NCBI RefSeq assembly: GCF_018986915.1 | Contig: NZ_CP076723.1 | Location: forward strand, 1 to 64,000 | Length of the DNA: 64,000 nucleotides | Direction: 5' to 3' | DNA from: Geomonas oryzisoli | GTDB lineage: Bacteria; Desulfobacterota; Desulfuromonadia; Geobacterales; Geobacteraceae | Part shown: positions 1 through 64,000 of the stretch, piece after piece | How the letters are laid out: every line of letters begins with the position of its first letter | How positions within the stretch are numbered: position 1 is the first letter of the stretch | Notes under the pieces: model-generated | What the model was told of the DNA's origin: nothing | The model's database searches: none | What the model saw: only the letters and a program-made list of their open reading frames with translations | Program-made: the position numbers and the translations under genes

Positions 1-233
1 TGGCCATCGACCCGCACGTTGCGCAGCGCGTCCTGGCCGCCATCCGCAGGCAAGCCGAGCAGTTCGACGCCATCGGCGCGCTCCCGGTCCTGATGGCTTC
101 CCCCTCCATCCGCCGTCACGTGAAGAAACTCACCGAACGGTTCATGCCCAACCTGGCGGTCATCTCGCACAACGAGATCCCGCCCAACATAAAAATCCAA
201 TCCTTAGGCGTGGTGGTGATCAATGCTAGTTAA
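1..233 (+). CDS. flhA: Flagellar export apparatus protein FlhA, C-terminal end (partial)
   Basis: The open frame enters from the left edge (in frame from base 3) and stops at 231-233. Its last ~76 residues, including IDPHVAQRV, SPSIRRHVKKL and the ending with NEIPPNIKIQSLGVV, match the conserved cytoplasmic tail of FlhA, the integral-membrane gate of the flagellar type III export machine. The family is about 690 aa, so roughly 90% lies outside the window. The stop overlaps the flhF start by 11 bases, indicating translational coupling. Identification rests on the tail motif and on flhF following it. Confidence 0.9.
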   Translation, partial: AIDPHVAQRVLAAIRRQAEQFDAIGALPVLMASPSIRRHVKKLTERFMPNLAVISHNEIPPNIKIQSLGVVVINAS

Positions 234-1656
234 AACATTTCAAGCAGGCGAGATGTCGGAAGCTCTCAGGATGGTTAAGGCCGAGATGGGTCTGGACGCG
301 ATGATCCTCTCCTCCAAGAAGGAGCGCAAGAAGGGTATCCTCGGCTTCTTCTCCAAACCGTACTACGAGGTGACCGCGGCCCTGGAACCCAGGCCGGTCC
401 AGCGCCCCAACCCCTACCGGGAGGAGCCGCCGCCGGCCCCGGAGCGCGAGCTCTCCACCCGCGAGGAGTTCCAGAACTCCATGCTGGGCCCCCTGGCGCG
501 CGAGGTGCGCGAGCTGAAGCAGCGCATCGAGGCGCTCACCAAGAAGGAGGCGCAGCAGGCCGCCCAGCAGGGCGCGCCCCAGTTCCAGGAGCCCCAGCCG
601 GAAGCACCGGCGGTCCCCAGGACCTTCGGCAAGGAAGAGCTGGAAGAGATCAAACAGCTCCTCTACAACGCGGTCTCCGGCACCAAGGAGAAAGCCCCCG
701 AGAAGGGCGCCAAGCCCGTCACCTTCCAACTGGCCGGACAGGCGCTGGAGCAGACCGCTGTGAAGAGCGCGGCCCAGCCGGAACCCCTGGCCTTCCCCCT
801 CCCGGTCGAGCAGCCAAAAACGGCCGCCCCGGCCCTGAAGCTGGTCAAGGACACCGCCAGGGCCAGCGACGAGGAGCGCCTGCTGCAGCAGCTCGCCGAG
901 GAACTGAGGGGTGAGGATGTCGGCCCGCCGGCGGTAGAGACTCTCACCGAGTCGGTGCGTGCCGCCGCCGAGGAGGGTGCCTCGCTGGAGGAGCTCCGCT
1001 CGCTTTTGGCCGAGAACCTGGCGGGCATGGTGAAGTGCTCCGGTTCGCTGCGCATCAAGAAGAACGGGCCGCGCATCGTGGCCGTGGTAGGACCGACCGG
1101 CGTCGGCAAGACCACCACCATCGCCAAGATCGCCGCCATGTACGCCTTGAACCGCCGCGTCTCCGTCGCCATGGTCACCATGGACAACTTCAGGGTGGGC
1201 GCGGTCGAGCAGCTGAAGACCTACGCCAAGATCATGGACCTCCCCCTGGAAGTCGCCGGCAATTCGCAGGAACTCTCCAAGGCGCTGGCCCGTCACTCCG
1301 ACAAGGACCTGATCCTCATCGACACCGCCGGCAGAAGCCCCAAGGACGCCGACCGGCTCGACGAGCTGAAGGGGTACCTCGAGACCCAGACCGGCATCGA
1401 CGTCTACCTCTGCCTTTCGGCCACCACGAGGAGCCGCGAGATCGACGAGATCATCGCAACCTTCGGCACGCTGCCGTTGACCAAGCTCCTCTTCACCAAG
1501 CTCGACGAGAGCCGGACCTTCGGCTGCATCGTCGACACCTGTCTGAAACACAGGATCCCACTTTCTTATTTCAGCACCGGGCAAAAGGTGCCCGAAGACA
1601 TCGAGGTGGCGACCTCCAGAAAGCTCGCCGCCATGGTAGTGCAGGAGTCTAACTGA
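223..1656 (+). CDS. flhF: Flagellar biosynthesis SRP-type GTPase FlhF
   Basis: 477 aa. FlhF is the third SRP GTPase and sets the site of flagellum assembly, often the pole, together with FlhG. The N-terminal ~60 residues (MLVKTFQAGEM, DAMILSSKK) are typical FlhF. A charged, Pro/Gln-rich linker spans about residues 60-200. The NG domain follows, with P-loop GPTGVGKTT near 290, DTAGR near 367 and the guanine-specificity motif TKLDE near 425. The ATG at 223 overlaps the end of flhA. The flhF stop and flhG start share a base (TGATG). Length and motif order are normal for the family. Confidence 0.97.
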   Translation: MLVKTFQAGEMSEALRMVKAEMGLDAMILSSKKERKKGILGFFSKPYYEVTAALEPRPVQRPNPYREEPPPAPERELSTREEFQNSMLGPLAREVRELKQRIEALTKKEAQQAAQQGAPQFQEPQPEAPAVPRTFGKEELEEIKQLLYNAVSGTKEKAPEKGAKPVTFQLAGQALEQTAVKSAAQPEPLAFPLPVEQPKTAAPALKLVKDTARASDEERLLQQLAEELRGEDVGPPAVETLTESVRAAAEEGASLEELRSLLAENLAGMVKCSGSLRIKKNGPRIVAVVGPTGVGKTTTIAKIAAMYALNRRVSVAMVTMDNFRVGAVEQLKTYAKIMDLPLEVAGNSQELSKALARHSDKDLILIDTAGRSPKDADRLDELKGYLETQTGIDVYLCLSATTRSREIDEIIATFGTLPLTKLLFTKLDESRTFGCIVDTCLKHRIPLSYFSTGQKVPEDIEVATSRKLAAMVVQESN

Positions 1657-2570
1657 TGACAATGTCTTGCCTAGCAACAGACCAGGCCGAATCGCTCAGG
1701 AGACTGGCGGGACGTGCCAAGACCGAAGTACCGGACCAGCTCCAGGTGCGCGAGGGGCTCAGGGTGATCTCGGTCACCAGCGGCAAAGGCGGGGTCGGCA
1801 AGACCTCGGTGGTGGTGAACCTGGCCGCGTCGCTCGCCGCCAAGGGGCAGCGGGTCCTGATCGTGGACTCCAACCCCGGCGTCGGCGACATCTGCCTGCG
1901 CCTGGGTAAGGACGCGCCCTACCGCATGGGGCAGGTGCTCTCCGGCGACATCGCCCTGCAGGACACGGTGGTGGAACTGGGAGGGGGTGTGAGCGTGCTT
2001 CCTGCCGGGATGGAGGTGCAGCAGTACAGCGCCCTCTCCCCCTGGGAGCGCAGCGCGCTCTTAAAGGCGATGCTCCGGTTGCAGAACGATTTCGACTACT
2101 TCCTGATCGACACCGGTTCCGGGATCGCGGCCAACCTGACCGGCTTCGCTTCCCTCGCCCGTGAGATCATGCTGGTGGTTACCCCCGAGCCGACCTCGAT
2201 CACCGATGCGTACGCGCTGATCAAGATGCTCTCCGGCCGCGACAGTTCGTTCCGTTTCCGGCTCCTGATCAATATGTGCCGCGACAACCAGGAGGGGGAA
2301 ACACTCTTTTCGAAGTTGGCCGCAATTACGGGCCGCTTTTTGCAAGTAGAGTTTGACCACGCGGGAACGATCCTGCACGACGAGCTCCTGGTGGAAAGTG
2401 TGAGGCGTCGCGGGGCTTTATACCGACTCTTCCCGGAAGCCAAGGCGTCGACGGGATTCAAAAAATTGGCACACAAAATCAATGCGGAGCGGACGGCCGG
2501 CGCAGGGGCCATGCCGGTAGCTTCGGTGGCATCCAGCACGATGTGGAGGAACCATGAATTGTCTTCTTAA
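1656..2570 (+). CDS. flhG: MinD-like ATPase FlhG (FleN), flagellar number regulator
   Basis: 304 aa. FlhG is a ParA/MinD-type ATPase that limits flagellar number and works opposite FlhF. The deviant Walker A motif GKGGVGKTS is at about residues 43-51 and the Walker B-like LIDTGSGI is near 150. The second conserved Asp region reads VDSNPGVGD instead of the more common D-A-D-x-G-x-A-N pattern, a mild deviation. The chosen ATG (1656) has GGAG ten bases upstream; an ATG at 1662 is an alternative. The 3' end overlaps fliA by 17 bases. Confidence 0.94.
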   Translation: MTMSCLATDQAESLRRLAGRAKTEVPDQLQVREGLRVISVTSGKGGVGKTSVVVNLAASLAAKGQRVLIVDSNPGVGDICLRLGKDAPYRMGQVLSGDIALQDTVVELGGGVSVLPAGMEVQQYSALSPWERSALLKAMLRLQNDFDYFLIDTGSGIAANLTGFASLAREIMLVVTPEPTSITDAYALIKMLSGRDSSFRFRLLINMCRDNQEGETLFSKLAAITGRFLQVEFDHAGTILHDELLVESVRRRGALYRLFPEAKASTGFKKLAHKINAERTAGAGAMPVASVASSTMWRNHELSS

Positions 2571-3306
2571 GGCGTATGAGCATGAGGCGCAGCGCGGGGT
2601 CCCGATGAGCAGGGACGAACTGGTGGTCAGCCACCTCCCGCTGGTTAAGTTCATTGTCGACCGGATCGCCTCGTCACTCCCCCCGCACCTCGACCGGGAC
2701 GACCTGAGAAGCGCCGCGGTAATCGGCCTGATCTCCGCCGCGGAACGATTCGATCCCAGCCGCGGGGTACAGTTCAAGACCTTCGCCGAGCAGCGCATCC
2801 GGGGCACCATCATGGATGAGCTGCGGGCCCAGGACTGGCTGACCAGGAGCCTCAGGGACAAGTTCAAGAAACTGGAGAAGGAGTTCTCCCAGCTCGAGCA
2901 GCGCCTGGGCAGGAACCCCTCCAGCGACGAGGTGGCCACCGCCATGGGCCTTGAGCTCAAGGACTACTTCCGGCTCCTGGAGGAGATCCATCTCCTCTCC
3001 TTCGTCTCCCTGGACGACGCCTGGCACGACGAGGACGGCGCTCCCTTCGGCCTGCTCGACGTCCTGGAGGACAAGGGTACCGAGAGCCCGCAGAGCCAGC
3101 TGATCGCGCGCCAGACCGTGGAGCGCCTCGCCGAAGCGATCGATTCCCTCCCCGAGAAGGAACGCATCGTGATCACGCTCTACTACTACGAGGAACTGAA
3201 CCTCAAGGAGATCGGCGCCGTGCTCGATCTCACCGAGTCGCGCATCTCGCAGCTGCACAGCCAGGCCATCGTCAGGCTGCGCGGCAAGATGAAGCGCGTG
3301 GCCTAG
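2554..3306 (+). CDS. fliA: RNA polymerase sigma factor for flagellar operons, FliA/WhiG family (sigma-28)
   Basis: 250 aa, the usual length. Region 2 is clear (LVKFIVDRIASSLP, RFDPSRGVQFKTFAEQRIRG), followed by region 3 (LRDKFKKLEKEF) and a region-4 helix-turn-helix (LNLKEIGAVLDLTESRISQ). It transcribes late flagellar genes; candidate target promoters with the sigma-28 pattern are seen at 11230 and 21756. A strong GGAGG sits just before the ATG, which lies inside the flhG coding end. Its antagonist FlgM is encoded downstream in the same cluster at 7940. Confidence 0.97.
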   Translation: MNCLLKAYEHEAQRGVPMSRDELVVSHLPLVKFIVDRIASSLPPHLDRDDLRSAAVIGLISAAERFDPSRGVQFKTFAEQRIRGTIMDELRAQDWLTRSLRDKFKKLEKEFSQLEQRLGRNPSSDEVATAMGLELKDYFRLLEEIHLLSFVSLDDAWHDEDGAPFGLLDVLEDKGTESPQSQLIARQTVERLAEAIDSLPEKERIVITLYYYEELNLKEIGAVLDLTESRISQLHSQAIVRLRGKMKRVA

Positions 3307-3315
3307 GGGGAGAGC

Positions 3316-4032
3316 ATGAACGCAGGGATGTACGCGGCCTTGACCGGCAACCTTTCCGCGCAGCGCAGGCTGGACGTGATCTCCAACAACCTGGCCAACG
3401 CCAGCACCACCGGTTTCAAGGCGGACCAGATCCAGTTCGAGAGTGTGCTGGCCAATGTCAAAAATTCGACACAGGGGCCGGTTTTCAGCAACGACCGTTA
3501 CTCGACCGACTTCTCGGCCGGGTCGCTGCAAAGGACCGACAACGCGCTCGACGTGGCGCTGGAAGGGGACGGCTTCTTCGTGGTGAACACCCCGCAGGGG
3601 ACCGCCTACACCCGCCAGGGGAGCTTCCACCTGAGCGGGAACGGCAGGCTGGTGACCGCGGACGGCTACGAGGTGCAGGGAAGCGGCGGCGCCATCACCG
3701 TTCCCGCCAACGGCAAGGTCGAGATCGGCTCCGGCGGGCAGGTGAGCGTGAACGGCAACGCGGTCGGGACCATCAGCACGGTGGACTTCGCGAAGCCGTA
3801 CGCCCTGAACAAACTGGGCAACGGGCTGTTCCAGCCCGCCGACCCCAACGCCGCGACCACAGCGTCGACCGCCGGGATCAAGCAGGGATACCTGGAGACC
3901 TCCAACGTCAAGGCGGTGGTGGAGATGTCGCGCCTGATCGAGGCGAGCCGCTACTTCGAGATCTGCGCCAAGGCCGTGAAGACCTACGACGACCTGACCG
4001 CCCGCGCCGCAAACGATCTGGGGAAGGTCTAA
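3316..4032 (+). CDS. flgF: Flagellar basal-body rod protein FlgF (proximal rod)
   Basis: 238 aa. The N-terminal rod/hook signature is present (RRLDVISNNLANASTTGFK), as are the central D-x-x-L-E-G-D-G-F-F-V motif (ALEGDGFFVV) and the C-terminal helix (EMSRLIEASRYFEICAKAV). The C-terminus is slightly atypical, with Cys in a position usually Asn or Gln. FlgF is secreted through the export gate and forms the rod with FlgB, FlgC and FlgG. Assigned FlgF rather than FlgG by its order ahead of a clearer FlgG. It starts 9 bases after fliA, preceded by GGGGAGAG. Confidence 0.9.
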   Translation: MNAGMYAALTGNLSAQRRLDVISNNLANASTTGFKADQIQFESVLANVKNSTQGPVFSNDRYSTDFSAGSLQRTDNALDVALEGDGFFVVNTPQGTAYTRQGSFHLSGNGRLVTADGYEVQGSGGAITVPANGKVEIGSGGQVSVNGNAVGTISTVDFAKPYALNKLGNGLFQPADPNAATTASTAGIKQGYLETSNVKAVVEMSRLIEASRYFEICAKAVKTYDDLTARAANDLGKV

Positions 4033-4035
4033 ACC

Positions 4036-4176
4036 CGTTCAACGTTCGACGTTCAACGTTCGACACGCGCGTACCGCTTGGGATCTTCAGCGCGACGGCA
4101 GCAGTTCCACAACCAACGAGAAAGATGACCAGAGGGTCGGCAGCCCAACGTTGAACCTTGAACGTTGAACGTTGAA
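4036..4176 (+). repeat. Inverted heptamer-repeat element in the flgF-flgG gap
   Basis: The 163-base gap holds four 7-base units at 4036-4063 (alternating CGTTCAA and CGTTCGA) and four at 4149-4176 (CGTTGAA, with one CCTTGAA). CGTTGAA is the reverse complement of TTCAACG, so the arms can fold into a long hairpin around an 85-base spacer. A second element of the same design lies at 59664-59753. It is too short and too imperfect to be a CRISPR. It separates flgF from flgG within an otherwise tight operon. Confidence 0.85.
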
Positions 4177-4195
4177 CGGCCGTTAGGAGAAAGAG

Positions 4196-4984
4196 ATGAT
4201 AAGAGCACTTTGGACCGCCGCATCAGGGATGCAGGCTCAGCAGCTCAACATAGACGTGGTGGCCCACAACCTGGCCAACTCCAGCACCACCGGCTTCAAG
4301 AAAAGCCGCGCCGACTTCCAGGACCTCATGTACCAGACCGAGAAGACCACCGGCGCCCCGGCCACCAACACCACCACCATCCCGACCGGCATCCAGGTCG
4401 GCCTCGGTGTCCGCCCCGGCTCGGTGAGCAAGATCTTCACCACCGGCACCATGGTGCACACGGGCAACGAACTGGACGTGGCCATCGAAGGGGACGGCTT
4501 CATCCAGGTGCAGCAGTCCGACGGCACCACCGCCTACACCCGCGCCGGTTCGCTCAAGAAGGACGGGCAGGGGAGGGTGGTCACCCCGGACGGGCAGCCC
4601 ATCGTCCCGGAAATCGTCATCCCAAGTAACGCCACCAGCATCAACATCGGCTCCGACGGTACCGTCTCGGTGCAGCAGGCGGGACAGACGGCCTCCACCA
4701 CGGTGGGGACCATCCAGCTTGCCAACTTCACCAACCCCGCGGGCCTGAACGCCATCGGCAAGAACCTCTTCCTCCCCACCGACTCCTCGGGCAACGCCAC
4801 CACCGGCACCGCCGGTCAGAACGGGCTGGGAACCCTGGAGCAGGGGTACATCGAGCAGAGCAACGTGAGCGTCATGGAGGAGATGGTGAGCATGATCGTC
4901 TCCCAGCGCGCCTACGAGATCAACTCCAAGGCGATCCAGGCCTCGGACGACATGCTGCAGCAGGCCGCTGCGCTGAAGAGGTAA
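4196..4984 (+). CDS. flgG: Flagellar basal-body rod protein FlgG (distal rod)
   Basis: 262 aa, standard FlgG length. It begins [38 protein letters not shown] in type (N-terminal rod domain), carries [13 protein letters not shown] centrally, and ends with the rod C-domain ([31 protein letters not shown]). FlgG forms the distal rod through the P and L rings. A GGAGAAAGAG stretch lies just before the ATG. flgA follows after six bases. Confidence 0.97.
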
Positions 4985-4990
4985 CTGCTG

Positions 4991-5707
4991 ATGCGCGCGT
5001 TTTTGCTGGCTCTCGCGCTCCTTGCCCTGCCGCTCTCCGGCTTCGCCCAGGCGCTCCCCGCCGCGGTCAACGTGGTGAGCGAGGCGACCGTCAAGGCGGC
5101 CATCAAGGAGTACCTGGTGCAGAAGGCGGCACCCTTGAACGCCGACATCACCGTCAAGAAGATCAACTACCAGGGGGACCTGAAGCTCCCCGCCGGCAAG
5201 GTGACCTTCGACGTGGTGGCCCCGGAGCGCTGGGAAGGGTACGGACCCGCCTCGGTGGCCCTCATGGTGCGGGTCGACGACCAGGTGAAGAAAAATCAGA
5301 CCGTGCTGGTCGAGGTCGAGGCGCTGGCCGAGATGGTGGTGGCCGCACGCCCCCTGGAGCGGGGCGAGGTGCTCTCCGCCTCCGACCTCGCCATCGTGAA
5401 ACGGGACCTGGCCCAGGTGCAGGGACGTTATTTCAACAACATCGACGAGGCGGTGGGACTGAGGGTGAAGAGCACCCTGCGCGCCAACGCCCCGATCAGA
5501 AAGGACAATCTGGAGAAGGTGCCCATCGTCAAGAGCGGGCAGGTGGTGACCATCGTGGCCGAGAACGACGTGGTGCGCATCACCGCGACCGGGCGGGCCA
5601 AGGGGGCCGGCGCCTCGGGCGACCTGATCACGGTGCAGAACCTCTCCTCGCAGAAGGAGATCGCGGCGCGGGTGGTCGACGCGACCACGGTAAAGGTGGA
5701 TTTCTAG
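4991..5707 (+). CDS. flgA: Flagellar P-ring assembly chaperone FlgA
   Basis: 238 aa. The Sec signal peptide (MRAFLLALALLALPLSGFAQA) predicts periplasmic location. The C-terminal half is a SAF/ChapFlgA domain (ARPLERGEVLSASDLAIVKR, then GLRVKSTLRANAPI). FlgA assists FlgI polymerisation around the rod. The gene sits between flgG and flgH, the usual position in this lineage, and its stop directly abuts the flgH ATG. Confidence 0.95.
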   Translation: MRAFLLALALLALPLSGFAQALPAAVNVVSEATVKAAIKEYLVQKAAPLNADITVKKINYQGDLKLPAGKVTFDVVAPERWEGYGPASVALMVRVDDQVKKNQTVLVEVEALAEMVVAARPLERGEVLSASDLAIVKRDLAQVQGRYFNNIDEAVGLRVKSTLRANAPIRKDNLEKVPIVKSGQVVTIVAENDVVRITATGRAKGAGASGDLITVQNLSSQKEIAARVVDATTVKVDF

Positions 5708-6409
5708 ATGGACCGCACGAACAGCAACAGCTTGATTATCCTGAAGGCGGCGGCCCTGTGCCTGCCGCTGTTCTGGCTTTCGGCCTGCGCGCACCAGACC
5801 GCCGAGGTGGTGACTCCCACCTTTGACCAGCAGATCCCGGCGCCGCAGGTGAACTACAACAACGGCTCGCTCTGGCAGGCCTCCTCCACGGGGCTCGCCG
5901 AGGACATGAAGGCGAGAAGGCGCGGCGACATCATCACCGTGGTGATCTCCGAGAACGCCAGCGCCAGCAAGAAGGCCGCCACCGGGACCTCGCGCGACTC
6001 CTCGATCAGCGGCGGCATCCCGAAGCTTTTGGGGCTTGAGAAAACGCCGATCAAGAGCTGGGCCGACCTGGCCAACATGCTGAGCGCAAGCTACGGCTCC
6101 AAGTTCGACGGCGCCGGCTCCACCTCCCGCCAGGAGACCCTGCAGGCGACCATCTCCGCCAAGGTGGTGGACGTGATCCCCAACGGCAACATGCTCATCG
6201 AGGGGAGGCGCAACGTCAGGGTGAACAACGAAGACCAGATCATCGTGCTCACCGGCACCGTGCGCGGACGCGACGTGAGCGCCGACAATACGGTCAACTC
6301 GGCGCTCATCGCCGACGCCAGGATCTCCTATTCCGGCAAAGGGATCATCTCCGACCGCCAGAAACCGGGGTGGCTCATGAACGTACTGGACAAGGTCTGG
6401 CCGTTCTAG
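5708..6409 (+). CDS. flgH: Flagellar L-ring lipoprotein FlgH
   Basis: 233 aa. The N-terminal lipoprotein signal ends in lipobox LSAC, with the lipidated Cys at residue 27. The FlgH core includes SLWQASSTGLAEDMKARRRGDIITVVISENASASK and, near the C-terminus, GTVRGRDVSADNTVNSALIADARISYSGKG in type. It forms the outer-membrane L ring, which confirms a diderm cell. No gap separates it from flgA. Confidence 0.97.
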   Translation: MDRTNSNSLIILKAAALCLPLFWLSACAHQTAEVVTPTFDQQIPAPQVNYNNGSLWQASSTGLAEDMKARRRGDIITVVISENASASKKAATGTSRDSSISGGIPKLLGLEKTPIKSWADLANMLSASYGSKFDGAGSTSRQETLQATISAKVVDVIPNGNMLIEGRRNVRVNNEDQIIVLTGTVRGRDVSADNTVNSALIADARISYSGKGIISDRQKPGWLMNVLDKVWPF

Positions 6410-6479
6410 GCGGCCCCCGCCTGTTCCGGATTTGACGCTTTGGTGTCAATATTCCGACGCGGCGGCCGAAAAGGGTTAG
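6410..6479 (+). promoter_or_regulatory. flgH-flgI gap with a TTGAC-N8-GTCAA inverted repeat
   Basis: The 70-base gap carries a perfect 5+5 inverted repeat at 6432-6449 (TTGAC ... GTCAA, 8-base spacer) in a locally AT-rich stretch. It could be an operator or a small RNA hairpin. No convincing sigma-54 or sigma-28 promoter was found in the gap. Confidence 0.35.
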
Positions 6480-7595
6480 GTGAAACGCTTGAAAATTAAC
6501 ACTATTTCAAAAACGTGCCTCGCACTGCTCATCCTGCTGCTCCTCCCGCAGTTCGCACTGGGGGCGCGCATCAAGGACATCGCCGCCTTCGACGGCGTGC
6601 GCCAGAACCAGCTGATCGGCTACGGCCTCGTGGTCGGCCTGAACGGCACCGGCGACTCGGACCAGACCAAGTTCCCGGTGCAGTCCCTGGTGGGCGCCCT
6701 GGAGCGTCTGGGGCTCACCGTGAACCGCGCCGACATCACGGTGAAGAACGTGGCCGCGGTCATGGTGACCGCCGAGCTCCCCCCCTTCGCCAAGCAGGGG
6801 AACAAGCTGGACGTGCTGGTCTCCTCGATGGGGGACGCCAAGAGCCTCGCCGGCGGCACCCTGATGATGGCGCCCTTGAAGGGGGCGGACGGCCAGGTCT
6901 ACGCGGTCGCCCAGGGGCCGGTCCTCACCAACTCCTTCTCCTACGGGGGGCAGGCCACCACCGCGGTGAAGAACCATCCCACCGCGGGGACCGTCCCCGA
7001 GGGGGCGCTGGTGGAGCGCGAGCTCCCGAACGTGCTGGCCAACCGCCCGGTCCTGAAGCTGAACCTGCACCAGTCCGACTTCACCACCGCCGCCCGCGTC
7101 GCCGCCGCCATCAACGGCCGCTTCCAGGGCGCCGCGTCGCTCACCGATCCGGGGAGCGTGCAGATCGCCATCCCGGGCGAGTACCACAACCGCGTGGTGG
7201 AATTCGTGGCCGACCTGGAGCGTCTCGAGGTGAACCCGGACGTGATGGCCAAGGTGGTCATGAACGAGCGCACCGGCACCATCGTCATGGGCGAGAACGT
7301 GCGCATCTCGACGGTGGCTGTTTCCCACGGCAACCTGACCGTGGTGGTGAAGGAGACCCCGAAGGTCTCCCAGCCGGCACCGTTTGCCAAGACCGGCACC
7401 ACCACCGTGGTCCCCAGGACCGACTTGAAGGTTTCCGAGGAGAAGGTGAACCTCTCGCTGGTGCGGGAGGGGGCCAACCTGGGCGAGGTGGTGCGCGGGC
7501 TCAACACCCTCGGGGTCACCCCCAGGGATCTCCTCGGCATCATGCAGGCCATCAAGGCCGCCGGCGCGCTCAACGCCGAGCTGAGCGTGATGTAG
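6480..7595 (+). CDS. flgI: Flagellar P-ring protein FlgI
   Basis: 371 aa. It starts with GTG at 6480, preceded by GGGTTAG. A Sec signal peptide ends near residue 29 (LLLLPQFALG). Conserved FlgI blocks follow: RIKDIAAFDGVRQNQLIGYGLVVGL, LPPFAKQGNKLDVLVSS and, near the end, LNTLGVTPRDLLGIMQAIKAAGAL. It forms the periplasmic P ring. The region between flgH and flgI is the only sizeable gap in this stretch besides the flgF-flgG gap. Confidence 0.97.
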   Translation: MKRLKINTISKTCLALLILLLLPQFALGARIKDIAAFDGVRQNQLIGYGLVVGLNGTGDSDQTKFPVQSLVGALERLGLTVNRADITVKNVAAVMVTAELPPFAKQGNKLDVLVSSMGDAKSLAGGTLMMAPLKGADGQVYAVAQGPVLTNSFSYGGQATTAVKNHPTAGTVPEGALVERELPNVLANRPVLKLNLHQSDFTTAARVAAAINGRFQGAASLTDPGSVQIAIPGEYHNRVVEFVADLERLEVNPDVMAKVVMNERTGTIVMGENVRISTVAVSHGNLTVVVKETPKVSQPAPFAKTGTTTVVPRTDLKVSEEKVNLSLVREGANLGEVVRGLNTLGVTPRDLLGIMQAIKAAGALNAELSVM

Positions 7596-7608
7596 GCCAG
7601 GAGCTGTC

Positions 7609-7950
7609 ATGGACGTGAAGCCGATACCGGACAACGCGCTTCCGGTCACCGACCTGAAGGTGCAGAAGAGCCGCCAGGAGCAGGACCCGGCGCAGATCAA
7701 GAAGGTGGCGCGCGAGTTCGAGGCGATGTTCGTCGCCATGATGATGAAGTCGATGCGGGATACGGTGGGAAAGGACACCCTGACCGGCGGGGGAAAAGGC
7801 GAAGAGACCTTCCGCTCCCTGCTGGACCAGGAATACGCCAACGCCGCGGTGCAGGGAGGCGGCATAGGACTGGCACAGACCATAGAGAGGGAGCTGTCGC
7901 GTGCTTACGGCACGCCGGCTCCTGCTAAGGGGGTGCGGGATGCGGATTGA
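7609..7950 (+). CDS. flgJ: Rod-assembly protein FlgJ, N-terminal rod domain only
   Basis: 113 aa. It corresponds to the N-terminal FlgJ rod-capping domain (VAREFEAMFVAMMMKSMRDTV, FRSLLDQEYANAAVQGGGIGLAQTIEREL). The C-terminal peptidoglycan hydrolase domain found in enteric FlgJ (about 310 aa) is absent, as in many non-gamma lineages, so a separate lytic enzyme presumably opens the wall. It overlaps the flgM start by 11 bases. Confidence 0.92.
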   Translation: MDVKPIPDNALPVTDLKVQKSRQEQDPAQIKKVAREFEAMFVAMMMKSMRDTVGKDTLTGGGKGEETFRSLLDQEYANAAVQGGGIGLAQTIERELSRAYGTPAPAKGVRDAD

Positions 7951-8242
7951 AGGTTCGGCCTACGTCGTCGACCTGAACCGATCGCAGCAGGTCCGGAACG
8001 AGGCGCAGCAGACGCAGGCAGTCCAGGGGAGCCGTCCGGCCGGGCGGGTGATCCCCTTCGACCGGGTGGAGATCTCTTCCCAGGCGAAGGAACTGCAGAA
8101 ACTCAAGTCCGAGGTGGCGGCCATGCCCGACGTGAGGCTGGACCGGGTGGCGCTGGCCAAGCAGAACCTGCAAAACGGTGCCTACCGGGTGGAGGCGTCG
8201 ACCCTGGCCCAAAAGATGATGGACGCGTACAAGACGCGTTAA
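7940..8242 (+). CDS. flgM: Anti-sigma-28 factor FlgM
   Basis: 100 aa. The C-terminal FliA-binding region is recognisable: DRVEISSQAKELQKLKSEV followed by RLDRVALAKQNLQNGAYRVEASTLAQKMMDAY. FlgM inhibits FliA until it is exported. The ATG at 7940 was preferred to an in-frame ATG at 7901 because AAGGGGGTGCGGG precedes it and the upstream extension (MLTARRLLLRGCG) reads as translated flgJ sequence. It lies upstream of flgN and the junction proteins. Confidence 0.93.
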   Translation: MRIEGSAYVVDLNRSQQVRNEAQQTQAVQGSRPAGRVIPFDRVEISSQAKELQKLKSEVAAMPDVRLDRVALAKQNLQNGAYRVEASTLAQKMMDAYKTR

Positions 8243-8252
8243 GGGGGAATAG

Positions 8253-8753
8253 ATGGACGGTAACGTAGTCGAACTGATAGCGGCCCTGTGCGAGAAGGGG
8301 GTGCTCCTGGACCGGATGCAGGCGCTTTTGCAGGAAGAGCAGGAGTGCATGGCCTCCCTCGACATGGCGAAGATGGAAGAGAACCAGCAGGAGATCACCG
8401 CGGGGATGGAGCGCCTGGCGAGGCTCTCCGACCAGTGCCGTCAGATGATCGCCGCCGTCGGCGCCGACCTCGGCATGCCGGGCAACAGCACGCTGTCGCC
8501 CATCATCGAGCGGCTGGGCGCGCCGGAGCAGCAGGCGCTCAAGGAGGCGCAGCAGTCGGTCACCGGCAACGCCCGGGCGCTGCAGGGTGCGCTCGCGCTG
8601 CACCGAAGGCTCATCGAGGACTCCCTGAACGTGGTGGGGCGCTCGGTCAACTTCTTCAACCGGCTTTTCAATCCCGGGCAGACCTACGGCGGTGCGGGGG
8701 CCTTCGTGAACGCGGGGCGCGGCAGCAGCGGCTTCGTCAGCAAGGAGATCTAG
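8253..8753 (+). CDS. flgN: FlgN-family secretion chaperone for FlgK and FlgL
   Basis: 166 aa, largely helical (LIAALCEKGVLLDRMQALLQEEQECMASLDM; QEITAGMERLARLSDQCRQMI). It is assigned by its helical FlgN-like character and its position between flgM and flgK, where the substrate-specific chaperone is expected. Sequence conservation in this family is weak. Its stop is one base from the flgK ATG. Confidence 0.85.
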   Translation: MDGNVVELIAALCEKGVLLDRMQALLQEEQECMASLDMAKMEENQQEITAGMERLARLSDQCRQMIAAVGADLGMPGNSTLSPIIERLGAPEQQALKEAQQSVTGNARALQGALALHRRLIEDSLNVVGRSVNFFNRLFNPGQTYGGAGAFVNAGRGSSGFVSKEI

Positions 8754-8754
8754 C

Positions 8755-10200
8755 ATGGGCATCAACACCCTCTTCGACATAGCCTCTTCCGGCATCACGG
8801 CGCAGCGCCTGGCCATCGAGGTCACCGGCGAGAACATCTCCAACGTGAACACCGAGGGGTACTCCCGCCAGCGGGTGATCATGGAGAACAAGCCGGTCGG
8901 CACCTCCAACGGCTTCGCCCTCGGGACGGGGGTGCAGATCGCGGCGGTACAGCGCAGCTACGACAACATGCTGCAGCTGCAGCTGGTGAACGCCAACAGC
9001 ACCTACCAGGAAGGGCTGGCGCAGCAGTCGGCGCTGGAGCAGATCGAGCCGACCTTCAACTCGCTCACCTCGGACGGACTGGGCACCGCGGTGGCCAACC
9101 TCTTCGGCGCCTTCCAGGATCTCTCCGTCAACCCCTCAGGCGCCGCCGAGCGCCAGGCGGTGCTGACCCGGGCCCAGATCGCGGTGGACAGCTTCCACCA
9201 GGCCGATGCCACGCTGACCTCGGTCGCCTCGACCGCGGACAGCAACCTGGTCGGCATCACCGCCGAGGTGACCGACAACGCGAGAAACCTCGCCCTGGTG
9301 AACCAGCAGATCATGGCCACCAGCGCCGTGGGGGGAAGCCCCAACGAGCTTTTGGACCAGCGCGACCTCCTGCTCAGGAAGCTCTCGGAGCAGACCGGCA
9401 TCAGCTATACCATCGCCAGCGACAACACCGCCTCGGTCACCCTGGCCGGCGGCGGACAACTGGTTTCCAGCACCAAGTACGCGACCCTCTACACCAACGC
9501 GACCGGTTCCCCGGCGACCAACGACATCATGCTCTCCGGGCTGGGCAACCCGCCCCCGGCCAACGCCCCCGGCACCGACACCCTGGTGGGCACCGTCGGC
9601 GACGGCGCCACCATCGGCGGCAAGCTCGGCGGCACCATGGAGGTGCGCGACAGCATCGTGCCCAAGTACCGCTCCCTGCTGGACGAGATGGCCAACCAGG
9701 TGGCCACCCAGGTGAACACGGTGCACAAGGCGGGCTACGCCCTGGACGGCACCACCGGCAACAACTTCTTCGACCCGGCCGGGGTCACCGCCGGGAGCAT
9801 CGCGCTCGATTCCGGCATCTCCGCCACCAAGATCGCCGCGGCCCTACCGACCGCGACCGACCCGGCGCCGACCAGCAGCGGCAACAACGTCAACGCCGTG
9901 AAGCTCGCCACCCTGGGGAGCACCGCCTTCGCGTTCAGCACCGGAAGCGCCACCCTGGGCAACTTCTACAACTCCATGGTTTCCCAGGTCGGCGTCGATA
10001 CCGAGGGGACCCAGAACGTCACCTCCCAGAACGCGGCCTTCCTGAAGCAGCTGAACGCGCTTCGGTCCTCCAACTCCGAGGTTTCCCTGGACGAGGAGCT
10101 CCTGAACCTGACCAAGTACCAGCGCGCCTTCCAGGGCTCCGCCAAGGTGGTCAACGCGGGGAGCGACATGCTGGACACCATCCTGAACATGGTCCGATAG
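8755..10200 (+). CDS. flgK: Hook-associated protein 1 FlgK
   Basis: 481 aa. N-terminal signature: FDIASSGITAQRLAIEVTGENISNVNTEGYSRQRV. C-terminus: LDEELLNLTKYQRAFQGSAKVVNAGSDMLDTILNM. Both are diagnostic of FlgK. It forms the first hook-filament junction ring. At 481 aa it is slightly smaller than the enteric protein, with a shortened central part. It is co-transcribed with flgL 10 bases downstream. Confidence 0.97.
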   Translation: MGINTLFDIASSGITAQRLAIEVTGENISNVNTEGYSRQRVIMENKPVGTSNGFALGTGVQIAAVQRSYDNMLQLQLVNANSTYQEGLAQQSALEQIEPTFNSLTSDGLGTAVANLFGAFQDLSVNPSGAAERQAVLTRAQIAVDSFHQADATLTSVASTADSNLVGITAEVTDNARNLALVNQQIMATSAVGGSPNELLDQRDLLLRKLSEQTGISYTIASDNTASVTLAGGGQLVSSTKYATLYTNATGSPATNDIMLSGLGNPPPANAPGTDTLVGTVGDGATIGGKLGGTMEVRDSIVPKYRSLLDEMANQVATQVNTVHKAGYALDGTTGNNFFDPAGVTAGSIALDSGISATKIAAALPTATDPAPTSSGNNVNAVKLATLGSTAFAFSTGSATLGNFYNSMVSQVGVDTEGTQNVTSQNAAFLKQLNALRSSNSEVSLDEELLNLTKYQRAFQGSAKVVNAGSDMLDTILNMVR

Positions 10201-10210
10201 GAGAATCGCT

Positions 10211-11131
10211 ATGAGAATCACCCCCGGCATGAGCGCCGACAACGCCATTTACAACCTGCAGCAGGGGCGCACCGCGATCGATCAGCTCCAGGAGCAGATC
10301 GCCTCGGGCTACAACATCAACCGCCCCAGCGATGATCCCCTTTCCACCAGGCAGCTTCTGGACCTGCAGGAGCAGATCGCCTCGGGGGACCAGTACAGCT
10401 CCAACATCACCAAGGCCGAGACGCTTTTGAACGTAACCAACACCTCGCTCACCAGCATGGCCACGCTGATGCAGCAGGTGAAGAAGATCGCCGGCGACAT
10501 GGTGGCCGGGACCCTGGACGCCGCCGGCACCGCGAGCGCGGTGACCAACCTGACCCAGTTGAAGAGCCAGCTGATCGACATGGGCAACACCCGCCTGGGC
10601 GACCAGTACGTCTTCGGCGGCTTCTCCACCAGCCAGCCCTTCAACGCGTCCGGCACCTTCAGCGGCACCACCGACATCCCGCAGGTCGAGATCGCCCAGA
10701 ACAGCACCGTCGGGACCACCGTGTCCGGCGGCGACCTCCTGCGCGGCGGCAACCCGCCGGCCGCGGTGGGAAGCGGCGCCACCGCGGGGCAGGGGCCGGT
10801 GGACATCATCGGTTCCATCGACGCCCTCATCTCAGCGATCAGCAGCAAGAACAGCCAAGGGATCCTCGACGGGGTGAAGAACGTGAAGGCGGGCGCGGAC
10901 CAGATCACCGTGGCCCAGAGCGACGTCGCCGGGCGCCTGGTGCGCCTGGACAACATGAAGAGCATGATCACCAACAACCAGAACACGTTGAAGACCGTCT
11001 TCGGCAACATCCAGAACGTGGATTACGCCAAGGCGGGCGTGCTGCTGTCCCAGCAGACCACCGCCTTCAACGCCGCGCTTTCGGCCACCTCCAAGCTGAG
11101 CCAGCTTTCGCTTTTGGACTACATGAAGTAG
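10211..11131 (+). CDS. flgL: Hook-associated protein 3 FlgL
   Basis: 306 aa. The N-terminus (MRITPGMSADNAIYNLQQGRTAIDQLQEQIASGYNINRPSDDP in type) and C-terminus (QQTTAFNAALSATSKLSQLSLLDYM) are flagellin-like, and YVFGGF is typical of FlgL. It forms the second junction between hook and filament. It is the last gene before a strong intrinsic terminator. fliW and csrA, often found next in related gene orders, are absent here. Confidence 0.96.
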   Translation: MRITPGMSADNAIYNLQQGRTAIDQLQEQIASGYNINRPSDDPLSTRQLLDLQEQIASGDQYSSNITKAETLLNVTNTSLTSMATLMQQVKKIAGDMVAGTLDAAGTASAVTNLTQLKSQLIDMGNTRLGDQYVFGGFSTSQPFNASGTFSGTTDIPQVEIAQNSTVGTTVSGGDLLRGGNPPAAVGSGATAGQGPVDIIGSIDALISAISSKNSQGILDGVKNVKAGADQITVAQSDVAGRLVRLDNMKSMITNNQNTLKTVFGNIQNVDYAKAGVLLSQQTTAFNAALSATSKLSQLSLLDYMK

Positions 11132-11160
11132 GATTTTGCGGCATCCCCCACGCCACCAAG

Positions 11161-11195
11161 GGCCGTGTGAGCTGGCCAGGCTCGCACGGCCTTTT
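11161..11195 (+). terminator. Intrinsic terminator after flgL
   Basis: A 12-bp stem (11161-11172 with 11180-11191, one G-T pair) encloses a 7-base loop and is followed by TTTT. It ends the flhF-flgL transcription unit. Confidence 0.9.
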
Positions 11196-11229
11196 CAGTT
11201 TGTTTTTTGACGAGAGGTGGTGATAGCGC

Positions 11230-11256
11230 TAAAGCTTTCGGTGCAGCATCCGAAAA
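11230..11256 (+). promoter_or_regulatory. Candidate sigma-28 (FliA) promoter for flbD-motA-motB
   Basis: TAAAGCTT at 11230-11237, an 11-base spacer, then TCCGAAAA at 11249-11256. This matches TAAAGTTT-N11-GCCGATAA at 7/8 and 6/8 positions. It lies 36 bases before the flbD ATG and just after the flgL terminator, so motility genes would be a late, FliA-dependent unit. Confidence 0.75.
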
Positions 11257-11291
11257 ACAAACTATCTGCCGCAATCCGCAGGGGGAACCCC

Positions 11292-11549
11292 ATGATCAAG
11301 GTGACAACACGAGACGGCTCCGAGATGTATCTGAACCCGGACCTGATAGAGCTCATCACGGAGACCCCGGACACGCACATCACCCTGTCCAACGGCAACC
11401 GGTACCTGGTGCTGGAGCCGGCACGGGTGGTGATCAGCCGGATCGTGAACTTCAAGGCACACCTGTTCCGGCAGGCGTCCTCCAGCGTGGCCCGGCGCTA
11501 CCTGCGCAAAAGGGATGCGGAGAGCTACCACCCCAACTGCAGGATCTAA
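11292..11549 (+). CDS. flbD: Small flagellar protein FlbD (FlbD/PF06289 type)
   Basis: 85 aa. The sequence MIKVTTRDGSEMYLNPDLI, TLSNGNRYLV and VISRIVNFKA fits the small FlbD family found next to motA in firmicutes and spirochaetes. It should not be confused with the NtrC-type FlbD regulator of Caulobacter. Start 11292 was chosen because GGGGGAACCC precedes it, the candidate promoter overlaps the longer reading, and the family N-terminus begins MIKxT. Its exact role is unknown. Confidence 0.85.
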   Translation: MIKVTTRDGSEMYLNPDLIELITETPDTHITLSNGNRYLVLEPARVVISRIVNFKAHLFRQASSSVARRYLRKRDAESYHPNCRI

Positions 11550-11588
11550 CCGCTCGCACGCGAGCGTTTTCGCGATCCAGGAAACTAT

Positions 11589-12353
11589 ATGGATTTATCG
11601 ACCATAATCGGAATCGTCCTGGGGCTCTTCGCCGTGTTCGGCGGCGCGGCCCTGGAAGGCCTGCACATGTCGGCGCTGATACAGCCGACGGCGGCCATGA
11701 TCGTGCTCGGCGGCACCGCGGCGGCGACCATCGTCAGCTTCCCGCTGCCGATCCTGATGGCCGCGGTGAAGGACCTGAAGAAGGTCTTCATGCCCCCCAA
11801 GGAAGACCCCGAGGCGGTGATCAAGAACATCATCAACTACGCCGCCAAGGCTCGCAGAAACGGCCTGATCTCCCTGGAGCAGGAAGCGCAGACGGTCAAG
11901 GATTCCTTCACCAAGAAGGGGATCTCGCTGGTCGTCGACGGCATCGACCCGCAGAAGCTCAGGGAGACCATGGAGATCGAGCTGACCTCCTTCGAGTCCC
12001 ACGGCAAGCACAGCGCCGAGGTCTTCGAGTCGGCCGGCGGCTTCGCCCCCACCATCGGCATCATCGGCGCCGTGCTCGGCCTGATCCACGTCATGAGCAA
12101 CCTTTCCGACCCCTCCAAGCTCGGGGGCGGCATCGCCGTCGCCTTCGTCGCCACCATCTACGGCCTGATGACCGCCAACATCTTCTGCATTCCCTTCGGC
12201 ACAAAGCTGAAGATCCGCCTGAAGGAGGAGCTGCTGCAGAAGGAGATGGTGATCGAGGGGCTGATAGCCATCCAGAACGGCGAGAACCCCCACTTCATCG
12301 AGCAGAAGCTCAGGGCGTACCTGCATGACGGTGGAGAGAAGAAGGGGAAGTAA
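11589..12353 (+). CDS. motA: Flagellar motor stator protein MotA
   Basis: 254 aa. Four membrane segments are visible, with the family N-terminus (MDLSTIIGIVLGLFAVFGG), a cytoplasmic loop with charged residues, and the conserved GGFAPTIGIIGAVLGLIHVM segment that carries the functional proline. The C-terminal block ends in QNGENPHFIEQKLRAYL. With MotB it forms the proton-conducting stator. motB starts immediately after its stop. Confidence 0.97.
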   Translation: MDLSTIIGIVLGLFAVFGGAALEGLHMSALIQPTAAMIVLGGTAAATIVSFPLPILMAAVKDLKKVFMPPKEDPEAVIKNIINYAAKARRNGLISLEQEAQTVKDSFTKKGISLVVDGIDPQKLRETMEIELTSFESHGKHSAEVFESAGGFAPTIGIIGAVLGLIHVMSNLSDPSKLGGGIAVAFVATIYGLMTANIFCIPFGTKLKIRLKEELLQKEMVIEGLIAIQNGENPHFIEQKLRAYLHDGGEKKGK

Positions 12354-13127
12354 ATGGCTAAGAAAAAGGCCCAGCACGAAAAAGAGCCCAACCACGAGCG
12401 CTGGCTGGTATCCTACGCCGACTTCATCACGCTTTTGTTCGCCGTGTTCGTGACGCTCTACGCGATGAGCCAGACCGACAAGAAGAAGGCCGAGGAGGTG
12501 CTCGCCTCCATGCGCGAGTCCTTCGGCTACAGCACCACCTCCGCCGGCCAAAAGCCCACCGTCATCGACGCCGGCTCCATGAGCGTCATCCCCTCCATCC
12601 ACAAGATAACCCAGGCGCCCAAGCGGATGAGCAGCACCAGGACCCGCGGCAGCGAGCAGGACTTCAGGGCCACCAAGGCCTCCATCGAGGCGTACCTGAT
12701 GAAGGCGGGGGCGCAGAACAAGGTCTCCGTTTCGGTGACCCAGCGCGGCCTGGTGGTGAGTCTGAAGGAAGCGGGGTTCTTCGACAGCGGCAGCGCCACC
12801 CTGAAGCAGAGTTCCCTGAACCTCCTGAAGGACGTGGTCACCTCCCTGGCCAGCTTTTCCAACGCGGTCCGGGTGGAGGGACACACCGACAACATTCCCA
12901 TCAGCACCGCCGCCTTCCCGTCCAACTGGGAGCTCTCCACCTCGCGCGCCACCAACGTGCTGCAGTACCTCACCAAGCAGGAAGACTTCGACCCCGCCCG
13001 GATCTCAGCGGCCGGCTACGGCGAGTACCGCCCGGTCGCCGACAACAGCGACGAAGAAGGGCGCGCCCAGAACCGCCGCGTCGACATCGTCCTCCTCTCC
13101 GAGCAGAGCGAGCGCAACGAGCCGTAG
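12354..13127 (+). CDS. motB: Flagellar motor stator protein MotB
   Basis: 257 aa. The single N-terminal membrane helix carries the proton-accepting Asp at residue 23 (SYADFITLLFAVF). A C-terminal OmpA-like peptidoglycan-binding domain follows (VRVEGHTDNIPI, NWELSTSRATNVL, RRVDIVLL). It anchors the stator to the wall. It is the last gene of the flbD-motAB unit. Confidence 0.97.
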   Translation: MAKKKAQHEKEPNHERWLVSYADFITLLFAVFVTLYAMSQTDKKKAEEVLASMRESFGYSTTSAGQKPTVIDAGSMSVIPSIHKITQAPKRMSSTRTRGSEQDFRATKASIEAYLMKAGAQNKVSVSVTQRGLVVSLKEAGFFDSGSATLKQSSLNLLKDVVTSLASFSNAVRVEGHTDNIPISTAAFPSNWELSTSRATNVLQYLTKQEDFDPARISAAGYGEYRPVADNSDEEGRAQNRRVDIVLLSEQSERNEP

Positions 13128-13135
13128 GCATCAAA

Positions 13136-13170
13136 GGGGACCGGCTCCGCCAGGTGCCTGTCCCCCTTTT
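13136..13170 (+). terminator. Terminator-like palindrome after motB (dispersed repeat family)
   Basis: The GGGGAC...GTCCCC palindrome at 13136-13165, flanked by AAA and TTTT, can act as an intrinsic terminator. It differs by one base from the 30-base repeat at 61799-61828. A more degenerate second copy lies at about 13173-13207. Confidence 0.7.
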
Positions 13171-13301
13171 AATGTCAGGTGTCTGGCGCCAGGTGCCTGC
13201 CCCCCTCTAATGGCACCCCTCCCTGTCAAAGAAATGACCGCTGCCGCCTCGCCTTAATCAAACCTCTGGTACTTCAGCTGCTTAGCCCCTGCCTCGCTCC
13301 G

Positions 13302-13318
13302 CTGGTACGGTAGTTGCT
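13302..13318 (+). promoter_or_regulatory. Sigma-54 (RpoN) promoter upstream of the GT4 and TPR-GT9 operon
   Basis: CTGGTACGGTAGTTGCT matches YTGGCACGRNNNTTGCW at 16 of 17 positions, with GG (13304-13305) and GC (13316-13317) separated by exactly 10 bases. Transcription would start near 13329, about 30 bases before the ATG at 13361. An imperfect inverted site (GTCA-N6-TGAC, 13225-13238) lies about 65 bases upstream and could bind an activator. Confidence 0.85.
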
Positions 13319-13360
13319 CACGTGTAGTGGTCGACCCATCACCACAGAGAGGTTTCACCC

Positions 13361-14413
13361 ATGAGAGTATCCATGCCCACCGGCTCCATGCATGGCTGGG
13401 GCATCGCCGGCACCTACCTGCAGCGCGAGATCGCCAAACTCCCCCCGGTGCCGGGGGTGACGCTGCACTGCATGTCGCAGAACCTCGCGCCGCTCAACCC
13501 GGAGGCCTGGGACAGCATCAACATCGGCTACTGCTTCTTCGAGAACAGCATCGAGGTGCTCAACTTCACCCGCGCCGCGGGGCGCCAGTGGGATTTCATC
13601 GTGGCGGGCTCCAAGTGGTGCGAGTACCTGCTCCGCATCGGCGGGGTGAAAAACTGCACCACCATCCTCCAGGGGGTCGACCCTGAACGGTTCTACCCGC
13701 TGCCAATGCCGCCCGACGACCGCTTCGTGGTCTTCTCGGGGGGCAAGTTCGAACTGAGGAAAGGCCAGGACATCGTCATCGCCGCCATGAAGGTGATGAT
13801 GCAGCGCCACCGCGATGTCTACCTCTCCTGCAGCTGGGCCAACCAGTGGCCCTTCTCCCTGCTCACCATGGAGAATTCCCCCTTCATCACCTACCGCCAC
13901 GACGAGGCGGACTTCCTGAGCGTCCCGGGGCGTTGCGCACTCGAAAACGGGCTCGACCCGGCGCGCACCATCGTGCACCCGCTGGTGAACAACGCGACCA
14001 TCAGGGAGGTCTTCGCCGGGACCCACCTCGGGCTGTTCCCGAACCGCTGCGAGGGGGGGAACAACATGGTGATGTGCGAGTACATGGCCTGCGGCAGGAC
14101 CGTCATCGCTTCGGACAGCAGCGGCCACGCCGACGTGATCAACCCCGCCATCGCCTACCCGCTCCAAAGTTACCGCCCCATGGTGGTTGCCAACGGGGGC
14201 GTGCAGACCGGGGTGTGGGAGGAGCCGGTACTGGAAGAGGTTATCGAGACGCTGGAGCAGGTCTACCGCAACCGTCACGAGCTCCCCGGGAAAGGGGCGC
14301 TGGCCGCGGAGGAGATGCGCCGGCTCACCTGGGACGGCGCGGCGCGCCAGTTCCACTACCTGGCCACCAAGCTCGCCAACCGGGCCGAGCTGGCCCGGAT
14401 GCAGGGTGCTTAG
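13361..14413 (+). CDS. Glycosyltransferase family 4 protein
   Basis: 350 aa. It has a GT-B fold with a GT4-type C-terminal half: VVFSGGKFELRKGQDIVIAAM and the nucleotide-sugar-binding GLFPNRCEGGNNMVMCEYMACGRTVIAS. The N-terminal domain is short. Cytoplasmic; donor and acceptor are unknown. It is the first gene after a sigma-54 promoter and is followed, five bases on, by two giant TPR-glycosyltransferases and then flagellin, which suggests flagellin or surface glycan modification. Confidence 0.88.
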   Translation: MRVSMPTGSMHGWGIAGTYLQREIAKLPPVPGVTLHCMSQNLAPLNPEAWDSINIGYCFFENSIEVLNFTRAAGRQWDFIVAGSKWCEYLLRIGGVKNCTTILQGVDPERFYPLPMPPDDRFVVFSGGKFELRKGQDIVIAAMKVMMQRHRDVYLSCSWANQWPFSLLTMENSPFITYRHDEADFLSVPGRCALENGLDPARTIVHPLVNNATIREVFAGTHLGLFPNRCEGGNNMVMCEYMACGRTVIASDSSGHADVINPAIAYPLQSYRPMVVANGGVQTGVWEEPVLEEVIETLEQVYRNRHELPGKGALAAEEMRRLTWDGAARQFHYLATKLANRAELARMQGA

Positions 14414-14417
14414 CGCG

Positions 14418-17400
14418 ATGGCGGCGGATACCGGCACGGCGCACGACTTCGCCCGCGCCCTCGAGCTGCAGCGCGCCGGGCGTCTCCTGGAGGCGGAGCC
14501 GATCTACCGCAGGCTGGCCCAGGCCGGCGGCGGGCTCGCCGCGGACGTGCTCATCAACCTCGGCGCGCTCCTGGACGAGACCGGGCGCCACGAGGAGGCG
14601 CTTGAGGAGTACCGTAAGGCGCTCTCCCTGAGGCACGGGGATGCCATGGCGCTCAACAACATGGGGGCCTCGCTGTTCAAGCTGGGGCGCTTCGCCGAAG
14701 CCGCCGAGCTCTTCCGACGGGCCCTCGAGCAGGTGCCGGACGCCCCGGAACCGGCCATCGCCCTGGGGGGAGCCCTGCAGCGGGCCGGCGACGTCCAGGC
14801 GGCCATCGCCTGTTTCCGCGACCTCGTGCGGCGCCGCCCCGACTGCGCCGACGCGCACTGGAACCTGGCCCTGGCCCTGATCATGTCCGGCGAGTTCCGG
14901 GAGGGGTGGGCCGAGTACCAGTGGCGCTGGAAACGGGAGGCCTTCACCTCGCCTCGGCGCGGCTTCCACGCCCCCGCCTGGGACGGCGCGCCGCTTGACG
15001 GCCGGCGCATCCTGGTGCACGGCGAGCAGGGCTTCGGGGACACCATCCAGTTCGCCCGCTACCTCCCCATGGTGGCCCAGCAGGGGGGCGTCGTGATCGC
15101 GGAGTGCCAGTCGGCCGCGCTGGTGCCGCTCATGCGCGGCATCCCCGGGGTGGCCGAGGTCTGCGTCATGGGAGAACCGCTCCCCCCCTTCGACGTCGAG
15201 ATCCCCCTGATGTCGCTGCCGCACCTGTTCGATACCACCCTGGAAACCGTTCCCTGCCGGGTCCCCTACCTCTCCCCGCCGCCGGGGCGCCTCGCGCTCT
15301 GGCACGCCAAGCTCGCCGCGGACCCCGGCTTCAAGGTCGGGCTCGTGTGGGCCGGCAAGGCGGTCCCCGATCCGTTCCGCTCCTGCTCGCTCGCCGCCCT
15401 GGCGCCGCTCTTCGGCATCCCGGGGGCGAGCCTCTATTCGCTGCAGGTGGGCGAGGCGGCGGCCGGGCCGGGGGAGGGGGCCGGGCTGATCGACTTTACC
15501 CCGGCCATCCGCGATTTCGGCGACACGGCGGCCCTCATCGCCCACCTCGACCTGGTGATCTCCATCGACACCTCGGTGGCGCATCTCGCCGGGGCGCTGG
15601 GCAAGCCGGTCTGGCTCATGCTCCCCATGGCGGGCGATTACCGCTGGCTGTGCGGGCGCGACGATTCACCCTGGTACCCGACCATGCGCCTGTTCCGGCA
15701 GCAACGCCAGGGAGAGTGGGGCGAGGTGGTGGAGCGGCTGCGCGCCGCCCTTGCCGATGCCGTGGCGGGCTTCCTGGAGAGGCAGCTCACCGCGCACCCC
15801 TTCGACGGGGGGAGCCACTATCTCATGGGCGCCTTCCTGGCTGCCGCGGGAAAGCCGCGCGAGGCCACCGCCCGCTTCACCAAGGCCGCACAGCTCCTGC
15901 CCCGCCAGTGGCAGCCGCACTACGCCCTGGCGCAGGCGCTGCAGCAGCAGGGACGCTTCGCCGAGGCGGGGGCGAGCCTGGAAGATGCCCTCGCCCTGGA
16001 ACAGGGGGTGCCCCAGCTGCACGAGGGGCTGGGGATCGTGAGGCAGGTGCAGGGGGACCTGGCAGGGGCGCAGCGGAGCTACCGCGAGGCCCTGCGGCTC
16101 GACCCGGCCCTGGTCAAGGCACGCTACAACCTGGCCACCACGCTCAAGGAGATGGGGCGCTTCGAGGAGGCGCTGGACGAGTTCCGCGAAGTGGTGCGCC
16201 GCTCCCCCGGCTACGCCGATGCACATTGGAACCTGGCGGTCTTCCTGCTCATGACCGGCCGGCTGCGCGAGGGATGGAGCGAGTTTTCCTGGCGTTTCCA
16301 GAAGAGCATCCAGGCACCGCTGCGCCGGTGGCAGGAGTACCCCGCCTGGGACGGCGCCCCGCTGTCGGGCCGGACGATACTGCTCTACGGCGAACAGGGG
16401 GCGGGCGACACGCTCCAGTTCGTGCGTTACGCGCCGCTCGTGGCAGCGCAGGGGGGCAGGGTTCTGATCGAGGTGCAGTCGCCGGGGCTCGTGCCGCTGG
16501 TGCAAACGGTGGCCGGTGTCGAGGGGGTCTTCGCCTGCGGCGACGCCGTGCCGCCGTTCGAGCTGCAGGCTTCGCTCATGGACCTCCCCGCCATCTTCGG
16601 GACCGACCTCGCCGACATCCCCGCGCAGGTCCCCTACCTGCACGCCGACCCCGCGCGCGTGGCCGCCTGCGCCCCCCGCATCCCCGAGGACGGGACGTTG
16701 AAGGTGGGACTTGCCTGGCAGGGAAACCCCGGCCACCCAAACGACCTGAACCGCTCGCTCCCCCCGGAAAAGCTGGCGGCGCTCGCCGGGCTCCCCGGGG
16801 TGAGATTCTACTCCCTGCAGGTGGGCGCCCGGGGCGACCTCTCCGCCATCATGCCCGTCACCGACCTGGCCCCGGCCATCCGTGACTACGCGGATACCGC
16901 GGCGCTTGCCGGCCGGCTCGACCTGGTGCTTTCGGCCGATACCTCGGTGGCGCACCTGTGCGGGGCGCTGGGGCTTCCGGTCTGGCTCCTGGTCCCCTTC
17001 GTCCCCGACTGGCGCTGGCTGACCGGCCGCGACGACTCCCCCTGGTACCCGACCATGCGCCTGTTCCGCCAGAACGCGCCGGGTGACTGGGACTCCGTGC
17101 TGCAGCGGGTGGCGCGCGCCTTGGGCGAGCTCCTCGCGGCAAGAAGGGGAGACTTACGCGCCGCCGCGGACCCGGTGCGGCAGGCCGAGCGTTACAACGA
17201 CGAGGGGTGCACCCTGGACGGCGCCGGCAGGCAGGCGGAAGCCATCGAGCGCTACCGCAAGGCGGTGCAACTCTGCCCCGACTTCGCGGCGCCGCACTAC
17301 AACATGGGCAACAGTCTTTACACCCTCGGGCGGCATGCCGAGGCGATCGACTGTTACCGACACGCCCTGGCGGCCGAGCCGACCCTGGCCCAGGCGTGGC

Positions 17401-18743
17401 ACAACCTCGCGCTGGCGCTCAAGGAGCAGGGGGAGTCCGCGGAGGCGCTGCACGCCTTGAAACGCGCGGTGGCGGTCGCTCCGGACTACCTGGAGGCGCG
17501 GCACAGCCTGGGCGAGCTGTACCACGCCATGGGGGATCTCGACCTGGCCGAGGCGACCTTCCGCGCCATCCTCGCCGACGACCCCGGCTACCTCCCCTCC
17601 CTGAACGCGCTGGGGATCGCCCTGCAGGTGCAGGGGCGCCTCGAGGAGGCGGTGCAGTGCTACCGCCGCGCGCTGGCCCGGAAACCTGACTACCTGCACG
17701 CGCTCAACAACTTGGGCTCGGCGAGCCGCGCCCTGAATGACGTCGGCACCGCCATCGACTGTTACCAAAAGGTGCTCGCCATCGATCCCGGTTACGCCGA
17801 CGCCCGCTGGAACCTCGCGCTGGTGCAGCTGCAGCTCGGGCAGTACCGCGAGGGGTGGCGGGGGTACGAACAGCGCTTCGACAAGGTCGACCCCATCCCG
17901 CGCCTGGAGCTGTCCAGGCCCCTTTGGGACGGCTCCCTCCTGAACGGCAGGACCATACTGCTCCACGCGGAGCAGGGTTTCGGCGACACCTTCCAGTTCG
18001 TGCGCTACGCGCCGCTACTGGCGGCGCAAGGGGGACGCGTGCTGGTGCAGTGCCAGGCCAAACCGATCGCGCCGGTGCTCGCCACCGTGCCCGGCGTCGC
18101 CCGGGTGCTGGTGCGCGGCGAGCCGCTGCCGGAGTTTGACTGCCACGCGCCCCTCATGAGTCTGCCGCACCTGTGCGGCACCCTCCTCGAGACCATCCCG
18201 GCGCAGATCCCCTACCTCGCCGCCGACCCCATCCTGGTGGAGCGCTGGCGCCCCGCGCTCCCGCCGGAGGGCTTCCGGGTCGGGCTGGTCTGGGCCGGCA
18301 GGAAGAGCTACAAGGACGACCTGAAGCGGTCGCTCACCCTCTCGCTCTTCGCGCCGCTGGCGCAGGTTCACGGGGTCCGCTTCTGCGCGCTCCAGGTGGG
18401 GGACGGCGCCGAGCAGGCCGCGACCCCTCCGCCGGGGATGGAACTGACCGACCTCGGGGCCGGGATCACGAGCTTCGCCGATACCGCCGCCATCCTCACC
18501 CAGCTCGACCTGGTCATCTCCGCGGACACGGCCGTGGCGCACCTGGCCGGGGGGCTCGGGGTGCCGGTCTGGGTGCTCCTCCCCATGGCCTGCGACTGGC
18601 GCTGGCTCATGGAGCGCGAGGATTCCCCCTGGTACCCGAGCGCCCGTCTGTTCCGTCAGCAGTGCCGCGGCGACTGGGGGGAGGTGCTGGAACGGGTGGC
18701 CCGGCAGCTGGCCCTGCTGGTAGCCCGAAAAGGAGAACGATAG
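14418..18743 (+). CDS. Giant protein with three tandem TPR + GT9-like glycosyltransferase modules
   Basis: 1441 aa. It contains three repeats of one architecture: several TPRs, then a heptosyltransferase-like (GT9) domain. Each catalytic block starts near residues 201, 656 and 1182 with E-Q-G-x-G-D-T-x-Q-F, has a D-T-(S/A)-V-A-H-L-x-G-x-L-G-x-P-V-W motif, and ends D-W-R-W-L-x-x-R-x-D-S-P-W-Y-P. Module boundaries are roughly 1-450, 450-905 and 905-1441. The ATG at 14418 was chosen; a longer reading upstream is only the shadow of the GT4 gene. The TPRs probably bind a protein acceptor. The neighbouring flagellin makes flagellin the first candidate, but this is inference. Confidence 0.85.
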   Translation: MAADTGTAHDFARALELQRAGRLLEAEPIYRRLAQAGGGLAADVLINLGALLDETGRHEEALEEYRKALSLRHGDAMALNNMGASLFKLGRFAEAAELFRRALEQVPDAPEPAIALGGALQRAGDVQAAIACFRDLVRRRPDCADAHWNLALALIMSGEFREGWAEYQWRWKREAFTSPRRGFHAPAWDGAPLDGRRILVHGEQGFGDTIQFARYLPMVAQQGGVVIAECQSAALVPLMRGIPGVAEVCVMGEPLPPFDVEIPLMSLPHLFDTTLETVPCRVPYLSPPPGRLALWHAKLAADPGFKVGLVWAGKAVPDPFRSCSLAALAPLFGIPGASLYSLQVGEAAAGPGEGAGLIDFTPAIRDFGDTAALIAHLDLVISIDTSVAHLAGALGKPVWLMLPMAGDYRWLCGRDDSPWYPTMRLFRQQRQGEWGEVVERLRAALADAVAGFLERQLTAHPFDGGSHYLMGAFLAAAGKPREATARFTKAAQLLPRQWQPHYALAQALQQQGRFAEAGASLEDALALEQGVPQLHEGLGIVRQVQGDLAGAQRSYREALRLDPALVKARYNLATTLKEMGRFEEALDEFREVVRRSPGYADAHWNLAVFLLMTGRLREGWSEFSWRFQKSIQAPLRRWQEYPAWDGAPLSGRTILLYGEQGAGDTLQFVRYAPLVAAQGGRVLIEVQSPGLVPLVQTVAGVEGVFACGDAVPPFELQASLMDLPAIFGTDLADIPAQVPYLHADPARVAACAPRIPEDGTLKVGLAWQGNPGHPNDLNRSLPPEKLAALAGLPGVRFYSLQVGARGDLSAIMPVTDLAPAIRDYADTAALAGRLDLVLSADTSVAHLCGALGLPVWLLVPFVPDWRWLTGRDDSPWYPTMRLFRQNAPGDWDSVLQRVARALGELLAARRGDLRAAADPVRQAERYNDEGCTLDGAGRQAEAIERYRKAVQLCPDFAAPHYNMGNSLYTLGRHAEAIDCYRHALAAEPTLAQAWHNLALALKEQGESAEALHALKRAVAVAPDYLEARHSLGELYHAMGDLDLAEATFRAILADDPGYLPSLNALGIALQVQGRLEEAVQCYRRALARKPDYLHALNNLGSASRALNDVGTAIDCYQKVLAIDPGYADARWNLALVQLQLGQYREGWRGYEQRFDKVDPIPRLELSRPLWDGSLLNGRTILLHAEQGFGDTFQFVRYAPLLAAQGGRVLVQCQAKPIAPVLATVPGVARVLVRGEPLPEFDCHAPLMSLPHLCGTLLETIPAQIPYLAADPILVERWRPALPPEGFRVGLVWAGRKSYKDDLKRSLTLSLFAPLAQVHGVRFCALQVGDGAEQAATPPPGMELTDLGAGITSFADTAAILTQLDLVISADTAVAHLAGGLGVPVWVLLPMACDWRWLMEREDSPWYPSARLFRQQCRGDWGEVLERVARQLALLVARKGER

Positions 18744-18746
18744 CCG

Positions 18747-21719
18747 ATGCATCGCTTTGACGAACTGAACCGGGCGCTGGCGGAAAACCGTGTCGACGAG
18801 GCCCGGGAACTCTGCCGCGGGCTGTTGCTGGACGAGCCGGACAACGTGGACCTGCTCACCCTCTCCGGCGCCCTGGCGCGCCTGCGCGGCGCCACCGAGG
18901 AGGCCCTGGAGAGCTTCTCCCGCGCGGCGCAGCTCGATCCCGCCCAGGCCGAGCTGAATAACAACCTCGGGGTGGTCCTTGAGGACCTGGGGCGCTACGA
19001 GGAGGCGGCCGGGCGCTACCGCCGGGCCCTAGAGCTGAAACCCGATTACCCGGAGGCGCTGGGGAACCTCGGTAACGCGCTCTTGAAGCTGGAGCGCTAC
19101 GACGAGGCGGTTGCCCGCTTCTGCGACGCCATCGCCCTCGATCCCGGCTACACCAGCGCCTACTATCACCTGGGGCACGCGCTGCGGGCGCAGGGGGAGT
19201 GGGAAGGGGCGGCGCGCTGCTATCACAAGGTGGTCGAGCTGCAGCCGGACCACCTGAAGGGGTGGGTGAACCTCGGCGGCTCGCTGCTCGCCCTGAACCG
19301 GTTCGACGATGCCCTCTCCGTCCTGCGCGTGGCCCTCGACCTCGACCCCGAGAGCGTCGACGCCCACTGGAACCTGGCCCTCACCCTCCTCGTAGCAGGC
19401 GATTACCGGGAGGGGTGGCGCGAGTACCAGTGGCGTCTCAAGGATCCCGCGGGGAACTTCGCCGCCGAATTCCTGGGGCGGCCGATGTGGGACGGCGCTC
19501 CCCTCGCCGGGCGGACCCTGCTGGTGCGCGCCGAGCAGGGGTTCGGCGACGCCATCCAGTTCTTCCGCTACGCCCAGCTCCTGGCGCGCCGCGGGGAGCG
19601 GGTGGTGCTCGAGTGCCGCCGTGAACTGTTGGCGCTGTTCGCGGCCCAGGGGGAGGAGATCGCCCTCTTTGCCGCCGGTGACCCCCCTCCCGAATTCGAC
19701 ACCTTCGTCTACCTGATGAGCCTGCCGCATCTGCTCGGGACCACGCTGCAGGACATCCCCCCGCAGAGCCCGCCGCTCAGGACCGACCCCGTCCGCGGCG
19801 CCAGGTGGCGCGACCTCGTCCCTCCCGGAGGGGAGCTCAAGGTCGGGGTGGTCTGGGCCGGCAGCGCGGGGTACAAGCGGGACCGCTACCGCTCGCTTCC
19901 CGCGGGCGCCCTGGCCCCGCTCTCATCCCTGCCGGGGGTGACCCTGTACAACCTGCAACTGGGGGCCCGCCCCGACGACCTGGCCGCGCTGCGCGGCGGG
20001 GGCAAGCTCGTCGACCTCACCGGGGAGATCGGGGACTTCGCCGATACCGCGGCCTTCCTCGACCGGCTCGACCTGGTGGTGTCGGTGGACACGGCCGTGG
20101 CGCACCTGGCCGCGGCGATGGGTAAGCCGGTGCACCTGTTGCTCCCCTTCTCCTGCGACTGGCGCTGGCTCTACGGCCGCTCCGATTCCCCCTGGTATGA
20201 AAGCGTCACCCTGCACCGCCAGGAGGCCCCCGGACAGTGGCAGCCGGTGGCCGAGGCGGTGGCCCGCGGCATCGTCTCGACCACCGCGGCCGCCGGAGAG
20301 GACCCGAACCTGCTGTTCCGCGAGGCGAACCGCCTCAGGGGCGCCGGGGACCTGCGCGGCGCCATCGAGCGGTACCGCGCCCTCCTGGCCCGACTTCCCG
20401 ACTGTGCCGAGATCTACAACAACCTGGGGCTCGCCCTTCAGGACCAGGGGCTGTCGGCCGAGGCGGAGGCGAGCTACCGGCGCGCCCTGGAGCTGAAGCC
20501 GCACCTCGCCGACGCCTACAACAACCTGGGGACGCTGCTGGTCGGTCGCGCCGAGCACGACGCGGCCGAGCCGCTGTTCCGGCGGGCGGTCGAGCTGAAC
20601 CCCGACTACCTTCCCGCCTACGTCAACCTGGGCGCCTGCCTGCAGGTGCTGGAGGAGCCGGCGCAGGCGGTCGAGCTGTACCGCCGCGCCATCGCCCTCG
20701 ATCCGGGCTACTTCGAGGCGCGCATCAACCTCGGCACCGCCTACCAGGACCTGATGCAGCCGCGCCGGGCCATCGACACCTACGAGGAACTGCTGCGTCT
20801 CGCGCCGGAGCACCCCGAGGCGCACTGGAACCTGGCCCTGAGCCTCCTTTCGGTTGGGGAGTTCGAGCGCGGCTGGCGCGAGTACGAGTGGCGCCTGGCG
20901 GGATGCGAGCCCGAGCTGGCCCTCCCGGTCTGGCGCGGCGAGGAGCTTTCCGGACGCACCATCCTCCTTCAGTGCGAGCAGGGGCTGGGGGACACGCTGC
21001 AGTTCATCCGCTACGCGCCCCTGGTGGCGCAGCGGGGAGCGAAGGTGGTGCTGCGCTGCCAGATGGCGGGCCTTAAGCCCCTTTTGTCCCGCGTCCCCGG
21101 CGTCGCGGCGGTGTGCGCCCCCGGCGATGAGCTTCCCCCCTGCGACTGCCAGGTCCAGCTCCTGTCCCTGCCGCACCTGTTCGGCACCACCCTGGAGCAG
21201 ATGCCCCCGTGGCACCCCTACCTCTTCCCCGAGGAGCGGCGTGCCACGCTCTGGAGCCTCATGCTCGACGAGGGGAGGACGCTCAAGGTGGGGCTGGTGT
21301 GGCGCGGAGGGCCGCTCCCCAGGAACCGCGCCTGCCCCTTCCAGGAATTCGCCCCTCTTGCCGATATGTCGGGTGTGCTCTTTTATTCCCTGCAGCTGGG
21401 CGAGGCCCCGGACCCCGGCATACTCCCCGCCGTCGATCTCGCGGCGCAGATCAAGGACTTCGGCGACACCGCCGCCATCCTGGCCGGACTCGACCTGCTC
21501 ATCACCGTGGACACGGCCGCTGCCCACCTGGCCGGCGGCATGGGACTGCCGGTGTGGCTGTTGCTTCCCTACTCCTGCGACTGGCGCTGGTTCGCCGAGC
21601 GCGAGGACTCACCCTGGTACCCCACCATGCGGATCTTCCGCCAGCGCCACCCCGGCGACTGGCCCGGCGTGATGGGCCGCATCCGGGGCGCCCTGGCAGA
21701 GAGGTTGAGCTGCCAATAA
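18747..21719 (+). CDS. Protein with two tandem TPR + GT9-like glycosyltransferase modules
   Basis: 990 aa. It has the same architecture as the preceding gene with two modules: TPRs, GT9-like block near residues 260-508 (AEQGFGDAIQFFRYA), TPRs, and a second block near 743-990 (CEQGLGDTLQFIRYAPL; CDWRWFAERED). It starts four bases after the preceding stop with AGGAGAACG upstream, so it is translationally linked. Together the two genes hold five paralogous modules. It is the last gene before flagellin. No signal peptide or membrane helix; cytoplasmic. Confidence 0.85.
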   Translation: MHRFDELNRALAENRVDEARELCRGLLLDEPDNVDLLTLSGALARLRGATEEALESFSRAAQLDPAQAELNNNLGVVLEDLGRYEEAAGRYRRALELKPDYPEALGNLGNALLKLERYDEAVARFCDAIALDPGYTSAYYHLGHALRAQGEWEGAARCYHKVVELQPDHLKGWVNLGGSLLALNRFDDALSVLRVALDLDPESVDAHWNLALTLLVAGDYREGWREYQWRLKDPAGNFAAEFLGRPMWDGAPLAGRTLLVRAEQGFGDAIQFFRYAQLLARRGERVVLECRRELLALFAAQGEEIALFAAGDPPPEFDTFVYLMSLPHLLGTTLQDIPPQSPPLRTDPVRGARWRDLVPPGGELKVGVVWAGSAGYKRDRYRSLPAGALAPLSSLPGVTLYNLQLGARPDDLAALRGGGKLVDLTGEIGDFADTAAFLDRLDLVVSVDTAVAHLAAAMGKPVHLLLPFSCDWRWLYGRSDSPWYESVTLHRQEAPGQWQPVAEAVARGIVSTTAAAGEDPNLLFREANRLRGAGDLRGAIERYRALLARLPDCAEIYNNLGLALQDQGLSAEAEASYRRALELKPHLADAYNNLGTLLVGRAEHDAAEPLFRRAVELNPDYLPAYVNLGACLQVLEEPAQAVELYRRAIALDPGYFEARINLGTAYQDLMQPRRAIDTYEELLRLAPEHPEAHWNLALSLLSVGEFERGWREYEWRLAGCEPELALPVWRGEELSGRTILLQCEQGLGDTLQFIRYAPLVAQRGAKVVLRCQMAGLKPLLSRVPGVAAVCAPGDELPPCDCQVQLLSLPHLFGTTLEQMPPWHPYLFPEERRATLWSLMLDEGRTLKVGLVWRGGPLPRNRACPFQEFAPLADMSGVLFYSLQLGEAPDPGILPAVDLAAQIKDFGDTAAILAGLDLLITVDTAAAHLAGGMGLPVWLLLPYSCDWRWFAEREDSPWYPTMRIFRQRHPGDWPGVMGRIRGALAERLSCQ

Positions 21720-21755
21720 TTTGACAAAAATAATCGTAAGGTGGCGCTTTTCCGT

Positions 21756-21783
21756 TAAAGTTCTGGGGGCGCCGTGTCGATAT
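21756..21783 (+). promoter_or_regulatory. Candidate sigma-28 promoter of the flagellin gene
   Basis: TAAAGTTC at 21756-21763, a 12-base spacer, then GTCGATAT at 21776-21783 (6 of 8 against GCCGATAA). It is the best late-flagellar promoter match upstream of fliC. The spacing is one base longer than the commonest 11. Confidence 0.65.
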
Positions 21784-21937
21784 TCTTTACAAACGCGCAG
21801 GACGCGCCGGCGATGAGGGGGTGAAATTCATCAGTTACTCGCCGTAGGGCAGGATGCCCGATACCGAAGAAGACAGCATCGACACGGTTTTCAACCCGGC
21901 AAGAATGCCGGCAAACACCCAGAAAAGGAGAAGTACC
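21784..21937 (+). promoter_or_regulatory. Long flagellin mRNA leader with hairpins
   Basis: If transcription starts just after the candidate promoter, the leader is about 145 bases. It contains a foldable CGGCGA...TCGCCG stem (21808-21844) and a perfect 6-bp hairpin CCGGCA-agaa-TGCCGG (21896-21911) a short way before the AAAAGGAGAAG ribosome-binding site. FlbT, encoded downstream, acts on flagellin leaders in Caulobacter, so this is a candidate target. An in-frame ATG at 21854 is unlikely to be the start. Confidence 0.45.
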
Positions 21938-22756
21938 ATGGCAACTAGCGACATCTCTCTCACCGCAGGCATGAGGACCAACCTTCTCAACCTCCAACAG
22001 ACCAGCCAGCTCCTGAACAGGACCCAGCAGAGGCTCTCCTCCGGCAAGCAGGTCAACAGCGCTCTCGACAACCCGACCAACTACTTCGCAGCGCAGAACG
22101 CAAACCAGCGCGCCAGCGACCTCGCTGACCGTAAGGACGGCATGTCCGAGGCGGTTCAGACGGTTTCGGCTACCAACGCAGGTATCACCGCCATCACCGG
22201 CCTGATCAACGCAGCAAAAGGTATCGCGCAATCCGCCCTCTCCACCAGCGACACCTCGACCAGGTCCAAACTGGCGACCCAGTACGACACCATTCGTAGC
22301 CAGATCGACAACATCTCCTCTGACTCCGGTTACCGTGGTCTGAACCTGCTGAGCTCCACCAACACCCTGACCGTAAACTTCAACGAAGATGCGAGCTCCA
22401 GCCTCGACGTCGTCGGCTTCCTGGCCAACTCCACCGGTCTGAGCCTCACCGGCGCCAGCGGCGCATGGTCGACCAACTCGGACATCACCACCGACACGGC
22501 CAACATGGACACCGCGATCTCGACCCTGAGGTCCAACACCCAGACCCTGGCGGCGAACCTGAACATCATCACCACCCGTCAGAACTTCACGGACTCGATG
22601 ATCAACACCCTGCAGACCGGCGCTGACAACCTGACCCTGGCCGACATGAACCAGGAAGGTGCCAACATGCTGATGCTGCAGACTCGTCAGAGCTTGGGTA
22701 CCACCTCGCTCTCGATGTCCTCGCAGGCAGCCCAGGCAGTGCTCAGACTGTTCTAA
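21938..22756 (+). CDS. fliC: Flagellin (major filament protein)
   Basis: 272 aa. N-terminal D0/D1: ISLTAGMRTNLLNLQQTS, RLSSGKQVNSALDNPTNYF. C-terminal D1/D0: MLMLQTRQSLGTTSLSMSSQAAQAVLRLF in type. The centre is short and Ser/Thr-rich (about residues 138-190), so there are no large D2/D3 domains; these residues are candidate O-glycosylation sites. The start was set at 21938 because AAAAGGAGAAG precedes it and the family N-terminus fits. The coding sequence looks richer in favoured codons than its neighbours, as expected for an abundant protein. A strong hairpin follows the stop. Confidence 0.97.
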   Translation: MATSDISLTAGMRTNLLNLQQTSQLLNRTQQRLSSGKQVNSALDNPTNYFAAQNANQRASDLADRKDGMSEAVQTVSATNAGITAITGLINAAKGIAQSALSTSDTSTRSKLATQYDTIRSQIDNISSDSGYRGLNLLSSTNTLTVNFNEDASSSLDVVGFLANSTGLSLTGASGAWSTNSDITTDTANMDTAISTLRSNTQTLAANLNIITTRQNFTDSMINTLQTGADNLTLADMNQEGANMLMLQTRQSLGTTSLSMSSQAAQAVLRLF

Positions 22757-22764
22757 CCCTAGCT

Positions 22765-22792
22765 TTGCGGAGCGGGGTAACCCGCTCCGCAA
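22765..22792 (+). terminator. Hairpin after flagellin
   Basis: A perfect 12-bp stem (22765-22776 with 22781-22792) encloses loop GTAA. The downstream tail (TCCCTCTT) is only weakly T-rich, so partial read-through into the 22816 gene is possible. It may also protect the flagellin mRNA 3' end. Confidence 0.7.
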
Positions 22793-22815
22793 TCCCTCTT
22801 CGCCGGGGGTGACAC

Positions 22816-23559
22816 ATGTTGATCGATCGATTGCAAGCCGAGAGCGTTCCCCTCCCGTCTGCCGCATCCCAACCCAACTCCCCCTCCAGCCCTGCCCAGA
22901 TTCCCCCTTCAGAAAAACAAAGGCCCGAAGAGCCGCAGATCGTAGACCAGGTGCTCGTTTCGGTGCCGGGGGACAAGAAGCTGGCGGACATCCGTCTGCA
23001 AAACGAGCGGCAAAACAGCGCCGCAGCCGCCATCAGGGAGACCGACAAGGCGGCCCAGGAGTTGGGTCAAAAGATTGACAAGCTGAAGGAACCTCTCGAA
23101 ACGATAGTTAAAAATTTTCCTCCCTTCGCACCGCAAGACAAGGAAAGGGTCAAACTCCTCAGGAGCTACACGTCGCTTCGCAAGGAGATCGACCAGCTCA
23201 CCTTTCCTCCTCCTCCCTCCGTTGTCGAGGCCCCCAAAGAGGTGACGCTTCCCGAACCGCTCGGTATGAACGCGGACGACAGTCAAATTGCTGACCACGT
23301 GGACAAACTTGACGCGGCGGCGCAGTCGCTGCAGTCGATGCGGACCGCCATAGCCGCTGATACGGCGGCTTTCGTGCGCAGCGGGCGCTTCGCCGGCATG
23401 TTCTCCACGCCCAAGGGCGCGGAAACACAGGCTTTCGAGCCGATCGCCACCGAATCGCGCGCGGCGGAAAAAAGTGTCGAGATTGGCCAGCAATTTGCAG
23501 AATCGGTTACTCAGGGGGTGACGTTACAGCACCCTCAATTCCTGAAAGGGTTGAGTTAA
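22816..23559 (+). CDS. Uncharacterised helical protein of the flagellin locus
   Basis: 247 aa, not assigned to a known family. Residues 1-45 are Pro/Ser-rich; the rest is predicted helical and coiled-coil-like (LADIRLQNERQNSAAAAIRETDKAAQELGQKIDKL in type; DKLDAAAQSLQSMRTAIAADTAAF), with a Pro-rich break (LTFPPPPSVVEAPKE). There is no signal peptide or membrane helix. It lies between flagellin and flbT-flaF, five bases before flbT, so a role in flagellin export, assembly or modification is likely but unproven. A distant relation to FlaG-like accessory proteins is possible. Confidence 0.75.
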   Translation: MLIDRLQAESVPLPSAASQPNSPSSPAQIPPSEKQRPEEPQIVDQVLVSVPGDKKLADIRLQNERQNSAAAAIRETDKAAQELGQKIDKLKEPLETIVKNFPPFAPQDKERVKLLRSYTSLRKEIDQLTFPPPPSVVEAPKEVTLPEPLGMNADDSQIADHVDKLDAAAQSLQSMRTAIAADTAAFVRSGRFAGMFSTPKGAETQAFEPIATESRAAEKSVEIGQQFAESVTQGVTLQHPQFLKGLS

Positions 23560-23564
23560 CCGAT

Positions 23565-23954
23565 ATGTCCCTAAAAATTACCTTGAAGAGCAACGAGCGG
23601 CTAATCGTGGGCGGCGCTGTGGTCAGAAACGGCGGCAAGGGGACGGTTCTCTTCATCGAGAACACGGTCCCCATACTGCGCGAGAAGGACATCCTGGGCG
23701 AGAAGGACATCACCACGCCCTGCAAACGGGTCTACTTCACCATCCAGCTCATGTACATCGACGAGCCCAACGTCCCGAACTACGTCAAGGCGTACTCGGA
23801 ACTGGCGACCGAGATACTGAGGGCGGCCCCCAGCACCAGGACCTACATCGAGCAGTTGAACGAACGGATCGAGGCCGGGCAGTACTACCAGGCACTCAAA
23901 CTTGCGAAGAATCTCATCGAGTACGAAGAGGAGCTACTGAAAAATGCAAACTAA
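23565..23954 (+). CDS. flbT: FlbT-family post-transcriptional regulator of flagellin
   Basis: 129 aa. Core sequence: LKITLKSNERLIVGGAVVRN, LFIENTVPILREKDI, PCKRVYFTIQLMYI, which fits FlbT. In Caulobacter FlbT represses flagellin synthesis by acting on the fljK leader mRNA. It overlaps flaF by 11 bases. The pair FlbT-FlaF is characteristic of alphaproteobacteria and its presence here is notable. Flagellin with a long leader lies 0.8 kb upstream. Confidence 0.88.
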   Translation: MSLKITLKSNERLIVGGAVVRNGGKGTVLFIENTVPILREKDILGEKDITTPCKRVYFTIQLMYIDEPNVPNYVKAYSELATEILRAAPSTRTYIEQLNERIEAGQYYQALKLAKNLIEYEEELLKNAN

Positions 23955-24333
23955 CAACGCGATCAAGGAGTACGTCGGTATCCAGAAGGAGAGCATGTCG
24001 GGACGCGAGCTCGAAGCCTCCGTGCTGACCAAGGCGGGGCTGATGCTGAAAGCCGTCCAGGAGAACTGGGATGCCCCGGACCGCGAAGCCAAGATGCTGG
24101 AGGCGATAAAGTACAACCAGAAGGTCTGGAGCTTCTTCCAGGCCGAGCTTACCGAACCGGGCCACCCGATGCCCAAGAAGCTGAGGGAGGACCTGTTGAA
24201 CCTGAGCCTCTTCGTCGACAAGAGGTTCTTCGAGGTGATGGCTTTCCCGACGGCGGAAAAACTCTCCATCGTCATCGACATCAACTTCAACATCGCCGCG
24301 GGCCTGAGGACCAATCCCGAGGCCGCAGGTTAG
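23944..24333 (+). CDS. flaF: FlaF-family flagellin synthesis regulator
   Basis: 129 aa. The pattern RELEASVLTKAGLMLKAVQENWD, LEAIKYNQKVWSFFQAEL, LREDLLNLSLFVDKRF fits FlaF. In Caulobacter FlaF binds flagellin and is needed for its secretion and translation, opposing FlbT. It is translationally coupled to flbT by overlap. It is the last + strand gene before the convergent glycosylation island. Confidence 0.88.
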   Translation: MQTNNAIKEYVGIQKESMSGRELEASVLTKAGLMLKAVQENWDAPDREAKMLEAIKYNQKVWSFFQAELTEPGHPMPKKLREDLLNLSLFVDKRFFEVMAFPTAEKLSIVIDINFNIAAGLRTNPEAAG

Positions 24334-24353
24334 AGGCAGGAGCTGCTCTTCGG

Positions 24354-24379
24354 GGGGGATCGCCGCACGGTGGTCCCCC
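24354..24379 (+). terminator. Possible terminator after flaF
   Basis: GGGGGATC (24354-24361) pairs with GGTCCCCC (24372-24379), including one G-T pair, with a 10-base loop. The T tract is weak. It sits 20 bases after the flaF stop. Confidence 0.4.
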
Positions 24380-24499
24380 TCGATGACGTCCTGGCCGCAG
24401 TTCTCTCGCGGCGCCCCCGCGCCACCTTCCCCGTGCCTTGAAGGCTCCTCCTCCACCTTCCTTCCCAAAGATGACGAACAGCGCGCTCCCGACGGAGCA

Positions 24500-24519
24500 G
24501 GGCGAATGATCATTCGCCC
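24500..24519. repeat. 20-base perfect palindrome, GGGCGAAT family, between convergent operons
   Basis: GGGCGAATGA/TCATTCGCCC is perfectly self-complementary and is followed by CTAC. Related copies lie at 55052-55071 and 55127-55142. Its place between the two convergent operons (flaF and the 24555 gene) suggests a bidirectional terminator or a mobile REP-like element. Confidence 0.8.
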
Positions 24520-24554
24520 CTACGCTTACGCCTGCGGTCAGCTGCCTGCTACCC

Positions 24555-26327
24555 CTACCGGCGCGACGTCGCCCAAAGCTCGGCCAGCACCGTTTCCAGT
24601 TCCCGCGTGACCCCCACCGCATCCAGAAGCGGCGAGCGCCGCAGTCTCTCACGGGCACCCGCCCGGAACTCCCGCAGCGTCTCCCGGTCGCGCGCCACCT
24701 GGCGCGCCATGTCCACGAAGGCCGCTTCGCTCTGGGTAACCAGGTCGGCCAGGCCGCAGTTGGTGAGCAGGCTCGCGCCGGTGCGCGAACAGTGGCGCTC
24801 GCCGGAGAGCGAGATCACCGGGACCCCCATCCAGAGGGCCTCGCAGGTCGTGGTGGTGCCGTTGTAGGGGAAGGTGTCCAGCGCGATGTCGACGCGCCGG
24901 TACTGCTCCAGGTGCTCCCGGGTGCCGGGCTGGCCCGGGTCGAGCTCGATACGCCCGGCCGCCACCCCCTGCTCCCGGAACCGGTCCAGGATGCGCCGGC
25001 GCACCCCCTGGTCCGCCAGCGGCTTCGCCTTCAGGAGCAGGCGCGCGTCGGCGACCTCCCGCAGCAGGCGGCCCCAGAGCGCGATCATCTCCGGGGTGAC
25101 CTTGGAGAGGTTGTTGAACGAGCCGAAGGTGATGTAGCCGTTGGCGCCGCAGGGGGGCGGAACCAGGTCCGGGGCCTCGGCCGGGGGGAGGTAGCAGCAG
25201 AAGGAGCGGGGGAGCCGCAGCAGCCGCTCGCTGTGCAGGCGGTCTCCCGCCCCCGGCGGGTCGGCCAGGGCGTCGGTGATGCGGTAGTCCATGGCCTTCA
25301 GGCCGGTGGTGTCCGGGTAGCCGATCCAGGTGACCTGGATCGGGGCGGGACGGCGGCAGAAGACGGGGAGCCGGCTGCCGGAGGTGTGCCCCGCCAGGTC
25401 GAACAGGATGTCGATGCCGTCCCGGGCGATCAGGGCGGCGGCGTTGTGGTCGGTGAGGCCGTGGATGTCGCGCCACTGGTCGGCGACCCCCTGCAGGCGC
25501 TGCGTGGTCGCGTCGGGCGTGGCGACGTTCGCGTAGCAGAAGATCTCGAAGCGGTCGCGGTCGTGCTGCCTGAGCACCGGCTCGATGAAGCTCGCCACGG
25601 CGTGCCCCCGGAAGTCGGGGGAGAGGTAGCCGATCCTGATGCGGTCGCCGGGAGCGGGACGGACGTGGTCCGGTTCCCGGGGCGGGCGGAAGGGGCGGCT
25701 GCGCGCCGCGCTCAAGTGCTCGGCGTAAATATGGCGCCGGCTGAACTGCGGCGCGTAGTGCAGGGCGAAGAGGAGGTTCTGCCGGGCGTCCAGGTGGTCC
25801 GGGTCGAGACGCAGCGTCTCCCGGTAGGCCGCCACCGCCTCGAGGCTCCTCCCCTGCGCGTGCAGCACGTTGGCGAGGTTGTAGGTGAGGCGCACCGAGT
25901 CGGGGGCGAGCTCGATCCCTTCACGCAGCACCAGCTCGGCCTCGCTCAGGCGCAGCGCCTCCTTCAGGAGCAGGGCGAGGTTGATGCGGGCCTCGCTGAA
26001 AGAGGGGTCGACCCGCAGCGCGGCGGCGAAGGCCGCCGCTGCCCGTTCCAGCTCACCGAGCTGCCGCAGCGCGCCCCCCAGGGCGTTCAGGGCCTTCGTG
26101 TTCTCCGGCTCCAGCGCGAGCGTCCGGGCCAGCAGCTCGGCCGCCTCCCGCGGCAGGCCGTCTTCCCCTTTGAGCACCGCCAACAGGTAACAGGCGCCGG
26201 CGCAGCCGGGTTCCTGGCGCACCAGCTCTTCGAGCCGGGCGCGCGCCTCCTCCTGCATCCCCTTGCGCAGCAGGAGTTCCACGTACTTGAGCTGTGCCTG
26301 GCTTGGTGCCGATTGCTCCGAGGCCAT
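24555..26327 (-). CDS. TPR-containing O-GlcNAc-transferase-like glycosyltransferase (GT41/SPINDLY family)
   Basis: 590 aa. Residues ~10-210 are TPRs (NLANVLHAQGRSLEAVAAYRETLRLDPD). The GT41 catalytic region follows: IGYLSPDFRGHAV, IDILFDLAGHTSGSRLPVF, PIQVTWIGYP, TFGSFNNLSKVTPEMI and the UDP-binding LDTFPYNGTTTTCEALWMGVPV. Such enzymes glycosylate Ser/Thr of proteins in the cytoplasm. The start at 26327 was chosen because MASEQSAPSQAQLKY begins the TPR region and GGAGGTGACC precedes it. The stop of the upstream gene is two bases away. It is the last gene of the long operon. Confidence 0.92.
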   Translation of the reverse strand: MASEQSAPSQAQLKYVELLLRKGMQEEARARLEELVRQEPGCAGACYLLAVLKGEDGLPREAAELLARTLALEPENTKALNALGGALRQLGELERAAAAFAAALRVDPSFSEARINLALLLKEALRLSEAELVLREGIELAPDSVRLTYNLANVLHAQGRSLEAVAAYRETLRLDPDHLDARQNLLFALHYAPQFSRRHIYAEHLSAARSRPFRPPREPDHVRPAPGDRIRIGYLSPDFRGHAVASFIEPVLRQHDRDRFEIFCYANVATPDATTQRLQGVADQWRDIHGLTDHNAAALIARDGIDILFDLAGHTSGSRLPVFCRRPAPIQVTWIGYPDTTGLKAMDYRITDALADPPGAGDRLHSERLLRLPRSFCCYLPPAEAPDLVPPPCGANGYITFGSFNNLSKVTPEMIALWGRLLREVADARLLLKAKPLADQGVRRRILDRFREQGVAAGRIELDPGQPGTREHLEQYRRVDIALDTFPYNGTTTTCEALWMGVPVISLSGERHCSRTGASLLTNCGLADLVTQSEAAFVDMARQVARDRETLREFRAGARERLRRSPLLDAVGVTRELETVLAELWATSRR

Positions 26328-26329
26328 GG

Positions 26330-29300
26330 TCACCTCCGGTACAGGGTGAGCTGGCGCAGGTAGTCGAGCCGGGTGCCGAAGAGCCGGCAGGTGCCCGGCG
26401 CCCAGGTCTTCATCTGCGCCACGGCGAGCGAGACGTTGGAGAGCCCGTTGCCCAGGAAGCGGTCGCAGCGGGCGGCGAGCAGGGTGTCGATGAGTACCTC
26501 TTCCCCCAGCGCCCGGCGGCTCGCCTGCTTCTGGTAGTGCACCCCCTGCAGGTTGGCGGTGCGGGTCGAGACGGTGTAGACGAGCCGGCTCCCGAAGCGC
26601 TCGCGGTACTGCGCGAGGATCCTGTCGTCGTCGGTGCTGAGGAAGATGCGCGCCTGCGGCTGGTCGCGCAAAAGCCGCTCCAGCTCGGGAAGGTAGAGGG
26701 CGTTCAGCCGGGCGAGGCCGGGGTCCTCGCCGACCTTGTCGCCACCTCTCACGTGCAGCGCGAGCGCGGGCGCGCCGGCCAGGTGCTCGCGGTAAAAGGC
26801 GTCCACCCGTTCCAGGATGCGCGGCTGCACGGCGAGGTAGCGCCGGTACAGGTAGAGGTAGAGCTCGGCCGTGCTGAGCCCGTGCAGCGGATGACCGGCC
26901 GGGATCCAGGGGGCCAAGTCGTTGACCGCGTAGTGGAAATCGCTCACCACGACCTCTTCCTGGCGCTCGAGGCTCCAGAGCGCGGAACAGCGGGACCAGG
27001 GGCCGTCGAACTTGGCGAGGTTCTCGTGGCGCACGTTGTCGCGCTGCCACTTGGGCGGATAGAAGCTGCGCCGGCGCGAGATCAGGTCGTTCATGGTGAC
27101 CGTGGAGACCGGCTCGAAGAAACGGTTGAAGGCGTTCTCCAGCGGATCGTCGCTGAAGAGCGAGTTGGCCCCCCAGTGCACCACCGGGGTGCGGCCGGTG
27201 ATCTCGGCGAGCAGGAGCTGCCCCAGCACGTGGTTCACGTCGCTCCAGAAGCCGTAGCCCCAGGCCTTGATCAGCAAAAGGCGCTCCCCCTTCGCTTCCG
27301 GCGCCGGGAGCTGCGCCCCCTCCTGCGCCTTCACCAGCAGGATGCGGGTGGCGCGCGAGTCATCCCCCTGCTCCAGGGCGCGGGAGAAGGCCTCCACCGC
27401 CGCGGCCGGCTGTCCGACGGCGAGGGCGACTTCGCCCAGGGTGCGGCTCACGCGTGGGCTTCGATACCCGCGGTCCCCGAGGTAGCGGCAGATGAGGTCC
27501 GCCGGGGTCACGAGCCCTGCGCTGCAGAGGAGCTCGGCGCAGTCGGCCAGGGTGTCGCTCGCGATCGGTTCGGCGTTCTCCTCCCGTCCCTCCTCGCGTG
27601 CCAGGGCGCGTGCCTGGTCCGCCGCGGTCAGTGCGTCCAGCGCCTCCTGGATATCGCCCAGCGCCGACCGCTCCCCGCCGCGCAGGGCCTCCAGGAAGCG
27701 CTGCAGCGCTAAGTCAGGCTCTCCCTGCCGCAACAGCTCGCGCCCCTCGACCCTCGGATCCGCGGCGGGGGCGGGATGGCTGCGGCACCACTTTTCCCAG
27801 ACCTCGCTCAGCGCGGCCTCCAGGGTGCGGGTGAATCCGGCGCCGTCGGTGAGGGGGGAGGCGGCCATCCGGTCGCGCAGGGTCTGCCTGAGCTCTCCGA
27901 GCCGGGCGCGGTCCTGGGCGAGGGCCGCGGCGCCGGCAACAAAGGCCCCCGCTTCCTGCACCGCCAGGGCGTCCAGCCCCAGGGCGTGCAGCAGGGACGC
28001 CCCCACCCGCGAGCGGTGCGTCGTCCCCGAGAGGGTCAGCACCGGGACCCCCATCCAGAGCGCCTCGCAGGTCGTGGTGGTGCCGTTGTAGGGGAAGGTG
28101 TCCAGGGCGAGGTCGACCCGGCCGTAGAGGGCGAGGTGGTCGCGGTAGGAGGGGGTGTTGCCGGTCAGCTCGAGCCGTTCCGGGGCGATGCCCCGCTCGG
28201 CGAAGGCGTCCAGCAGGTGCTGCCTCGTTTCGGGGCAGGCAAAGGAGTACCCCTTGAGCAGCAGGCGCGAGCCGGGCACCGCGCGCAGCACGTCGGCCCA
28301 CAGGGCGACGGTCTCCGGCGTGATCTTGGCGGGGTTGTTGAAGGAGCCGAAGGTGACCCGTCCCGCGGCGAGGCAGGGAAGATCGGCAACCGCAGGTGCC
28401 TCCTCGGGGGGGGCGAAGCAGGAGAAGGTGCCGGGCAGCCTGATCAGCTCCTCGCTGTGGTAGCGCTCGGTGGCGCCGGGGGGATCGCAGACGGCGTCGC
28501 TGATGCGGTAGTCCATGGTGGTGAGCCCGGTGCTGAAGGGGTAGCCAATCCAGGTGATCTGCACCGGCGCCGGCTTGCGGGCGAAGAGCGGCAGCCGGTT
28601 TCCCGCCGAGTGGCCGGAGAGGTCGACCAGGATGTCGATGCCGTCCTCGGCGATGAGCCGGTCCACGGCGTCGTCCGGCAGCCCCGCGATGCTGACGAAA
28701 CGGTCGCACCGTGCGGCGAGGCGCGCGCTTTTCCCGTCGGGGACGGAGACGTTGGAGTAGCAGAAGACGCGGAAACGCTCCCGGTCGTGGTGGGCCAGCA
28801 CCGGCTCGATGAAGCGCGCCACGGCGTGCTCCCGGAAGTCGGCGGAGACGTACCCCACGTGCACCACCCGGTCCGGCTCCGGCGCGTTGTCGTGGCGCCG
28901 GGGGGGGAAGCGGTGTGCCGCGCCGAAGGCGGCATGCTCGGCGAAGACGGTCACCTCGGCGCTGCCGGCCTGGTAGAGCAGGGCGAACAGCAGCGAGCTG
29001 TGCACCTCGGCGTTGTCCGGCGCCAGCCGCAGCGCCGCCCGGTAGTGCTCCAGCGCCTCCCGGTGCCGCCCCTGCGACTTGAGCACGTTGGCCAGGTTGT
29101 GGTGCGCCTCGGGGTAGTTGGGGCGCAGCCTGAGCGCCTCGCGCAGGGAGCGGATCGCCGCGCCGCCGTTGCCGAAGCGCTCGAGCAGGATGCCGAGGTT
29201 GCTGTGCGGGTCGGGATAGCGGGGATCGAGGCGGATCGCCGCCAGGAAGCTGTCCCGCGCCTCCTCGCCGCGCCCCAGGGCGCTCAGGGCGAGCCCGAGG

Positions 29301-29641
29301 TTGTTGCGCAAGCCCGCGTTGTCGGGGGCGAGGCGGCAGGCCTCCTCCAGCGCCTGCGCGGCCTCTTCCATGCGCCCCAGCCGGGCCAGGGCGAAACCGT
29401 GGTTCCCGTGCGCTTCGCTCCACTGGGGTGCCAGCTGCGTCGCCCGCTCGAAGTGCGGCAGCGCCTCCCCCGGCCCGTAGAGCCGGTCCAGGGTGCACCC
29501 CAGGTTGAAGCTCGCCTGGGCGAAATACGGGTCGAGCTGCAGCACGCGCCGGTAGCGTTCGGCGGCGCCGGAAAGGTCGCCGGCGGCGAACAGGGCGTTG
29601 GCGGCCGCGAAGACCTCTTTCAGACTCTGTGACTCGGTCAT
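26330..29641 (-). CDS. Fusion of TPR-OGT (GT41) with a GT23-like fucosyltransferase domain
   Basis: 1103 aa. Residues ~1-255 are TPRs. Residues ~258-610 form a GT41 domain closely like the 24555 product (HVGYVSADFREHAVARFIEP; LDTFPYNGTTTTCEALWMGVPV). A helical linker follows. Residues ~780-1103 resemble NodZ/FUT8-type alpha-1,6-fucosyltransferases (GT23): KAWGYGFWSDVNHVLGQLL, LHVRGGDKVGEDPG, IFLSTDDDRILAQY and DRFLGNGLSNVSLAV. The start at 29641 overlaps the preceding stop (ATGA). The GT23 assignment is by motif only; the enzyme may transfer another deoxy-sugar. Confidence 0.85.
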   Translation of the reverse strand: MTESQSLKEVFAAANALFAAGDLSGAAERYRRVLQLDPYFAQASFNLGCTLDRLYGPGEALPHFERATQLAPQWSEAHGNHGFALARLGRMEEAAQALEEACRLAPDNAGLRNNLGLALSALGRGEEARDSFLAAIRLDPRYPDPHSNLGILLERFGNGGAAIRSLREALRLRPNYPEAHHNLANVLKSQGRHREALEHYRAALRLAPDNAEVHSSLLFALLYQAGSAEVTVFAEHAAFGAAHRFPPRRHDNAPEPDRVVHVGYVSADFREHAVARFIEPVLAHHDRERFRVFCYSNVSVPDGKSARLAARCDRFVSIAGLPDDAVDRLIAEDGIDILVDLSGHSAGNRLPLFARKPAPVQITWIGYPFSTGLTTMDYRISDAVCDPPGATERYHSEELIRLPGTFSCFAPPEEAPAVADLPCLAAGRVTFGSFNNPAKITPETVALWADVLRAVPGSRLLLKGYSFACPETRQHLLDAFAERGIAPERLELTGNTPSYRDHLALYGRVDLALDTFPYNGTTTTCEALWMGVPVLTLSGTTHRSRVGASLLHALGLDALAVQEAGAFVAGAAALAQDRARLGELRQTLRDRMAASPLTDGAGFTRTLEAALSEVWEKWCRSHPAPAADPRVEGRELLRQGEPDLALQRFLEALRGGERSALGDIQEALDALTAADQARALAREEGREENAEPIASDTLADCAELLCSAGLVTPADLICRYLGDRGYRSPRVSRTLGEVALAVGQPAAAVEAFSRALEQGDDSRATRILLVKAQEGAQLPAPEAKGERLLLIKAWGYGFWSDVNHVLGQLLLAEITGRTPVVHWGANSLFSDDPLENAFNRFFEPVSTVTMNDLISRRRSFYPPKWQRDNVRHENLAKFDGPWSRCSALWSLERQEEVVVSDFHYAVNDLAPWIPAGHPLHGLSTAELYLYLYRRYLAVQPRILERVDAFYREHLAGAPALALHVRGGDKVGEDPGLARLNALYLPELERLLRDQPQARIFLSTDDDRILAQYRERFGSRLVYTVSTRTANLQGVHYQKQASRRALGEEVLIDTLLAARCDRFLGNGLSNVSLAVAQMKTWAPGTCRLFGTRLDYLRQLTLYRR

Positions 29642-32600
29642 GGCCGTCTCCCCGCCTGGAGCTGCGCGGCCAGCTCGGTCAGTGGTGCGGCCAGGTGTCC
29701 CTGCGCCCCCCTCATGAGCCCGGCGGCGTACTCGTTCAAAAAGTCGCTGCAGTCGAAGTGCTGCGCCGCCAGGCGCGCCACCTCGGCCTCGCCCGCCGCG
29801 CGCTCCCCCTCCAGCAGCAGACAGACGGCATGGAGGGAACGGGCGGCCGGGTAGTCGGGCCACGTGCGCAGCATGTCGCGGCAGCGCGCCAGCGCCGTGC
29901 CGGTGTCACCCAGGTAGAGCTCGCACTTGGCCAGGTTGAAGGCGGCCTCCTTAAGCTCCGGGGCAAGCTCCGCCCCCTTCAGGGCATGGGCCTTGGCCCG
30001 GCCGTAATCCCCGCAGGTGAGGTAGATGTAGCCCAGGTTGAACCAGGCCTCGGCGTGGTCAGGCTTGTCCCGGAGCAGCCGGTGCCAGAGTTCCTCCGCT
30101 TCCCGGTACAGCCCCAGTTCCGTGGCCTGGCGGGCTAGCTCCGCGACCGCCTCGTGGCTCGCGCCGCTCTCCTCGAGCTTTTGCACCCCCAGGCGGTAGT
30201 AGAGCTCCTGCTTGGCCCGGCAGGACGCCTGGTCCAGCTTGCCGTAGTGGTGCACCGGGACGTCGCAGGCGTGGATCGGGACCTCCGCGCGGACCAGGGC
30301 CGGCTCCAGGAGCTCGTGCACCGCCCCCTCGAAGCAAAGCCCCGGCAGGTTGGGGAACAGGCGCACCTTGTCGCTGGGCGTCCACCCGAGGCCACGCTCC
30401 TGGTCCGGGTATTCGCCGCAGTTGGCGACCCAGCCGCGCCGGGCGATCTCGTCGGTGTAGTTCCGGGTGGTGAAGGACCAGGCCACCTTCTCCCCGCGCG
30501 CGGCGAGGTCGGCCAGGGGCGCGAGGTCGTCGTGGGCCAGCACCTCGTCCGCGTCCAGCACCAGGATCCAGTCGGCCGCGGCCCTGGCGAGGGAGAAGTT
30601 CCTGGCCTCGGCGAAGCTCCCGGTCCAGGGAAAGTCGAACAGGCGCGCCCCGAAGATGCGGGCGATGTCGCGGGTCCGGTCGGTGGAACCGGTGTCGACC
30701 ACGACCAGCTCGTCGGCCAGCCCGCGCACCGAGTCGAGCGCGGCGGCGAGGTTATGCTCCTCGTTCTTGACGATCATGCAGAGCGAGACGCTGCCGGCGC
30801 CCCGTGCCGCGGGGGGCGGGTCGCCCGCCAGCACACGGATCTCAAGCGCGGCGTCGATGCCGGCCTCGTCCAGCCCGAAGCGGGCGGCGGCCCGCTCGAT
30901 CTCCCGGATCGCCTCGCCGTGGCGGGCGCTCCGGATCAGGAGCTCGATCAGGCCGTAGCAGAGCCCCTTGTGGTCCGGGTAGAGGGAGATCGCCTCGCGC
31001 AGGCGCTCCTCCTCCCGCGGCAGCGCGTCCAGCGCGGTGGCGTAGTCGTGGTAGCGCGACAGCGCGGCGAGCTCCAGCGGGTTCAGGACGAAGCCCCGCT
31101 CGGCGAGCATGAGCCCCTGCTCCCGTTCGCCCCGCTCCCACATGATCCCCGCCAGGAGGGGGTAGGCCCGGGCGCACCCCGGGTCGGCCACCAGGGCGTC
31201 GCGCAGCAGCTCTTCGGCACGTTCCGTCTCTCCCCCCTCCAGGGCCAGCGCCCCCTGCAGCGCGGCGACCTCGGGGAGGGCGGGGGCGAGGAGGAGGGCG
31301 CGCTCCAGCTCCGCCAGCGCCCGGTCGCGCTCGCCCAGCGCCCGGTGGCACTCTACCCGCAACAGGTGCGTCGCCGGCGCGTCCCCCGGCGGGGCCTGCC
31401 CCAGCACCTCGAGGGCGTCGCCGTGCCGCCCCGCCTCGGCCAGCACGCGGGCCAGGACGAGGTAGGGGGACGGGTCGCCGTCGGCCAGGCGCACCCCCTG
31501 TTCGATGAGAAGGTCCACCGCCTGCCGCAGTCGTCCCGCCTGCGCGAGCCGCACCCCCTCCAGCTCGGCCCGCCGCCGTACCAGCCGCGCGGCGATTCCC
31601 GGCTCGATGGCCCCCGGTTCCCACTTCCGGTCCAAGAGCGGAGCTTCCCGGCGCATCAGGAGCGCTTCGTCCCGGCTGCCGTAGCGGTGCACGAAGACGT
31701 CTCCCGCCGCCACGCAGCCGTACCCCTCAAGCCAGGCGCGCAGGCAGAAGTCGTCGGCCCAGGCGTCCGAGGCGAAGCTGCCGTCGGGCGCCCCGACCTC
31801 GTCCAAGAGCTCCCGCGGGAACAACAGGCAAAAGCCCGCCAGGCGCGGCACCGCGATGCGGCGGCCGTAGCGGGCGTCGGCGAAGTCATCGGCGCAGCGG
31901 TCGAGCTCGGCGAGGGTGCGGTAGGTGAGGCGGCCGCTCCCCTGCGCGCCGTGGGCCAGGTTGGTGATGGGGCCGCACAGCGCCGCCCCCGGCTCGCGGG
32001 TCAGCGCCTCCAGCATGCGGGAGAGCCAGCCGCGGGTGACCACGACGTCCCCCTGCACAAGGACCAGCTCCCTGCCGGTCGCCTCGTGCAGGCCGGCGCC
32101 GAACGCGGCCGCCGCGCTGCGCTCTCCGCAGTCGATGAAGAGGTGGGTGGCGCGCCCGGTGCAGAATTCCTGCATCCGGGCCAGGGCGGCCGCGTCGCCG
32201 CCGCGGGCGACCAGGACGACCTCGTGCGGCTCGGGGGTGTGCCGCTCGACGCTTTCCAGGCACTCGAGGGTGCAGGCGGCGTCGTCGCCCGCGAGCACCA
32301 CGATGGAGGTCAGGGGGCGCACCTTGGGGCGGAGCTCCCGCTCCAGGAAGGCGACGTTCTCCCGGGCCGGGGCGCAGTCCGGATTCACCTCCAGGGCGCG
32401 CCGGTAGTGCGGCAGGGCCGCCTGGTAGCGCTCCATGAGGATGAGGATCATCCCCGCGCACAGGTGCGCCTCCAGGTCGTCCGGGTCCGCCGTCAGGAAC
32501 GCGGTCTGGTGCTGCAGCGCCTGGTAAAGCTCGGTCTTCAGGAAGGAGAGGAGGCTGTCGCGGTAGGTATCGCAGCCGGGGGCGATGATGGCGGCCTTTT

Positions 32601-33534
32601 CGAAGTACTTCCTGGCGTGGCCGATCTCCCCTTTCTTGTAGAAGATGCGGGCCGCTTCCAGGTGGAAGCGGGGCGCGCGCGGGTGCCGCTTGCTGAAACG
32701 CTCCAGCTCCGGGCAGACGCCGGGCTCGCCCGCCTCCACGCGCGCGGCCAGGGCCTCGAACTCCTGCCACTGGTCCGGCTGAAGCTCCACCGGCGCGGGC
32801 GCGAACCGGGCGTAGCGGTCGCGGTACTCCCGCTGCACCTCCATGTACTCCAGGGTGGGGAGATCCCCCCTGCGGGAGACGGTCTCCTCGGAAAGCCAGT
32901 ACAGCCCCAGGAACTCCGGGACGTGGACGAATTCGTGCCTGAGCGCCGCGCGCAGCCAGAACTCGTAGTCCGCGGCGCTCTTGAAGCGCTCGTCGAAGTA
33001 GCCGATATCGTCGTGCAGCGACCTTCTCCAGAGCGGGAAGGGGCCGACGCAGCAGAGCTCCAGGAGGTCCAGCCGGTCGAACTCGGGCCAGTCGCGAAAG
33101 CCAAGGCGCTGGTGCCGCTCGAAGGTGCCGTTCTCCACATTGGTGATGCGCATGTCAGGGTAGGCGACCATGCACTCCGGGCGCTCCCTGAGCGCGCGCA
33201 CCAGGACCTCGTAGGCGTCCTTCCTGAGCCGGTCGTCCGTGTTGGCGTTGGCGAGGAACTCCCCTTTTGCCATGCGGATGCCGCGGTTCCAGGCCTGGTA
33301 CACCGTCTCGCGCCTGTCGGTGCGCAGGTAGCGGATGTTGTCGTAGCGCCCCTGGAACTCCTCCACGATGGCGCGCTCGTTGCCGGGCGAGGCGGAGTCG
33401 ATGACGATGATCTCCAGCTCGGGCGCGATGGTCTGCGCCTCCAGGTCCTCGAGCTTGCCGCGCAGGAAGCGCTCCGCGTTGTAGGTGGAGACGATGGCGG
33501 AGACCAGGTATCTGCGGGGCTTTGCTGCCGTCAC
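29638..33534 (-). CDS. Large protein with three GT2 glycosyltransferase domains and TPRs
   Basis: 1298 aa. GT2 domain A is at ~1-230 (VSAIVSTYNAERFLRGKL; ANTDDRLRKDA). A helical stretch follows. GT2-like domain B is at ~405-650 (LTSIVVLAGDDAACTLECL). TPRs follow, then GT2 domain C at ~910-1130 (VSLCMIVKNEEHNLAAALDSV; VVDTGSTDRT; LVLDADEV), then C-terminal TPRs. Domain C resembles TPR-associated SunS-like or WaaE-like GT2 enzymes. Four-base overlaps at both ends (ATGA) show tight translational coupling. No membrane segments, so it probably acts on a soluble or nucleotide-linked acceptor or a protein. Confidence 0.85.
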   Translation of the reverse strand: MTAAKPRRYLVSAIVSTYNAERFLRGKLEDLEAQTIAPELEIIVIDSASPGNERAIVEEFQGRYDNIRYLRTDRRETVYQAWNRGIRMAKGEFLANANTDDRLRKDAYEVLVRALRERPECMVAYPDMRITNVENGTFERHQRLGFRDWPEFDRLDLLELCCVGPFPLWRRSLHDDIGYFDERFKSAADYEFWLRAALRHEFVHVPEFLGLYWLSEETVSRRGDLPTLEYMEVQREYRDRYARFAPAPVELQPDQWQEFEALAARVEAGEPGVCPELERFSKRHPRAPRFHLEAARIFYKKGEIGHARKYFEKAAIIAPGCDTYRDSLLSFLKTELYQALQHQTAFLTADPDDLEAHLCAGMILILMERYQAALPHYRRALEVNPDCAPARENVAFLERELRPKVRPLTSIVVLAGDDAACTLECLESVERHTPEPHEVVLVARGGDAAALARMQEFCTGRATHLFIDCGERSAAAAFGAGLHEATGRELVLVQGDVVVTRGWLSRMLEALTREPGAALCGPITNLAHGAQGSGRLTYRTLAELDRCADDFADARYGRRIAVPRLAGFCLLFPRELLDEVGAPDGSFASDAWADDFCLRAWLEGYGCVAAGDVFVHRYGSRDEALLMRREAPLLDRKWEPGAIEPGIAARLVRRRAELEGVRLAQAGRLRQAVDLLIEQGVRLADGDPSPYLVLARVLAEAGRHGDALEVLGQAPPGDAPATHLLRVECHRALGERDRALAELERALLLAPALPEVAALQGALALEGGETERAEELLRDALVADPGCARAYPLLAGIMWERGEREQGLMLAERGFVLNPLELAALSRYHDYATALDALPREEERLREAISLYPDHKGLCYGLIELLIRSARHGEAIREIERAAARFGLDEAGIDAALEIRVLAGDPPPAARGAGSVSLCMIVKNEEHNLAAALDSVRGLADELVVVDTGSTDRTRDIARIFGARLFDFPWTGSFAEARNFSLARAAADWILVLDADEVLAHDDLAPLADLAARGEKVAWSFTTRNYTDEIARRGWVANCGEYPDQERGLGWTPSDKVRLFPNLPGLCFEGAVHELLEPALVRAEVPIHACDVPVHHYGKLDQASCRAKQELYYRLGVQKLEESGASHEAVAELARQATELGLYREAEELWHRLLRDKPDHAEAWFNLGYIYLTCGDYGRAKAHALKGAELAPELKEAAFNLAKCELYLGDTGTALARCRDMLRTWPDYPAARSLHAVCLLLEGERAAGEAEVARLAAQHFDCSDFLNEYAAGLMRGAQGHLAAPLTELAAQLQAGRRP

Positions 33535-36500
33535 ATGATCACCCTGTCGCCCTCGATGAGGATCGGAAGCGGGGCCGGCGGGCTGAAGGGGTGCTGCTCC
33601 GCCTCAAAGAGCTCGCGCTCCCTGGCGAGCACCCGGTTCGCCTCGGCGGTGTACCCCGCCTTGTCCTTGGATTTCTGCAGCGGGTGGTCGCGGAACCCGG
33701 CGATGGGGATATCCACCGAGTAGAGGCGGGCGCTCCTGAAGAAGCGGGCCCACAGCTCGAGGTCCGCGGCGAGGGCGAGCCCCTTCTGGATGTAGGCGCC
33801 GCTTCTCTGCCACAGGCCGCGCCGCCAGAACGTCCCTTCCTGCTGGATCAGCTCCTGGTCCTCGAGGTACTTGGCGCGGGAATTCATGGGGAGAAAGGAG
33901 CAGACGTGCTTTTGCCGGCCGCTCTCGTCGAAGCTGTTGGGTCTCCCCATCAGCCATTCCACCTCCGGGTGCTCCATGAAGATGCGGGCGACCACGCTGA
34001 AGACGCCGGGGTGGAACATGTCGTCGGCGTTGAGCCAGGCCATGATCTCGCCGGTGCTCCGGTTCAGCCCCTCCTCGATGGCGCTGTACTGCCCGTCGTC
34101 CGGGGCGCTGCGCCAGTAGGCGATGCGGCTTTGGTACCGCTTCAGGATCTCGACGGTGTCGTCCGTGCTCCCGCCGTCCATGACGATCAGTTCCAGGTTC
34201 GGGTAGTTCTGGGACAGGATCGAGTCGAGGCACGCCTCCAGGTAGCAGCCGTAGTTGTAGGAGGGGACCACGACGGAGATGCGCGGCATGGGGCGCTGGG
34301 AGGTCGCGGGGCGCGGCGCGGCGGAGGGGGCGCCCCCCACCTCGATCACCTGGTGCGGGTAGTCCCCCATAAGTTCCGGGCGCCACCCCCAGGCGGGCTC
34401 GCCCGGCAGCGGTTTCCAGAGCTCGGAGGACTCGGCGAAGATGCGGATCCGGTCCGACCCGGTCGCCAGCGTCTCCCTGACGGCCTGCTCCAGGACCCGG
34501 GGGTCCACGTCCTTGACGCAGTGCGAGCGCCCGTACCTGCAGCCCCAGTTGCAGAAGAAGCAGGCCAGCGGCAGGCAGGCCACCGAGGTGAGCGGGGTGT
34601 AGGGCATGAAACGCCCGAAGTGCCCCCCCCCCACCAGGATCACGTTGGGGGTGCCGACCGCGCAGGCTATGTGGGCGTTGCCGGTCTCGGCGCCGACCGC
34701 CAGGCGGCAGCGCCTGAGGAGCGCCGCGGTCTGGCGCAGGGTCAGCTTGCCGCTCAGGTTGATGCCAGGGGCCTGCGCCTCGACGAGGTTCAGTTGGTTC
34801 AGGTCGTAATCCGCCGCCGCTCCCAGGGCAAGGAGGGTGTATCCCCCTTCGCGGCAGACGCCGGCGAGAGCCTTACCGTAATGGCCGTAGGTGCGCAGCA
34901 TGGACTGGGCGCCGGCGAAGAGTGCGATGCAGCGTTCGGCGGCGAGCCCCTGCTGCCGGAAGAAGTCGTCGGCGAAGCGCTCGTCGGCCTCGCTGGTCCA
35001 GATGACCGGGCCCAGGGGGGGAGCCTCGATCCCCAGGCCGCGCAGGAAGTCGCGGTGCCGCTCAAGCTCCGGCTTCAACTCGCCGGGCGAGGCGATGAGC
35101 CGGGTGTAGTGGCGGTTGGTCTCCTGCCGCTCCTGTTCCGAGATGTTGCAGGTGTCCCCCTGGAGCGCGATTTTCTCCGGCGCACCGCTGCCGATGGCGA
35201 ACAGGTCGTAGAGCGGGTCGCGGGAGTAGATCGAGTTCAAGAGGAGATCGGCCCCCACCCCCTGCAGCTTCTTGACGATCAGCATGCGGTAGTCGTCGCT
35301 TTCGTGCGCCTGGCGCAGTTCGAAGGTGATCACCTGGTCGACCAGGGGGCAGGCCTCGTAAAGTTCGGCTATGTGCTGCTGGCACAACACCGTGATGCTT
35401 GCCTGCGGGTACTTCGACTTCACATGGGGGAGCATGGAAGAGGCAAGGACGTTGTCGCCGATGGAATCGGCGCGCAGCCAGAGAATCCGCTGCGGCGTCT
35501 GCGGCGTGAAGTAGGCGATGCAGAAGCCGAACTTCTCGCGCGACGACACCACGATCTTGAAGCGCGGGTCCTTTTGCATCTGGCGGAAGCTCTCGTGGTG
35601 CTTTATGTGGTAGATGTCGTCCAGCGCCACGAAGCAGGGTCCCTCGAGCTTCTGGATCAGGTAGTTGAACTCCACGTTCCCCATGTGGCCGCCGCTGTCC
35701 AGGAGCACGAAGTCCGGGCGGTTGTCGAACTCGGCAAGGCAGGCGCCGAGCAGGTCCTCGGGGACGCCGGAGAAGTCGGTTTCCTTGTAGTACAGGAGGG
35801 CACGCTGGTGCTCCTGGTGGTCGATGAAGACGTCGTCGAAGTCGAGCTGCTCCAGGTTGCGGACGTACTTTTTCTCGATCTCCTGGTAGGTCGGCAGGAA
35901 GGCGCGCGGCGTCGAGATGCCGTTTAGGAGCCTGACATGGGGCAAAAGCCCGCTTCGCCTCAGGTTTTCCCTGGCGATGGCGTGGTTTTGCGGGTTGCAC
36001 TCGATGGAGAAGAAGGTCGCGTCAATTCCTTGCTGCTTCAGCGTCGAGGTGATGACGCGGGTGGTCCCTTCGCCGTGGTAGGTGCCGGTTTCGATGATCT
36101 TCTTCGGGCGGTGCTCCCTGAAGATCTGGGCGATGCTTCCCGCGAAGTCCGAGTCGGTTCCTACCTTGGTAAGGTCGAGGTCCTCCTGGTGCTCCCCGGC
36201 GATCTTGAAGCGCCCCTTCCCTTTCCCGGCGGCCGCCGCCTCGCGCCTGGCGTTCTGGATGTAATCGCGCATGTCCTCGGGATGGGTGCCGGAAAAGGGA
36301 AGCGTTTTGGAATTGCGGTCGCCGGTCCAGACCGGGTAGCGCGCCTCGATCTCCCGGGCGTTCTCCGGGGTCCACTTCAGGAAGCACTCCCGGTACCACT
36401 CGTTGAGGTCGATGCGCCACCCTTCGCCCCAGCCGTAGCGGTTGTACAGTTCGATCTTCTGCTGCACCTGGGAGTCGAGCACGTAGCTGTAGTGGTAGAT

Positions 36501-38228
36501 GATGACCCCCATGGCGCGGGTCACCTTGCCGCCGATCAGCTCCATCTGTTCGGTGCTCTTCTCCTCGCCGGGCCAGACCAGGGTGGGGGGGCGGTGGCTG
36601 GTGAAGCGGGCGCCCGGCACGTACTTGAACAGGCGGCGGTAGTGGCAGCCGGTCTCGAAGAACTGCTGCGAGACGAAGATGGTGTCGACCCCCTTCCAGA
36701 AGTTGTCCGGGATGAAGTTCACCTGGGTGATGGAAGGGGTCTGCTCCAAAAGCGACTTGATGGTGGCCAGGTCCTCGCGCTTGTAGATCTCGTCGGAGTC
36801 GACCAGCCAGACGTAGTTGCCGGTGACGAGCTCCAGCGCCGCGTTCTGCATGTGCACCTTTTCCGGCCAAAGCCCCTGGATCAGGCGCAGCTTGCCCTGC
36901 GGGTCGGGGCGGTTCTTCAGGTACTGCACCGTGCCGTCGCGGGAGCTGCCGTCGGCGTTCGCGGCGAAACTGCAGCTCTGCACCGCCCCCTCGACCACGA
37001 TGATCTCGTGGGCGATGTCGTACAGCGCGTTGATGCAGTACTCCAGGAAGGGCATGCCGTTCAGCACGATGATCACGAAGCTCAGTCGGACCTCGCCGCG
37101 CGCCTCGGGCGGGCCCGGTTGCACGGACTCACCGCGCTCCGGGACGCCCTGCGCGGCGCGGGGGACGGCCGCGGTGGAGGGCGCCGACGGTTGCCGGTCC
37201 GCCTGCCGGGCGAGCTCCAGGCAGCGCTGCAGCGCCCGGTCGATGCTCTCCTTGTCGGGGTAGAAGAAGCGGGCCCGGTTCAGGTTGTGGACGATCTCGG
37301 TGAGGTAGAAGTTGCGGCCGACGGGGTCGGCGACGCCGGAGGGATCCACCTGCAGGAGGCGCTGCTCGGTCTCGGCGCGGAACTGCCCGCCGAAGACGTG
37401 GTTCAGCATCTGCACCGCCGCCGGGAGGAGCGCCCCCTGCTGCTCGGCGGGGAGCCCCGAGTCGGCGATCATGGTGAGGTATTCGTACCCCATGTTGAGC
37501 CACGGGGTGATGGTCTCCAGTTTGTGGCCGCGGGGCTGTACGATCAGCTCCATCCAGCGGTCGGTGCCGTCGTCGGTCGCGGAGGGGGGACGCATGGCGT
37601 AGCGGTGGAAGGTGGTCCCCCCAAGCTGCAGGACGTGCCCCAAAAGGCCGATCTCGTTGATGAAGATCAGGTCGCCCCCGATGGTCCGTCTGTGCCGTTT
37701 CGACTTCCTGAGCACCTCGGAGCGGAACACCCCGTAGAACATGCAGGCGTTTTTGACCACTGCGGAGAAGATCGCCTGGAAGCGCTGCAGCAGGTCGAGC
37801 CCGCGGGTGTCCAGGGCGTCGAACAGCTCGGTTTGCTCCCGGTCGTGGTAGTCGTGGCGCACGGTCTTGCTGTAGCACAGTACCAGTTCGGGGTCGGCCT
37901 CCAGCGCCGCGACGCAGCTCTCGATGTAGTCGGCGTCGAAGCAGTCGTGGCCGTTGCACCACATGAAGTACTCCCCGGAACTGAGGTTGAAGAGGAGCTC
38001 GTGGTTGGCCAGGGAGCCCAGGTTGCGGCGCTGGCTCATGAAGCTGATGCGGCTGTCCTTTTGCACGTACTCGCGGCAGATCTCCGCGGTGCCGTCCTGC
38101 GAGCAGTCGTCCGAGACCAGGATCTCGAGGTTCTGGTGGCTTTGGGCCAGGATGCAGTCCAGCGTGCGCCGCACGTGCTTTTCGTCGTTGTACAGCGCCA
38201 CGCCTATGGTGACCAGTGGTTGTTTCAT
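33531..38228 (-). CDS. Five-domain megaprotein: GT2 - GT2 - methyltransferase-like - GT9 - GT2
   Basis: 1565 aa. Domain order: GT2 at 1-320 (VTIGVALYNDEKHVRRTL; SDDCSQDGT); Pro/Ala linker; GT2-like at ~380-640 (LSFVIIVLNGMPFLEYCI; VDSDEIYKRED); SAM-methyltransferase-like fold at ~700-900 (KKIIETGTYHGEGTT; FFSIECNP; FVALDDIY); GT9/heptosyltransferase-like at ~910-1275 (ILWLRADSIGDNVLASSML; GAETGNAHIACAVGTPNVIL); C-terminal GT2 at ~1310-1565 (SVVVPSYNYGCYLEACLDS; NADDMFHPG). It is preceded by a 13-base gap and overlaps the next gene by four bases. Several transfer steps of one glycan may be linked in one chain; substrates unknown. Confidence 0.85.
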   Translation of the reverse strand: MKQPLVTIGVALYNDEKHVRRTLDCILAQSHQNLEILVSDDCSQDGTAEICREYVQKDSRISFMSQRRNLGSLANHELLFNLSSGEYFMWCNGHDCFDADYIESCVAALEADPELVLCYSKTVRHDYHDREQTELFDALDTRGLDLLQRFQAIFSAVVKNACMFYGVFRSEVLRKSKRHRRTIGGDLIFINEIGLLGHVLQLGGTTFHRYAMRPPSATDDGTDRWMELIVQPRGHKLETITPWLNMGYEYLTMIADSGLPAEQQGALLPAAVQMLNHVFGGQFRAETEQRLLQVDPSGVADPVGRNFYLTEIVHNLNRARFFYPDKESIDRALQRCLELARQADRQPSAPSTAAVPRAAQGVPERGESVQPGPPEARGEVRLSFVIIVLNGMPFLEYCINALYDIAHEIIVVEGAVQSCSFAANADGSSRDGTVQYLKNRPDPQGKLRLIQGLWPEKVHMQNAALELVTGNYVWLVDSDEIYKREDLATIKSLLEQTPSITQVNFIPDNFWKGVDTIFVSQQFFETGCHYRRLFKYVPGARFTSHRPPTLVWPGEEKSTEQMELIGGKVTRAMGVIIYHYSYVLDSQVQQKIELYNRYGWGEGWRIDLNEWYRECFLKWTPENAREIEARYPVWTGDRNSKTLPFSGTHPEDMRDYIQNARREAAAAGKGKGRFKIAGEHQEDLDLTKVGTDSDFAGSIAQIFREHRPKKIIETGTYHGEGTTRVITSTLKQQGIDATFFSIECNPQNHAIARENLRRSGLLPHVRLLNGISTPRAFLPTYQEIEKKYVRNLEQLDFDDVFIDHQEHQRALLYYKETDFSGVPEDLLGACLAEFDNRPDFVLLDSGGHMGNVEFNYLIQKLEGPCFVALDDIYHIKHHESFRQMQKDPRFKIVVSSREKFGFCIAYFTPQTPQRILWLRADSIGDNVLASSMLPHVKSKYPQASITVLCQQHIAELYEACPLVDQVITFELRQAHESDDYRMLIVKKLQGVGADLLLNSIYSRDPLYDLFAIGSGAPEKIALQGDTCNISEQERQETNRHYTRLIASPGELKPELERHRDFLRGLGIEAPPLGPVIWTSEADERFADDFFRQQGLAAERCIALFAGAQSMLRTYGHYGKALAGVCREGGYTLLALGAAADYDLNQLNLVEAQAPGINLSGKLTLRQTAALLRRCRLAVGAETGNAHIACAVGTPNVILVGGGHFGRFMPYTPLTSVACLPLACFFCNWGCRYGRSHCVKDVDPRVLEQAVRETLATGSDRIRIFAESSELWKPLPGEPAWGWRPELMGDYPHQVIEVGGAPSAAPRPATSQRPMPRISVVVPSYNYGCYLEACLDSILSQNYPNLELIVMDGGSTDDTVEILKRYQSRIAYWRSAPDDGQYSAIEEGLNRSTGEIMAWLNADDMFHPGVFSVVARIFMEHPEVEWLMGRPNSFDESGRQKHVCSFLPMNSRAKYLEDQELIQQEGTFWRRGLWQRSGAYIQKGLALAADLELWARFFRSARLYSVDIPIAGFRDHPLQKSKDKAGYTAEANRVLARERELFEAEQHPFSPPAPLPILIEGDRVIM

Positions 38229-38241
38229 GAAAAGGTCTCCG

Positions 38242-38991
38242 CTAGCCCTTGTGGACCAGGTACCCGGACGGGTTGCAGGTGAAAAGGAGTTTGTTCTCCA
38301 GGGGGTGGTCCACCTGGAACTCGGGGTGATGTTTCAGGAATTCAAGTACGGCGGTCTTCGGGTTGTTCCCCGGCCCCCACTCGCGGGTGCGGTGCTCCTG
38401 CTCCGGGATGTCCTCGACGATGGTGTCGCAGCAGACCAGGTACTGCCCCTTTCCCACGAAGGGGAAGTACGCGTTCAGCTCGTTCAGCACGTGCTCGTGG
38501 GTGTGGTAGGAGTCGAGGATCACCATTACCTCGCGGCACTCCCCCACGATGGAGCGGACCTTATCCAGGGTGGAGGCGTCGAGGGACGCCCCGTTGATCA
38601 GCTCCAGCCGCTGCGAGAGGCGGCCGTGGGAGGCGAGACGCTCCTTCAGGTCGGGCGGCATGTAGATGTCGACGCCGATGATCTTCTCCCCCCCGAGGAT
38701 CTCCATCAGCGTGGAGAAGAAGAGCATGGCGCCGCCCCAGGCGACGCCGATTTCCACGATGTACTTGGGGCGGGTCCGGTAGATGATCTCCTGCAGGGCG
38801 AACATGTCCTGGGGAAGGTTCAGGATGGGCTCCCCGAGCCAGGTGGTCTGGTGGATCCACCGGTGCTTGTCCGCCTCGACCAGCACCTCGAGGGCCTTTT
38901 GCCTGAGCCCCTGGTCCGCCGCCATCCCCGCCGCCGACTCGCGGCGCAACTCCTCGAACTCTTCTCTGGTGAACATCTTCTTTGCTGTCAC
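38242..38991 (-). CDS. CmcI-type SAM-dependent methyltransferase (cephalosporin hydroxylase family)
   Basis: 249 aa. The conserved block YIVEIGVAWGGAMLFFSTLME carries a SAM-binding-like motif, with GVDIYMPP, MVILDSYHTHEHVLNEL and YLVCCDTIVEDI as in CmcI/rhamnosyl O-methyltransferase relatives. It probably O-methylates a sugar. A GTG start at 38991 is preferred: GGAGG lies six bases upstream and it overlaps the preceding stop (GTGA); the ATG five codons on has no such spacing. Confidence 0.82.
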   Translation of the reverse strand: MTAKKMFTREEFEELRRESAAGMAADQGLRQKALEVLVEADKHRWIHQTTWLGEPILNLPQDMFALQEIIYRTRPKYIVEIGVAWGGAMLFFSTLMEILGGEKIIGVDIYMPPDLKERLASHGRLSQRLELINGASLDASTLDKVRSIVGECREVMVILDSYHTHEHVLNELNAYFPFVGKGQYLVCCDTIVEDIPEQEHRTREWGPGNNPKTAVLEFLKHHPEFQVDHPLENKLLFTCNPSGYLVHKG

Positions 38992-39929
38992 TGGTGACCT
39001 CCGGCATTTTTTAGCATGCCGACGGTATCGGCGATGCACGTGGCGATGCTTCCGGTCACCTGGAACCCCTTGCGGGCGAACTTGGCGTTGGAAACCTCGT
39101 AGGATAGCTGGTTCATGATGCGGGTATCGACGTAGGTGATCTCCAGGTCCGCGACGTGCGCCCTGATCCCCTCCACGATCTCGTTGACGGTGAGGTTGTC
39201 GGTCAGCACGTTGTAGACCCCGCGGTCGAAGATCCGGTCCCGGATGATCATGGTGAGCGCGCGGACCGCGTCGGAAAGCGCCAGGTAGGGGCGCTTTTGG
39301 TGCAGCGCCGTGGTCCAGACCGTGATCGGGGTCCCCATCACCGCCTGCCAGCAGAACTTGTTGACGGCGGTGTGAAAGCGCATGCCGGGGGAGATCCCGG
39401 CGATGGTGCCGAAGCGGCAGATGACGAAGTCGAGACCGGTTTCCCCCCCCAGCTGCCGCAAAAGCGCCTCCTCGGCGAGCTTGGACTCGGCGTAGGGGCT
39501 TTGCGGCTGCAGCTCCTCCTTGCCGCACTCCTCGTCCACCAGCTCCTTTTGGGTGCCGTAGACGCTGGTGGAGGAGAGGTAGACCAGGGGAGCGCCCGCC
39601 TCGCTGCAGGCCTTGGCGACCCGGGCGGTGCCGTTGTAGTTCACCTTTTTGACCAGCTCCTCCTTCTCGAAGCTGCTGGCGGCATCGGTGATGGCGGCCA
39701 GATGCACCACGGCGTCGGCCCCGGCGATATGGGGCGCCAGGTCCGCCTCCAGCACGTCCGCCTCGACGAAGCGGTAGCGCGCCCCGGAGGGGAGGTTGAA
39801 CAGGGAGCAGTAGCGCAGGGTGGCGAGATTGTCGATCATGACCACCTCTGCACCCGGGAAGGCCTCGGCGAACTCGCGGCAGAGGCGGGAGCCGATATGG
39901 CCCAGGGCACCGGTAACGACGATTTTCAC
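38988..39929 (-). CDS. NAD-dependent epimerase/dehydratase (extended SDR)
   Basis: 313 aa. Rossmann motif GALGHIGS at the N-terminus; VVHLAAITDAASS; a Ser region LSSTSVYG; catalytic YAESK; and RPYLALSDAVRAL. It acts on nucleotide sugars by 4-keto chemistry. Exact substrate unknown. It is separated from the next upstream gene by 39 bases and overlaps the downstream methyltransferase by four. Confidence 0.88.
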   Translation of the reverse strand: MKIVVTGALGHIGSRLCREFAEAFPGAEVVMIDNLATLRYCSLFNLPSGARYRFVEADVLEADLAPHIAGADAVVHLAAITDAASSFEKEELVKKVNYNGTARVAKACSEAGAPLVYLSSTSVYGTQKELVDEECGKEELQPQSPYAESKLAEEALLRQLGGETGLDFVICRFGTIAGISPGMRFHTAVNKFCWQAVMGTPITVWTTALHQKRPYLALSDAVRALTMIIRDRIFDRGVYNVLTDNLTVNEIVEGIRAHVADLEITYVDTRIMNQLSYEVSNAKFARKGFQVTGSIATCIADTVGMLKNAGGHQ

Positions 39930-39968
39930 TTGATCACCTCGTTGGTCGTTCGTGGCGGCTGAGCCGCC

Positions 39969-40973
39969 CTACAGGTAATGCGCCAGGCGCTCCGCGTAAT
40001 ACTCCTTGGTGCGCCTGAGCCCTTCGGGGAGCGACACCATCGGCCGCCACCCGGTGAGATCCTTGAACTTCGCGTTGCTGATCACCGCATCCCCGACGTC
40101 GATCGCCTTGCGCCCCTTGGGCCAATCCACGAAGCGGGTGGAGCCGGAGCCCAGGTGCTCGACGGTGGCGCGGGCGACGTCGCCGACCGAGTAGTGCTCG
40201 TCGGAGACGGCGAAGTAGGTCTGCCCCGCGGTTTCCTCGTGCAGCGCGGCGCAGATGAGGGCGTCGGCCGCGTCACCCACGTAGAGCACGTTCCTGAGCT
40301 GCCTGCCGTCACCGAAGATGGTGATCTCCTTTCCCTGCAGCGCGACCCCGATGAAGAAGTTGTTGAAGGTGAAGTCGCTGGAGTGGATGGCGGCGCGCGG
40401 GCCGTAGACGTTGGGGAGCCGCACCACCGTGACCGGGATGCGGTGCGCCGAGTAGTAGATCAGGGCGTACTTCTCCGAGGCGCACTTGTTGGCCGAGTAG
40501 ATGTCGGTGGGGAACTCGGGGTGGCTCTCGTCGGCCGGCTGGTAGTGCAGCTTGCCGAGCTGGGTCGTGGTGCCGATGTGGATGAAGCGTATCGTCTTGT
40601 TGTAGCGGCGGGCGGCCTCCAGGAGGTTGATCACGCCGCGGCTGTTGGCGTCCAGGTTGAGCCAGGGCTCGCGCATGGAGAAGGGGTGCGAGGTGGAGGC
40701 GGCGCAGTTGAACAGGATGTCCTTCCCCATGATGCACTCGGCCAGCCGGTCGAAATTGAGGATGTCGTGCAGGCGGAGCTCGATGCGCCCCTTGACGTCC
40801 TGCACGTTGTACAGGTTCCCCCCGGAGTTGGGGTCCAGGCAGTCGAAGACGGTGACCTGCGCCCCCAGCTCGAGGCAGCGGTGCGCGAGGTTGCTGCCGA
40901 TGAAGCCGAGGCCGCCGGTGATCAGCACGTTTTTGCCGTCCATGCGCGGCATGGTGAAGCATTGTTGACACAT
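39969..40973 (-). CDS. NAD-dependent nucleotide-sugar epimerase/dehydratase (extended SDR)
   Basis: 334 aa. NVLITGGLGFIGSNLAHRCLELGAQVTVFD gives the dinucleotide-binding type; catalytic YSANK follows IHIGTTTQLG; substrate-side motif VVRLPNVYGPRA; RNVLYVGDAADAL. It resembles UDP-glucose 4-epimerase or CDP-paratose epimerase relatives. The start MCQQCFTMPRMDGK was chosen because AAAGGAGCGTCAC precedes it. A Cys-x-x-Cys near the N-terminus is unusual. It is one of two SDR enzymes in the operon, so two different sugar conversions are likely. Confidence 0.88.
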   Translation of the reverse strand: MCQQCFTMPRMDGKNVLITGGLGFIGSNLAHRCLELGAQVTVFDCLDPNSGGNLYNVQDVKGRIELRLHDILNFDRLAECIMGKDILFNCAASTSHPFSMREPWLNLDANSRGVINLLEAARRYNKTIRFIHIGTTTQLGKLHYQPADESHPEFPTDIYSANKCASEKYALIYYSAHRIPVTVVRLPNVYGPRAAIHSSDFTFNNFFIGVALQGKEITIFGDGRQLRNVLYVGDAADALICAALHEETAGQTYFAVSDEHYSVGDVARATVEHLGSGSTRFVDWPKGRKAIDVGDAVISNAKFKDLTGWRPMVSLPEGLRRTKEYYAERLAHYL

Positions 40974-40987
40974 GTGACGCTCCTTTG

Positions 40988-42103
40988 TCAGCGGCCGAGT
41001 ATCTCGCGGACCGCGTTGCACTGCGCGTCGATCTGGTCGTCGGTCAGGTTCATGGCGCAGGAGAGGTTGATGCCCCGCTCCGAGATGTCGTAGGCGGTCC
41101 GGTTCAGGGACTGGTACCTTTCCTTGGCGCCGGGGAAGGCCGGCAGCGACGAGAGCGGGTAGAAGAAGGGGCGGCTGGGCATGCCGCGCTCCTCGATGCC
41201 GCGCATCACCTCGGCCTTGGTGATGCCGTGGCTCTTGCCGAAGACGAGGGCGGTGGTCCAGGCGCCGTTGATCACGTAGTCCGGTTCGTTGTTGAACTGC
41301 AGGTCGTCGATGTCCTTGAGCCGATCCCGGTAGGCCGCGAGGAGCTCGCGCTTTTTCCCCACCAGCTCCTCGATGCGCTGGAACTGGGCGTACCCCAGTG
41401 CCGCCTGGAGGTTGAAGGGCATGTACTTGTAGGTCACCTCGGTGTTGAAATAGGCGATGCCCGGGGCGCGGCCGTGGTCCCTGAGGAACATGCAGCGCTC
41501 GTAGAGCTTGTCGTCGTCGAGAAGGAGCATCCCCCCCTCACCGGTGGTGATGGTCTTGGTGCGGTGGAAGCTGAACACGCTCCCCACCCCGAACTTGCCG
41601 GCGCGGGTCCCCTTGTAGACCGACCCGAGCGCCTCGGCGGCGTCCTCGACCAGCGGGATGCCGTGCTCTTCGGCGATGGCGCGCAGCTCGTCCATGAGCG
41701 GCATGTTGCCGTAGAGGTCGACGGCTATGATGGCCTTGGTCTTCGGGGTGATGCTTTTTCGCACCGACTCCGGGTCGAGGCACCAGTTCTCCGGCTCGAT
41801 GTCGCAGAAGACCGGGGTGGCGCGCAGGTAGCGGATCGGGGCGGCGGTGGCGATCCAGGTGCATTCCGGCACGATCACCTCGTCGCCGTCGGCGATGCCG
41901 AGCCCGGTGAGGAGCAGGTGGATGGCCGTGGTGCAGTTGGGGGTCATGATGCCGTACTTGCGGCCGTGGTAGGCGGCGAACTCCTTCTGGAAGGTTTCCA
42001 CGTAGTGGTAGGCGTTCTCGTACCAGCCGTTGCGCATGGCGTCGGTGACCACCTCGATCTCGTGCTCGGTAATCCAGGGGCCTGCCATGAAGAGCTGTTT
42101 CAT
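40988..42103 (-). CDS. DegT/DnrJ/EryC1 family sugar aminotransferase
   Basis: 371 aa. PLP-dependent fold: PNCTTAIHLLLTGLGI, DEVIVPECTWIATAAPI, LVEDAAEALGS, and the Schiff-base Lys near residue 182 in FHRTKTITTGEGG. It converts a keto sugar nucleotide to an amino sugar. The start at 42103 overlaps the acyltransferase stop by four bases, a pairing (aminotransferase plus PglD-like acetyltransferase) common in N-acetylated dideoxy-sugar synthesis. Confidence 0.92.
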   Translation of the reverse strand: MKQLFMAGPWITEHEIEVVTDAMRNGWYENAYHYVETFQKEFAAYHGRKYGIMTPNCTTAIHLLLTGLGIADGDEVIVPECTWIATAAPIRYLRATPVFCDIEPENWCLDPESVRKSITPKTKAIIAVDLYGNMPLMDELRAIAEEHGIPLVEDAAEALGSVYKGTRAGKFGVGSVFSFHRTKTITTGEGGMLLLDDDKLYERCMFLRDHGRAPGIAYFNTEVTYKYMPFNLQAALGYAQFQRIEELVGKKRELLAAYRDRLKDIDDLQFNNEPDYVINGAWTTALVFGKSHGITKAEVMRGIEERGMPSRPFFYPLSSLPAFPGAKERYQSLNRTAYDISERGINLSCAMNLTDDQIDAQCNAVREILGR

Positions 42104-42783
42104 TTCGGGTTCCTCTCGCTTTTCGTGATCGGGCGCGCCGGCACTCCCACCGCCGTCGCCCCGTCGGGTATATCCCTCGTTACCACGGCGCCGGCTCCCA
42201 CGATGGCGTCCGCCCCGATGGTGAGCCTGGGGAGCACCGTGGCTCCGGCGCAGACCCAGGCGGCTTGCCCGAGGCGGACCAGGCCGCACAGCGTCGCGCC
42301 GGGCGCGACCTCGGCGCCGTCCTCGAGGACGTCCTCGTGGTCGACGCTCGCCTTGGTGTTGATGATGCAGCAGCGCCCCAGGCGCGCCTCGGCGAGCACG
42401 ATGGCGCCGGCCGAGATCTGCGCCCCCTCGCCGATCACCGCGCTTTCGTCGATGAAGGCGGTGGGGTGGGCGAAGGAGACCGGGACCAGCCCGAGCCCCT
42501 TGAGGCGGTCGTGTATGGCCAGGCGGGCGCGCCCGTGGGGGTTGCCGATGGTGACGCTGAAGCCGATTTCCGCTCCTCCCTGCTGCGCCAGCCAGTTGGG
42601 GAGTTCCGCTCCGGGGTATATGGGGGTGCCGGGAAAGGGGGATGGGAGTCCGGGGGTGTCGTCGAACACCGCCACCACGCGCGCGCCGTACTGCTCGATG
42701 ATTGGGCGCGCGATCTTCGCTTGACCCGTTCCGCCGTACAGGATCACAGACGGCGGGAATGTGTTGACCGGAACCATGTGCAT
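42100..42783 (-). CDS. PglD-family sugar O/N-acyltransferase (left-handed beta helix)
   Basis: 227 aa. The N-terminal PglD-type domain (SVILYGGTGQAKIARPIIEQYGARVVAVFDD in type) is followed by hexapeptide repeats (AVIGEGAQISAGAIVLAEARLG; VCAGATVLPRLTIGADAIVGAGAVVTRDI in type). The likely reaction is acetyl-CoA-dependent acetylation of the amino sugar made by the overlapping DegT enzyme. Start ATG 42783 has AGGAGGGTG six bases upstream; an ATG two codons later is possible. Confidence 0.9.
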   Translation of the reverse strand: MHMVPVNTFPPSVILYGGTGQAKIARPIIEQYGARVVAVFDDTPGLPSPFPGTPIYPGAELPNWLAQQGGAEIGFSVTIGNPHGRARLAIHDRLKGLGLVPVSFAHPTAFIDESAVIGEGAQISAGAIVLAEARLGRCCIINTKASVDHEDVLEDGAEVAPGATLCGLVRLGQAAWVCAGATVLPRLTIGADAIVGAGAVVTRDIPDGATAVGVPARPITKSERNPK

Positions 42784-43833
42784 CTACACCCTCCTGGCTG
42801 CATCGAGCAGGGCTGTCAGGGTGGAGTGTGAAATGGCATGTGTCACTGCCCCGGCTTTCAGCCCAGCCTCGTACTCGGCGAGGATCTGCTCGTAGTTGTA
42901 GTCCCCGCAGCGTTTGCAGTATTGCGGCACGTTGCCGCTGAGTGCGCTGTTGCGGACGCTGTTGAAAAGGTCGCTATTGACGCATGCGATCAGCCCCGAG
43001 TCGAAGGCGTTGCCAAAGCTTGGGCCGACGTGGTTGGTGTTGCAGCAAAGCGGCACGGTGCCGTCCCAAAGCACGGTAAAGCCGTCCCGGAGGAAGATGC
43101 ATTCATGGATGCGCTTCGGACGCTCAGTGAAGGGCCCGGAAGGGATGCGAACCCCAAGGTTTTGCGCTAGGGCCAGGGTCTCGGCGAGTACCGCTTTGAA
43201 GCCCTCGGACTCGTAAAAGCGGTAGATGCGGCCGTCCCACACCTTTTCGGGGAGGGATACAAGATTGATCGGGCTTAGCCGGAGCCCGACCTGGTAGCGG
43301 TGCGCGATTTGCACCACCTCCGGGAGTTCCCGGTAATTTTCCTCGAGTACCACGAAGTTGAGGTAGATGTCCGCACCGGCCGGCCGTGCCGCCTCAGAGA
43401 TCCTGGCGAGGTTGCCGAGGAAGTTGTCGAAGTCGCTGTTTCTCACCCGGCTGTAGGTCTGAGCCGCGCCGTCCATCGAGATCATCAGGTGGTCAACCTT
43501 GTCCAGAATACTCATGGTCAGGGGGACCGTGTTCGGTAGGGTCGCGTTGGTGGCTAGCGATATGTCGATACGCGGGTCCGCTTGCCTAATGTAATCAAGT
43601 ATCTCCACCAGGTGCGGGTAAAGGTAGGTTTCCCCGAGTACGGTCAGGCAGATATATCTCACGTGGGGGGCGCAGGAGTCGATCAGCGCTTTGGCCTTGG
43701 CTGGATCCATGAAGCCGATCTTGTAGTTGCTGTACTTGTGCGAACAGGTTATGCACTTGAGGTTGCAGCTGTTGGTCAGTTCGATGTTGATCGACTGCGG
43801 AATCACTGTGCCTGTCGTGGGACGGGAAAACAT
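42784..43833 (-). CDS. Radical SAM/SPASM-domain enzyme
   Basis: 349 aa. The 4Fe-4S radical SAM motif CNLKCITC is near residue 25, followed by VLGETYLYPHLVEIL and ISMDGAAQTYSRVR, the usual radical SAM barrel features. Several Cys in the C-terminal third (HECIFLRDG, PLCCNTN, YCKRCGDYN) form a SPASM-like cluster domain. Substrate unknown; peptide, sugar or lipid are possible. Start MFSRPTTG chosen for CAGGAGCACAC upstream. By eye it is less GC-rich than its neighbours, hinting at separate acquisition. Confidence 0.88.
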   Translation of the reverse strand: MFSRPTTGTVIPQSINIELTNSCNLKCITCSHKYSNYKIGFMDPAKAKALIDSCAPHVRYICLTVLGETYLYPHLVEILDYIRQADPRIDISLATNATLPNTVPLTMSILDKVDHLMISMDGAAQTYSRVRNSDFDNFLGNLARISEAARPAGADIYLNFVVLEENYRELPEVVQIAHRYQVGLRLSPINLVSLPEKVWDGRIYRFYESEGFKAVLAETLALAQNLGVRIPSGPFTERPKRIHECIFLRDGFTVLWDGTVPLCCNTNHVGPSFGNAFDSGLIACVNSDLFNSVRNSALSGNVPQYCKRCGDYNYEQILAEYEAGLKAGAVTHAISHSTLTALLDAARRV

Positions 43834-43849
43834 GTGTGCTCCTGGTAAA

Positions 43850-44308
43850 TTAGGTGATCGGTGTCTGCTTGAGCCAGTCGTAGCCGATGGCAGCGTCGTC
43901 ATGTGCCAGGCGTCCTTCGTCCGCCGGATCGTAGACGCGGGAGGTGACGTAGAAGAGGTTCACCGGGCCGAGCAGACACTTGCAGCCGTGGGCGACGCCG
44001 GGCGGGATGCGCAGCACCTTGGCCTGCTGGTTCTCTCCCATCAGGATCTCCATGGTCTCTCCGTAGGTCGCGGACTCCTCCCTGGTGTCGTGCAGCACGG
44101 CCTTCAGCACGCCGCTGCCCACGTACCACCAGTCGATCTGCACCTTGTGGATGTGCCAGGCCTTGGCTACGCCGGGATACATGAGGGAGTGGCTCCACTG
44201 CCCGAACCCTTCGGCGAAGAAATCGTCGCTGGCCCGGATGATCTCCCTGAAAAAGCCCCGGTCGTCGGCGTGGGTGACCAGCTCCTTGACGATGACTCCC
44301 ACGATCAT
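43850..44308 (-). CDS. RmlC-like dTDP-sugar 3,5-epimerase family protein (cupin)
   Basis: 152 aa, shorter than RmlC (about 180 aa). Core: [46 protein letters not shown] in type, [14 protein letters not shown], and [21 protein letters not shown]. This fits the dTDP-4-dehydrorhamnose 3,5-epimerase family. It could epimerise a 4-keto-6-deoxy sugar before transamination. It overlaps the DegT gene by four bases. rmlA and rmlB are not in this window. Confidence 0.85.
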
Positions 44309-45396
44309 GCGAACTCCCTTATGGCGGTTGCCACCGCCTGCACATCCGCCTCCGGCAGCTCCGGATACATGGGGAGCGAGAGGATCTCCGCCGCGGCCCG
44401 CTCCGTGTGCTCCAGCGAACCGAAACCGGTGCCCTCGTAGGCGGGCTGGCGATGCACCGGGACGGGGTAGTGGACCAGGCAGCCGATCCCGGCAGCGTCC
44501 AGGTGCCCCTTCAGGAGGTCGCGCCGGTCGCTGCGGATCACGAACAGGTGGTAGACGTGGCGCCCCTGCGGGCGCTCCACCGGGAGCGTGATGCCGGGGG
44601 TGCCGGCGAGAAGCTCGCCGTAGAGCGCGGCGAGCCGCCGCCTCTTGTCGTTGTCCGCGGCGAGGTGGCGCAGCTTCACGCGTAAAAGCGCCGCCTGCAG
44701 CTCGTCCAGGCGGCTGTTCCATCCCTTGATGTAGCTCACGTAGCGCGCGGCCCAACCGTACTCGCGCAGAAGCTTTGCCTTTTCCGCAAGCGCCGGGTCG
44801 GAGGTCACCACCATCCCGCCGTCGCCGATTGCGCCCAGGTTCTTGGTGGGGTAGAAGCTGAAGCAGGCCATGTCGCCCATGGAGCCGACGCGCTGCCCGG
44901 CGAACTCGGCGCCGTGGGCCTGGGCACAGTCCTCGATCACCTTGAGGCCGTGGCGCCGGGCGATGGCGAGGATGGCCGGCATGTCCGCGGGCTGGCCGTA
45001 GATGTGCACCGCCACGATGGCGCGGGTCTTGGGGGTGACGGCGGCTTCGACGCGGTTGGGGTCGATGGTGTAGTGGTCGGGTTCGATGTCGACCAGCACG
45101 GGCGTGGCGCCGGCGAGCTCCACGGCCGCCACGGTGGCGACCGCCGTGTGCGACACGGTGATCACCTCGTCGCCGGGGGCGATGCCGCAGGCCGCGAGCG
45201 CCAGGTGGATCGCCTCGGTGCCGCTGCCGACGCCGATGCCGTGGCTCGCGCCGCAAAAGGCCGCGAATTCATCCTCGAACAGCCGTACCTCGTCCCCCAG
45301 CACGTAGCGCCCCTTGTCGAGCACCGTGTGGATGGCGGCATCGATCTCCTCGCGGTGGGAGAGGTACTGGGCTTTGGGATTGGCACAGATGATCAT
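44305..45396 (-). CDS. DegT/DnrJ/EryC1 family sugar aminotransferase (second)
   Basis: 363 aa. [48 protein letters not shown] and the PLP Lys near residue 185 in [15 protein letters not shown]. It is similar to dTDP-3-amino or 4-amino sugar transaminases (FdtB/QdtB/TylB type). Start at 45396 set by GGAGGTGCGCTG and the TGATG junction with the preceding gene. Position between a C-methyltransferase and an epimerase points to a branched amino-deoxy sugar. Confidence 0.92.
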
Positions 45397-46619
45397 CAGC
45401 GCACCTCCACCGTCGGGACGTAGACGATCCACTTCCCTCCCGCGTCACGGAAAGCCTGTTCCTTGGCCATGATCTCCTTGCTGTGGTTCCAGGCGAACAG
45501 CAGGGCGTACTCCGGGTACTCCTTCTGGAACTCCTCGTACGGCTTAACCGGGATATGGGTGCCGGGGGAGCATTTCCCCTGCTTGATCGGGGTGGTGTCG
45601 CTGATGAATTCGACCAGGTCCGGAGTGATGCCGGTGTAGTTGGTGACCGTCGTGCTCTTCGAGGTGGCGCCGTAGCCGACCACGCGCTTGCCCTGCTCCT
45701 TGAGCGAGACGAGCAGCTCCTTCAGCTCGCGGCGCGACTTCTCGCAGTTGTCCCTGAAACGGAGGAAGGTTTCCGCCTTGTGCAGGCCGAGTTCCTCCTC
45801 CCGGGCGAGCTGGGCCTTGACCCGTTCCGACACGGGGCGGCGCCCCTGGTGCGCCAGGATGTAGCGCATGGAGCCGCCGTGGGTCTCCTGCGGCTCGATG
45901 TCCACCAGCTCGAAGCCGTGCCGGCCGAAGGCGTAGGAGATCGATTTCAGCGAGAAAAGGAAGACGTGCTCGTCGTAGATCTGGTCGTAGGAGGTCTTCT
46001 CGATGACGTCGCCGAGGTAGGGGTCCTCGAAGGCGACGATGCCGTCGGGCTTCAGGAGCACCTTGATCCCCTCGATGATGGAGTGGAAGTACGGGATGTG
46101 GCACATCACGTTGGCCGCCAGGAAGGCGTCGGCCTGCCCCTCCTTGGCCACGATGGCGCGGGCGAGGTCGGCGTCGAAGAACTCGGAGATCGTGTTGATC
46201 CCCTTGGAGCGCGCCACCTCGGCCACGTTTTTGGATGGCTCGATCCCCAGGTGCCGCACCCCGGCTTTGGCGAAGTTCTGCAGCATGATGCCGTCGTTGC
46301 TCCCGATCTCGACCACGAAACGCTCGGGGCTGCGGTCGCCTAAGAAGTCGTCCATGACGTGCTCGGCGAACTCACGGAAATGCTCGGTCATGAACCGGGA
46401 GGTCCCGGAGAAGAAGTGGTAATGCTCGTGGAACATCTGCTCGCGGTCGGGCTGGTCGATCAGCTGGAACATGCCGCATTTCTCGCAGAAGCCGACGGCG
46501 AGCTCGAAAAAGTATTCACCGGCGAACTGGTCGGGGGTGAGGAAGCCGTTGGCGATGGGGGTCGGACCGAACGACATGAACGGCTCGATGGGGGCGCTGC
46601 AAATGCGACACTCTCTCAT
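45396..46619 (-). CDS. Sugar C-methyltransferase (NovU/TylC3-type, zinc-binding N-terminus)
   Basis: 407 aa. The N-terminal zinc-finger pattern (CRICSAPI ... [11 protein letters not shown]), SAM-binding [12 protein letters not shown], and C-terminal Methyltransf_14-type block ([40 protein letters not shown]) are diagnostic of sugar 3-C-methyltransferases that work on NDP-keto sugars. It is the first gene of the 22-kb operon, with a sigma-54-type promoter about 110 bases upstream. It implies a branched-chain sugar. Confidence 0.92.
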
Positions 46620-46727
46620 GCTTTCTCCTTGTGTCGGGGGGGAAGTGCGGGTGGCCCGGCTTTGCGTATGGCCTGAAGTCCCGTCAGGTCACGCGCCGGC
46701 AGAGCGGCACCGTGACCTTGCTGAGTT

Positions 46728-46744
46728 TGCAACTGATATGCCAA
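46728..46744 (-). promoter_or_regulatory. Sigma-54-type promoter for the 22-kb glycosylation operon
   Basis: Read on the minus strand: TTGGCATATCAGTTGCA. GG and GC are exactly 10 bases apart and both core elements (TTGGCA, TTGCA) are intact; three spacer-side consensus bases differ. Start would fall near 46717, about 98 bases before the ATG at 46619. Within the 306-base gap (46620-46925) it is the best promoter candidate. Confidence 0.75.
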
Positions 46745-46802
46745 TGGGGGTGTGTGTCGTAAGTGATTGAAGAGGCAGGAGTTATTTCGGCAGGGTCTCT
46801 GG

Positions 46803-46819
46803 AGTCAAAATAATGAACG
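46803..46819. promoter_or_regulatory. Candidate activator site upstream of the 46728 sigma-54 promoter
   Basis: AGTCAAAATAATGAACG shares 13 of 17 bases with TGTCAAAGAAATGACCG at 13224-13240; each lies about 60-64 bases upstream of a sigma-54 -24 element. Both have a GTCA-N6-TGA half-palindrome. The similarity could be chance. Confidence 0.3.
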
Positions 46820-46871
46820 ACTGCGGCAGGCGTTTTCAATCCCGCCGTCAGCCGGCGAGGCGGCGCGGGAG

Positions 46872-46905
46872 GGGGGCGGGTCAACTATTTGACCGCCCCC
46901 TTTTT
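46872..46905. terminator. Terminator-like hairpin below the 46926 gene
   Basis: GGGGGCGGGTCAA (46872-46884) pairs, with one bulge, with TTGACCGCCCCC (46889-46900); TTTTT follows on the + strand. It lies about 20 bases past the stop of the minus-strand 46926 gene, so it probably ends that unit, although the T tract is on the + side. Confidence 0.55.
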
Positions 46906-46925
46906 CTGGTGCGTCGGGGACGACG

Positions 46926-49310
46926 CTACATGCCGGTAAGGAGGTTGACCCTGCGCGGCGCCGATTTTGCCGCCGATTGCTGCACGTCGGCAGGGACCGC
47001 TGCACCGGCGCCGGACTGAGACCCGGTACAGGTCATCGCGGCGGGGGACGGGGGCCAGAGGACGTTGTAGGAAAACTCACGTTCCACCTCCCCCGTCCTG
47101 TCTCGGCCGGGGCGTGTCCGGACGAAGGCGAAAGGGTCGATGGGGATCTGCTCCATGGGGACGGCGCGCAGCCGGGAGGCCGCCTCGTCTATGAGGTGCT
47201 GCAGCAGCGGCGGGGACTGGAACTTGTCGCCCACGGCCTGTACTGCGAAGCAGAGCAGGGCCGAGGCGTCGGGCTTCAGCATGCGCTTCGTGTCCTGGCA
47301 GATGACGCGGCACCCTTCGGTGCTGTTTTGCAGCGCACCGCAATCCCCGATGCTGAAGATGAAGTCGAAAAAGCGCGAAGGGAGTAATTCGTGAAAACTG
47401 CCAATCTCGCCGTCAATGAGCCGCACCCCGTACACCGGTCGCTCGAGAAGGTTCGCGCTCTCGGTTTGCAGCCGGTCCAGATTCCACACCTCGTAATCCG
47501 TTGCCAATGCGCGCACCACACCCGAGGTGCGGCTGCCGAACCCCAGTAGCCTCGCTCCTGCGGGGAGGTTGGCCCGGACAAAGGAAAATACCAGCATCTC
47601 CTGGTAGGCCTTGATGTCGGACTCGGAGGGGCGGGCGCTCCAGCCCGGTAACCCCGCGATGTGTCTTTCGAAGTACGGAAAATGGAGGCTGCGGGAATAG
47701 GCGAAAAAGCCGAAGCTCCTCGCAGTGATCCTGCTCCCGGCGCGGCGGGCAACCTCGGCTACCTGCAGGGTCGGTGGTGCCGGTTCGAGCATCTGTGCCC
47801 CTTGGGCCTGAAAAAGCTGCCTCTCCCGGATCACGATCCTTTCGGCCTCCCGGTTGTAGTGCTCCAGGTGCGCCTCCGAGCGCTGCCCCTCGCCGGGGCG
47901 GCTGCGGAAACCTCCCAGCGGTGCATGCAGCGTGTGCAGGCGGGCGTAGCGGAAGAAACGGGCCCAGAGGTCCAGGTCGCCGGCCAGGGCGAACTCGGGG
48001 TCGAGCCCACCGGCCTTATCCCAGAGGGCGCGGCGCCAGAAGGTTGACTCCTGCTGGATGAAGGGGGCGTTCACCTCTCCGCGCAGATATTTTTCGCGGC
48101 ACCAGGCCGGCGGCTCGGAGGAGAATCCGGCAGCGTAACCCTCGTTGTCCCAGAGCGTCGGGCTTCCGGTGAGCCATTCCACCTCCGGGCAGCCGCGAAA
48201 GGCGTCGCCGACCAGGTGCAGCGCCCCGGGATGGTACTTGTCGTCGGAGTTGATCCATGCCATGACTTCTCCCGTGGCGCGCTCAAATCCCTCGTTCACC
48301 GCCCGGTAGTGGCCGCCGTCCGGGCGGCTCTGCCAGTATGAGAGGTGCTTCTCGTACTTCTTGATGATATCGGCCGAGCCGTCGGTGCTGCCGCCGTCCA
48401 TGACGATGTACTCGAGGTTGGGGTAGCCCTGGCTCAGCACCGAATCGAGGCACTCCTCCAGGTAGTCGCCCTGGTTGTAGGAGGGGGTGACGATGGAGAG
48501 GCGCGGCGCTGGAGGGGTCACGATTACGGCAGGGGAGGCGAATTTTTGCAGCGGGTAGCGGAGCAGCGGCGGCGGGATGCTGCGGTGCGGTGCCGGCGGC
48601 AGCCCAAGCTGCAGCTCGCGCTCGATCACGCTTTTGCACTCGGCCAGGTATTCGTCGCGGTGCTTGTTGCAGCGTTGTTCCATGCTGTACATCCTGAACC
48701 CGCCGGTGAGGGCGTCTACGGAGTACAGGGGGGCCAGGCGGCTCATACGCACCCAGAGTTCGTAGTCCGCAGCGAGCTTCAGGCCGAGGTCGAGCCGCGC
48801 CCCGGCTCGGTCCCACAGGCTCCTGCGCCAGTAGGTCCCCTCCTGCATCACCATGAGCGAGTACCTGCGGATCAGCTCCTCGTCGATGAGCTGGTCGTGG
48901 CACCAGGTCTGGGTCATGTACTCGAACGGGTGCAGCTTGCCCTCTCCGTCGAAGCCCACCCTCCTGCCGGTTAGGAAGTCGACGTGCGGCAGTTTGTCGA
49001 ACACGTCCCCGATCACGGTGAGGCCGCCTTTGTGCAGCATGTCGTCTGCGTTGAGCCACCCCATCACGGGTTTGGTGCATCGCTTGAAGCCGGCGTTGAG
49101 GGCCTGGTAGTGGCCGCCGTCGGGCGCGCTCTGCCAGTAGGCGAGGTACTTCTCGTACTTCCTTATGATCTCCACGGAGCCGTCGGTGCTGCCGCCGTCC
49201 ATGATGATGTATTCCAGGTCGGGATAGTTCTGGCTCAGGATCGAATCTATGCACTGTTCCAGGTAGGTGACCTGGTTCAGAGAGGGGGTAATTATGGTGA
49301 TGCCTTGCAT
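46926..49310 (-). CDS. Two GT2 glycosyltransferase domains fused to a methyltransferase-like domain
   Basis: 794 aa. GT2 domain A at ~1-245 (TIITPSLNQVTYLEQCIDSI; NADDMLHKGG) and GT2 domain B at ~268-510 (LSIVTPSYNQGDYLEECLDS; NSDDKYHPG) are clearly paralogous and also resemble the last domain of the 1565-aa protein. The C-terminal ~270 residues contain ARLLGFGSRTSGVVRAL and FFDFIFSIGDCGAL, suggestive of a degenerate class I methyltransferase. Own candidate sigma-54 promoter upstream. Probably adds two sugars to a glycan. Confidence 0.85.
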   Translation of the reverse strand: MQGITIITPSLNQVTYLEQCIDSILSQNYPDLEYIIMDGGSTDGSVEIIRKYEKYLAYWQSAPDGGHYQALNAGFKRCTKPVMGWLNADDMLHKGGLTVIGDVFDKLPHVDFLTGRRVGFDGEGKLHPFEYMTQTWCHDQLIDEELIRRYSLMVMQEGTYWRRSLWDRAGARLDLGLKLAADYELWVRMSRLAPLYSVDALTGGFRMYSMEQRCNKHRDEYLAECKSVIERELQLGLPPAPHRSIPPPLLRYPLQKFASPAVIVTPPAPRLSIVTPSYNQGDYLEECLDSVLSQGYPNLEYIVMDGGSTDGSADIIKKYEKHLSYWQSRPDGGHYRAVNEGFERATGEVMAWINSDDKYHPGALHLVGDAFRGCPEVEWLTGSPTLWDNEGYAAGFSSEPPAWCREKYLRGEVNAPFIQQESTFWRRALWDKAGGLDPEFALAGDLDLWARFFRYARLHTLHAPLGGFRSRPGEGQRSEAHLEHYNREAERIVIRERQLFQAQGAQMLEPAPPTLQVAEVARRAGSRITARSFGFFAYSRSLHFPYFERHIAGLPGWSARPSESDIKAYQEMLVFSFVRANLPAGARLLGFGSRTSGVVRALATDYEVWNLDRLQTESANLLERPVYGVRLIDGEIGSFHELLPSRFFDFIFSIGDCGALQNSTEGCRVICQDTKRMLKPDASALLCFAVQAVGDKFQSPPLLQHLIDEAASRLRAVPMEQIPIDPFAFVRTRPGRDRTGEVEREFSYNVLWPPSPAAMTCTGSQSGAGAAVPADVQQSAAKSAPRRVNLLTGM

Positions 49311-49378
49311 TCATCTCCTCGTGCTGCAGGTGGCGCTGATGCTGCAGGTCTTGGGCCGTTGCCGGCCCTAAAAAAGAC

Positions 49379-49395
49379 TGCAGTTAACATGCCAT
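49379..49395 (-). promoter_or_regulatory. Candidate sigma-54 promoter for the 46926 gene
   Basis: Minus strand reads ATGGCATGTTAACTGCA. GG-N10-GC spacing is exact and TGGCA is intact, but the -12 element is CTGC rather than TTGC. The start site would be near 49368, 58 bases before the ATG at 49310. Confidence 0.5.
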
Positions 49396-49427
49396 GTCGC
49401 ACCAAGTGGGGGGACGGTGGGGGCTGG

Positions 49428-49444
49428 GCTAAAAATGTTTTAGC
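49428..49444. promoter_or_regulatory. GCTAAAA-N3-TTTTAGC palindrome
   Basis: A perfect 7-bp inverted repeat with a 3-base spacer in otherwise GC-rich sequence, about 35 bases upstream of the candidate sigma-54 promoter of the 46926 gene. It may be an operator or activator site. Confidence 0.45.
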
Positions 49445-49511
49445 GGGACTTGTCGGGGGGCGGCGCTTGCACGACAGAATATGGTCCACGAAGCGCTGCA
49501 GGTGGACCGGA

Positions 49512-49534
49512 GTTCCCCCTTGTGAAAGGGGGAC
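49512..49534. repeat. Short hairpin repeat (GTTCCCCCTT ... AAAGGGGGAC)
   Basis: A 23-base stem-loop with a GTG loop, followed by a run of G. It resembles the C/G-rich palindromic elements in the gaps at 58534-58749 and 63177-63356. Confidence 0.5.
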
Positions 49535-49556
49535 AGGGGGGGGTGAGATTTGCATC

Positions 49557-49579
49557 GGCCCCGCCGTGCCGGCGGGGCC
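49557..49579 (-). terminator. Hairpin just past the TPR gene stop
   Basis: GGCCCCGCCG-tgc-CGGCGGGGCC, a perfect 10-bp stem, lies ten bases beyond the stop of the minus-strand gene at 49589. The T tract (ATTTTG) is on the + side, so it may be a bidirectional or Rho-assisted terminator. Confidence 0.55.
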
Positions 49580-49588
49580 ATTTTGATC

Positions 49589-50782
49589 CTAGAACACATC
49601 CTCCGCTGCACCGTCGAACTGGTCCGCCGTCGGGTCCATGATCTTGCCGCGGGCGTCGGTCCCGGTGAACTTGAAGACCATGTGCGCCGGGTCGATGGTC
49701 GCGTTGTTGGTGGAGTTCTGGCTCAGTATGAAGGTGACGGTGGCCGACTGTTTCTCCGGGTCGTAGACCACGCTGGTCGGATTCTGCGGGATGTACGCCT
49801 CGGTCGGGAGCACCGGCAGCAGGTTGTTGTAGTAGCCGGCCGCGCCGCCGCTGGCCTTGGTGATGGTCCAGTTGCTGGTGTCCTGCACCGACTTGGCGTC
49901 CATGGCGGAGTCGAAATAGAAGGTAAGGCTGAACGCCTTGGACTGGATGTTGGTGCCGGTCGAGTCGACGCCGAGCAGGCTGCCGAGGTCGGTGCCGGCC
50001 TCCAGCGCCGGGGTGAAGGTGTCGGTTTCGCCGCCGCCGGCGGTCACGAACTTGGGCTGGGCGATGGTCGCTTTCAACAGTGCGCCCTGCGTCGCGTCGA
50101 GCTGGGTCACGGTGGCGAGCTCGGCCTGTGCGTTGGTGGTGTCCCCCAGCGCCGAGTAGGCGACCCCGAGCTCGAAGTGGGCCGCTGTCATCTTGGGACG
50201 GAGCTTAACCGCCTGGGTCAGCTGCTTGACCGCCTCGGCGTATTTTCCTTCCTTGTTGTAGGTGGCGCCCAGGCTGTAATAGGGGTTGGGGTCGTTGGGT
50301 GCCATCCTGGAGACCTTCTTGAACTGGGTTTCCGCCTCGGCGTAGCGCCCGGTCTGGACGTAGAGCTGGCCCAGGGTGTACGGCGCCACCGTGTCGGTCG
50401 GGTTCAGGCGTGCAGCATCCTTGAACTCCTTCTCGGCGAGGTTGTACTTCTTCTGCTGCAGGTAGATGTTCCCCAGGTTCCTGTGTACCGAGTCCTGGGT
50501 CGGGTCGAGGGAAAGGGAGCTCTTATAGGTCTTGATGGCCTCGTCGTATTTATTCTGCGCCAGGTAGGCGTTGGCCAGGTAGTTGTACGATTGCGCGTTG
50601 GTCGGGTCCAGCGAGATGGCGCGCTTGAACTCGTTGGCCGCGCGGACGTAGTCCTTCTTCTGGAAGAACCCGGCGCCGGTGGACATGGCGCTGGTGGCCG
50701 CCTGGGCCTTCATGGAGTCCTGCGAGGTCAAGGTGTCGAACATGTCGCCCAGGTAGTCCCAGGCCGTTTTCTGGGTTGTCAT
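49589..50782 (-). CDS. TPR protein with C-terminal Ig-like beta domain
   Basis: 397 aa. About six TPRs at ~40-250 (FFQKKDYVRAANEFKRAISLDPTNAQSYNYLANAYL in type), then a beta-rich region at ~260-390 (FSLTFYFDSAMDAKSVQDTSNWTITKA; SVVYDPEKQSATVTFIL) resembling Big_5/SbsA-type Ig domains. There is no signal peptide, so export, if any, must use another route. It lies among glycosyltransferase genes; it may be a scaffold or a glycosylated substrate. No enzyme motif seen. Confidence 0.8.
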   Translation of the reverse strand: MTTQKTAWDYLGDMFDTLTSQDSMKAQAATSAMSTGAGFFQKKDYVRAANEFKRAISLDPTNAQSYNYLANAYLAQNKYDEAIKTYKSSLSLDPTQDSVHRNLGNIYLQQKKYNLAEKEFKDAARLNPTDTVAPYTLGQLYVQTGRYAEAETQFKKVSRMAPNDPNPYYSLGATYNKEGKYAEAVKQLTQAVKLRPKMTAAHFELGVAYSALGDTTNAQAELATVTQLDATQGALLKATIAQPKFVTAGGGETDTFTPALEAGTDLGSLLGVDSTGTNIQSKAFSLTFYFDSAMDAKSVQDTSNWTITKASGGAAGYYNNLLPVLPTEAYIPQNPTSVVYDPEKQSATVTFILSQNSTNNATIDPAHMVFKFTGTDARGKIMDPTADQFDGAAEDVF

Positions 50783-50868
50783 AACATCCTCCGTGCTAGA
50801 TGCTCATGAGCCGCCTGTCGTATCGGCATCCTGCACCGGAAACTTGAGTGGAAAATCGACTTCCCAAC

Positions 50869-50904
50869 AAAAACGCCCGGTTGCACCTCCTGGCCGACCG
50901 GGCG
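50869..50904 (-). terminator. Intrinsic terminator of the TPR-GT2 gene
   Basis: On the minus strand an 8-bp stem CGCCCGGT/ACCGGGCG (50897-50904 with 50874-50881) is followed by TTTTT (50873-50869). It lies 35 bases past the stop at 50939. Confidence 0.8.
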
Positions 50905-50938
50905 TCGTCGTTGTTGCATGGCAGCCGTGGCCGCCTTA

Positions 50939-52765
50939 CTAGGAATTGGCCGCCTGCTTCAGGGTGTCCAGGCACTCGCGGGCGTCGCGGTTCCAGGGCT
51001 CGAGATGAATCACCTTCCCGTAGAAGGTCTCGGCCTCCTGCGGGCGGTCCAGCATCGTGCAGATCTTGCCGAGGCTCATCAGGGTCTCGATATTCTTGGG
51101 CTCTTTTTGGAGCTGGTCGAGATAGATGTTGATGGCGCCATCCACGTCGTACCCCTCGACGAAGTAGAAGTCGGCGAGGTTCTTCTGGAAGGTGTTGTTG
51201 CCCGGAGCCAGCGCGGCCGCCTTCTCGTAGTTGCGGCGGGCGGTGTCCTTGTCGCCGTTTTGGTAGGCGAGCACGGCGAGGTCGTTGTAGGCCGGCGCGA
51301 AATCCGGATACAGCGCCACGATCCCTTGCAACATCTGCTCGGCCCCGGCCAGGTCACCACGGTTCACCAGTTCCTGCGATTTCAGGTAGTGGTCTTCAGC
51401 TGTCAAATCGTCCTCCTCCGCGGCGGCTGCCGCCGGTGTTGTGGCTGTCTCCGGTGCCGCCGGCGCGGTCGCTGCCGTCGGTGCGGGCGCTGGGGAAGCG
51501 TTTTGCCTCAGTTCGGAGAGCCGCTCGCGCACCGCCATGTTGGCCGGTTCGATCTCCAGCGCCCTTTGCAGGAACGACTCGGCGGCGTCCGGCTGCCCGA
51601 CCCCCTCGCAGATGATGCCGAGGTTGAGCAGGGTTTCCACGTCGCGCGGTGCCCTCTCGAGCAGTTTCAGGTAGATGTTGATGGCCTCGTCGGTCTGCCC
51701 CTTCTCGACGTAGAGGAGATCGGCCAGGTTCTTCAGGTAGACGTCCTCGTCCGGCTCTAGGGCCACCGCCTCGCGGTAGTGCGCCAGGGCCTGGTCGGTG
51801 TCCCCCATCTGGTAGCTCACGGCGGCGAGATCGTTGTGGGCCACGGCATGGTCGGGATAGTTGGCCAGGTGCTGCCGCAGTGCTGCCGCCGCCTGCCCCA
51901 GGTCGTCGCCGGAGAGTTGCGGGCGCAGGGCCGCGTAGGCGTCTTCGGCGCTCGGCAAGGCAGCCCGCTCCGGCATTGCCATGGGGGACGGCTCGCTCTG
52001 CATCGGGGTCGGAACCGGCTGCGCCGCCGCGGCAGGAGCGCTCTGTACCTCCACCGGCTGCGGGGCCTGTTGCGGCGCCGATTGCGGGACGGCGGCGATC
52101 AGCTTCAGGCCGGTGAACTCCTCGATGTGCTGCATGCGGAAGCGTTCCACCACCTTGAGCAGGAACTCGCGCAGCCCGTGGTTCGGGAAGCCCTCGGGGA
52201 GATAGCCGACGCTGTCGTGCACCTCGCGGCGCCAGAGCGGGTGGGGGGCCACATCGGAGAGCTGCGAGAGCTGCTGTGCCGTGTAGTCGGGCCAGATCAC
52301 CTTGCCATAGCTGGTGTGGTTGGCGAAATTCTCGTGGGCGATCGCGGTGAAGCAGGTGTCGCCGTAGGCCACCATCGCCGTGGGGTTTTGCTCGAGTGCC
52401 GAACTGAGCTGCTCATAAGCGTCGCGTTTGAGGCGGTCGGTGGCGTCGATGACGGTGAAGTACCGCCCCGAAGCTGCCTTGAGCGCCATGTTGACGCCCC
52501 TTCCCGCGGCCGCCGCGGTCACCCTGAGTGCCGCCAGGTTGGCGTAGCGTTTCTGCAGGTCCGCCACCACCGCCCACTCGCATTGATCGGACCCTTCGTC
52601 GACGACGATGACCTCCATGCGACTGGAGATGGTCTGTTCCATCAGATCGCTCAGGCATTCCCTCAGGTGCGATTCCCGGTTGCGGCTGACAACTATGGCG
52701 GAAACGAGCGGTCCATTTTCCACGACGGCGATCGCGCCGCTGGGGCGGGTGACTAACTGGCTCAT
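50939..52765 (-). CDS. GT2-like glycosyltransferase domain with TPRs and low-complexity linkers
   Basis: 608 aa. The N-terminal ~230 residues resemble GT2 domain A of the 1298-aa protein (VSAIVVSRNRESHLRECLSDL; MEVIVVDEGSDQC), but the DxD region reads IDATDRLKRDA where the relative has NTDDRLRKDA, so activity is uncertain. Two TPR blocks (~300-440 and ~480-600) are separated by Ala/Pro-rich linkers. Start MSQLVTRPSG at 52765 has GGAG six bases upstream; an ATG four codons earlier is weaker. A sigma-54 promoter matching 16 of 17 bases lies upstream. Confidence 0.82.
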   Translation of the reverse strand: MSQLVTRPSGAIAVVENGPLVSAIVVSRNRESHLRECLSDLMEQTISSRMEVIVVDEGSDQCEWAVVADLQKRYANLAALRVTAAAAGRGVNMALKAASGRYFTVIDATDRLKRDAYEQLSSALEQNPTAMVAYGDTCFTAIAHENFANHTSYGKVIWPDYTAQQLSQLSDVAPHPLWRREVHDSVGYLPEGFPNHGLREFLLKVVERFRMQHIEEFTGLKLIAAVPQSAPQQAPQPVEVQSAPAAAAQPVPTPMQSEPSPMAMPERAALPSAEDAYAALRPQLSGDDLGQAAAALRQHLANYPDHAVAHNDLAAVSYQMGDTDQALAHYREAVALEPDEDVYLKNLADLLYVEKGQTDEAINIYLKLLERAPRDVETLLNLGIICEGVGQPDAAESFLQRALEIEPANMAVRERLSELRQNASPAPAPTAATAPAAPETATTPAAAAAEEDDLTAEDHYLKSQELVNRGDLAGAEQMLQGIVALYPDFAPAYNDLAVLAYQNGDKDTARRNYEKAAALAPGNNTFQKNLADFYFVEGYDVDGAINIYLDQLQKEPKNIETLMSLGKICTMLDRPQEAETFYGKVIHLEPWNRDARECLDTLKQAANS

Positions 52766-52853
52766 GTATTTCTCCATTCTTGGCTTGAGATGACGGCTGC
52801 GTCGGGCCCGCTTGCCGGTATCGGGCAGGCGGCTGGCCAAACAGCAGTGATAA

Positions 52854-52870
52854 AGCAACTGCCATGCCAG
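52854..52870 (-). promoter_or_regulatory. Sigma-54 (RpoN) promoter for the TPR-GT2 gene
   Basis: Minus strand reads CTGGCATGGCAGTTGCT, matching YTGGCACGRNNNTTGCW at 16 of 17 positions with exact GG-N10-GC spacing. Predicted start near 52843, 78 bases before the ATG at 52765. Confidence 0.85.
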
Positions 52871-52958
52871 GGGCTGCTTCCCGTGGGTTGGCCCCGGCTT
52901 CGGCGGCAGTGGGGCATCGCCTTCCGGAGTGCCTGTGTCTCCTGTCGTTGCGGTAAGA

Positions 52959-52976
52959 TACTGATATTGATCAGTA
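52959..52976. promoter_or_regulatory. TACTGAT-ATTG-ATCAGTA inverted repeat
   Basis: A perfect 7+7 inverted repeat in an AT-rich patch, about 90 bases upstream of the 52854 sigma-54 promoter. That distance fits an enhancer-binding-protein site. The rest of the 52766-53250 gap shows no gene. Confidence 0.5.
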
Positions 52977-53250
52977 AATTACGGCCGTGTCGACGCCGCC
53001 TCCCGCCGCCTGCGCCGGAACGGCGGGAGCCAGTCAATTTTTTGAAATCGTCCGTAGAGAAGTTTAGTCAATTTGCCGACAGCCACCCTTTGCGGATTCA
53101 CTCACGGCATCGTCAGGCGGACCGGGAGGTTGCGCGGGTGGGTCGCGCGGTGGGTATGGCGAGACAGCTGACCTGGCGCGGCGGTTGGGGGAGGGACGGA
53201 AGGAAAGGCGCGCCGTTGGTGGGGGGGATGCGGGATCGGGACGGCCGGGG

Positions 53251-54120
53251 TTAACCGCCGGTGACGATGAGGAAGACGCCGGCCAGCATGATGAGGGTGG
53301 AGACGATGCCTCCCTGCTCCTTGAACAGGTAGTGCCCGTAGAGAACGCCGAAAAGGAGGCTCAGTCGCTTCACCGCGATCATGTAGGCGACGTTGGTCAT
53401 GTTGACCGCGTAGACGTGGGTGAGGGCCTGAAGTGTGTAACAGACGGCGGGGAGGAGTGCGGCGTTGACGGTGCCGTTGCGCAGCGCCGGCCCCAGTTCG
53501 CCGCGGGACTTGTACAGGGCGACCGGTGTGAGGACGAGCACCAGCAGCGGCAGGTACACGGCAGCGAAGAAAAGAGGTGACGAGGCGGCGATGGCGCGCT
53601 TGCCCAGTGTTGACGTGACGCTGTAGATGGCGGCGACCGCCAGCATGCACAGCGCTCCCTTCTCCCGGGCCAGCGCCTTCAGCGGCGCCAGAATCCCGGT
53701 CTCGCCGCGGCCGGTATTGAGCAGGTACCCGCCCAGGGCGATGAGCATGATCCCCGCGCCGCCCGTGGGAGAGATCCGTTCTCCCAGCAGCAGATACGGC
53801 ACCACCAGGAGCAGCAGCGGGGTGAGCGAGAGCAGCGGCAAGGTGAGTGACAGCGGCGAGAGCTTGAGGGCCTTGGTGTAGAGGATGATGGCGACCGCCT
53901 CCAGCGGCAGTCCCGTCATGATGCAGAAGTAGAAGTCGTCGCCAAGCTTCGGGACCGGTATGAACGGGAGCGGGATCAGGAACAGCGGCAGGGTCGGGAC
54001 GATGCGCAGCCAGGTGACCAGGTATTCGTTTCTCCCCGTGAGCGCGCGCTTGGTGGTGGCATCGCTGGTGGCGAGGAAGAAGGCGGACAAAACGGTGAGC
54101 GGGAACCATAGTGGCATCAT
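53251..54120 (-). CDS. EamA/DMT-family membrane transporter
   Basis: 289 aa with about ten hydrophobic segments (WFPLTVLSAFFLATSDATTKR; LTLPLLSLTPLLLLVVPYLLLGERI in type; TLIMLAGVFLIVTGG). The two-fold EamA layout suggests a drug/metabolite exporter; substrate unknown. Start at 54120 was chosen because the first hydrophobic segment begins there; a longer frame upstream is basic and unlikely. No strong ribosome-binding site. Divergent from the 54304 gene. Confidence 0.85.
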   Translation of the reverse strand: MMPLWFPLTVLSAFFLATSDATTKRALTGRNEYLVTWLRIVPTLPLFLIPLPFIPVPKLGDDFYFCIMTGLPLEAVAIILYTKALKLSPLSLTLPLLSLTPLLLLVVPYLLLGERISPTGGAGIMLIALGGYLLNTGRGETGILAPLKALAREKGALCMLAVAAIYSVTSTLGKRAIAASSPLFFAAVYLPLLVLVLTPVALYKSRGELGPALRNGTVNAALLPAVCYTLQALTHVYAVNMTNVAYMIAVKRLSLLFGVLYGHYLFKEQGGIVSTLIMLAGVFLIVTGG

Positions 54121-54203
54121 GGCGCTAATGATAACGGAAAAAGGGCGCCGCGCATCCAATAAGAGCACCTTGCGACCTTTGCGCCTGCTGCGCGTTCTTT
54201 GCC

Positions 54204-54282
54204 TAACTGCGTTTAAACGACACAGCGCGGTTGACTGCACCGAAAACTGCGGCCTAATTAAAGACGTGGGCCTACGCAGTTA
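54204..54282 (+). promoter_or_regulatory. Candidate promoter of the 54304 gene within an inverted repeat
   Basis: TTGACT (54231-54236), 18-base spacer, TAATTA (54255-54260). It is flanked by an 8-bp perfect inverted repeat, TAACTGCG (54204-54211) and CGCAGTTA (54275-54282), which might be an operator pair. Confidence 0.45.
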
Positions 54283-54303
54283 ACAGTTCGGGAGGGCGTC
54301 GTC

Positions 54304-55014
54304 ATGGGCAAGAACATTTTGATCCCGTCGATTGAACAGAGGTTGCGCGGCTTGATGGAGGTGGGGCGGAGGAACCTGCACGAACACGGCTTCTCCGATG
54401 TGGAACGGGCCAACCCGACGGTGACCCTCACCCGCGAATTCGGCTGTGAGGGATATCCGGTGGCGGAAAGGCTGCAGGGCATCCTGGAGAAGCGCAGCGG
54501 CAAGCCCTGGGTGGTCATGGACCGGGCCCTGCTCGACGCGGTCGCCAAGGATCACAACCTCTCCGAGGGGATCCTGCGTAACCTGGGCACCAAGAACCGT
54601 TTCCTCGATGACATGCTTTCCACCTTCTCGCCCCGCTGGAAAAGCGACAAGGACTACTACCGCCTGCTCTGCCGCCAGATCGTGGCGCTGGCCACCGAGG
54701 GGAACGTCATCCTCGTGGGGAGGGGCGCCTCCATCCTGACCCAGAACACCGGCAACTGCTACCACTTCCGGATCATCGCCCCCATGACCTTCAAGGTGAA
54801 GGCGGTGGCCGCCCGCTGCGGGATCTCCGCGGACCAGGCGCAGGACATGGTGACGGAAAAGCAGCACCAGCGCGATGCCTTCCTCAAGGATTTCCTGGGG
54901 CGGGACATCACCGACCCCACCCTGTACCACCTGGTCTTCAACAACGCCCGCCTCTCCGCGACGCGGATCGCGGAACTCATGGCCGAAGTGGTGATGCCGC
55001 CGACGCGCGGCTAG
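54304..55014 (+). CDS. Cytidylate-kinase-like family protein
   Basis: 236 aa. The N-terminal phosphate-loop-like TREFGCEGYPVAERLQ, then WVVMDRALLDAVAKD, VILVGRGASILTQNT, and FRIIAPMTFKVKAVA match cytidylate-kinase-like proteins, which are broadly related to CMP kinase but of uncertain substrate. Preceded by GGGAGGGCGTCGTC. It stands alone between the EamA gene and a repeat-rich gap. Confidence 0.85.
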   Translation: MGKNILIPSIEQRLRGLMEVGRRNLHEHGFSDVERANPTVTLTREFGCEGYPVAERLQGILEKRSGKPWVVMDRALLDAVAKDHNLSEGILRNLGTKNRFLDDMLSTFSPRWKSDKDYYRLLCRQIVALATEGNVILVGRGASILTQNTGNCYHFRIIAPMTFKVKAVAARCGISADQAQDMVTEKQHQRDAFLKDFLGRDITDPTLYHLVFNNARLSATRIAELMAEVVMPPTRG

Positions 55015-55051
55015 CCCAACTTTTCGGCGCACCTTCCGCACAAACCCGTAG

Positions 55052-55142
55052 GGGCGAATAATCATTCGCCCCCCCTGCGGCTGCACCTCTCTCGCCATCG
55101 GCGTGGGTCGATGGGGCATTGGCTGGGCAAATAATTATTTGC
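55052..55142. repeat. Two GGGCGAAT-type palindromes after the cytidylate-kinase-like gene
   Basis: Copy 1 at 55052-55071 (GGGCGAATAATCATTCGCCC) and copy 2 at 55127-55142 (GCAAATAATTATTTGC, perfect). Both are flanked by GTAG or CTAC. Related to the 24500 palindrome. They fill much of the 383-base gap 55015-55397, which has no gene. Confidence 0.8.
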
Positions 55143-55249
55143 TCCTACAGCGGCAGGCTGATCTCTGTCGGTATTCCCGGGCGCCCCCCTATCTTACTGA
55201 GACCTTTTGACTTCCACCGCGCCGGAAGTTATCATGGCCCGTTCGGAGA

Positions 55250-55355
55250 AGGGACAGGCTCCGTCCGGTGCCTGTCCCTCTAGCGGAACGCTTCTTTCTG
55301 CTCAGCCGGCTTCCCCAAACATTAAGGGGACAGGCACCTGGCGGAGCCAGTCCCC
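55250..55355. repeat. Two GGGGACAGGC-type palindromes before the release-factor-like gene
   Basis: First copy 55250-55279 has a perfect 10-bp stem AGGGACAGGC/GCCTGTCCCT. Second copy 55326-55355 is the exact reverse complement of the 30-base element at 61799-61828. Both can form strong hairpins upstream of the 55398 gene. Confidence 0.85.
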
Positions 55356-55397
55356 TCCTTCGGGGAAGTATTTGAATAGAGTCTTCGGGGAGACGCA

Positions 55398-55826
55398 ATG
55401 GCTGATTTCGCGGTGAGCGAAGAAAAAAACCGGTGGCTGAAGGCGAAGATGGAGCAACTCGGGGTCGCTGAGAAGGACCTGGAGGAGCGTTTCGTCCATT
55501 CCTCGGGCCGCGGCGGCCAACACGTCAACAAAAGCTCCTCCTGCGTCTACCTCAAACACCTCCCCAGCGGGCTGGAAGTCAAGTGCATGGAATCGCGCAG
55601 CCAGTCGCTGAACCGGTTCCTGGCCCGCCGCCTGCTGCTGGAGAAGATCGAGGGCGCCGGCGGCGGCATGACCAAGAAAGAGCTGGCGGCGGAAAAGCTG
55701 AAAAGACAGAAGGCCCGCAGAAAACGACGCAGCGGCGCCAAGTATGGCACCGATGCTGCAAAGGATGTCGAACAGGGCCCGGAAACGGGGTCTGTAGCGT
55801 CAACTACCCGGAATGAGAGCCAATAA
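55398..55826 (+). CDS. Peptide-chain-release-factor-like protein (ArfB/MTRFR type)
   Basis: 142 aa. Only the catalytic domain 3 of class I release factors is present, with GGQ at residues 39-41 in SSGRGGQHVNKSSSCV; stop-codon recognition domains are missing. The C-terminal tail is strongly basic (KKELAAEKLKRQKARRKRRSG), as in ArfB/YaeJ where it probes an empty mRNA channel. It likely releases peptides from stalled ribosomes. The short region after residue 120 is unconserved. Confidence 0.88.
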   Translation: MADFAVSEEKNRWLKAKMEQLGVAEKDLEERFVHSSGRGGQHVNKSSSCVYLKHLPSGLEVKCMESRSQSLNRFLARRLLLEKIEGAGGGMTKKELAAEKLKRQKARRKRRSGAKYGTDAAKDVEQGPETGSVASTTRNESQ

Positions 55827-55908
55827 TTTGACTGGTTGCCGACGCGGAACCCTTTGGGGGGCAGGCGCTCGGGCGCTGTCCGCGGCACAAACGACGGAAA
55901 AAATAAAG

Positions 55909-55938
55909 TTGACAAGGTAACGAGGGGAAGGGTATAAA
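55909..55938 (+). promoter_or_regulatory. Candidate housekeeping promoter of rho
   Basis: TTGACA at 55909-55914, 18-base spacer, TATAAA at 55933-55938. It is the clearest sigma-70-type promoter in the 55827-56182 gap. Confidence 0.75.
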
Positions 55939-55944
55939 TTCTCA

Positions 55945-56182
55945 ATATCCTCAATAAGACCTTTTGCAGACACCTTTACATACCCCGATTTTTTTCTCAT
56001 ACCGAACCGGTACCGACACCTCAAGAATAAACTCAAGGCTTACTTACTCACAGATCCTTTACACGATAGCGCTCGTCAGGCACGCCTCGCATGTTACCCA
56101 TGCCGCATCGGTGAAACATTCCCCTATTCCCAGTCAGGCAAATTGCCGCTAGATCTATATTTGCGTCATACCAGGAGAACAG
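55945..56182 (+). promoter_or_regulatory. Long, G-poor, C-rich rho leader
   Basis: About 240 bases separate the promoter from the rho ATG. The leader RNA is strikingly poor in G and rich in C, U and A until just before GGAGAAC. Such C>G unstructured tracts are Rho-utilisation (rut) signals, and Rho autoregulates through its leader in other bacteria. Confidence 0.55.
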
Positions 56183-57430
<1,248 letters not shown>

Positions 57431-57437
57431 AAAAGTG

Positions 57438-57466
57438 TTGAAATCTTGCAGTGAAGGTGCTATTTA
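57438..57466 (+). promoter_or_regulatory. Candidate rpmE promoter
   Basis: TTGAAA (57438-57443), 17-base spacer, TATTTA (57461-57466), in the 99-base rho-rpmE gap. rpmE may therefore be transcribed both with rho and independently. Confidence 0.6.
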
Positions 57467-57529
57467 TGGCTACTTTCCGGCAAGAACATCAAAGTTAGAT
57501 AACGGGGTGCGCCCCGCCAGGAGGAAGAT

Positions 57530-57733
57530 ATGAAAGAAGGGATCCACCCCAAGTACGAAGAAATTACCGTAAAGTGCCTGTGCGGTAACCAGTTCCAGAC
57601 CCGTTCCACCAAAGCGGAGATCTCCACCGAGATCTGCTCGCAGTGCCACCCGTTCTACACCGGTAAGCAGAAGCTGATCGACACCGCAGGCCGCGTCGAG
57701 CGCTTCCGCAAGAGATACAACCTGGAGAAGTAG
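57530..57733 (+). CDS. rpmE: Ribosomal protein bL31 (zinc-binding form)
   Basis: 67 aa. [20 protein letters not shown] and [19 protein letters not shown] are diagnostic. Cys at 16, 18, 36 and 39 give the zinc-binding C+ form. Large-subunit protein in the central protuberance. Preceded by AGGAGGAAGAT. A terminator hairpin follows 28 bases after the stop. Confidence 0.98.
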
Positions 57734-57760
57734 GCTTTCGCGGTTGCGAATCCGTTCGGA

Positions 57761-57790
57761 GGGGATTTTGTCTATGGCGAAATCCCCTTG
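57761..57790 (+). terminator. Intrinsic terminator after rpmE
   Basis: GGGGATTT (57761-57768) pairs with AAATCCCC (57780-57787), then TTGTTT. An 11-base loop. Confidence 0.7.
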
Positions 57791-57843
57791 TTTCGTTTTC
57801 TATGGCCTCGATTGCAAAACAATGCAGCATGTGAAGGATCTTC

Positions 57844-58533
57844 ATGAAGGTTGCCCTTCTGCAGCACACCCCCGATCCCGAGTTGACCATCGCACTTGCG
57901 GCCCGGCTCTGCTATTCGTCGGCCGACATCGAGGCGCTCAAGGACAAGCTCTCCGGCGCTGACGTCAAAAAATTCCTGGACAAGATCATGTCGCTTGGGC
58001 ACCAGTCGGTGCTGGAGCACGCATCGTTCACCTTCGGCGTGGACGGGATCTCGCGCGTCACCAGCCACCAGCTGGTGCGGCACCGGGTCGCCTCCTTTTC
58101 CCAGCAGTCCCAGCGCTACGTTTCCCACAAGGAGCGTTTCGCGGTGGTGACGCCGCAATCGATCGCGGACAATCCCAAGCACCTGGAACTCTTCGAGGCC
58201 CAGGTCGCCTCGCTGCACGCGGCCTATGCCGCCCTGGTCGAGGCGGGTGTCCCGGCCGAGGATGCGCGCTACCTGCTTCCCAACGCCACCGAGACCAAGA
58301 TCATCATCACCATGAACGCCCGGGAGCTGTTGCACTTCTTCGCCGTGCGCTGCTGCGAGCGGGCCCAGTGGGAGATCCGTGCCATGGCCATCGAGATGCT
58401 CCGTCTGGTGAAGCCGGTCGCGCCGACCGTATTCGACAAGGCCGGTCCCGGCTGCCTTGGCGGTCCCTGCCCCGAAGGTGCCATGTGCTGCGGCAAGATG
58501 GCGCAGGTTCGGGAGTACTTCCGGGAGATGTAA
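57844..58533 (+). CDS. thyX: Flavin-dependent thymidylate synthase ThyX
   Basis: 229 aa. The ThyX motif RHRVASFSQQSQRY starts at residue 79, a close variant of RHR-x7-S-x-R; LGHQSVLEHASFTF and LPNATETKIIITMNARELLHFF also fit. It makes dTMP from dUMP with FAD, NADPH and methylene-tetrahydrofolate. The C-terminal tail is Cys-rich (GCLGGPCPEGAMCCGK), a feature of some ThyX proteins from anaerobes. Confidence 0.97.
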   Translation: MKVALLQHTPDPELTIALAARLCYSSADIEALKDKLSGADVKKFLDKIMSLGHQSVLEHASFTFGVDGISRVTSHQLVRHRVASFSQQSQRYVSHKERFAVVTPQSIADNPKHLELFEAQVASLHAAYAALVEAGVPAEDARYLLPNATETKIIITMNARELLHFFAVRCCERAQWEIRAMAIEMLRLVKPVAPTVFDKAGPGCLGGPCPEGAMCCGKMAQVREYFREM

Positions 58534-58749
58534 AACATCCCCCTCCCTGTCCCTCCCCCTCCGGGGGCGGGAACGCTAGCTCACCTCCCTCTGAGGTTTG
58601 AGACGCACGGCTCACGTTCCAGCGAGGCAGGTTGTCCATGCTCCCCCGGGGGCGGCGTCCATGCTCCTCCCCCTGGAGGGGGGAGGTCGGGAGGGGGGAA
58701 GGCTTTTTGACCCTGAAGGTTTTTTGCCCCTCAACACACGAGGTAACAA
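58534..58749. repeat. C/G-rich palindromic intergenic sequence, thyX to DUF1385
   Basis: The gap has alternating C-rich and G-rich blocks such as CTCCCCCTCCGGGGGCGGG and CCTGGAGGGGGGAGG that can pair locally. The same style is seen at 63177-63356. No gene was found. Confidence 0.55.
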
Positions 58750-59655
58750 GTGTCAAAGATAAACATAGGCGGACAGGCGGTTCTGGAAGGCGTCATGATG
58801 CGGGCCCCGCGCTCGATGGCCATCGCGGTGAGAAGGCCCGACGGCGAGATCTCGGTCAAGAGCGAGACGGTGATCCCGCTTTCCGAGCGTTTCCCCATCA
58901 CCAAGCTCCCCATAGTCCGGGGGGCGGTGGCGCTCTTTTCCTCGCTCATCATCGGCATCAAGGCGCTCAACTTTTCAGCCAACGAAGCGCTCGCCGAAGG
59001 TGAGGAAAAAGAAGAGATCAACGACTGGGCCATTGCCGGGACCATGGCCGTGGCGTTCGGCTTCGGCATCCTGCTCTTTTTCATCCTGCCGCTCTACCTG
59101 ACCAAGCTGCTGATCCCGATCATCGGCGACTCCAACATCGTCTTCAACCTTGTCGACGGCGTCATCCGGGTCGCCGTGTTCCTGATCTACATCATCGGCA
59201 TCTCGCGCATGAAGGACATCCAGCGGGTGTTCCAGTACCACGGCGCGGAGCACAAATCGATCTTCACCTTCGAGGCGGGCGAGGAGCTCACCGTTGACAA
59301 CGTCAGGAAGTACAGCTGCCTGCACCCGCGTTGCGGCACCAGCTTCCTGTTGATCGTCATGCTGGTGAGCATCGTGGTGTTCTCCCTGATCCCGAAGCTG
59401 TGGCCGTTTTACTTCAAGGCCGGCTCAAGGATCATCCTGTTGCCGATGATCGCCGGTCTTTCCTACGAAGTCCTCAAGTGGACCGCGAAGCACGACAACC
59501 ACGCCCTGGTGAAGATGGTGATCGCCCCCGGCCTCGCACTGCAGCGGCTCACCACCCGCGAGCCGGACGACAGCCAGCTTGAAGTTGCCATCAAGTCCAT
59601 GCAGGTCGCCCTCGAACTGAACGACGGCTTCAAGGACGACCGGCTGGTGGTTTAA
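58750..59655 (+). CDS. DUF1385 (YqhQ-type) integral membrane protein
   Basis: 301 aa. The family N-terminus NIGGQAVLEGVMMRAPRSMAIAVR in type, LPIVRGAVALFSSL, FQYHGAEHKSIFTFEAGEELT and LHPRCGTSFLLIV are conserved in DUF1385. About five membrane helices. Function unknown; usually next to prfA in bacteria. GTG start with GAGGTAAC upstream. Confidence 0.92.
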   Translation: MSKINIGGQAVLEGVMMRAPRSMAIAVRRPDGEISVKSETVIPLSERFPITKLPIVRGAVALFSSLIIGIKALNFSANEALAEGEEKEEINDWAIAGTMAVAFGFGILLFFILPLYLTKLLIPIIGDSNIVFNLVDGVIRVAVFLIYIIGISRMKDIQRVFQYHGAEHKSIFTFEAGEELTVDNVRKYSCLHPRCGTSFLLIVMLVSIVVFSLIPKLWPFYFKAGSRIILLPMIAGLSYEVLKWTAKHDNHALVKMVIAPGLALQRLTTREPDDSQLEVAIKSMQVALELNDGFKDDRLVV

Positions 59656-59663
59656 CTAAAACA

Positions 59664-59753
59664 CGTTCAACGTTCAACGTTCTACGTTCTATGTTAGAAG
59701 CAACCACCTGCGGGTGTGCCTTTAACGTTGAACGTTGAACGTTGAACGTTGAA
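59664..59753 (+). repeat. Inverted heptamer-repeat element before prfA
   Basis: Left arm 59664-59698: five 7-base units (two CGTTCAA, two CGTTCTA, one TGTTAGA). Right arm 59726-59753: four perfect CGTTGAA units. The arms are complementary and flank a 27-base spacer. Same design as 4036-4176. It occupies most of the DUF1385-prfA gap. Confidence 0.85.
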
Positions 59754-59772
59754 CCTCTTTTGAGGTGTTTTG

Positions 59773-60852
59773 ATGTCCATGTTCGATAAAATAGCAGATC
59801 TTGAAACCCGTTTCGGCGAGCTCGAATCGCTCCTTTCCGATCCGGAGGTGCTGGCGAACCAGGTCGAGTTCCGGAAGCTCTCCAAGGAGCACGCCGGTCT
59901 CACCGAGCTGATCGCCGCCTACCGCGAGTATAAGAAGGTGCTCTCCGACATCGAGGGGAACAAGGAACTCCTGAAGGAGCCGGACCAGGAGATGCGCGAG
60001 ATGGCCCAGGCCGAGCTGGAGACCCTGGAGGAGCGCCGCGAGCAGCTGGAAAGCGAGATCCAAGTGCTCCTGCTCCCCAAGGACCCCAACGACGACAAGA
60101 GTGTCGTCCTCGAGATCCGCGCCGGTACCGGCGGCGACGAGTCGGCCCTCTTCGCGGGCGACCTGTTCCGCATGTACAGCCGCTTTGCCGAGACCAACCG
60201 CTGGAAGGTCGAGGTGATCTCCGCCTCCGAGTCCGAGCGTGGGGGCTTCAAAGAGGTCATCGCGCTGGTCGAAGGTGACGGCGTCTTCGCCAAACTCAAG
60301 TACGAGTCCGGCACCCACCGCGTGCAGCGCGTGCCCGAGACCGAGGCGCAGGGACGCATCCACACCTCCGCCTGCACCGTCGCCGTCATGCCCGAGGCCG
60401 AGGATATCGACATCGACATCAATCCGGCCGACCTGAAGATCGACGTGTACCGCTCCTCCGGCGCAGGTGGCCAGCACGTCAACACCACCGACTCCGCGGT
60501 CAGGATCACCCATATTCCGACCGGCACCGTCGTCGCCTGCCAGGAAGAGCGCAGCCAGATCAAGAACCGCGCAAAAGCGATGAAGGTTCTGAAGTCCAGG
60601 ATCCTGGACAACATCGTCATGGAGCAGAACGCGAAGATGGCCGCCGACAGGAAGAGCCAGGTAGGTAGCGGTGACCGCAGCGAGCGCATCAGGACCTACA
60701 ACTTCCCGCAGGGACGCATGACCGACCATCGCATCGGGCTCACCCTGTACCGCCTCGACTCCATCATGGCCGGCGACATCGCCGAGATCGCGGACTCCCT
60801 GCGTGCCCACTACCAGATGGAAGCCCTGCAGGCCCAAAGCGAAGGTATGTAA
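59773..60852 (+). CDS. prfA: Peptide chain release factor 1
   Basis: 359 aa. Helical N-domain, codon-recognition domain, GGQ at residues 232-234 ([15 protein letters not shown]), and [20 protein letters not shown] at the C-terminal part. Recognises UAA/UAG. ATG at 59773 chosen over a TTG one codon earlier; GAGGTGTTTTG precedes it. prmC, which methylates the GGQ Gln, follows 77 bases later. Confidence 0.97.
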
Positions 60853-60929
60853 CAGACGCCGCCCCCAGGTCGATCAGGTCCACCCGGCTCACCGGGTTCA
60901 CTGGGGCCGCAACATCCAAGTAGGTTGCC

Positions 60930-61784
60930 ATGACCACCACCCCCGAAAAATGGGATGTCCTCAAAGTCCTCAATTGGACCAAAGGCTACCTTGCCGAGAA
61001 AGGCGTGGAAAACCCGCGTCTCGAGGCGGAGTGGATGCTGTGCGAGGCGCTCTCCCTGGACCGGGTCGGGCTCTACCTCAATTTCGACAAGCCCCTTTCC
61101 GACGCCGAGCTGGCCGCCTACCGCACCATGGTGGCGCGGCGGGGCAAGCGCGAGCCGCTGCAGTACATCCTGGGGACCCAGGAGTTCATGGGGCACGAGT
61201 TCCACGTCACCCCCGCAGTGCTCATCCCGCGCCACGACACCGAGGTGCTGGTGACCGAGGCGATCAAGCGCGCCACTGCCGCGAAGAGCATCCTCGATAT
61301 CGGCACCGGTAGCGGCTGCGTAGCCATATCCCTTGCCAAAGAACTGCCGCAGGCCGAGGTCTGCAGCGTCGACGTTTCCGCGGAAGCCCTCGAGGTGGCG
61401 CGCGGCAACGCCGAGCGCAATGGGGCCAGCGTGCAATTTTTCCAGGGATCCCTGTTCGAACCGTTTGCGGGACGACGCTTCGACATGGTAGTATCCAACC
61501 CGCCCTACATTCCCAATTCCGAACTGGCGACATTGCAGGCCGAAGTGCGCGGCTTCGAACCGATGGGCGCGCTCGACGGCGGGGCCGACGGCCTCGACTT
61601 CTACCGGCGCATCGTGAACGACGCGCCCGGCTATCTGAACCCCGGCGGCTGGCTCATCTTCGAAGTCGGCGCCGGACAGGCTCCCCAGGTGCTGGGGCTT
61701 TTAAAGGCCGGCGGCTTCGCCGACGAGACCTTCACCCAGACCGATCCCGCGGGCATCGAACGCGTAGTCGGCGGTCGGCTGTAG
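60930..61784 (+). CDS. prmC: Release-factor glutamine methyltransferase PrmC
   Basis: 284 aa. N-terminal helical domain; REPLQYILGTQEFMG; SAM motif ILDIGTGSGCVAISLA; catalytic NPPY at residues 190-193. It methylates the GGQ glutamine of RF1/RF2. Stop codon lies at the edge of a dispersed palindrome that likely terminates transcription. Confidence 0.97.
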   Translation: MTTTPEKWDVLKVLNWTKGYLAEKGVENPRLEAEWMLCEALSLDRVGLYLNFDKPLSDAELAAYRTMVARRGKREPLQYILGTQEFMGHEFHVTPAVLIPRHDTEVLVTEAIKRATAAKSILDIGTGSGCVAISLAKELPQAEVCSVDVSAEALEVARGNAERNGASVQFFQGSLFEPFAGRRFDMVVSNPPYIPNSELATLQAEVRGFEPMGALDGGADGLDFYRRIVNDAPGYLNPGGWLIFEVGAGQAPQVLGLLKAGGFADETFTQTDPAGIERVVGGRL

Positions 61785-61828
61785 GGGACTGGCTCCGAGG
61801 GGACTGGCTCCGCCAGGTGCCTGTCCCC
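61784..61828. repeat. GGGGACTGGC-type 30-base palindrome plus partial copy after prmC
   Basis: A 14-base partial copy (61784-61797) precedes a full 30-base element (61799-61828) whose ends GGGGAC/GTCCCC pair. The full element is the exact reverse complement of 55326-55355 and differs by one base from 13136-13165. Followed by CCTTA; probable terminator. Confidence 0.85.
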
Positions 61829-61910
61829 CTTATGCGTCCCCTTAGGGCGCTGACACATTTCCATCCGCCCCTCGGGGCGCTGAACAAAAGAAAAGAGAAC
61901 AGAGGTAACA

Positions 61911-63176
61911 GTGGAAAAACTGGTAATCAAAGGTGGCAACAAACTCTCCGGAGAAGTGACCGTTAGCGGGTCGAAGAACGCTGCCCTCCCCATATTCATC
62001 TCGACCATCCTGGCACCTGGGTGCCACACCATCAGCAACGTCCCTTTCCTGCGCGACATCAACACCACCATCAAGGTGCTGGAGAAACTGGGCGCCCATG
62101 TCGACGGTCGTGGCAACGTGGTGAAGATCGACACCACCGACCTTAACAGCTGGGAAGCGACCTACGACCTGGTGCGCACCATGCGCGCCTCCGTCTTGGT
62201 CCTCGGACCACTCCTCGCCCGTTTCGGCCAGGCCCGCGTTTCCCTTCCCGGCGGCTGCGCCATCGGCGCACGCCCCATCAACCTGCACCTGAAGGGCCTT
62301 GCCGCACTGGGGGCCGAGATCACCCTGGAGCACGGCTACGTCGAGGCGAAGGCCAAGAAGCTCAAGGGCGCGCGCATCAACTTCGACATCTCCACCGTCG
62401 GCGGGACCGAGCAGCTTTTGATGGCCGCCGCCACCGCGCAGGGCGAGACCATTCTCGAGAACGCCGCCCGCGAACCGGAGATCGTAGACCTTGCCGACAT
62501 CCTCACCAAGATGGGCGCCAACATCGAAGGCGCAGGCACCGACACCATCAGGATCAAAGGCGTTGAGCAGTTGACCGCCGCCGAGCACGCCGTCATGCCG
62601 GACCGCATCGAGGCCGGCACTTTCATGATCGCCTCCGCCATCACCGGCGGCGACGTCAAGATCAAGAACATGCGTCTTGAGCACCTGGACGCGCTGACCT
62701 TCAAACTGCAGGACGCAGGCGTGGAGATCATCAACAAGGACAACGTCGTTCGCGTCAAGGGTCCCAAGAAGATCCGCAACGTGAACATCAAGACCCGTCC
62801 CTACCCGGGCTTCCCGACCGACATGCAGGCGCAGTTCATGGCCCTCATGTGCATCGCCGAAGGCGCCAGCGTGATCTCCGAGAACATCTTCGAGAACCGT
62901 TTCATGCATGTCTCCGAGCTGCTGCGTTTCGGTGCCGACATCATCTGCGAAGGGAACAGCGCCACCGTGAAGGGCGTCAAGAAGCTCTCCGGCGCGCCGG
63001 TCATGGCGACCGACCTCAGGGCCTCCGCGTCGCTGATCCTCGCCGCCCTCGCTGCCGACAACACCAGCGAGATCTCCAGGATCTACCACCTGGACCGCGG
63101 TTACGAAAACATCGAGAAGAAGCTCGCCGGTCTTGGTGCCGACATCGTCCGCGTCCCGGACGTCGACGCGCCTTAA
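61911..63176 (+). CDS. murA: UDP-N-acetylglucosamine 1-carboxyvinyltransferase MurA
   Basis: 421 aa. N-terminal [25 protein letters not shown] in type; catalytic Cys at residue 116 in [11 protein letters not shown], the Cys form that fosfomycin alkylates; [12 protein letters not shown] and [13 protein letters not shown] near the C-terminal part. First committed step of peptidoglycan synthesis. GTG start with AGAGGTAACA upstream. Confidence 0.98.
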
Positions 63177-63356
63177 GACTGATACAGGTTGATCCCCTCT
63201 CCGCTGATGAGAGGAAAACAGTGCAGGCGTCCCCTCCCCCGGAGGGGGAGGGCTAGGGAGGGGGCACCACAAGCTTCCTCCCTCCCATCCTCCCCCCCTC
63301 CGGGGGGAGGTGCGCATCGTTAATCACTGAATGCCATGCTCCACTGGAGTTTTTAA
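63177..63356. repeat. C/G-rich palindromic gap, murA to hisG
   Basis: Contains CCTCCCCCGGAGGGGGAGG and CCTCCGGGGGGAGG type stems similar to those at 58534-58749. No gene found. GGAGTTTTTAA lies before hisG. Confidence 0.5.
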
Positions 63357-63995
63357 ATGACCGACTACGTCACCATTGCCATCCCCAAAGGCCGCATCCT
63401 GCAGGACTCCGTCGCCCTGTTCAAGAAGATCGGCATCGACTGTGAAGAGCTCCTCTCCGACACCCGCAAGCTGGTCTTCGAGAACCATGAGCAGAAGATG
63501 CGCTACATGATCGTGCGCGCCACCGACGTCCCCACCTACGTGGAATACGGCTGCGCTGACCTCGGCATCGTCGGCAAGGACACCCTGATGGAGGCGGAGA
63601 AGGATCTGTACGAGCCGCTGGACCTGAAGTTCGGCTACTGCCGCCTCATGGTCGCCGAGCCGGTCGAGCTCTCCACCAAGGACGATCCCGCGGCCTGGAA
63701 CAACATCCGTATCGCCACCAAGTACCCCAACGTCACCGAAAAGTATTTCGCGGCCAAGGGAATACAGGTTGAGCTGATCAAGCTCTACGGCTCCATCGAG
63801 CTGGCTCCGCTGGTCGGTCTTTCCGAGCGCATCGTCGACCTCGTTTCCACCGGCGAGACGCTGAAGCAGAATGGCCTGGCAGAGATTGAAACCATTGCCG
63901 AGATAACCTGCCGCCTCATCGTCAACCGCGCGAGCCTCAAGACCAAGCACGAGCGCATCTCCAAGATCATCGAGGGGCTCGAGCAGCATATTTAG
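63357..63995 (+). CDS. hisG: ATP phosphoribosyltransferase HisG, short form
   Basis: 212 aa, so the short form that lacks the C-terminal regulatory domain and needs the partner HisZ for activity and feedback control. Motifs: VTIAIPKGRILQDSVALFKK, DLGIVGKDTLME, IRIATKYPNVTEKYF, and GLSERIVDLVSTGETLKQNGL in type. First step of histidine synthesis. hisZ is not in the window. Confidence 0.97.
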   Translation: MTDYVTIAIPKGRILQDSVALFKKIGIDCEELLSDTRKLVFENHEQKMRYMIVRATDVPTYVEYGCADLGIVGKDTLMEAEKDLYEPLDLKFGYCRLMVAEPVELSTKDDPAAWNNIRIATKYPNVTEKYFAAKGIQVELIKLYGSIELAPLVGLSERIVDLVSTGETLKQNGLAEIETIAEITCRLIVNRASLKTKHERISKIIEGLEQHI

Positions 63996-64000
63996 GTAGC

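Follow-up and report, generated by a model that had tools for sequence, protein, structure and literature searches.

A conserved array of five TPR-glycosyltransferase modules beside a FlaF-type flagellin in Geomonas: a probable flagellin glycosyltransferase

Five TPR-GT9-like modules in two adjoining genes

The window, which here denotes the whole stretch of 64,000 nucleotides that was analysed, comes from the single-contig, 4.85-Mb genome of Geomonas oryzisoli (NZ_CP076723.1, positions 1 to 64,000). It contains two adjoining genes, designated A and B, which share a strand and are separated by a three-base gap. The features of the locus are as follows:

13361-14413, + strand: GT4-type glycosyltransferase, just upstream of gene A
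14418-18743, + strand: gene A, three TPR + GT9-like modules (1441 aa, ATG start); GT domains at about 14901-15764, 16269-17132 and 17850-18719 (+)
18747-21719, + strand: gene B, two TPR + GT9-like modules (990 aa, ATG start); GT domains at about 19410-20273 and 20868-21704 (+)
21938-22756, + strand: short flagellin, likely acceptor (272 aa)
22816-23559, + strand: orf247, a 247-aa protein between flagellin and flbT, with no Pfam or NCBIfam match
23565-23954, + strand: FlbT (PF07378, 146 bits)
23944-24333, + strand: FlaF (PF07309, 113 bits)
24555-26333, - strand: TPR + GT41 (OGT/SPINDLY-type) protein, by Pfam
26330-29641, - strand: TPR + GT41 protein with a NodZ-like (fucosyltransferase-type) C-terminal domain, by Pfam
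29638-33534, - strand: three GT2 stretches interleaved with TPRs, by Pfam
33531-38228, - strand: 1565-aa chain with three GT2 stretches and a GT9 domain, by Pfam; methyltransferase match below cut-off
38242-46619, - strand: sugar-building and sugar-modifying genes (CmcI-type methyltransferase, epimerases, two DegT aminotransferases, hexapeptide acyltransferase, radical SAM, C-methyltransferase)
42784-43902, - strand: radical SAM/SPASM protein within this sugar-gene block

The open reading frames of genes A and B bear out the description in the earlier note of two neighbouring proteins with three and two repeats of one module. Pfam searches with the whole proteins matched many TPR families in both, together with the GT9 family (PF01075), which scored above its gathering threshold of 22 bits in gene A (45.9) and in gene B (36.6). 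Each module comprises approximately 450-530 residues, in which a TPR block precedes a GT domain of some 290 residues, and the first GT domain shares 49-53% identity with the other four. When the GT domains were run singly, PF01075 was the sole Pfam family returned at E values up to 1 for all five, and its matches were confined to short C-terminal stretches. Three domains passed the family cut-off (25.1, 23.9 and 28.7 bits), and those of modules 2 and 5 fell below it (11.2 and 14.8 bits). Assignment of these domains to GT41 was rejected on the same searches, in which none of the five matched PF13844, a family strongly matched by the neighbouring proteins at 24555-29641.

The sequence motifs attributed to the modules in the earlier note were recovered in part. 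E-Q-G-x-G-D is present in all five modules and D-T-x-V-A-H-L is exact in four of them, with DTAAAHL in module 5, while D-W-R-W-L is altered to DYRW in module 1 and carries F in place of the final L in module 5. A DSPWY motif is also present throughout, and every module keeps the R of RS, the D, T and H of DTxxAH, and D.RW. At E <= 1e-10, a profile of the GT domain had no matches beyond these five places among those listed for the window's genome.

The sugar-building genes at 38242-46619 could possibly supply the donor sugar. No NeuB-type family was found among the Pfam matches listed for the 24 window proteins scanned. Relatives of the upstream GT4-type gene are fused with a TPR-GT9 module in a single open reading frame in three genomes (G028, G033 and G046).

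Predicted fold of the modules

Searching solved structures by sequence with the five GT domains returned two matches, the best with an E value of 0.2, and was uninformative. Structure prediction had been proposed as a check in the earlier note. A model of module 3, built with 108 related modules, reached a pLDDT of 94.6 and a pTM of 0.90, and its GT domain (model residues 268-533) aligned with the solved GT9 chain 3tov_B (Z 18.4, rmsd 2.9, 251 residues) and with heptosyltransferase II 1psw (Z 18.3, rmsd 3.1, 249 residues). In this model, a GT-B fold of the GT9 kind spans the whole GT domain, and the TPR part aligns structurally with many TPR proteins, OGT and MamA among them. The two modules of gene B were modelled from 11 sequences with a pLDDT of 89.6, the mutual orientation of the modules being uncertain (pTM 0.53).

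Conservation of the array in the genus

Five module matches were found in 15 of the 19 genus genomes searched, including that of the window, among the matches listed. The remaining four presented none (G008), one (G015), seven located elsewhere (G016) and none (G018, a genome of 85% completeness), again among the matches listed. The 3+2 order is shared by 16 genomes, picked for holding five modules: the window's own, 14 further genus carriers and G023, which belongs to another genus. The 20 stretches extracted for comparison also include G016, G026, G028, G033 and G037, all without this order. Conservation in 15 of the 19 genus genomes and in G023 led us to reject chance or artefact as an explanation for the array. 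Gene boundaries are more labile, since all five modules lie in one 2840-aa open reading frame in G007 and gene A is broken after module 2 in G006; hence it is the order of the modules that is constant, and not the boundaries between genes.

Alignment of the modules and construction of a tree, as suggested in the earlier note, revealed that each module position forms its own clade, with support of 0.946-1.0, in a tree of 152 modules that has 17 rows per position because G003 enters twice. Across the 16 genomes, modules share 68-78% identity within a position and 45-52% between positions, and the median dN/dS against the window was 0.21, 0.25, 0.18, 0.30 and 0.19 for positions 1 to 5. All five positions are under purifying selection, and the modules are not interchangeable repeats.

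The loss of nucleotide-sugar-binding residues from most modules, named in the earlier note as an outcome that would speak against its proposal, was not seen. In all 80 modules of the array genomes, the E, Q, first G and D of EQGxGD, the R of RS, the D, T and H of DTxxAH, the R and W of DWRW, the W and Y of SPWY, and the R and Q of FRQ are unchanged; the other tallied residues vary in some modules, chiefly at positions 4 and 5. In an alignment of 109 modules from several phyla (the query and 108 of the 172 modules listed), E280, G284, D285, G384, R399, D459, H470, W500, Y501 and W515 are invariant; among the 80 modules of the array genomes, a single one departs from D459. The tallied motif residues may bind the nucleotide sugar. 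Only 10 of 290 columns are fixed within positions (in at least 15 of 16 genomes) yet different between them, and none of these was mapped to the ligand or donor site.

Association with FlaF-type flagellins

The gene order motB-GT4-array-flagellin-orf247-flbT-flaF is kept in 14 other carriers of the genus and in G023, with motA preceding motB wherever the stretch extended far enough; the contig of G007 stops after the flagellin, and G023 has three flagellins. In every one of the 16 genomes that have the 3+2 order, the distance between the start of a short flagellin and that of the closest module is 0.6-1.2 kb. Residues 140-205 of this flagellin are 36% Ser/Thr, and 14 positions in the region are Ser/Thr throughout 15 aligned genomes.

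The flagellin-FlbT-FlaF group at 21938-24333 of this Geomonas is of the alphaproteobacterial kind. The orf247 product, probably a flagellar protein, is encoded between flagellin and flbT in most of the FlaF-type relatives examined and was not seen in G042. Two more short flagellin matches occur in the window's genome, away from the array, at positions 2640846 and 4592704. Searches of plasmids and phages with the flagellin or the modules provided context only.

Analysis of 58 genomes of the order identified FlaF in 36 and FliS in nine, and never both. Among the matches listed, 27 of the 36 FlaF genomes and none of the nine FliS genomes had at least two modules no more than 20 kb from a flagellin (Fisher 5e-5, a value that ignores kinship and so overstates independence). 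By genus, the corresponding counts were 11 of 15 for FlaF and none of five for FliS. For at least one module, the genome counts were 30 of 36 and two of nine; these figures, too, cover the matches listed. The two FliS genomes with one nearby module in these matches are G015, at 18 kb, and G044, at 2.7 kb; a further FliS genome, G016, has a four-module open reading frame on a 15.8-kb contig that does not allow linkage to a flagellin to be judged. Genomes with neither FlaF nor FliS had no module near a flagellin in 13 of 13 cases, and two of them (G020 and G038) had modules and no flagellin match, among the matches listed. Distances were taken between listed start coordinates, leaving out fragments, low-scoring PF00669 rows that begin at positions 1-6 and were regarded as FlgL-like, and unlisted module rows, such as three weak ones of G057.

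Both flagellin types occur within Geomonas and within one other genus, the congeners G008, G015 and G016 having canonical FliC and FliS and no FlaF. In six FlaF genomes (G039, G042, G047, G050, G051 and G056), none of the modules among the matches listed came within 20 kb of a flagellin, indicating that the array is not always needed by this flagellin type. FlaF was found in one of 14 control genomes, that of Caulobacter.

The module family beyond the genus

Serial modules had been called unusual in the earlier note, and this rarity was not upheld. Among the loci most similar to the query (best 80 of 545 relatives), a set biased towards it, 33 of the 101 open reading frames clear of locus ends contain at least two full modules (two to six). 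A single 5379-aa open reading frame of Telmatospirillum (L151, 2148-18284, + strand) contains ten TPR-GT9 modules, and two more genes with three modules lie on the same contig. In the sampled tree, the modules of several arrays group together, each array as a separate clade (Telmatospirillum, G016, Tychonema, a Verrucomicrobia locus and G026), and those of others are interspersed. Transferase families are also mixed in single open reading frames, as in L132 (two TPR-GT9 modules and GT41 domains, 2321 aa) and L058 (GT9-GT47-GT9). Serial modules are hence not unique; what is new is a specialised, conserved five-module array tied to one flagellin type.

Of 76 genomes sampled from the class to which Azospirillum melinis belongs, 27 contained the family. 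Five Azospirillum genomes gave 21-29 matches each, and members also occur in cyanobacteria, Nitrospira, Paraburkholderia and others. Two cyanobacteria carry members without any flagellin match, and none of the ten flagellin matches of the Telmatospirillum genome falls on the ten-module contig. Given this abundance away from flagellins, family membership alone cannot name the acceptor.

A parallel arrangement was identified in A. cavernae, A. melinis and A. brasilense Sp7, where a flagellin frame of 627-629 residues is followed by FlbT and a three-module open reading frame, which is faced by a second one with two modules. In Sp7 the array is on NZ_CP012915.1 and the flagellin frame has 629 aa. 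The Azospirillum and Geomonas loci are thus alike in flagellin, FlbT and 3 + 2 TPR-GT9-like modules, and differ in clade and motifs. A further alignment took in 46 of 110 modules found, plus three from the window. The 18 Azospirillum array modules form one separate clade with support of 1.0. These modules keep EQGxGD and are without the R-S and D-T-H motifs, this diverged subfamily (L155, L156, L157 and L160) having A[TS]xxGEL-like sequences for DTxxAHL and mostly AY for RS. Common ancestry of the two 3+2 arrays is accordingly unsupported: their equal number looks convergent, and the Azospirillum arrays provide an analogy more than a copy.

The polar flagellin of Sp7 is described as a 65-kDa protein running at 100 kDa through glycosylation (PMC12826043), and the text of PMC3958885 assigns to it a branched tetrasaccharide repeat. 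In a table of the latter review the glycoprotein appears as Laf1, and in PMC12826043 Laf1 is the lateral flagellin. Judging from size and family, the flagellin gene beside the Sp7 array is presumably that of the polar flagellin.

Interpretation of the array

The earlier note's view of the flagellin as likely acceptor is strengthened by the FlbT/FlaF context, the conserved linkage and the Azospirillum parallel, and we consider it very likely that this protein is the one modified. It is also likely that all five modules are catalytically active and non-redundant. With somewhat less assurance, we propose that genes A and B probably encode a cytoplasmic flagellin glycosyltransferase resembling FlmG, in which multiplication has given five specialised modules, a proposal in which we infer acceptor, catalysis, place, timing and division of labour. 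Every module would pair a TPR superhelix, presumed to hold flagellin, with a separate GT-B catalytic domain of the GT9 type. A flagellin monomer would be gripped by the TPRs and glycosylated on Ser/Thr residues, probably in its central region, ahead of FlaF-assisted export. Each module probably performs one transfer, with the modules differing either in the sugar that they add to a single glycan or in the site that they modify.

In our judgement it is possible, and only slightly favoured over separate sites, that a single glycan is built up sugar by sugar on a flagellin that stays bound, by the modules together with the GT4, GT41 and GT2 proteins next to them. The deep divergence of the positions and the retention of their order in 16 array genomes are consistent with such an arrangement, as are the fusions of transferase families in relatives (L132, L058, and GT4 with a module in G028, G033 and G046). 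The tetrasaccharide repeat on the Sp7 polar flagellin points in the same direction (PMC3958885). Set against this, position-specific fixed columns are few, with none mapped to the donor site; the variable gene boundaries mean that a single continuous chain is not required; and the orientation between modules is uncertain.

Slightly less probable is the reading in which each module puts the same or a similar sugar on a different Ser/Thr of the flagellin. The near-identical active-site motifs and the 14 conserved Ser/Thr positions would fit it, as would the four threonines of Caulobacter FljK that are reported as modified (PMC7591256). Against it, FlmG, with a single module, apparently serves several sites there, so that extra modules would be unnecessary.

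An acceptor other than flagellin, whether a surface glycan or another protein, with the array placed in the flagellar locus through linkage with glycan genes, appears improbable. The spread of the family away from flagellins, including the two cyanobacteria, and the large glycan-gene block downstream of the array speak for it; the short distance to the flagellin in all 16 genomes, the gene order kept in another genus and the separate array at an Azospirillum flagellin argue against it. Functionless expansion, with the extra modules redundant or pseudo-enzymes, is very improbable: growth of some arrays within one locus (Telmatospirillum, G016 and Tychonema) implies that copy number can drift, but the tallied motif residues preserved across all 80 modules, the dN/dS of 0.18-0.30 at every position and the five positional clades oppose it.

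Flagellin O-glycosylation that proceeds free of a lipid carrier is described as a succession of glycosyltransferase steps (PMC3958885). What fixes the order and site is poorly understood, and a chain of several intact, specialised, protein-binding transferase modules would, if confirmed, offer a physical basis for order. Rather speculatively, the order of modules along the TPR chain might set the order of sugars on the bound flagellin, and longer chains elsewhere, such as the ten-module protein of Telmatospirillum, might use the same device to build longer glycans on other proteins. Two genera in which FliC/FliS sets are exchanged with sets of short flagellin, FlaF and TPR-GT9 provide a natural experiment on flagellin modification.

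Comparison with known systems

The heptosyltransferases of family GT9 (1psw and 3tov) share the fold of their GT domain with the array modules, and presumably also the GD and D-T-x-x-x-H type motifs. These enzymes are not known to carry TPRs, and their acceptor is lipopolysaccharide. PF01075 covers only short stretches of the array modules, with two of the five under its cut-off. OGT and SPINDLY, which glycosylate proteins, are TPR + GT41 enzymes (8dtf, 7y4i and 3pe3) and resemble the modules in having a TPR superhelix followed by a GT-B transferase. They differ from the array in their GT family and in having one catalytic domain per chain, and the true GT41 proteins of this locus are the neighbours at 24555-29641.

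In the open-licence PubMed Central literature, no report was found of tandem or family-9 TPR transferases, of FlaF/FlbT in Geobacter or, by title, of Geobacter flagellin glycosylation. For flagellin, heptosyltransferase and TPR combined, a search of the same literature gave FlmG and HMW1C. Work on multi-domain flagellin transferases includes Listeria motility control, with GmaR named in one title. The Caulobacter vibrioides control genome contains some PF01075 protein, which does not prove a link to FlmG.

FlmG of Caulobacter crescentus, taken here from its published description, is the system to which the array is likened by architecture and gene context. The report on this enzyme (eLife 2020, PMC7591256) describes a TPR half that binds flagellins and a GT half that is insufficient alone, both halves being needed. 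FlmG is cytoplasmic and is proposed to work ahead of the export chaperone FlaF, and FlbT and FlaF act on the flagellins that it modifies (PMC7591256). It differs from the array in being a single module of 596 aa, with pseudaminic acid as its sugar (PMC7591256). Like the array modules, it combines an N-terminal TPR part with a C-terminal GT-B part of similar size (its last 288 aa), and it acts on flagellins that use FlaF and FlbT (PMC7591256). The analogy with FlmG drawn in the earlier note is therefore supported by the shared TPR + GT-B plan and by the FlaF/FlbT-type flagellin encoded next to the array.
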